Shown here: piece by piece, positions 1 through 22,666 of the stretch
How positions within the stretch are numbered: the first letter of the stretch is position 1
How the letters are laid out: each line of letters begins with the position of its first letter
Source: a virus
Strand: one strand, 5' to 3'
Length of the DNA: 22,666 nt
IMG/VR virus record: IMGVR_UViG_3300025687_004658
Coordinates: 1 to 22,666 of that record
Notes under the pieces: generated by a model
Databases searched by the model: none
Seen by the model: only the letters and a program-made list of their open reading frames with translations
What the model was told of the DNA's origin: nothing
Position numbers and translations under genes: made by a program

Positions 1-1
1 A

Positions 2-76
2 GAAGCAGCGCCAGCAGCGGGCGCAGACAAGGCACAAGATATCCTTGCTATGATCCGCGCACGGCAGTCCTCATAA
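2..76 (+). CDS. C-terminal end of an upstream protein (partial)
   Basis: Frame 2 is open from the window edge to a TAA at 74-76 and gives 24 residues: an Ala/Pro/Gly-rich stretch followed by a short amphipathic helix (KAQDILAMIRARQSS). The other frames give less protein-like sequence. An Ala-rich linker followed by a short charged helix is typical of the C-terminal tail of a phage DNA-metabolism or scaffold protein, but I cannot identify it. The strong terminator 15 bases later supports a real gene end here. Confidence 0.6.
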   Translation, partial: EAAPAAGADKAQDILAMIRARQSS

Positions 77-90
77 TTTAAGGGTATAAT

Positions 91-134
91 ACTCACACCC
101 GAGGTCTTTCTCGGGTGTTGAGTCCTTCTTTTTT
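91..134 (+). terminator. Strong intrinsic terminator
   Basis: A 13-base arm at 91-103 pairs with 110-123, with one bulged T at 119, around a six-base loop (GTCTTT). The core is CACCCGAG/CTCGGGTG, followed by a T-rich run TTCTTTTTT at 126-134. It follows the partial gene ending at 76, so it most likely ends that transcript. A ribosome-binding sequence for the next small ORF starts directly after the T run. Confidence 0.85.
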
Positions 135-144
135 GGAGACGGTT

Positions 145-213
145 ATGATTGAATTACTAATTATTTTAGAGTTTATTGCTCTCGGCAATCTACTATATTG
201 TTTTTCTCGTTAA
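145..213 (+). CDS. 22-residue hydrophobic small ORF
   Basis: The ORF starts with ATG at 145, six bases after a good Shine-Dalgarno GGAG (135-138), and stops with TAA at 211-213. The 22 residues (MIELLIILEFIALGNLLYCF, then SR) are almost all hydrophobic after a Glu, like a single membrane helix. The stop lies four bases before the ATGATG that starts the next gene, which itself has no visible Shine-Dalgarno. It may therefore be a real tiny membrane peptide or a leader ORF that delivers ribosomes to the downstream gene. No family is recognised. Its start signals are better than those of the gene it precedes. Confidence 0.45.
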   Translation: MIELLIILEFIALGNLLYCFSR

Positions 214-217
214 TAAC

Positions 218-1162
218 ATGATGCAGCAAATTGGTCCAACATTTGATGATTTACAACATAAAGTTAAATCAATAACAGGAACCGAAATAGCGTTACCTGA
301 TCACATTGGAGCGTTTGATCAAAATGTTGAATCGTGGGTTCTTAAATTTCTTAACGAAGAATTTACCGGAACAGTATGGTGCGAATATATTTTTGACCAA
401 CAAATTAAAGAAAAATATTCAAATTTAGATCTAAGATTTTCGTTAGATTTATGGTTACAAAATAATTATATCAAAGAATTTGAAGAATATAATATACATC
501 CCGAACGTAATCTCAAAAATTTTCTTTGCACGTTTAATGGCGGCCGACACGTAAGCAGAAAATTATTGACAGCGATTACAGAAAGGTTCAATTGGTTTAA
601 GATTGATTATTCTACTAAAAATTTCATCTTTAACCAGGATGAGATTTATGGACATGTAGATGAAAATGTCCATGCACTTGAACAATTTTATAATAAGTTT
701 TTTAAAGTAAGCGATCAGTTTGCTAACCAGATGTACGGGTTAGATTACACAAGATTTGACCATAAACATAACATTAATGTACTATCACTTCCAATTACAG
801 AAAGTTTTATACATATAGTTAGCGAAACAATGGCAACTAGTTTTTATCCATTTATAACAGAAAAATTCTTGTATAGTGTATCGAATCGAGGATTATTTTT
901 AGCATATGCCCAGCCTGGCTGGCATGCGCAGTTAGAGAATGTATTTGGATTTAAGCCTTTTAAAATATTTGATTACAAGTTTGATTCAATTGCAAATCCT
1001 ATTGTGAGGATTGTTGAGCTATTTACAATGATTTCAAAATTTAGTATATTAGATATTGAAGATTGGAATGATTTGTATCAAATGGAATTTGATACAATTG
1101 AATATAATTATGATCATTTTTATAGCGGAAATTATAAAAAATGTCTTGAAAATATAGCATAG
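218..1162 (+). CDS. Conserved phage/marine protein of unknown function, possibly glycosyltransferase-like
   Basis: This is a 314-residue protein. I chose ATG 218 (tandem ATGATG) over an in-frame TTG at 176, because 176 lies inside the small ORF at 145-213 and lacks a ribosome site; translation is probably coupled to that ORF. The N-terminal half contains an L-C-x-F-N-G-G-R-x-x-S-R-K-L-L segment (103-117). The C-terminal half has SETMATSFYPFITEKF (202-217) followed by a hydrophobic stretch with PGW and GFKPF (near 244-248). A T-E-K motif followed by a 'house-keeping' PGxxxxLxxxGFKxF segment is typical of a widespread phage protein family with no proven role. T-E-K[FL] also recalls the alpha-1,3-fucosyltransferase (GT10) donor-site motif, so a sugar-transfer role is possible but unproven. 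The gene is more AT-rich than uvsX and sits alone between a terminator and a promoter, as an acquired gene would. Confidence 0.75.
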   Translation: MMQQIGPTFDDLQHKVKSITGTEIALPDHIGAFDQNVESWVLKFLNEEFTGTVWCEYIFDQQIKEKYSNLDLRFSLDLWLQNNYIKEFEEYNIHPERNLKNFLCTFNGGRHVSRKLLTAITERFNWFKIDYSTKNFIFNQDEIYGHVDENVHALEQFYNKFFKVSDQFANQMYGLDYTRFDHKHNINVLSLPITESFIHIVSETMATSFYPFITEKFLYSVSNRGLFLAYAQPGWHAQLENVFGFKPFKIFDYKFDSIANPIVRIVELFTMISKFSILDIEDWNDLYQMEFDTIEYNYDHFYSGNYKKCLENIA

Positions 1163-1175
1163 TATGTGCTATAAT
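1146..1175 (+). promoter_or_regulatory. Sigma-70 promoter for the uvsX operon
   Basis: The -35 element TTGAAA is at 1146-1151 and a perfect TATAAT is at 1170-1175, with an 18-base spacer. TG at 1167-1168 makes it an extended -10. Transcription would start near 1182, leaving about 20 bases of leader with the ribosome site AAAGGA (1191-1196) before ATG 1203. The promoter overlaps the last codons of the preceding gene. It would be read by host RNA polymerase without phage factors, in line with early or middle expression of recombination genes. Confidence 0.8.
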
Positions 1176-1202
1176 GTCTAATAACAACGTAAAGGATAAA
1201 CT

Positions 1203-2330
1203 ATGGCTAAACCATTTGATGTAAGTAAATTCCGCAAAGACATTACAAAGTCTATTGACGGGTTGAGCATTGGATTTAATGATCCAACAGATTGGATTTC
1301 AACAGGCAATTATGCTCTTAACTACCTTATCTCAGGCGATTTCCACAAGGGCGTGCCAATGGGTAAGGTTACTGTGTTTGCAGGCGAATCAGGTGCAGGT
1401 AAATCATACTTTGTATCCGGCAACATTGCTAAACACGCCCAACAACAGGGTATCTTTGTTGTAATGATTGACTCGGAAAACGCACTTGATGAACAGTGGC
1501 TACATGCGTTAGGCGTTGATACTTCGGAAGATAAACTACTAAAACTTAGCATGAGTATGATCGACGATGTTGCTAAGACTATTTCAATGTTTATGAAAGA
1601 TTATAAGTCAATGCCAGAAGAGGAACGTCCTAAGGTGTTGTTTATTATTGACTCGTTAGGCATGTTGTTAACACCTACAGATGTTGATCAGTTTGAAAAA
1701 GGCGATATGAAGGGCGACTTAGGTCGTAAGCCTAAGGCATTAACAGCACTTGTTCGTAATACTGTTAATATGATTGGTGCTTATAACGTAGGCTTAGTAG
1801 CAACTAATCACACATATGCTTCGCAAGATATGTTTGATCCAGACGACAAGATTTCAGGCGGTCAAGGCTTTATCTATGCATCATCTATTGTTGTAGCAAT
1901 GCGTAAGTTGAAGCTCAAAGAAGATGAAGATGGCAACAAGACTTCTGAGGTACAAGGTATTCGTGCTGCATGTAAGGTAATGAAGACACGCTATGCTAAA
2001 CCATTTGAAGCAGTTCAGGTTAAGATTCCGTATGAAACTGGTATGAATCCATATTCAGGGCTGGTTGATCTAGCAGAAAAGAAAGGGTTACTAACCAAGT
2101 CTGGTAACCGTTTGCGTTTTGTAGAACGTAGTTCAGGCGAAGAAGTACTTGCGTTCCGAAAGGCGTGGGAAACCAATGCCGACGGAATTCTTGATAGACT
2201 CATGCAAGATTTTGTTTTTGCTGAAGAACAGATAAGTAACGAAGAAGCAAACGTTGCAGATGATATTGTCGAAGATATCAATAACGACGTTGCTGTTACA
2301 GAAGGAGCAGAAGAAGAATATGAGTCCTGA
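1203..2330 (+). CDS. uvsX: UvsX RecA-like recombinase
   Basis: This 375-residue RecA/RAD51-family ATPase forms filaments on single-stranded DNA and promotes strand exchange in T4-type recombination-dependent replication. It has a Walker A GESGAGKS at 61-68, a Walker B VLFIIDS at 145-151, a D-S-E-N-A-L-D-E segment after strand 2 (90-97), and the DNA-binding loop region around 203-222 (TNHTY to ISGGQG). The C-terminal tail is acidic (EEEYES), as in single-strand-binding RecA relatives. Its length is close to T4 UvsX (about 390). The ATG is preceded by AAAGGA. The gene heads an operon with a small acidic protein and a UvsY-like gene, which supports the assignment. It overlaps the next gene by 11 bases. 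Confidence 0.95.
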   Translation: MAKPFDVSKFRKDITKSIDGLSIGFNDPTDWISTGNYALNYLISGDFHKGVPMGKVTVFAGESGAGKSYFVSGNIAKHAQQQGIFVVMIDSENALDEQWLHALGVDTSEDKLLKLSMSMIDDVAKTISMFMKDYKSMPEEERPKVLFIIDSLGMLLTPTDVDQFEKGDMKGDLGRKPKALTALVRNTVNMIGAYNVGLVATNHTYASQDMFDPDDKISGGQGFIYASSIVVAMRKLKLKEDEDGNKTSEVQGIRAACKVMKTRYAKPFEAVQVKIPYETGMNPYSGLVDLAEKKGLLTKSGNRLRFVERSSGEEVLAFRKAWETNADGILDRLMQDFVFAEEQISNEEANVADDIVEDINNDVAVTEGAEEEYES

Positions 2331-2574
2331 GTTGGCTATGGAAATTTGGGAAGCACTACGTCCGCATATTAGTGGTAGCTTCCAGCAAGCAGCAGATGAT
2401 TTTGTAACCGTTTTAATTGAAAATGGTATGAGTGCAAATGAAATTGCTGAAGTATGTCAAGATGCACATTGCATTAAAAGTTTAAAAGAATATGCAGACG
2501 AAGACGTCATTTCAAATTATGAAGATGACGACGATGATTTTGGTTTTTACGACGACGACAACGATCAATACTAA
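2320..2574 (+). CDS. Small protein with highly acidic C-terminal tail
   Basis: This is an 84-residue protein. ATG 2320 is chosen because AAGGAG (2302-2307) and AAGAAG (2311-2316) precede it and it overlaps the uvsX stop by 11 bases; an upstream in-frame ATG at 2254 would be deep inside uvsX. Residues 1-60 look helical (LAMEIWEALRPHIS, then a VLIENGMSANEIAEVC segment). The last 20 or so residues are dominated by Asp/Glu with Tyr and Phe. No family is recognised by name. The position between uvsX and the uvsY-like gene suggests a role in recombination or its regulation. An acidic tail could mimic DNA or contact a single-strand-binding protein, but that is inference. Confidence 0.8.
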   Translation: MSPELAMEIWEALRPHISGSFQQAADDFVTVLIENGMSANEIAEVCQDAHCIKSLKEYADEDVISNYEDDDDDFGFYDDDNDQY

Positions 2575-3026
2575 TGTGGTATAATAAAGTAACACAGGAT
2601 CTTTCTCAGCTTCCTGCGTTCATTGATTATTACAATGATGAATTGCAGGAAGCAAAGCGAGAAGTTCGCATTGGTGGTAATGTAGAACAAAATATTAAAT
2701 TATTGCCTGGTGTTACAGAGCATAGATTTAATCAGCTTCAAGAAATCGAAGCTGTGTTAAATTATCTCAATATTGAATTACGTAAAATTAGACGTAAGCA
2801 CTTTCAAAAATATTTAGAAGGTTATGCACGAGCATTAACAAGTCGTGACGCAGAAAAGTATGTCGATGGTGAAGGCGAAGTAATTGACATGGAAATGCTA
2901 ATCAATGAAGTAGCACTATTGCGCAATCGTTGGTTAGGCATTATGAAAGGTCTTGACACCAAGCAATGGCAAATGGGCCATATTGTTAAATTAAGAACAG
3001 CAGGAATGGAAGATGTCTCAGTTTAA
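2574..3026 (+). CDS. uvsY: UvsY-like recombination mediator
   Basis: This is a 150-residue protein, close to T4 UvsY (137). UvsY loads UvsX onto gp32-coated single-stranded DNA. The N-terminal part is a helical segment (LPAFIDYYNDELQEAKREV), then a long basic helix (LNIELRKIRRKHFQKYLEGY, about residues 67-86). A C-terminal segment, NRWLGIMKGLDTKQWQMGHI then VKLR (near 117-140), resembles the UvsY ending in which a long helix is followed by a 'RGF-x-IK' type motif. There is no catalytic motif, as expected. The neighbour uvsX is the strongest support. The start overlaps the previous stop (TAATG). The assignment rests on remembered family patterns, not on a search. Confidence 0.7.
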   Translation: MWYNKVTQDLSQLPAFIDYYNDELQEAKREVRIGGNVEQNIKLLPGVTEHRFNQLQEIEAVLNYLNIELRKIRRKHFQKYLEGYARALTSRDAEKYVDGEGEVIDMEMLINEVALLRNRWLGIMKGLDTKQWQMGHIVKLRTAGMEDVSV

Positions 3027-3756
3027 TCCAGGACAATCAACACTAGACTTGTTAGCAAGTTATGATACTTTTATGGAAAGTATTGATACATTAGTTGATA
3101 TGGGTTGCGGAAACGGCGATGACGTTGCTTGGTGGGCAACACGATCCATTGAGGACGATGATGGAAATCAAATTCCTCTAAACATTAAATGCTTAGGCGT
3201 TGATTTAATTTCTAATGTTCCTGCAATACGTCCGCACAAAAATGCAACGTACCGCAAAACAGATTTTGAAAAATTTAAATTGGAAAAAGCTGACAAGCCC
3301 GTTGACGTAATATGGTGTAATAATAGTTTTCAATATGCTATTAATCCCATTGAAACATTAAAGAACTGGTGGAAAGCAATGAGTGAAGGCGGAATGCTTG
3401 CATTGATTGTGCCATCAACCACTGAAATTACATATAATCGTTTAGACTTTACGCAACCAGAATATGTCTATCATCATTATACCACGGTTAATTTATTGCA
3501 TATGCTATCATTATCTGGATTTGATTGTGCATTTATGCAGAAGTTACCAGGCGACCCTTGGATCAAAGCGGTAGTATATAAAACAGCAATTGAGCCAATG
3601 GACCCACGTACTACACGTTGGTACCACATAGCAGAACATGATAATTTATTACCAGAATCTGCACGCAACAGTATTAACAAATTTGGTTATCTTAGACAAC
3701 AAGATCTCGTTCTTGAATGGCTTGATCATAGTCTGCATTGGCTTGGCGAAGATTAA
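3013..3756 (+). CDS. Class I SAM-dependent methyltransferase
   Basis: This is a 247-residue protein with the SAM-binding motif I VDMGCGNGDD (28-37), an acidic residue ending the next strand (LGVDLISN), a motif IV-like VDVIWCNNSFQY, and a post-motif G-G-M-L-A-L-I-V-P-S strand. The layout resembles small-molecule methyltransferases of the Tam/UbiE type, but the substrate is not readable. It overlaps the uvsY-like gene by 14 bases and ends its operon. It is the last gene before the 30-base gap that carries a late-type motif. The methyl acceptor could be a sugar, lipid, small molecule or nucleic acid. Confidence 0.85.
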   Translation: MSQFNPGQSTLDLLASYDTFMESIDTLVDMGCGNGDDVAWWATRSIEDDDGNQIPLNIKCLGVDLISNVPAIRPHKNATYRKTDFEKFKLEKADKPVDVIWCNNSFQYAINPIETLKNWWKAMSEGGMLALIVPSTTEITYNRLDFTQPEYVYHHYTTVNLLHMLSLSGFDCAFMQKLPGDPWIKAVVYKTAIEPMDPRTTRWYHIAEHDNLLPESARNSINKFGYLRQQDLVLEWLDHSLHWLGED

Positions 3757-3773
3757 TCATTAACTACGCAGAT

Positions 3774-3781
3774 AATAAATA
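3774..3781 (+). promoter_or_regulatory. T4-late-type promoter motif AATAAATA
   Basis: AATAAATA sits in the 30-base gap between the methyltransferase stop (3756) and ATG 3787. T4-like late promoters use NATAAATA, with transcription starting about five bases beyond it. Here exactly five bases (CTACA) separate the motif from the ATG, so initiation would fall on the first base of the start codon. No Shine-Dalgarno is visible upstream of this ATG, which fits a leaderless transcript. Confidence 0.5.
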
Positions 3782-3786
3782 CTACA

Positions 3787-4560
3787 ATGAAAATTGTAGT
3801 AGCCACCGGGGGTTTTGACCCTATCCACAGCGGACATATCCGCTATTTAGAAGCAGCAAAAGCGTTAGGTGCTTACTTGATTGTAGGTATAAATTCTGAT
3901 GACTGGCTCGAGCGTAAAAAAGGACGTTCGTTCATGCCATGGTCTGAGCGTGCTGCTATTGTTCGCGCATTAGGTTGTGTTGACGAAGTTATTGCTTTTG
4001 ATGACTCAGACGGATCTGCTTGTAAAGCAATTGAATATGCTCTTGGTGTTAAAAACGATACACGTAACTGGATTCCATTTGATAGTGTAATATTCGCTAA
4101 CGGCGGAGATAGAACTCGAGATAACATTCCAGAAATGGTATTTGAAGAAGTAGAGTTTGTGTTTGGAGTCGGCGGCGAAGATAAAGCAAATAGTAGCTCA
4201 TGGATACTTGAAGAATGGAAATCACCTAAAACCGTTCGACAATGGGGATACTATCGTGTATTGCACGAAGTAGAAGGTTGTAAAGTAAAAGAGCTTACAG
4301 TTGATCCGGGCAAAAGTTTGTCTATGCAAAAGCATGCACAACGTAATGAGTATTGGCTTGTTAGTGAAGGTAAGTGTATTGTTAATAGTAGATTAGAATC
4401 CGGATACACAATACCACCTAAACAATTAGAAAAGCATGATGAATTTACTATTATTTGTGGCGAGTGGCACCAACTAACTAATCCCTTTGATAAGCCGTGT
4501 AGAGTTGTAGAAATACAATACGGCAATCGCTGCGATGAAGACGACATTACAAGATTATGA
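3787..4560 (+). CDS. Cytidylyltransferase-like nucleotidyltransferase fused to a cupin domain
   Basis: This 257-residue protein has two domains. Residues 1-145 form an HxGH nucleotidyltransferase of the GCT/RfaE-C type: G-G-F-D-P-I-H-S-G-H at 8-17, the LIVGINSD strand (31-38), an ANGGD segment (104-108), and NSSS (135-138) in place of the usual ISTT. Such enzymes couple CTP or ATP to a sugar-phosphate or polyol-phosphate. Residues 153-250 form a cupin like the C-terminus of mannose-6-phosphate isomerase: H183/E188 in the first motif and H228 in the second (GEWHQLTNP). The fusion suggests one chain that both processes and activates a sugar phosphate. It opens the glycan island and overlaps the next gene by ATGA. 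Substrate and nucleotide are not determined. Confidence 0.85.
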   Translation: MKIVVATGGFDPIHSGHIRYLEAAKALGAYLIVGINSDDWLERKKGRSFMPWSERAAIVRALGCVDEVIAFDDSDGSACKAIEYALGVKNDTRNWIPFDSVIFANGGDRTRDNIPEMVFEEVEFVFGVGGEDKANSSSWILEEWKSPKTVRQWGYYRVLHEVEGCKVKELTVDPGKSLSMQKHAQRNEYWLVSEGKCIVNSRLESGYTIPPKQLEKHDEFTIICGEWHQLTNPFDKPCRVVEIQYGNRCDEDDITRL

Positions 4561-5240
4561 AACCAATTCCAATTTTTATAGGTTATGACCCGAGAGAAGC
4601 AATCGCATATCACACGTGTGCTAATTCGATCATTAGACACGCAAGTAAGCCAGTTTCTATTATCCCGCTTGCATTAAATTTATTTGATGATTACAAAGAA
4701 ACACACACAGATGGGTCAAATCACTTTATATACAGCAGATTTCTTGTTCCGCATTTAATGGATTATGTAGGTTGGGCAATTTTTATAGACGGTGATATGA
4801 TTGTGCGCGATGATATTGTTAAACTATGGGATTTGCGTGAAATGGACAAAGACGTAATGGTAGTTAAACACGACTATGAAACTAAGATGACAACAAAGTA
4901 TCTTGGTAGTAAAAATGAAAACTATCCACGTAAGAATTGGTCAAGTGTTATACTTTGGAATTGCAACAGCCACCCTAATAGGATATTAAAACCAGAATAC
5001 ATTCAAAAATCAACTGGTGCTCACTTACATCGTTTTAGTTGGCTTAAAGATGAACGCATTGGCGAACTACCTCCAGAATGGAACTGGCTTCCAGATGAAT
5101 ATGGTGAGAATCCCGATGCTAAGTTATTACATTATACATTAGGCACACCGAGTTTTCACGAATTTGCTAATACGCCAATGGGTAGTGAATGGCATCGAGA
5201 ACGTATTTTTACTGAGTATTGCGAACAGCACAATTTATGA
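4557..5240 (+). CDS. GT-A glycosyltransferase, GT8-like
   Basis: This is a 227-residue protein. The N-terminus PIPIFIGYDPREAIAYH followed by a Y-S-R-F-L-V-P segment (59-66) and the metal-binding D-G-D at 78-80 (IFIDGDM) are typical of GT8-type retaining enzymes that use nucleotide sugars. A C-terminal HYTLGTP segment supplies the usual late His. No membrane segment is visible, so it is probably cytoplasmic. It overlaps both neighbours by four bases (ATGA), so translation is coupled. Donor and acceptor are unknown. Confidence 0.88.
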   Translation: MKPIPIFIGYDPREAIAYHTCANSIIRHASKPVSIIPLALNLFDDYKETHTDGSNHFIYSRFLVPHLMDYVGWAIFIDGDMIVRDDIVKLWDLREMDKDVMVVKHDYETKMTTKYLGSKNENYPRKNWSSVILWNCNSHPNRILKPEYIQKSTGAHLHRFSWLKDERIGELPPEWNWLPDEYGENPDAKLLHYTLGTPSFHEFANTPMGSEWHRERIFTEYCEQHNL

Positions 5241-6178
5241 TAAAATTGTATGGAATTGAAGGCGCTTTAAAATCTGCATTTCCTGGATTGGAAAAAGGGT
5301 TAAAGCGTCACGGAGATCAATTTAAAACGGTCAATTATACACAAGCAGATGATGGCGATTGCTACATTCAAACAAATCTAATTAAGCCTAAAGTAATGCG
5401 TAATGCTGATCGTAATCTTGCATACAGTTATATACGGGATTCAGGTAAACCATATCTAGTGAACGAATCACCTAGTTTTAGACGTCACTTGGGTTGGGCT
5501 AGATTAGGTTGGTACAGCTATAAATGGACTGAAGGGTTGTTTGGTAATGAAAATTCTCCTCCGGATCGTTGGAATAAATTTGAAAGTGAAACTGGTATAA
5601 CATTTAAAGACTGGAATTCTCCAGGAGATTCGATACTTGTAATGTGTCAAAAAGAAGGTGATTCTAGCCTCTTAGAGATGTATGAAAAATATGATAGTTT
5701 TTATGATTGGCTTGAAGAATTAATTGTTGATATACGCAAGCACTCTGACAGACCTATTATTATACGCCCTCATCCTCGCAATAGGGAAAAAGGATTAAAG
5801 CTGGCAACAAAGTTGCAATTAAAATTAAACGATCCTACAATTACTGTAAGCCAAAACACAGATTCATTAGGTGATTATTTGTCAAGTCCAAATCGTGCTG
5901 ATGGGTTGTACCAAGATTTGAAACAAGCCTGGTGTGTAGTAACTTATAATAGTTTAAGTGCCATTGAAGCAATATGCGAAGGCATTCCAACATTTGCGTT
6001 AAACGACGGCTCGATGATTTGGCCTGTTGCACTTAAAGATTTGTCGCAGATAGAAAATTTACCTTACGACATAGATTTAACACAGTGGAAATACGATATT
6101 GCGTATACACAATGGACTGGTAAAGAGCATGCGTCGGGAGAGTCGTGGGCACATTTAAAACCACTGGTGTTCAAATGA
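5237..6178 (+). CDS. GT-B-like transferase, paralogue 1 (capsule-synthesis type)
   Basis: This is a 313-residue protein. ATG 5237 overlaps the previous stop as ATGA and is preferred over an upstream in-frame TTG (5219). The C-terminal half has DRPIIIRPHPR (171-181), then AWCVVTYNS (231-239), a LKDLSQIE segment and an ending W-x-Y-D-I-A-Y-T-Q-W. The R-P-H-P plus (T/Y)-x-S layout recalls the KpsS/KpsC-type capsule transferases of GT-B fold, though I could not check this. Four more genes here (7026, 7783, 8771 and 12775) share the same ordered motifs. It is the best-preserved copy, along with the 12775 copy, and likely transfers a sugar to a growing glycan. Confidence 0.75.
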   Translation: MIKLYGIEGALKSAFPGLEKGLKRHGDQFKTVNYTQADDGDCYIQTNLIKPKVMRNADRNLAYSYIRDSGKPYLVNESPSFRRHLGWARLGWYSYKWTEGLFGNENSPPDRWNKFESETGITFKDWNSPGDSILVMCQKEGDSSLLEMYEKYDSFYDWLEELIVDIRKHSDRPIIIRPHPRNREKGLKLATKLQLKLNDPTITVSQNTDSLGDYLSSPNRADGLYQDLKQAWCVVTYNSLSAIEAICEGIPTFALNDGSMIWPVALKDLSQIENLPYDIDLTQWKYDIAYTQWTGKEHASGESWAHLKPLVFK

Positions 6179-7029
6179 AAAGATTAGCAGTTACAACATT
6201 TAATCGTAGTTATTATGACGGATTAGCAAAACGTATGGTCGAAACGTTCATTGAGTTTTGGCCTAAGGACGTTATGCTGGTGTGTTATTTAGAAGATATG
6301 GACGCAAGCGAACTACCTAAAGCAGACAATGTAGTTGGACTTGATGTATTCGAACGTTGCAATCCCGGATTACAAAATTATTTAGATTTTATCGGAGATC
6401 ACTTCAGTAGAGGTTTTGCATATAAAGCATACACTTGGATTGATGCTGCAAGGAACAGAGAAGTAGATCAAGTTATCTATTTAGACGCTGACGTGATTAC
6501 ATATAAACCCGTTACTAATCAGTGGTTAGACACAGTACTACCTAAGAATAATTTAGTTGCATATATGGGTGTAACAATGAACAAGGGTAAATGGAAAGGT
6601 ATTAACAAACCTCATTCGGATTCAGGCCTGTATTGGTTCGATCCTAATCATCCTTACGCACAAAAGTTTGTTGATCGTTACGAAGACATCTATAACAGTC
6701 ATGTTATTAAAGAAGACAAAACTCGTTTTCCTAAACCTAACGATGCGTATGTGTTAATTGATTGTATATTAGATGCAGAAGCACACGGAGTAAAGTGTAG
6801 AGACTTTCATCCTGAACGTAAAGCGTTAAGTCCATTGAAAGAAACAGAACTCGGCAAATACTTTAGACATTTTAAAGCAGCACGCAAGCATGATCCTGAG
6901 ATGGATAAATTCATTGATGCTATACTTGCGGGTGCAGACCCAGAAAAATTAGAAGAAGAACATAAGGGCAAAGTTAAACTTAAAGAACAAACTGATACAC
7001 GATTTGTCAGAGAGTGGAAGAACAAGTGA
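6175..7029 (+). CDS. GT-A glycosyltransferase with DAD motif
   Basis: This is a 284-residue protein. ATG 6175 overlaps the previous stop as ATGA and is chosen over an upstream GTG (6145). The start LAVTTFNRSYYDGLAKRMVE is followed by YLDADV, a D-x-D at 104-106, that would bind metal and nucleotide sugar. Near the end, YFRHFKAARKH matches YLDHLKGARKH in the minus-strand protein at 11958-12764; the two also share the V-T-T-F start, so they are paralogues. A charged C-terminal extension of about 45 residues (E/K-rich) is unlike the paralogue and may be a coiled or docking tail. The acceptor is unknown. Confidence 0.87.
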   Translation: MKRLAVTTFNRSYYDGLAKRMVETFIEFWPKDVMLVCYLEDMDASELPKADNVVGLDVFERCNPGLQNYLDFIGDHFSRGFAYKAYTWIDAARNREVDQVIYLDADVITYKPVTNQWLDTVLPKNNLVAYMGVTMNKGKWKGINKPHSDSGLYWFDPNHPYAQKFVDRYEDIYNSHVIKEDKTRFPKPNDAYVLIDCILDAEAHGVKCRDFHPERKALSPLKETELGKYFRHFKAARKHDPEMDKFIDAILAGADPEKLEEEHKGKVKLKEQTDTRFVREWKNK

Positions 7030-7793
7030 TTTTCCTGAGTAAAGACGGGAAAGATAGATATGTTAACGACTTCGCTAAAGGAAGTGGTTCTATACCTGTT
7101 AACACTGAATTGTTTGATTACGATTCTAGTAATGAACCTATTGTACTTCGTGGAATACTTAAACATAAAATAATGAAACGTTGCTGGGAAGATGGCAGAG
7201 ATTTCTATTACGTAGACACTGGATATTTTGGAAATGAAGGCACTTGGAAATATTGGCACAGGATTGTTAAAAACAATCTGCAACACACTGATATTATACT
7301 TAGACCTGATGACAGATTTAAACAATTTAAAAAAACTATTCATAAATGGAAATACGGATCAAAAATTATAGTTGCATTGCCAGACGAAAAGCCGTGTAAA
7401 TTTTATGGAATAGATAGGGATATATGGATAGCGCATACCATTGACGCCTTAAAAAAACATACTGATAGACCTATTGTTATACGAGAACGAGCAAAGCAAC
7501 GGCAAACAAGAATCAACGAGCCTTTAGAACAAGCACTAAGTAATGACGTACATGCATTAGTTACATTTAACAGTAATGCAGCAACTGAAAGTGTATTTTT
7601 TGGTATTCCTGTATTTACATTGGCACCTAGTGCTGCACAACCAGTTGGGTTACAAGATTTGAGTAAAATTGAAACACCGTATTATCCAACTAACGATGAA
7701 CGTTATGCGTGGGCATGCCATTTAGCATATGGCCAGTTTCATATAAATGAAATGAAAACAGGAAAAGCATGGGATATATTAAATGAGAGTTAA
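7026..7793 (+). CDS. GT-B-like transferase, paralogue 2 (short, RPHP motif lost)
   Basis: This is a 255-residue protein. GTG 7026 overlaps the previous stop as GTGA, the same junction as elsewhere in this operon; an upstream in-frame GTG (7014) is less likely. It keeps the family frame: HTDRPIVIR (145-153), HALVTFNS (176-183), GIPVFTL, LQDLSKIE and LAYGQF. The otherwise conserved R-x-H-P is replaced by RERA (153-156) and the N-terminal half is shorter than in paralogues 1, 3 and 4. This copy may have lost or changed its activity, or may act as a partner subunit of another copy. It overlaps the next gene by 11 bases. Confidence 0.72.
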   Translation: MIFLSKDGKDRYVNDFAKGSGSIPVNTELFDYDSSNEPIVLRGILKHKIMKRCWEDGRDFYYVDTGYFGNEGTWKYWHRIVKNNLQHTDIILRPDDRFKQFKKTIHKWKYGSKIIVALPDEKPCKFYGIDRDIWIAHTIDALKKHTDRPIVIRERAKQRQTRINEPLEQALSNDVHALVTFNSNAATESVFFGIPVFTLAPSAAQPVGLQDLSKIETPYYPTNDERYAWACHLAYGQFHINEMKTGKAWDILNES

Positions 7794-8784
7794 AGTTTTT
7801 ATGAACTCTGCAGGACACAATTCAGAATATGAAGTGTTAAGGCGGTTTGGTGTTGGTATTCAATTAATGTTAGATAAAGACAAAGGTGGTTTTGCTAACT
7901 TTGATAGAACAATACGCAAAGGGCTAGACAACGTAGTAGACTTTGATTATAGTTTAGATTATAGTAATTGTGATGTCGCTGTTATTTTTGGTTCTTGGAA
8001 ACCACGAAAATCTGATCATCATATTATTAGAAACGATGTTGTAAGTAAAGCGCCAATATTTGTGTGTGTTGAAACACCGCTACTGACCCGCAAAGTTTTT
8101 CAACCTAACCAGTATTATCGCATTGGTGTTAATGGATTTATGAATCATGCTGCGTACTGGAACGCAGATAACCAAGACAGCTCGCGCTTTAAACAAATGG
8201 GCTTAGAATGGAATGGCTGGGCAGAAGATTTAGATGAGCGCGAGGAAATATTACTAGGATTGCAATTAGCTGGTGATGCATCAATGCGAGGTAATAGTGT
8301 TGTGGAATGGTGTGAAGATAGTATTCGCCGCATGCGCAAGTACACAGATGCTCCTATTCGTATTAGAACACACCCTGGTATTTCAGATCAGGGCTGGGAG
8401 AATTATTCTGGTTTGTTTAGAAACATTGCATTTGGTGAATATGGCGATATTCGTTTTTCAAATGGCAGAACTCGCCCTTGGGAAAAGGATATTGCTAATG
8501 CACGAGTAGTTGTAGCATATTCATCAGGGCTGTCTATTGATAGTGTATTAGCAGGTGTACCTGTTGTCGCATGCGACCCTGGTAACTTTGCCTGGGACAT
8601 TAGCTCACGGTTTGTAGAGGATGTTGTCAATCCAAAACTTGAAAAGCCAAAAACAGTTCAGCAATGGTTTAACAATTTAGCCTATTGTCAGTGGTCTGAA
8701 GAAGAAATGCAAAATGGTACAGCCTGGCAACACTTACTTCCTGCTATTGCAGCAGCACAGGAAAAGGACGATGATATCAGTTAA
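7783..8784 (+). CDS. GT-B-like transferase, paralogue 3
   Basis: This is a 333-residue protein. ATG 7783 overlaps the previous stop by 11 bases. The N-terminal half has CDVAVIFGSWKP (63-74), a motif shared in form with paralogues 4 and 5 (DVALVQGYV, DYAVIWSVLW). The C-terminal half has DAPIRIRTHPG (189-199), VVVAYSS (242-248), LAGVPVVACD and LAYCQW, ending in an acidic, Ala-rich tail. It keeps the R-x-H-P and the Ser loop, so it may be active. Acceptor and donor are unknown. Its divergence from paralogues 1 and 2 implies an old duplication or separate acquisition. Confidence 0.75.
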   Translation: MRVKVFMNSAGHNSEYEVLRRFGVGIQLMLDKDKGGFANFDRTIRKGLDNVVDFDYSLDYSNCDVAVIFGSWKPRKSDHHIIRNDVVSKAPIFVCVETPLLTRKVFQPNQYYRIGVNGFMNHAAYWNADNQDSSRFKQMGLEWNGWAEDLDEREEILLGLQLAGDASMRGNSVVEWCEDSIRRMRKYTDAPIRIRTHPGISDQGWENYSGLFRNIAFGEYGDIRFSNGRTRPWEKDIANARVVVAYSSGLSIDSVLAGVPVVACDPGNFAWDISSRFVEDVVNPKLEKPKTVQQWFNNLAYCQWSEEEMQNGTAWQHLLPAIAAAQEKDDDIS

Positions 8785-9715
8785 TGCCTATACGGGAGGC
8801 ATTCCTAAGAATAATAAAAACTTAGAAAAGCCTGCTATACTTGAGAATTTCATTCAAGGAGTTAATCGCTGTGGTGATTTTGGACAACTGCTGCAAAGTG
8901 AATGGCAACCTAGTGACGTAGCACTTGTGCAAGGCTATGTACACGAAGATTCGCCAAATACTCCGCATTTAATGGTTAGGCGTCGTGTAATGGAAGAACA
9001 ACAGCGGATTGGTAAGCATACTATATTCGTAGACTCAAATTTGTTTTTGTTTGCTGATCCTAATAATTCTGCGCACTATTTGCGTTACTCAATGGGCGGC
9101 GTATTTCCGACTACAGGCAATTATTTTGATATTAATCCTGTGTATGATCGTTGGCAACAAATACGCCGCGATATGGATATCAAATACAAGCCGTGGCGGA
9201 CCAATGGCGAGCATATATTAATTTGTTTGCAGCGCAACGGTGGCTGGTCAATGAAAGGGCTAGATAATCAAGACTGGGTCATTGATATAGTTAGACGTTT
9301 GCGAACTGTAACTGATCGTCCTATATGGATTCGCGGTCATCCAGGTGACAAACGTGCAGGTAAATATCTCAATTTGACAGAAAAGGCGTGCAAGTTAGGT
9401 GTACTTAAAAATATGAGTGTGAGTATTATAGATCATCGTAACAGAACACTACAGCAAGATTTAAAAAATGCATGGGCAACAGTTGTATACAATTCATCGC
9501 CCGCGGTAGCAAGTGCAATTACAGGTGTGCCTGTTTATGCAGATGACATTAACGATTGTCAGGCCCGTGATGTTGCATTTTCACGCTGGCAAGATATTGA
9601 AAATCCCAATATGCCTGATAGAGATAATTGGTTAGCAAAGTTAGCAATGAGTCATTGGAACTTTGAAGAACTTAAAAATGGCGATGCCTGGAAGCATATG
9701 CGAGATTATATATAA
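8771..9715 (+). CDS. GT-B-like transferase, paralogue 4
   Basis: This is a 314-residue protein. ATG 8771 has AAGGA (8764-8768) just upstream and is chosen over an in-frame start at 8714. Family motifs are DVALVQGYV (49-57), DRPIWIRGHPG (182-192), WATVVYNS (235-242), TGVPVYAD and LAMSHW near the end, followed by the shared G-D-A-W ending. Long Asn/Trp-rich loops differ from paralogue 3. Its stop overlaps the next start (TAATG). The R-x-H-P is intact (RGHP, 188-191). The catalytic role is inferred only from the motif pattern. Confidence 0.75.
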   Translation: MISVNAYTGGIPKNNKNLEKPAILENFIQGVNRCGDFGQLLQSEWQPSDVALVQGYVHEDSPNTPHLMVRRRVMEEQQRIGKHTIFVDSNLFLFADPNNSAHYLRYSMGGVFPTTGNYFDINPVYDRWQQIRRDMDIKYKPWRTNGEHILICLQRNGGWSMKGLDNQDWVIDIVRRLRTVTDRPIWIRGHPGDKRAGKYLNLTEKACKLGVLKNMSVSIIDHRNRTLQQDLKNAWATVVYNSSPAVASAITGVPVYADDINDCQARDVAFSRWQDIENPNMPDRDNWLAKLAMSHWNFEELKNGDAWKHMRDYI

Positions 9716-10236
9716 TGGAACACGAAGCCGTAGAGGAATTTTATAAATTAATTAACGTTTATAAACCTCGGACATATTGTGAAATTGGAACACACAACGG
9801 TTTAACTGCCGCAGGCGTAATTAAAGAAATGTTTAAGTATGTTGATCAAGTTACTTTTGATGGGTATGATGCATTTCAATCAGTGCCTGCTCGAGAGCAT
9901 AACGGTAAATCACAAGCAGGTGATGTGCATTATAAAAAGTGCGTTCGTCGAATGGAAGGTATTCAACATACACACAATTTAACTTGGACATTGCATAAAG
10001 GATTTACTACAGACACATTAATTACGCCTCGCAAATTTGATTTAGCGTACATTGATGGCGGGCATAGTTACGAAACCGTGTTACATGATTACAATATGCT
10101 TAAAGATTCGCATATTATTATTTTTGATGATTACAACTTAAACGAAGTTAAACGTGCTGTAGATTCAATTGGATTGGGATATCAGTTGCCATATACAGCA
10201 CGTAAGAAAAAGAAATGGGTTATTATTAACAAATGA
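9715..10236 (+). CDS. Small class I methyltransferase, Methyltransf_24-like
   Basis: This is a 173-residue protein with motif I CEIGTHNG (22-29), a V-x-F-D-G-Y segment, and the later IDGGHSYE (113-120) and IIFDDY (135-140). The D-G-x-H-x-Y and D-D-Y pair is typical of metal-assisted SAM O-methyltransferases of the CmcI/TylF-like fold, often acting on sugars or small molecules. The start is directly coupled to the GT gene before it (TAATG) and the end to the next methyltransferase (ATGA). Its place among transferase genes suggests it methylates a sugar residue, but the substrate is not proven. Confidence 0.85.
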   Translation: MEHEAVEEFYKLINVYKPRTYCEIGTHNGLTAAGVIKEMFKYVDQVTFDGYDAFQSVPAREHNGKSQAGDVHYKKCVRRMEGIQHTHNLTWTLHKGFTTDTLITPRKFDLAYIDGGHSYETVLHDYNMLKDSHIIIFDDYNLNEVKRAVDSIGLGYQLPYTARKKKKWVIINK

Positions 10237-10727
10237 AAATTGAATTTGGATGCGGCGAAACCCCCACACAATCAGACTTTAAAACCTGCGACATACGAGA
10301 TTTACCAGGTATAGATTTTGTATGTGCAGCCTGGGATATTGATCAACATGTTGCAGAGAACACAGTTGATGAAATATTCTCAAGACATTTCTTTGAACAT
10401 TTAACATTTCAGCAAGGCGAAACAGTATTAGAAAAGTGGCATAAGATTCTAAAGCCAGGCGGCCGCTGCGAAATGCTTGTGCCTAATATGACTATGCATA
10501 TTGAGCAATGGCTACGCAGAGAAACTGATAGAGATATAGAACATGCATGTGCAGGCTTTTGGGGATGGCAACGCGGAGAATTTGCAGATACTTGGGACGT
10601 TCATAAGTCAGGCTATGACGAAGAGCTACTTATTAAATTAGTATTACGTAAAGGATTTGTAAATGTGGAGTCATTTGCTAATCCAAAGAAAAGCAAACAC
10701 GTCCATTTAGCGTTTTACAAAGACTAA
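10233..10727 (+). CDS. Small SAM methyltransferase
   Basis: This is a 164-residue protein with an N-terminal IEFGCGETP (3-11) directly at the start, a DIFS/DEIFSRHFFEHL segment, and K-P-G-G (74-77). It resembles Methyltransf_11-type enzymes that begin with the SAM loop rather than with an extra domain. It is the last gene of the plus-strand operon. Its 3' end overlaps the 3' end of the minus-strand gene at 10707 by 21 bases, with no terminator between. The acceptor is unknown. Confidence 0.8.
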   Translation: MKIEFGCGETPTQSDFKTCDIRDLPGIDFVCAAWDIDQHVAENTVDEIFSRHFFEHLTFQQGETVLEKWHKILKPGGRCEMLVPNMTMHIEQWLRRETDRDIEHACAGFWGWQRGEFADTWDVHKSGYDEELLIKLVLRKGFVNVESFANPKKSKHVHLAFYKD

Positions 10728-11306
10728 CCCATGTTTGTGAACAAATGCAGTCTTGCTAATCTTCCACTTTGGTGGCTTTCCAGGTCTGGCAATGTTGGTG
10801 CGAGTGCCCATTGTAGTTATTTCTCTGATATCAGCAGTTAATTCTGGTGAATAATCAAAGCCATACTTTTTAAATACATCAATCCAATATTCTTCTGTGT
10901 TACAGTTAACATGATGATGCCCGCCTTTGCCAACAGGAGCATAAGTCATAATAACATATTTTCCACGCTGGAAGTCTTTCATAAAATTAGGTAAAAATTC
11001 TTCCCATACATGCTCTACAAACTCACAACTCCATACTAAATCTACTTCGATGTTTAATGGACTTGGTCCTTTTTCGTAATCGTGAATAGTAACAGGAACA
11101 TCTGGACGCTCTACTGCAAAGTCTCCGTCAATTCCTTGTGCGTTAATTCCTAAGTTGCGAGCAAGTTCAACCATGCCAGCTGGACCGCAGCCAATATCAA
11201 GCATTGTTTTAATGTTATAATTAGCGATCATATACTCTAGACTGCCTTGGTCTAAGTGAGTTTTGTTCATATGTCCGCCTAAATGTTTCGGAAGTTGGTT
11301 AGCCAT
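10707..11306 (-). CDS. SAM methyltransferase (minus-strand island)
   Basis: This is a 199-residue protein with motif I LDIGCGPAG (36-44), GIDGD as the second strand, a VDLVWSCEFVEHV segment, and a late G-K-G-G-H-H-H-V patch. The fold is class I methyltransferase. The C-terminal PGKPPKWKISKTAF looks like a lid. The start overlaps the gene upstream on the minus strand by eight bases. It is the last gene of the three-gene minus-strand unit. A His-rich loop is unusual for simple sugar methyltransferases and could bind metal. Confidence 0.82.
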   Translation of the reverse strand: MANQLPKHLGGHMNKTHLDQGSLEYMIANYNIKTMLDIGCGPAGMVELARNLGINAQGIDGDFAVERPDVPVTIHDYEKGPSPLNIEVDLVWSCEFVEHVWEEFLPNFMKDFQRGKYVIMTYAPVGKGGHHHVNCNTEEYWIDVFKKYGFDYSPELTADIREITTMGTRTNIARPGKPPKWKISKTAFVHKHGLVFVKR

Positions 11307-11961
11307 TGAGTAATTTCTCTATATTGTTGTATGTAATATATAATGTATTTTTCTTGCTACGACTCTTAAGTATGTAAGGATCAAACCACGACTTTAATTC
11401 TAAATTGCCCCAATGACTTTTTTGATCGACGGGTAATTTATTGTATCGACTGTCTAGTTTACTGCCAGAGTTAGCACTTATGTATAATGCACCATTGGTG
11501 TTTAGGTGGTTGCGTGCGTCTTTAAGGAAATATTGCCATTCTTCCTTTTCCCAGGCTCTTGGTCGTTGAGGAAAAAACGCTCGCATTGCTGTAATATAAT
11601 CATAGTTTTCTGTTAACAGCATTGGCTCAAAAGGATATACTAACATTTCTGTAAAAGGAATGTTAAAAAATTTGTAAGCAGGATCATATTCAGGACGTCC
11701 GGCAATGTCAGTGCCTATGCAGTTGTGTCCGTATAATTTACATATAAACGGAAACCAACCAGCACCTGTGCCAATGTCTAATAATTTTTTTGTAGAGTTG
11801 GAACAATGAAGATCTAAACCATGAGCAACATCAAGCTTCTCACCAATCCATTTGTCAATACGATCTTGTAGATAGCGGTTACCTATTGCGTTTCCAAGCT
11901 GGATAATTTTATCTAACCCGCCTGCTGCATCAACAACATCGTTTACGGTTAATTGTTTCAT
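11299..11961 (-). CDS. SAM methyltransferase with LDIGTGAGWF motif
   Basis: This is a 220-residue protein with motif I LDIGTGAGWF (61-70) and GTDIAG as strand 2. The motif IV region (YDYITAMRAFFPQR) ends with a hydrophobic patch. About 50 residues precede the SAM loop, so it has a helical cap. ATGA overlap joins it to the glycosyltransferase upstream, so the three minus-strand genes are co-translated. The substrate is unknown; context suggests a glycan or lipid-linked intermediate. Confidence 0.82.
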   Translation of the reverse strand: MKQLTVNDVVDAAGGLDKIIQLGNAIGNRYLQDRIDKWIGEKLDVAHGLDLHCSNSTKKLLDIGTGAGWFPFICKLYGHNCIGTDIAGRPEYDPAYKFFNIPFTEMLVYPFEPMLLTENYDYITAMRAFFPQRPRAWEKEEWQYFLKDARNHLNTNGALYISANSGSKLDSRYNKLPVDQKSHWGNLELKSWFDPYILKSRSKKNTLYITYNNIEKLLNG

Positions 11962-12764
11962 TGCCAGTATGCTTCTTTTCTATCCACTAATAAATCTTTT
12001 GTTTTGCTCTTGCCAAGATGTTTGCGAGCGCCTTTTAGATGATCTAAGTATGCTCCCCATTCAGAGTTAATAAGTGGATGTCCTTCGCCTTTAACAATAC
12101 CATCGCTCCAATCTTTTTGTGTAAGCGGCAATTGTTTGCGAACAGCATCAAATACAAACGAATCGTGCCATTCTTCTAATGTGAAAATACCATTTTCCGC
12201 ATCGTCGTAATATTCTTGAAATAACTTTAAGAAGTTTTGTGAGTGTCCAGACCGTAAGTTAATAGCATATAAGCCGCATTCAGAGAACTTACCACGGCGA
12301 CCTAAATAATATAAGTCACTACTGCCGTTGATTAAGCGATCAATATCTTCCTGGACAATAGGACTATGGCAAACCATATCGGCATCCATCCAAATTAAGT
12401 AATCTGTATCTGTATGTTTTGCTGCATGGAATATTGAATATACCTTGTGTGCAAAACGGATAGCATCCCACTTGAATCCTTTACCAGCATCCTTACGCAA
12501 AGAGCGCACAGGATCGTCAGATACGTCACCATTTGCCTTAGGAACCATACGCCACTTGCGCTTAAACGCAACTAATTCTGGCGATGCTTCTTCTAAGTTA
12601 AATACACTTAGATTTGGCGCAGACTCTGTAACTGAGCAGTTTTCTGCGTAGACGTATAACTTTACTGTAGCGGGCCAGTTTTCTAAAAACGATTTGATCA
12701 TACGTTTACCGTATAGTTCATAACCTGCTTGGTGAAATGTTGTAACTACTGTATAACTTGTCAT
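11958..12764 (-). CDS. GT-A glycosyltransferase with DAD motif (minus strand)
   Basis: This is a 268-residue protein. It begins YTVVTTFHQAGYELYGKRMI and has IWMDADM, a D-x-D at 127-129. YLDHLKGARKH in the C-terminal part parallels the 6175-7029 enzyme, so the two are paralogues placed on opposite strands. It has no long charged tail. It opens the minus-strand island: its ATG lies only 10 bases from the ATG of the plus-strand gene at 12775, with a CATAAATA promoter-like motif between. The donor sugar is unknown. Confidence 0.87.
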   Translation of the reverse strand: MTSYTVVTTFHQAGYELYGKRMIKSFLENWPATVKLYVYAENCSVTESAPNLSVFNLEEASPELVAFKRKWRMVPKANGDVSDDPVRSLRKDAGKGFKWDAIRFAHKVYSIFHAAKHTDTDYLIWMDADMVCHSPIVQEDIDRLINGSSDLYYLGRRGKFSECGLYAINLRSGHSQNFLKLFQEYYDDAENGIFTLEEWHDSFVFDAVRKQLPLTQKDWSDGIVKGEGHPLINSEWGAYLDHLKGARKHLGKSKTKDLLVDRKEAYWQ

Positions 12765-12769
12765 CCAGA

Positions 12770-12777
12770 TATTTATG
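12770..12777 (-). promoter_or_regulatory. T4-late-type promoter motif CATAAATA, minus strand
   Basis: Read on the minus strand, CATAAATA is followed by five bases and then the ATG of the 11958-12764 gene, so transcription would begin on that ATG. The first three bases (CAT) are the complement of the ATG of the plus-strand gene at 12775. The whole space between the divergent start codons is 10 bases, so no other promoter for the minus island is possible inside it. No Shine-Dalgarno is visible for either gene. Confidence 0.45.
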
Positions 12778-13623
12778 GCTCAAAAAACTATAGGATACTT
12801 TCCAAGATCAATTGCGCTCAATGGAAAAGAAGTAATAGATGCTTTTTTAAAAAGTTGCAAACAAGTAGGATTGTTACCAATTGAAAATGGAATGGATTGC
12901 GATTATGCTGTAATATGGAGCGTATTGTGGTCTGGGAGATTAGCAAGTAATCAACGTGTTTACGAACATTATAAATATCATAACAAACCTGTTATTGTAA
13001 TCGATGTTGGAGCATTGAGCCGAGGTAATACCTGGAAAGTAGCCATTAATAATATTAACGCTTTAGGATATTACGGACATACAGAAAACTTAGATCTAGA
13101 TAGACCTGCTAGACTTGGATTAACGTTAGCACCTACACAAACTAAAGATAATGGAAAAGTTTGTATTGCAATGCAACATAGAAGTTCGGAACAAGTTAAA
13201 GGTATTGATATTGAAAACTGGGTAGTAAAAACTTTTTACAACCTAAGAGAATACACAGACCGCCCAGTGGTAATACGTCCGCATCCTCGTTGTCAAGTTA
13301 ATATGGATAAACTACCGCATGATGTTGTGGTTGAAATGCCTAAGAAGGTTACTGGAACATATGATAGTTTTGATTTAGATTACAATTGGTATGCACTGAT
13401 AAATTACAACAGCGGCCCGGGTATTCAAGGTGCTATTGCTGGATGCTCTGTGATTGTAAATGAAAGTAGTTTAGCATATCCTATGTCAATGGAGTTAAGA
13501 GATTTATCAATGCCATATAAAGTTAACAGAGAGCAATGGTTCATTGAGATTGCACATACTGAATATACAGTTGACGAAATACGTGCTGGACTATGGTATA
13601 AACGTTTAGAAGGTGGATTGTGA
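12775..13623 (+). CDS. GT-B-like transferase, paralogue 5
   Basis: This is a 282-residue protein. The start is ATG 12775, with a divergent neighbour ten bases away. Motifs are DYAVIWSVLW (43-52), TDRPVVIRPHPR (161-172, full R-P-H-P), YALINYNS (206-213), LRDLSMPYK and EIAHTEY near the end. It keeps all five family motifs and so may be active. It stands apart from the 5237-9715 tandem set but has the same family layout. Its stop overlaps the next start as GTGA. A perfect TATAAATA at 12970-12977 lies inside it but is probably chance. Confidence 0.77.
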   Translation: MAQKTIGYFPRSIALNGKEVIDAFLKSCKQVGLLPIENGMDCDYAVIWSVLWSGRLASNQRVYEHYKYHNKPVIVIDVGALSRGNTWKVAINNINALGYYGHTENLDLDRPARLGLTLAPTQTKDNGKVCIAMQHRSSEQVKGIDIENWVVKTFYNLREYTDRPVVIRPHPRCQVNMDKLPHDVVVEMPKKVTGTYDSFDLDYNWYALINYNSGPGIQGAIAGCSVIVNESSLAYPMSMELRDLSMPYKVNREQWFIEIAHTEYTVDEIRAGLWYKRLEGGL

Positions 13624-14324
13624 TTGATTGTGCGTGCGTAATACATGGCGATGCATACGACTTTGAATATGTGCATAAGTTATATCGCGGATTAGAAAGA
13701 GGTTTTGGTAAACGTGCAATTACACTACATGTTTACACAGAAGAAGAAAGATTAGTTCCTGCTCCATATGTAAAGCACGTGCTACAGGATATGCGTAAAC
13801 ATAATTGTCGCAAGGGGTGGTGGTACAAAACACAATTATTTGATCGCAAGCAATTTAATGGACAGTTGATTTACTTTGATCTAGATGTAGCAATAACTGG
13901 AGATCTAACCTGGTTATTAGATCTAGACAATAAATACTTTTGGGGTATAAGAGATTTTCGTTATTTGTTTAATCCAAGGCGCAGAGAATTAAATTCTAGC
14001 GTAATGTACTTCAATACAGACAAATTTAATTATGTTTGGAGCGAGTTCAAACTCAGTCCAGAAACATATATGAATCGTTTACATGGAGATCAGAACTTTA
14101 TTGATCGACAAATTCCAGGAGAACAAAAACGTTTTTTTGATGAGAAGCGTGTTAAAAGTTGGCGATGGGAATTAGTTGACGGTGGGTATGACATTGAGAC
14201 TCGAAAGCATAAAGTTCCTGGAGCGGGAACAAAAATCCCCGCTGAAACTAGTATTGCAGTTTTTCACGGAAAACCTAAAATCCACGACATAAAAGATGCA
14301 ATTATCGATAAATATTGGTACTAG
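13620..14324 (+). CDS. GT-A glycosyltransferase with DLD motif
   Basis: This is a 234-residue protein that starts with GTG 13620, overlapping the previous stop (GTGA). Motifs are IYFDLDV, a D-x-D at 87-89; a NSSVMYF segment; GDQNF (156-160); and FHGKPK (215-220), the late His motif of GT8-like or related GT-A enzymes. It has no membrane segment. It is the last gene of the glycan island. It has no D-x-D paralogue elsewhere in the window and differs from the DAD pair. Confidence 0.87.
   Translation: MIDCACVIHGDAYDFEYVHKLYRGLERGFGKRAITLHVYTEEERLVPAPYVKHVLQDMRKHNCRKGWWYKTQLFDRKQFNGQLIYFDLDVAITGDLTWLLDLDNKYFWGIRDFRYLFNPRRRELNSSVMYFNTDKFNYVWSEFKLSPETYMNRLHGDQNFIDRQIPGEQKRFFDEKRVKSWRWELVDGGYDIETRKHKVPGAGTKIPAETSIAVFHGKPKIHDIKDAIIDKYWY
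14307..14314 (+). promoter_or_regulatory. T4-late-type promoter motif GATAAATA
   Basis: GATAAATA overlaps the end of the glycosyltransferase gene. A start about five bases later (near 14320) would leave a leader of about 34 bases containing the ribosome site GGAG (14342-14345) before ATG 14354. This spacing is like normal T4 late mRNAs and unlike the leaderless cases at 3774 and 12770. Confidence 0.55.
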
Positions 14325-14353
14325 TACAAAAAACGTTTTTTGGAGAATTAAAA

Positions 14354-14797
14354 ATGGCAGATTTAAAATTATGGGGTAAGGCTTACTCTACATCCGGTAA
14401 TGTTAGTGTAACTATTTCAGTAAATGATACAGAAGTATTCAATGGCGAAGTAACTACAACTAATGCTAGCACACCAGCACATGCAGTTGCTGAATCAATT
14501 GCAGCAGTAACAATCAATGATGACTTAATGGGAGCACCAGTTGGAGTCGTAGTTAATGTTACAGGCGGCGACCTAATTTTAATGGGTTTTGGTACAGCTG
14601 ATTCTGCGTTCGGGGATCAACCAGGACAATTAAAATCAAATGTTGTTATTGACGGCGGCACCGCATACTCACCAACTGACGCAGATATTCTTGCAACAGG
14701 TGTGTATGTCGACGACGGCGCAAATCCAGGCGAGTTCCACATTGATATTACTGATGGTTCGATTGTTTCGTTTGACTATGCTTTACCAGCAGCATAA
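14354..14797 (+). CDS. Small beta-rich protein, possible virion protein
   Basis: This is a 147-residue protein. ATG 14354 is chosen because GGAG (14342-14345) sits eight bases upstream; an in-frame ATG at 14315 has no ribosome site. The sequence is rich in Thr, Ser, Val, Asp, Asn and Gly, with only two Lys after residue 5 or so, and alternates like beta strands (LKLWGKAYSTSGNVSVTISV). No catalytic motif is visible. A T/S/N-rich start-to-end beta protein with its own late-type promoter and terminator looks like a virion or decoration protein. It directly follows the glycan island, so it could be an acceptor for its product; this is inference. Confidence 0.75.
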   Translation: MADLKLWGKAYSTSGNVSVTISVNDTEVFNGEVTTTNASTPAHAVAESIAAVTINDDLMGAPVGVVVNVTGGDLILMGFGTADSAFGDQPGQLKSNVVIDGGTAYSPTDADILATGVYVDDGANPGEFHIDITDGSIVSFDYALPAA

Positions 14798-14830
14798 AAT
14801 AATTTTATAAAAATATAAAAATATTTTATT

Positions 14831-14860
14831 AAAAAGGGTGTTGACTCAACACCCTTTTTT
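14831..14860 (+). terminator. Bidirectional intrinsic terminator
   Basis: The stem GGGTGTTG (14836-14843) pairs with CAACACCC (14847-14854) around a three-base loop, flanked by A5 (14831-14835) and T6 (14855-14860). It ends the beta-rich gene. The flanking A and T runs could also terminate on the other strand. The -35 of the next promoter is inside this hairpin. Confidence 0.9.
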
Positions 14861-14870
14861 CTTCTATAAT
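14841..14870 (+). promoter_or_regulatory. Sigma-70 promoter overlapping the terminator
   Basis: The -35 TTGACT is at 14841-14846, inside the terminator hairpin, and the -10 TATAAT is at 14865-14870, with an 18-base spacer. It would start transcription near 14877 and give a leader of about 140 bases before the AAA ATPase ATG (15015), unless the second promoter takes over. Confidence 0.55.
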
Positions 14871-14907
14871 ATACACATATTAAAACAAATAGGTGTTAAC
14901 CTGTTGA

Positions 14908-14931
14908 TTTTGTGGTAAAAATACCACAAAA
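14908..14931. repeat. Dyad TGTGGTA/TACCACA between two promoters
   Basis: TGTGGTA (14911-14917) and TACCACA (14922-14928) flank AAAA, and the outer TTT/AAA extend the symmetry. No T run follows on the plus strand, so it is not an ordinary terminator there. It lies 17 bases before the -35 of the next promoter and could be an operator; no binding protein is known from the window. Confidence 0.6.
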
Positions 14932-14947
14932 AAATCTAAAAAAAGTG

Positions 14948-14976
14948 TTGACGACATAGCAAAACGGCACTATAAT
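14948..14976 (+). promoter_or_regulatory. Sigma-70 promoter for the AAA ATPase
   Basis: TTGACG (14948-14953) and a perfect TATAAT (14971-14976) are separated by exactly 17 bases. Transcription would start near 14983, with a ribosome site AGGAG at 15003-15007 before ATG 15015. This is the best-formed promoter in the window after the one before uvsX. A 12-base direct repeat brackets its -10. Confidence 0.8.
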
Positions 14977-14998
14977 AACTACTCAAACATAGCAAAAC
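14954..14998 (+). repeat. 12-base direct repeat ACATAGCAAAAC bracketing a -10
   Basis: ACATAGCAAAAC occurs at 14954-14965, in the spacer of the promoter, and again at 14987-14998, after the -10. The 33-base offset is about three helical turns, so the copies face the same side of DNA. This placement fits a regulator site, though an exact 12-mer could also arise by local duplication. Confidence 0.65.
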
Positions 14999-15014
14999 AA
15001 TCAGGAGTTCAGCA

Positions 15015-16004
15015 ATGAATACAGTTCGAATTTTGAGCGGCACTTACCGCGGCGAAGAAATCCGTAACCAGACTTTTGAAATGGTTAAGGGTATCCAATT
15101 AGGCAGCAAGGGCCCTTTTATCACAGTTCGTCCCAACGAAGCGATTGGTGTAGGTCGCGACAAAATCCGTGTAAACGTTGAAGAACATGACGTTGAGTTT
15201 ATTAGTGCTCCGGCTGGTGCTGTAGAGACTGATGAACAAATCATGGACCGCATCGAAACACGCTTTGGTGTCCTGGAGGAAATGACCCGAGCAACAATTA
15301 ATAGCGACGTGCGTGCTATGATTGTAGTGGGTCCTCCGGGCGTGGGCAAGTCTTATGGCGTACAGCGCGAGCTTGAAAAGAGCTCAATGTTTGACCGCCT
15401 TGCTGGTAGCAAAGTCAAGTACGAAGTAGTTAAGGGTGCTATGACTCCAATTGGGTTATACGCTACGCTTTACAACCATGCTGACAAAGGCAATGTGCTT
15501 GTATTTGACGATTGCGACTCCGTTCTCATGGACGACCTTTCATTAAATTTGCTTAAAGCGGCTCTTGATTCTGGGAAGAAGCGCACTATCCACTGGAATG
15601 CGGATAGCTCGCTACTGCGTCGTGAAGGTATCCCAGACCGTTTTGACTTCCACGGCGCAGTGATTTTTATTACTAACTTGAAGTTTGATCACGTGCGTAG
15701 CAAGAAGCTACAGGATCACCTGGAAGCACTTCAGAGTCGTTGTCATTATATTGATTTGACAATGGATACTATGCGCGATAAGTTCTTGCGTATTAAGCAG
15801 ATCCATCGTAAAGGCGACTTGTTTGAGCATTACTATTTTAATAGTGACGAGCCGGATCAAATAATTACATTTATGGAAGAGAATAAAGATAATCTGCGTG
15901 AAATGTCATTACGTATGGCACTGAAGTTAGCAGATCTAATTAAAGTAAGTCCAGCTCGCTGGAAGGAAATGGCAGCAGTGACTTGTATGAAGAACAGTTT
16001 CTAA
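15015..16004 (+). CDS. AAA+ ATPase
   Basis: This is a 329-residue protein with Walker A GPPGVGKS (106-113), Walker B VLVFDD (161-166) and sensor-1 Asn 221 (ITN). An N-terminal domain of about 70 residues is small and beta-rich. The ATG follows AGGAG at 15003-15007. The fold is P-loop AAA+, but no partner domain (lid, helicase, clamp-loader) is clear. The gene is GC-richer than neighbours: 35 of 60 bases at 15301-15360 are G or C, and codons CTG, GGC and CGC are frequent. It has its own strong promoter and is followed directly by the radical-SAM gene (TAA then ATG). It may be a remodeller for replication or for the next enzyme; the function is open. Confidence 0.85.
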   Translation: MNTVRILSGTYRGEEIRNQTFEMVKGIQLGSKGPFITVRPNEAIGVGRDKIRVNVEEHDVEFISAPAGAVETDEQIMDRIETRFGVLEEMTRATINSDVRAMIVVGPPGVGKSYGVQRELEKSSMFDRLAGSKVKYEVVKGAMTPIGLYATLYNHADKGNVLVFDDCDSVLMDDLSLNLLKAALDSGKKRTIHWNADSSLLRREGIPDRFDFHGAVIFITNLKFDHVRSKKLQDHLEALQSRCHYIDLTMDTMRDKFLRIKQIHRKGDLFEHYYFNSDEPDQIITFMEENKDNLREMSLRMALKLADLIKVSPARWKEMAAVTCMKNSF

Positions 16005-17165
16005 ATGAGCCAGGATAATTATTGTCAAATTCCATTTTCGCACCTGTTTATAAACACATGGGGAGGTATCTCCCCATGCTGTGCGCATAAAATTGACCCA
16101 GACAAACAATTAAACATTGCCGACGATGAAAATTGGTTGCAAAATTGGTTAACAAGTGATTATTTGAAATCAGTTCAAGAATCGTTTATAGAAAATAAAC
16201 GGCATGTTGGATGTACCGACGAGTGCTGGGTCCCAGAAGATGCTGGTTTATCTAGCTTAAGAACAAGAACTGCTAATGAATATAAATTTTTAGGTGGAAA
16301 ACGAGCAATACAAAAATTAATCACTGCTGAAATACAAATTGGTAATTTGTGTAATTATGGTTGTTTGATGTGCGTTCCGCGATCGAGTTCTTTTATTCTA
16401 AAAGAAAACCTTGAAATAGGATTAGATAAGTTTAATAATAAATCACATTTGTGGAGAAACAAACCTCTTTTCAAAGAGCAATATAAGTGGTCCGACGAAG
16501 AAATTTCTAGACTAGAACAACTGCTAAATTTAGATTTACGATTGTTGACGGTTCGTGGTGGCGAACCTTTCTATAATAAAAAACTTTTAGAAATAATAAG
16601 AAAACTTCCAAGTGAAAAAGCCAGTACTATGATGCTTCATATTGATACCAATGCTAGTATTTGGAATGATAACTGGCAAGAAGTGTTAGAAAAGTTTAAA
16701 TTAGTACGTATTATGTTTTCTGTTGATGGTACAGACGATATATATGAATATATACGTTATCCAGGAATTTGGGAAATAACTAAGAATAATATACTTAAAA
16801 TTATTCAACTAAAAAATATTAATCCTGTGATACATTGTGTGGTACAGAACTTAAATATTAAGTACTTAGATTCCCTTATTGATTTTGCAGTAGAAAACAA
16901 TATACATATTAACTTAGTTACAGTAGAACAAGAATATCTACATAGTAAAAATCTAACAGACAATGATCGTAAAATTGCCATAGAAAATTTATCAAAATGG
17001 ATATCGACTAAAAAATATCCAGAATATATTGTTATACAGTTGCAAGCATTTCTAAATCTAATAGAGAAATCCAAATTTGATTTGGATAGATGGAACGAGT
17101 TTGTCGAATATGTTACAATTAAAGATACACATCGAGGAAATTCATACAAAAAGTTTTTAAACTAG
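16005..17165 (+). CDS. Radical-SAM enzyme with N-terminal cysteine-rich (twitch-like) domain
   Basis: This is a 386-residue protein. Cx3Cx2C is present as C116, C120, C123 (IGNLCNYGCLMC), which would hold the [4Fe-4S] cluster that cleaves SAM. GGEP (185-188) is the SAM-contact motif, and a VDGTDD segment near 240 follows. The N-terminal 75 residues hold five further cysteines (C7, C25, C26, C70, C74) and look like the auxiliary-cluster 'twitch' domain family. The enzyme class does difficult radical reactions; the substrate is unknown. The gene is very AT-rich (15 of 60 bases G or C at 16861-16920) next to a GC-rich one, so the two have different histories. It begins directly at the AAA stop, so it may be co-transcribed. 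Confidence 0.85.
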   Translation: MSQDNYCQIPFSHLFINTWGGISPCCAHKIDPDKQLNIADDENWLQNWLTSDYLKSVQESFIENKRHVGCTDECWVPEDAGLSSLRTRTANEYKFLGGKRAIQKLITAEIQIGNLCNYGCLMCVPRSSSFILKENLEIGLDKFNNKSHLWRNKPLFKEQYKWSDEEISRLEQLLNLDLRLLTVRGGEPFYNKKLLEIIRKLPSEKASTMMLHIDTNASIWNDNWQEVLEKFKLVRIMFSVDGTDDIYEYIRYPGIWEITKNNILKIIQLKNINPVIHCVVQNLNIKYLDSLIDFAVENNIHINLVTVEQEYLHSKNLTDNDRKIAIENLSKWISTKKYPEYIVIQLQAFLNLIEKSKFDLDRWNEFVEYVTIKDTHRGNSYKKFLN

Positions 17166-17203
17166 AGAACACAATATGCTATGTTGAACTCCTAAAGTTC
17201 TCT
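17164..17203. repeat. Inverted repeat AGAGAAC/GTTCTCT after the radical-SAM gene
   Basis: AGAGAAC (17164-17170) pairs with GTTCTCT (17197-17203) around a 26-base loop. It lies between the radical-SAM stop and the terminator. No T run follows it directly, so it is a weak processing or stability hairpin at most. Confidence 0.35.
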
Positions 17204-17212
17204 GGTTTAGTT

Positions 17213-17244
17213 GGCGCAAGATGAAATACTCTTGCGCCTTTTTT
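17213..17244 (+). terminator. Intrinsic terminator after the radical-SAM gene
   Basis: GGCGCAAGA (17213-17221) pairs with TCTTGCGCC (17230-17238) around an eight-base loop, followed by a run of six T (17239-17244). It is the clear 3' end of the ATPase/radical-SAM unit. The 3' arm carries the -35 of the next promoter. Confidence 0.85.
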
Positions 17245-17260
17245 AATTTTGTGTTATAAT
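17232..17260 (+). promoter_or_regulatory. Sigma-70 promoter nested in the terminator; leaderless candidate
   Basis: TTGCGC (17232-17237) is inside the terminator 3' arm and TATAAT (17255-17260) follows after 17 bases. Only six bases (AGAAGC) separate the -10 from ATG 17267, so transcription would start at or next to the start codon. The -35 is weaker than TTGACA. Confidence 0.6.
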
Positions 17261-17266
17261 AGAAGC

Positions 17267-18388
17267 ATGATACGAAAAGTTGTAGACAGAGATTCAGCAC
17301 ATTTATGGATGCGAGAAAACTTGCGTTTTTCTCGCTATGACATTTCCTTTATGGAGAATGTGGCTCGTTTTATTTCTGATAATCGTTCGCTTACTGTTAA
17401 ACAAAATGGATTATGGGAAAAAATTGTACACAAGTACCGTAAACAAATTTTTGCAGAGTCTAATGGCGCTTTTGATGAAGAATACATTCTTAGTAAGCAA
17501 TGGATCAACCCAGTTGTAGAATTTGATCCAAGTTATGCACCACTACTATGGATTGATGCTGATATTATTAAATTACGTTTCCCATTTAATAAAGAAACAG
17601 TTAAAGACTTACGCACACTACTTCAAGATGCAGGACACGATTATGGATTAATGGTATCGTCGGAGAATCACGAGTACGTCCATTGGGATAAAAATGAACG
17701 TGTATGGCGTGGTACTGCATATCCTACATTAATTAGAGACTTATATTATTTTTCTAAGTTACACGAGTTCGCTGTTGACAAATCAGTTCAAGACATTGTA
17801 GACAGTATACACGGCGATGAGTTTAATTGGTGCCCTTTTGCTGAGTTACATAACGATGGCTATATGGTAAGCAACCTAAGTCCTGGTTTATTAAAAGCAT
17901 TGCCCCCAAACAAATTGACACTTGAAGTTGCGAGAGATTTAGTTGGAATGGACATTACATTAAGCGATGCATTCCAAAGCCGCATTGCTCACGAATACGG
18001 ATATAACTTGGGTCGTATTGCTTGTACTCGAGAGTTAACAATTACTGCTAGCGAAGTTAAAGTAGTTAAAGAGTGGATCAATAACACTGATAACAATTTA
18101 GTTATTATCCATAAAGTTAGCAACGATAATATAATTTGGGATCAACCAGCGCAACCTGATACACTTGTTCCGGAAAAATCTTTTAGCATTGCAGATTTAA
18201 GGTTAACTGGAAAGGGGTTAGGTGATTACTATGTGTTTAGTAGTGATGGCGATAACTATACATTGGATAATGGGGTTGATTGTGTAGTTTATATGCCAGG
18301 AACAGCGTTTAATTACGAAGCACTTGCACATATCGCTAAGAAAGTTATTACAGTAGTAGAAGATGAAACAAGCACGACTAATAATTAA
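17267..18388 (+). CDS. Conserved protein of unknown function upstream of uvsW
   Basis: This is a 373-residue protein. ATG 17267 is chosen because the promoter -10 lies just upstream; an in-frame TTG at 17249 would precede it. The N-terminal part has an RYDISFMENVARFIS segment and a LTVKQNGLWEKIVHKYRKQI segment, a layout I associate with N-terminal regions of phage replication/helicase proteins. No Walker motif or zinc site is visible. A long central part follows, and the C-terminal 100 residues are beta-rich. Because uvsW overlaps it by 26 bases, it may work with the helicase. The family cannot be named from sequence alone. Confidence 0.8.
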   Translation: MIRKVVDRDSAHLWMRENLRFSRYDISFMENVARFISDNRSLTVKQNGLWEKIVHKYRKQIFAESNGAFDEEYILSKQWINPVVEFDPSYAPLLWIDADIIKLRFPFNKETVKDLRTLLQDAGHDYGLMVSSENHEYVHWDKNERVWRGTAYPTLIRDLYYFSKLHEFAVDKSVQDIVDSIHGDEFNWCPFAELHNDGYMVSNLSPGLLKALPPNKLTLEVARDLVGMDITLSDAFQSRIAHEYGYNLGRIACTRELTITASEVKVVKEWINNTDNNLVIIHKVSNDNIIWDQPAQPDTLVPEKSFSIADLRLTGKGLGDYYVFSSDGDNYTLDNGVDCVVYMPGTAFNYEALAHIAKKVITVVEDETSTTNN

Positions 18389-19823
18389 AGACGAAGTAAA
18401 CGTTAAGATTGAAGGCTTAGAACTTTCAACACGGCAAAAACTTGTGAATCGGTTCAAGTATATTGTGCCGCACGCACGTTATTTGCCAGCAGTTCGTCTT
18501 GGACGTTGGGATGGCAAAGTAGCATTCTTCCAGCTTGGTGGCAGCACATATGTTAACTTGCTTCCTGAAATTGTTCCTATACTAGCAGAGTACAATTACG
18601 ACGTTGTAGTTGATGACCAACGTAATTATCGCACAGCGTTTGAATTTGAACGTGTAGAAAAGGACAGCTACTCACACATTACTTGGCCCAAGGGTCATCC
18701 TGCTGAGGGCCAGCCTGTTGAAATGCGTGACTACCAAATTGAAGTGGTTAATAACTTTCTGGAAAATCCACAGAGCTTACAAGAGATCGCTACAGGCGCT
18801 GGTAAAACCATCATGACAGCATCTCTAAGTCAGCGTGTTGAACAGTATGGACGATCGATTGTTATTGTACCTAACAAAAGTTTGGTAACGCAGACCGAAA
18901 AGGACTACATTAATATGAAGTTAGATGTTGGTGTATTCTTTGGCGATAGAAAAGAGTTTGGCAAGACGCATACTATTTGTACGTGGCAATCGCTTAACTC
19001 GCTATTAAAAGCAACACGCAATCAACAGGCACCTATTTCCATTGGTGAGTTTTTAGAAGATGTTGTTTGTGTTATTGTAGACGAAGTACATCAAGCAAAA
19101 GCAGACGCACTTAAGACTCTGCTTACCGGTCCAATGGCAAAGATTCCACTACGTTGGGGACTAACAGGAACTATTCCAAAAGAAGAATTTGAATTCCAGG
19201 CACTTCATGTAAGTATTGGACCTGTTATACATAAAATCGCGGCATCGGAGTTACAAGAAAAAGGCGTACTTGCTAATTGCCATGTTAACATTGTACAATT
19301 ACAAGATCACGCAGAACATACTAACTATCAAGCAGAACTTAAATTCTTATTAAGCGATCAAGACAGGTTAAACGTTATTGCACAAATGGTAGAAGGTATT
19401 AACGAATCAGGCAACACACTTGTACTTGTTGATCGTGTTAGTGCTGGAACAGACTTAGTTGATCGGTTAGGTGACCGTGCTGTGTTTGTAAGCGGCGCTA
19501 CAAAAGCAAAGGATAGACAGGATCATTATGATGAAATTTCAGAAGCAGACAATAAAATTATTGTTGCAACGTATGGTGTTGCTGCCGTTGGCATTAATAT
19601 TCCTCGTATTTTCAATCTTGTTCTCGTTGAGCCTGGCAAGTCTTTTGTTCGTGTTATTCAGTCCATTGGCCGTGGTATACGAAAAGCACAAGATAAAGAC
19701 CATGTCCAGATCTGGGACATAACTTCAACGTGTAAGTTTGCTAAACGACATTTAACTAAACGTAAAGCGTTTTATAAAGAAGCAAACTATCCATTTACAC
19801 AAGAAAAATATGAGTGGAAATAA
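18363..19823 (+). CDS. uvsW: UvsW DNA/RNA helicase, SF2 type
   Basis: This 486-residue SF2 helicase acts on R-loops, D-loops and branched DNA and ends origin-dependent replication in T4-type phages. It has the Q/Arg region RDYQ (122-125), motif I TGAGKT (144-149), DEVH (240-243), motif III TGT (268-270) and motif VI QSIGRGIRK (433-441). The first 110 residues are an N-terminal domain with a LGRWDGKVAFF segment typical of UvsW DNA binding. It overlaps the gene before it by 26 bases. Its C-terminal end (FTQEKYEWK) is intact. Confidence 0.93.
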   Translation: MKQARLIIKDEVNVKIEGLELSTRQKLVNRFKYIVPHARYLPAVRLGRWDGKVAFFQLGGSTYVNLLPEIVPILAEYNYDVVVDDQRNYRTAFEFERVEKDSYSHITWPKGHPAEGQPVEMRDYQIEVVNNFLENPQSLQEIATGAGKTIMTASLSQRVEQYGRSIVIVPNKSLVTQTEKDYINMKLDVGVFFGDRKEFGKTHTICTWQSLNSLLKATRNQQAPISIGEFLEDVVCVIVDEVHQAKADALKTLLTGPMAKIPLRWGLTGTIPKEEFEFQALHVSIGPVIHKIAASELQEKGVLANCHVNIVQLQDHAEHTNYQAELKFLLSDQDRLNVIAQMVEGINESGNTLVLVDRVSAGTDLVDRLGDRAVFVSGATKAKDRQDHYDEISEADNKIIVATYGVAAVGINIPRIFNLVLVEPGKSFVRVIQSIGRGIRKAQDKDHVQIWDITSTCKFAKRHLTKRKAFYKEANYPFTQEKYEWK

Positions 19824-20428
19824 TGGGAAAACTTTATCAAGACGTTCACAACTATGTTAGTACCTTTGGCCCAGAAGAAATCATCGTCGAGATTGGTAGC
19901 GACCGTTGGGAAGGATCTAGTGCGTACTTTGCACAAATGGCAAAAGACAACAGCACTAAATTGTATACTTGTGATTTAGATGCTGAATGTGAGAGCAGAT
20001 TACGTAGACATATTCCAGTTGAACTACACCCATATTATGAATTTTATAATGAAAACGGAACGTACTTTGCGGCACAAATGATGTCACGATTGTCTAAACA
20101 ATATATCAAAGTATTGTACTTAGACAATTACGATTGGGACTGGAACATTGAAATTGAAAACTCAATGATTGCTAAACAGCGTACTTGGTATACACTACAA
20201 GGCATTGAGATGAATAATCTTGATTGCCAAACACAACATTTGAATCAAATGCTACACTTAATGCCATTGATGAGTAGAGATGCTGTTGTTTGTTTAGATG
20301 ACACTTACAGACATAACGGTGTGTTTATTGGTAAAGGCGGAGCAGTGGTTCCATACCTATTAGCAATTGGATATACTATACTTGAAGAAAGAGATTTTGG
20401 TGTAATATTAGGTCGCAATCAAAACTAA
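19823..20428 (+). CDS. Methyltransferase-like protein after uvsW
   Basis: This is a 201-residue protein. ATG 19823 (TAATG with the uvsW stop) is chosen over an earlier in-frame start at 19814. It has a SAM-loop-like VEIGSDRWEGSS (22-33), an acidic D51 at the end of the next strand, VLYLDNYD (97-104) and CLDDTYRHNG (157-166). It fits a class I methyltransferase-like fold, possibly metal-dependent, in the style of CmcI-like proteins. It is a sister of the 9715 methyltransferase in layout but not closely alike. The acceptor is unknown. Confidence 0.72.
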   Translation: MGKLYQDVHNYVSTFGPEEIIVEIGSDRWEGSSAYFAQMAKDNSTKLYTCDLDAECESRLRRHIPVELHPYYEFYNENGTYFAAQMMSRLSKQYIKVLYLDNYDWDWNIEIENSMIAKQRTWYTLQGIEMNNLDCQTQHLNQMLHLMPLMSRDAVVCLDDTYRHNGVFIGKGGAVVPYLLAIGYTILEERDFGVILGRNQN

Positions 20429-20435
20429 ACTATAC

Positions 20436-20441
20436 TATAAT
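20436..20441 (+). promoter_or_regulatory. TATAAT box six bases before a start codon
   Basis: TATAAT (20436-20441) is followed by six bases (AATACT) and ATG 20448, the same spacing as at 17255-17267. No -35 like TTGACA is visible at the right distance. If used, it would give a leaderless mRNA. Confidence 0.35.
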
Positions 20442-20447
20442 AATACT

Positions 20448-20951
20448 ATGAGAATTCACACACTAGACAATACAGCATATAACTTAGATACGCTACCAGA
20501 AGAAATTGATGATATGCGCTTCGCTATTCTTGACAATAGCGATCCTAATAATCCTGATTACTTTTATATTCCGCTAATCTTCTTAGAATCATTTACTAGT
20601 CCTGCATTGGTATTAAAGATTGGCAACAAACAAATTAAAATGCCTTTAGATTGGCAAGTACTAATTGGCGAGGACGAGCTAGGTGATTTAGAGGCATTGC
20701 CACTTACTAGCCTCAACGACAGAGATTTTAAAGTATTTCAATTCAATAGCCTTTCGTCATATTCTGCAAGTTTTCTTCCAATTGAAATCGTGGATGTGTA
20801 CAATGAAGTAAACTGGTATGCACCTAAACTAAAGAATGGCCAATTTTTAGCCGTGCCATTGACAGATGGTGAGAATCCTGAATGTGTTTACTTTATTAAA
20901 GACGTATCCCGTAACTGCGAAGTGGTAGATTATAATAAAGCGTGGGGGTAA
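20448..20951 (+). CDS. Conserved phage protein of unknown function
   Basis: This is a 167-residue protein. ATG 20448 lies 19 bases after the previous stop with no Shine-Dalgarno, just a TATAAT box. Sequence landmarks are LVLKIGNKQIKMPLDWQVLI (54-73), LEALPLTSLNDRDFKVF, and a C-terminal EVNWYAPKLKNGQFLAVPL. It looks like a compact alpha/beta protein of a conserved phage type. There is no catalytic motif and no membrane segment. Its neighbours are replication genes, so a replication-related or structural role is possible; the function is not assigned. Confidence 0.78.
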   Translation: MRIHTLDNTAYNLDTLPEEIDDMRFAILDNSDPNNPDYFYIPLIFLESFTSPALVLKIGNKQIKMPLDWQVLIGEDELGDLEALPLTSLNDRDFKVFQFNSLSSYSASFLPIEIVDVYNEVNWYAPKLKNGQFLAVPLTDGENPECVYFIKDVSRNCEVVDYNKAWG

Positions 20952-20952
20952 T

Positions 20953-21390
20953 ATGAAGGATGACAATATTACTGTAACAATGGTAGATGTTGACGACGAA
21001 TACGGAAACCCGGTAACTATTACTGTTCCGTATAACTATGATGATTACGACGATTATACAATTAACACAGCAGGGTTAAATTGGGGTAACACATCTCTCG
21101 GTAATAACGAAAATATTTCCAACGGTATCAGAGTACATGGTGATAAAGGTACTTGGGACTTAGAAGAACGTATTAAAATCATTGAACGTGTGCTAAACAT
21201 TCCAGAACGTGATTATGAAATGGAAGAACGTCATCCTAAACTCGCAGATCTATTTAACAAACATATGCGAGAAGTCGAACGTGTAATTAATCAACTTCCA
21301 GACAGTTCAGAATACGAGCAAGAAGTAGAAAAGCATCGCATGTGGGACGTGCTAACAGGACCAGATAGGAATATTAACGGTGGCGGCTAA
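20953..21390 (+). CDS. Protein with acidic beta N-terminus and helical C-terminus
   Basis: This is a 145-residue protein that starts two bases after the previous stop, with a purine-rich GGGGGTAA just before. Residues 1-65 are Asp/Tyr/Asn-rich and look beta (ITVTMVDVDDEYGNPVTITV). An IRVHGDKGTWDLEERIKIIE segment (59-78) leads into helices that end in HRMWDVL. This order (G-D segment followed by coiled helices and a W-D/x-L end) is common in an unnamed set of marine phage proteins. The function is unknown; it may be structural. Confidence 0.75.
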   Translation: MKDDNITVTMVDVDDEYGNPVTITVPYNYDDYDDYTINTAGLNWGNTSLGNNENISNGIRVHGDKGTWDLEERIKIIERVLNIPERDYEMEERHPKLADLFNKHMREVERVINQLPDSSEYEQEVEKHRMWDVLTGPDRNINGGG

Positions 21391-21820
21391 ACTAGATATT
21401 TTTAAAATGCTTGGTGCAATGGATCGCAAGGATTATGACTTTTATGATAATCTAAGCGACGAAGAACGCAAAGGCTTTAGTGCCTTTCTGGCGTTAAAAT
21501 GGGGAGCAAGCGTAGAAGGGTCAAGGGAGATTCAACACTATTATCTAGCAGCAACTAATCATTACTGTAACAAGAACTGGTACGAGATCAATAAGCATCC
21601 TAAATTACAATGGTTAGAATTATGTGCAGCAGCACCAGGTATTGGCCCGCAAAAGCATAAGTGGCTACAAATAAAAAAGAAAGAAGATAAATCTTCCGAA
21701 CACAAAAAGCGTTTGACAGAACTATTTCCAAATGTTAAAATAAGTGACATTGAAGTGTTAGCAACCATGGTCACTAAAAAAGAAGTAGATGAGTACATTA
21801 AACTCCACGGAAACAACTGA
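21380..21820 (+). CDS. 62: gp62-like DNA polymerase clamp-loader small subunit
   Basis: This is a 146-residue protein. GTG 21380 has TAGGA (21366-21370) nine bases upstream and overlaps the previous stop by 11 bases; ATG 21407 is an alternative. The central section FLALKWGASVEGS, YYLAATNHYCNKNWYEI and LQWLELCAAAPGIGPQKHKW is the pattern of the small clamp-loader subunit in T4-like phages, which helps gp44 load the gp45 clamp. There is no ATPase motif, as expected. In T4 the order is regA-62-44-45; here the zinc protein follows. The assignment comes from pattern recall and should be tested. Confidence 0.62.
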   Translation: MAAKLDIFKMLGAMDRKDYDFYDNLSDEERKGFSAFLALKWGASVEGSREIQHYYLAATNHYCNKNWYEINKHPKLQWLELCAAAPGIGPQKHKWLQIKKKEDKSSEHKKRLTELFPNVKISDIEVLATMVTKKEVDEYIKLHGNN

Positions 21821-22493
21821 TACATATACTTGCCGATATTGCGAACGTGAGTTTAAGCGCGAAAGCAGTCTTGCAGTACATGTCTGCGAACAAAAAAAGC
21901 GTTTTCAAGAAAAAGATGAACGAGGTGTACAACTTGGATATCAAGCATATCTAAAGTTTTTTGAATATACACAAGGCTCAGCAAAACTAAAAACATTTGA
22001 TGATTTTGCCAGTAGTCCGTATTATCGAGCATTTGTTAAGTTTGGACGTTATTGTGTATCCATTGGTGCTATTGATGTACCAAAGTTTATTGAGTATGTG
22101 GTTAAGAACAATAAGAAATTAGACCATTGGGCTAAAGACAGCATCTATCAAGAATACTTAATGAACTTGCTAGTAACTGAACGTGTTGATCGTGCGCTAG
22201 TGCGAGCAATGGAATATAGTATTACTTGGGGCGAAGAAAATAATGCCAACCCGCAAGATATAATACGCTTTAATAATCCAAATCGCGTATGTCAACTTAT
22301 TACAAAAGGCACACTTAGTCCTTGGGTGATATATAATTCGTCTAGTGGGATGGAGTTCTTAAGTAAGTTAAATGAAGAACAACAAAAAATTATCTGGGAA
22401 TACATTTACCCTGAAACTTGGGAACGTATTTTTAGCAAATATATTGCCGATCAGGAATATGTAAAAGAAATGTTAAAGCAGGCAGGTTGGTAA
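21789..22493 (+). CDS. Conserved phage protein with N-terminal zinc finger
   Basis: This is a 234-residue protein. ATG 21789 overlaps the gp62-like gene by 32 bases; AAAGAAG precedes it. Near residues 14-32, TCRYCEREFKRESSLAVHVC has C-x2-C and H-x-C, so it can be a C2H2/C2HC zinc finger. The remainder (KLKTFDDFASSPYYRAFVKF, later SPWVIYNSSSGMEFLSKL, ending MLKQAGW) is helical and matches an unnamed protein type I recall from T4-like marine phages. It may bind DNA or RNA during replication. It ends at TAATG with the next gene. Confidence 0.8.
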   Translation: MSTLNSTETTDTYTCRYCEREFKRESSLAVHVCEQKKRFQEKDERGVQLGYQAYLKFFEYTQGSAKLKTFDDFASSPYYRAFVKFGRYCVSIGAIDVPKFIEYVVKNNKKLDHWAKDSIYQEYLMNLLVTERVDRALVRAMEYSITWGEENNANPQDIIRFNNPNRVCQLITKGTLSPWVIYNSSSGMEFLSKLNEEQQKIIWEYIYPETWERIFSKYIADQEYVKEMLKQAGW

Positions 22494-22666
22494 TGAGTGC
22501 AGATATTGATATTGATTTTGGAAACAGAGATGCTATATTAAGTTTAATTAAGCACATACCAGCACGTCAGCAGGATCGCAAACATAACTCTGGTGTATAT
22601 GTAACACCAATCCCAACTGATCCTGTACATAATTGCGCAAGTATTGATTATAAGAAGGCAGAAGAA
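22493..22666 (+). CDS. Start of a protein resembling the C-family polymerase DIDxDF region (partial)
   Basis: Fifty-eight codons are visible up to the window edge. The start MSADIDIDFGNRDAILSLIK and the later KHNSGVYVTPIPTDP resemble the D-I-D-x-D-F motif of bacterial DNA polymerase III alpha subunits, which carries catalytic acids. A short phage version of this region is a known type, I believe, but it is not the usual T4 gp43. Without the rest, polymerase activity cannot be claimed. The start overlaps the zinc protein stop. Confidence 0.6.
   Translation, partial: MSADIDIDFGNRDAILSLIKHIPARQQDRKHNSGVYVTPIPTDPVHNCASIDYKKAEE

Follow-up and report, generated by a model that had tools for sequence, protein, structure and literature searches.

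Kdo is an acidic sugar that bacterial enzymes related to those described here attach to surface coats. KpsC (GT107) is a dual-module retaining β-Kdo transferase of group 2 capsules, and the modules of WbbB (GT99) and KrkA (GT140) are joined to other modules. The catalytic residues of the retaining β-Kdo transferases are known (PMC10148158 and PMC9587256) and comprise a glutamate base, the nucleophilic aspartate of a QxxxD motif and the histidine of an HP motif. Glycosyltransferase islands with GT8, rfaE-like and radical SAM genes are present in variable regions of the pelagimyophages, T4-like phages of SAR11, and have been proposed to alter the host O-chain, Kdo not being mentioned there (PMC7029224). 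In one survey, phage kdsA and kdsB appear solely as auxiliary genes of the lipopolysaccharide type (PMC10653327).

The window analyzed here, from a marine phage, is an entire IMG/VR virus record of 22,666 bp, classed as linear and probably a fragment. The sequence-only reading had placed five diverged members of one family at 5237, 7026, 7783, 8771 and 12775, and all five ORFs, termed copies A to E, are present there (Table 1) as single modules of 255-333 amino acids. All ten pairs are detectable in two-sequence BLASTP comparisons with identities of 20-34% (E values A-D 1e-24, C-D 7e-24, A-C 5e-21, A-E 7e-15, A-B 1e-14, D-E and D-B ~2e-13, B-E 1e-11, C-E 3e-11 and B-C 1e-8), which confirms a single family, and copy D used as a query against the whole record matches the other four copies and no further protein. 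Thirteen residues are invariant in all five (in copy A numbering Arg-111, Trp-158, Asp-171, Pro-173, Ile-176, Arg-177, Ser-239, Gly-249, Pro-276, Trp-284, Ala-289, Glu-297 and Gly-301). The shared ordered motifs described from the sequence are real apart from small errors, with copy B having IRERA in place of IRxHP, copy A having GIPT and not GxPV, and copy E terminating in AGLWY. A more telling motif, QxxxD or its replacement, lies upstream and was absent from that list. Pfam, PHROG and NCBIfam give no family name for the five copies, and a literature search found no paper on the A-E protein family.

Table 1. Features of the glycosyltransferase island and its borders
Feature	Coordinates	Strand	Assignment and residues
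UvsX/RecA-like recombinase, left island border	1203..2330	+	PF00154
SAM methyltransferase of the island	3013..3756	+	
RfaE-like cytidylyltransferase domain fused to mannose-6-phosphate isomerase-type cupin	3787..4560	+	PF01467 (E 4e-15), PF01050 (E 1e-19)
GT8-family glycosyltransferase	4557..5240	+	Pfam PF01501 (E 2.4e-8)
Copy A	5237..6178	+	GT-B, retaining β-Kdo transferase-like; signature E77, Q138xxxD142, R177, H179-P complete
Unnamed ORF between A and B	6145..7029	+	No significant family match
Copy B	7026..7793	+	GTG start; P119xxxP123, no nucleophile; R155 replaces HP histidine
Copy C	7783..8784	+	Signature E97, Q161xxxD165, R195, H197-P complete
Copy D	8771..9715	+	Q154xxxG158, nucleophile lost; D88 at base position; H190-P kept
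SAM methyltransferase	9715..10236	+	Methyltransf_24
SAM methyltransferase	10233..10727	+	Methyltransf_11
Probable SAM methyltransferase	10707..11306	-	Below Pfam cut-off
Probable SAM methyltransferase	11299..11961	-	Below Pfam cut-off
GT2-like glycosyltransferase	11958..12764	-	Pfam PF00535 (E 3.6e-5)
Copy E	12775..13623	+	Q134xxxS138, nucleophile lost; D77 at base position; H170-P kept
GT8-like/PHROG 1962 glycosyltransferase	13620..14324	+	phrog_1962 (E 7.6e-23)
UvsW-like helicase, right island border	18363..19823	+	

AlphaFold models of copy D (ma8f34465a593, pLDDT 95.9, pTM 0.92) and copy B (m9910920d78f9, pLDDT 96.0) have a modified GT-B fold, and A, C and E are linked to it by homology. 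For both models KpsC, WbbB and KrkA rank above all other GT-B entries, with copy D matching at a Foldseek E of 5e-8 and a VIA Z of 14.5 for KpsC (rmsd 3.9 over 236 residues) and copy B at a Foldseek E of 4e-5 and a VIA Z of 12.1 for KpsC (rmsd 4.8 over 233 residues). In one hhalign comparison the profile of group A aligns to KpsC with an E value of 1.9e-5, placing QKEGD on QTFND, HP on HP and Asp-142 of copy A on Asp-160 of KpsC. Group A also aligns by profile to KpsS, and the HP and NS motifs are common to the family and KpsS-like proteins. Sequence-profile searches run directly against the PDB yielded no significant match to solved Kdo transferases, the fold search alone succeeding. None of the five window copies matches the Pfam Capsule_synth family (PF05159) even at an E value of 1; 9 of 48 A/C members match at E values up to 1 (best 1.7e-5). 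The membership with capsule transferases of the KpsC type supposed in the sequence-only reading is borne out at the level of the fold, and copies A-E belong to a branch of the retaining β-Kdo transferase fold that has no name and is mostly viral, a likeness that is no proof of function.

The catalytic positions were counted over representatives of each ortholog group (A, n = 36; B, n = 48; C, n = 13; D, n = 47; E, n = 41). The QxxxD motif with its nucleophilic aspartate is present in 36/36 representatives of A and 13/13 of C, whereas the nucleophile position is Gly (45) or Asn (2) in D, Ser in 41/41 of E and Pro, Val, Ala, Ser or Ile in B. The signature of copy D is kept in 45 of its 47 representatives. 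The HP histidine is conserved in A (33/36), C (13/13), D (47/47) and E (41/41) and is replaced by Lys or Arg in 48/48 representatives of B. At the general base place, set by sequence alignment and not by coordinates, a glutamate occurs in A (36/36), C (13/13) and E (37/41, the window copy having Asp), and an aspartate in D (47/47) and B (47/48). As judged from these alignments, copies A and C alone keep the whole known catalytic set, loss of the nucleophile in B, D and E is a fixed group trait, and the five copies are not catalytically equivalent. Lacking the nucleophile, the other three copies are left outside the retaining Kdo transferases. Copies A and C most likely use CMP-linked Kdo, or an ulosonic acid closely resembling it, and transfer would proceed with retention of configuration, with Asp-142/Asp-165 (A/C) forming the covalent sugar adduct, His-179/His-197 protonating the leaving CMP and Glu-77/Glu-97 activating the acceptor.

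The five copies are ancient paralogs belonging to five old orthologous groups. In the tree a single branch separates each group from the rest (SH-aLRT 93-100), and an AU test rejects a single origin of the five copies in this phage (p = 3.6e-42), which rules out the recent duplication inside the phage lineage that had been raised for the island. Many contigs of marine viruses contain the groups, usually arranged B-(C)-D-E with one copy of each, and this conserved arrangement of separate old groups favors the serial addition of sugars over the other earlier proposal, a repertoire for variation. The nearest relatives carry orthologs of the five copies that are 71-92% identical (copy A 79-81% in loci L007 and L034) with pN/pS of 0.11-0.39, which argues against a fast-changing repertoire, yet group B is duplicated in some relatives.

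The neighboring genes recur with the family. Among 152 related loci, homologs are found for the GT2-like gene (130), the GT8 gene at 4557 (112, and fused to B in 41 related loci), the cytidylyltransferase-cupin fusion (94) and the unnamed ORF between A and B (73), which may encode a GT-A-like sugar transferase. The closest relatives of uvsX and uvsW are in jumbo phages, the closest phage records being jumbo T4-like. Homologs of window ORFs 21380 and 21789, the latter zinc-finger-like, occur in 87 and 85 related loci; an ORF chosen after kdsB in contig G011, expected to match 21789, was matched by no locus. Together with the GT8- and GT2-type transferases, the methyltransferases and the sugar cytidylyltransferase, copies A-E may act as an assembly line whose product is a single acidic glycan, probably methylated. 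The preferred reading, with a probability of about 0.6, is that this line uses CMP-Kdo to make a product that either remodels the surface of the host or is placed on the virion as decoration.

The most likely target of remodeling is the surface glycan of a host of the SAR11 type, and such bacteria have family members of their own. A full-profile search finds a member in 66 of 110 SAR11-family genomes, and in the tree the SAR11 B-type is sister to phage B (99) and a SAR11 D-type sequence lies inside phage D (100), pointing to a SAR11 host for this phage. A scan of genome contigs with the D-group alignment, weakly informative on other groups, found one SAR11 locus. The main alternative is that the glycan is placed on the virion, as a capsid, tail fiber or other decoration, which is possible and rather less likely. 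In Caulobacter phage CcrColossus a family member lies among other transferases two genes from a large tail protein, the Mosig member is beside a sulfotransferase and methyltransferases, and no priming transferase, flippase or ligase is seen among the window proteins searched, all in keeping with virion decoration. Against this, no virion gene is recognized in the window, and in SAR11, where no virion is involved, the family members lie on the chromosome within an island that also contains other modification genes.

The identity of the donor is suggested by gene linkage in relatives, where KdsA (over the NCBIfam cut-off) adjoins a KdsB-like synthetase whose top score is for CMP-Kdo synthetase, with pseudaminate cytidylyltransferase far behind. 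The kdsA loci are the best 80 of 181 obtained with one phage KdsA query, and for its relatives the A-E family lies 3.8-6.8 kb upstream of kdsA on the same strand in 22 of the 24 dereplicated loci with enough upstream sequence. KdsB is in the same locus as KdsA in 34/36, and the pair lies ~2 kb beyond the UvsW-like helicase. This linkage points to Kdo as the donor, although the loci share ancestry and the linkage is partly inherited synteny. The window itself contains neither kdsA nor kdsB, so CMP-Kdo would have to come from the host. It is unlikely that A and C instead use another CMP-sugar, such as the nonulosonic legionaminic or pseudaminic acid, and that the linkage is inherited synteny without shared function. 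Such a donor is compatible with the lack of kdsA in 7 of 14 informative glycosyltransferase loci and with the finding that residues contacting Kdo differ even between KpsC and WbbB (PMC10148158), so that the sugar cannot be read from the catalytic set alone; the assignment of the synthetase beside KdsA argues against it.

For D and E, which lack the nucleophile but retain both an acidic residue at the base position and the HP-motif histidine, a one-step inverting transfer from a CMP-sugar is expected, and B, without nucleophile or histidine, would probably work with the GT8 enzyme that is its frequent fusion partner. In 10 of 17 kdsA-bearing contigs B-D-E are present with no A/C-type copy in the sequence covered, so a Kdo donor in those contigs would have to be used by a nucleophile-free copy or another enzyme. 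A tentative extension, on balance doubtful, is that the fold is split within one pathway, with retaining A and C and inverting D and E using the same CMP-sugar to place β- and α-Kdo linkages in one chain and the phage supplying CMP-Kdo in many lineages; if true, inversion by D and E would mean that paralogs within a single island have naturally switched their glycosyltransferase mechanism. An inactive role for B, D and E, as scaffold or regulatory paralogs supporting A and C or other transferases, is improbable: the fixed loss of the nucleophile, the missing histidine of B and the B-GT8 fusions would fit such a role, whereas B-D-E form the most conserved core (46 loci have exactly B D E within the stretch covered), and every D and E representative keeps the acid and the HP histidine, with purifying selection on both.

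The T4 α- and β-glucosyltransferases acting on modified bases of phage DNA are GT-B enzymes, and a comparable role for A-E in this T4-like background with uvsX and uvsW is very improbable given the best fold matches to Kdo and not DNA transferases, the kdsA-kdsB linkage in relatives, a thymidylate synthase/hydroxymethylase-type gene (PF00303) confined to 1 of 11 related contigs, any of which may be incomplete, and the rarity of restriction systems in SAR11 (PMC7029224).

For many marine phage genes unnamed in general libraries, these assignments identify the structural family and propose the probable sugar donor and host group, and they suggest a reason for kdsA and kdsB in some phages of this kind. 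The strict split in catalytic residues among the paralogs opens a way to test how the double-displacement mechanism of Kdo transferases is gained or lost, and a family common to phages and SAR11 chromosomes provides a starting point for studying the surface glycans of very abundant ocean bacteria.

Copies A and C share with KpsC, the best fold match of D and B, the glutamate base, QxxxD nucleophile and HP histidine and their sequential order, whereas the five copies are phage-borne and single-module, three of them without the nucleophile, and direct searches of the PDB give no significant sequence match for them. The WbbB and KrkA modules share the fold of D and B in Foldseek and VIA at 8-15% identity and are larger; the WbbB motif QVEDDS resembles QKEGDS of copy A, the joining of B to GT8 in relatives parallels their multimodular arrangement, and the base of KrkA comes from another element (PMC12887879), differing from A-E. 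Several capsule polysaccharide-type proteins with the same predicted fold occur in one giant virus of an alga, Tetraselmis virus 1, for which no link to Kdo was found in the literature. Unlike the pelagimyophage islands, the island described here lies between uvsX and uvsW with their jumbo-phage relatives and contains five Kdo-transferase-like paralogs.

The five reading frames that the sequence-only reading described (copies A to E, see the table) are present and open, each overlapping or almost overlapping neighbouring genes, and the five-copy feature is genuine, with more structure than that reading noticed. All 10 of the 10 pairs match (BLASTP E values 1e-8 to 1e-24, 20-34% identity), and copy D as query against the complete 22,666-bp record recovers the four other copies and nothing else. 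Searches of Pfam, PHROGs and NCBIfam gave no confident match for any of copies A-E. The branch uniting them, termed the GT family, is large, has mostly viral members and belongs to a known fold. A viral contig scan found at least 580 relatives, and the fetched loci have between one and six copies each. The chemistry of the family is probably the known one; what is unusual is the splitting of catalytic residues among conserved paralogs.

Coordinates of the five window copies and of the synthesis genes in related contigs
Feature	Location	Strand	Setting
Copy A	window 5237-6178	plus	
Copy B	window 7026-7793	plus	
Copy C	window 7783-8784	plus	
Copy D	window 8771-9715	plus	
Copy E	window 12775-13623	plus	
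kdsA and kdsB-like genes	L152:14960-16394 (G011)		downstream of uvsW, T4-like marine phage contig
kdsA and kdsB-like genes	L151:15084-16515 (G003)		downstream of uvsW, T4-like marine phage contig
kdsA and kdsB-like genes	L153:8042-10507 (G013)	minus	downstream of uvsW, T4-like marine phage contig

The nearest relatives of the window copies are orthologs in other contigs, 71-92% identical compared with 20-34% among the copies themselves. In both a 216-row FastTree and a 60-row IQ-TREE every copy belongs to a separate group that a single branch divides from the rest, with SH-aLRT support of 93-100 in the IQ-TREE. Duplication inside the phage lineage, raised earlier as a matter for a tree, is contradicted, as the window copies are rejected as a single clade when forced (p-AU 3.6e-42). 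The usual gene order is (A)-B-(C)-D-E, with exactly B D E in 46 loci within the stretch retrieved; in 23 of 153 loci one group, in most cases group B, is clearly represented twice.

AlphaFold models of D and B, built on alignments of 87 and 78 sequences taken solely from the window and fetched loci, have pLDDT values of 95.9 and 96.0 and pTM values of 0.92 and 0.90, respectively. The top rows of the PDB structure search for both are the retaining β-Kdo transferases KpsC, WbbB and KrkA, followed by other GT-B enzymes and UDP-GlcNAc epimerases, and the kinship with KpsC suggested earlier is therefore right at the level of the fold. In single profile-profile comparisons group A gives E values of 1.9e-5 against KpsC and 3.5e-6 against KpsS-like proteins, with groups C, D, E and B scoring less well (2.5e-5 for B against KpsS-like proteins). 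The same fold is predicted for at least four proteins of Tetraselmis virus 1, a giant algal virus (BFVD A0A2P0VNK4, A0A2P0VP54, A0A2P0VP74 and A0A2P0VP72).

Three residues are required by retaining Kdo transferases (PMC10148158, PMC9587256): the Asp of an invariant QxxxD motif, which forms the Kdo adduct; a Glu base; and the His of an HP motif, which protonates CMP. Read in the order base-Q-nucleophile-R-H across a family alignment of 216 representatives, the signature is E-Q-D-R-H in groups A (33/36) and C (13/13), D-Q-G-R-H in group D (45/47), E-Q-S-R-H in group E (37/41, the window copy being D-Q-S-R-H) and mostly D-P-x-R-K/R in group B. The spacing from Q to nucleophile needs zero gaps, and hhalign aligns the A motif QKEGD onto KpsC QTFND, the motif with Asp160. 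Values of pN/pS against close orthologs are 0.11-0.39 for all five genes, with synonymous sites near saturation in several pairs, and by this sequence measure the nucleophile-less copies thus look maintained rather than decaying.

Three of the 11 large contigs related to the window have a PF02348 CMP-sugar synthetase, within a few kb of the GT genes each time. Compared with NCBIfam in two contigs, it scores as a CMP-Kdo synthetase, below the models' cut-offs, and lies next to KdsA. This KdsA scores above cut-off for KDO-8-P synthase in both contigs, with two models in one and a single model in the other. The kdsA and kdsB-like genes of G013 are separated by a uroporphyrinogen decarboxylase gene. 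Viral contigs were also searched with one phage KdsA, the best 80 of 181 being taken and dereplicated at 90% identity. The GT family lies 3.8-6.8 kb upstream of kdsA on the same strand in 22 of 24 dereplicated loci with at least 6.5 kb upstream, and KdsB shares the locus in 34 of 36, its gene overlapping kdsA in many, the weight of these counts being limited by the shared ancestry of the loci. kdsA is present in 7 of 14 GT loci with at least 5.5 kb beyond E; neither kdsA nor kdsB was found in the 22,666-bp window. Because the sequence retrieved lacks an A/C-type copy in 10 of the 17 contigs with kdsA, we suspect that D or E uses CMP-Kdo too.

Homologs of the neighbouring GT8 (4557), GT2-like (11958) and RfaE-like cytidylyltransferase-cupin (3787) genes occur in 112, 130 and 94 of 152 related loci, respectively. 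Methyltransferase-like genes number at least five in the window, which also has a radical SAM gene (16005-17165); this gene lies in the same variable region and is matched by homologs in just 5 of the 152 loci. A 379-aa ORF without family match ahead of uvsW (17249-18388) has a homolog in only one, and G011 carries near its island a peptide deformylase gene (L152:18264-18770), a gene type known from pelagimyophages.

We infer a SAR11-type host. The closest matches of UvsX and UvsW are in jumbo T4-like phages, alphaproteobacterial ones included. Among phage records, relatives occur for example in Caulobacter jumbo phages, in Pelagibacter phage Mosig and in one Manatee Spring phage. A SAR11 single-cell genome has a D-type gene (L112:8001-8909), flanked by guaA and by cellular genes, that is nested within phage D in the tree and probably represents phage-to-host transfer. 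The GTDB family of that genome matches the GT family in 66 of 110 genomes, compared with 21 of 385 genomes sampled from the class. Nine SAR11 regions (L302-L310) each have a B-like gene without the nucleophile or an A-like gene (D-Q-D-R-H), several adjoining genes taken by eye for purH and thymidine kinase; in the tree, SAR11 B branches as the sister of phage B. Other variable genes, among them 2OG-Fe(II) oxygenases and methyltransferases, accompany them, making these regions a candidate surface-modification island. Two larger alphaproteobacterial genomes each have two adjacent family members (G165:C94:98888-100346, L129, with phage-like neighbours by eye; G396:C1:736155-737481, L130). In Caulobacter phage CcrColossus (L114:4246-8799) a family member lies near a tail protein in a transferase cluster that includes a gene annotated sialyltransferase-like.

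The product would be a Kdo-containing glycan, probably methylated, on the host surface or the virion; glycosylation of DNA by the copies is unlikely. A glycan on the host surface could prevent coinfection, a role already suggested for the transferases of pelagimyophages (PMC7029224). By analogy with KpsC and WbbB, A and C would bind CMP-Kdo, the Asp attacking while His protonates CMP, and hand the Kdo adduct to a Glu-activated acceptor. D and E, having lost the nucleophile and retained the acid and His, may instead perform one inverting displacement as in sialyltransferase-like enzymes, from which the Kdo transferase fold is thought to descend (PMC9587256). B is likely a partner domain of GT8, and in 41 of 127 B-bearing loci a single ORF has the GT8 enzyme N-terminal to B, a fusion resembling the multi-module enzymes KpsC, WbbB and KrkA (PMC10148158, PMC9587256, PMC12887879).
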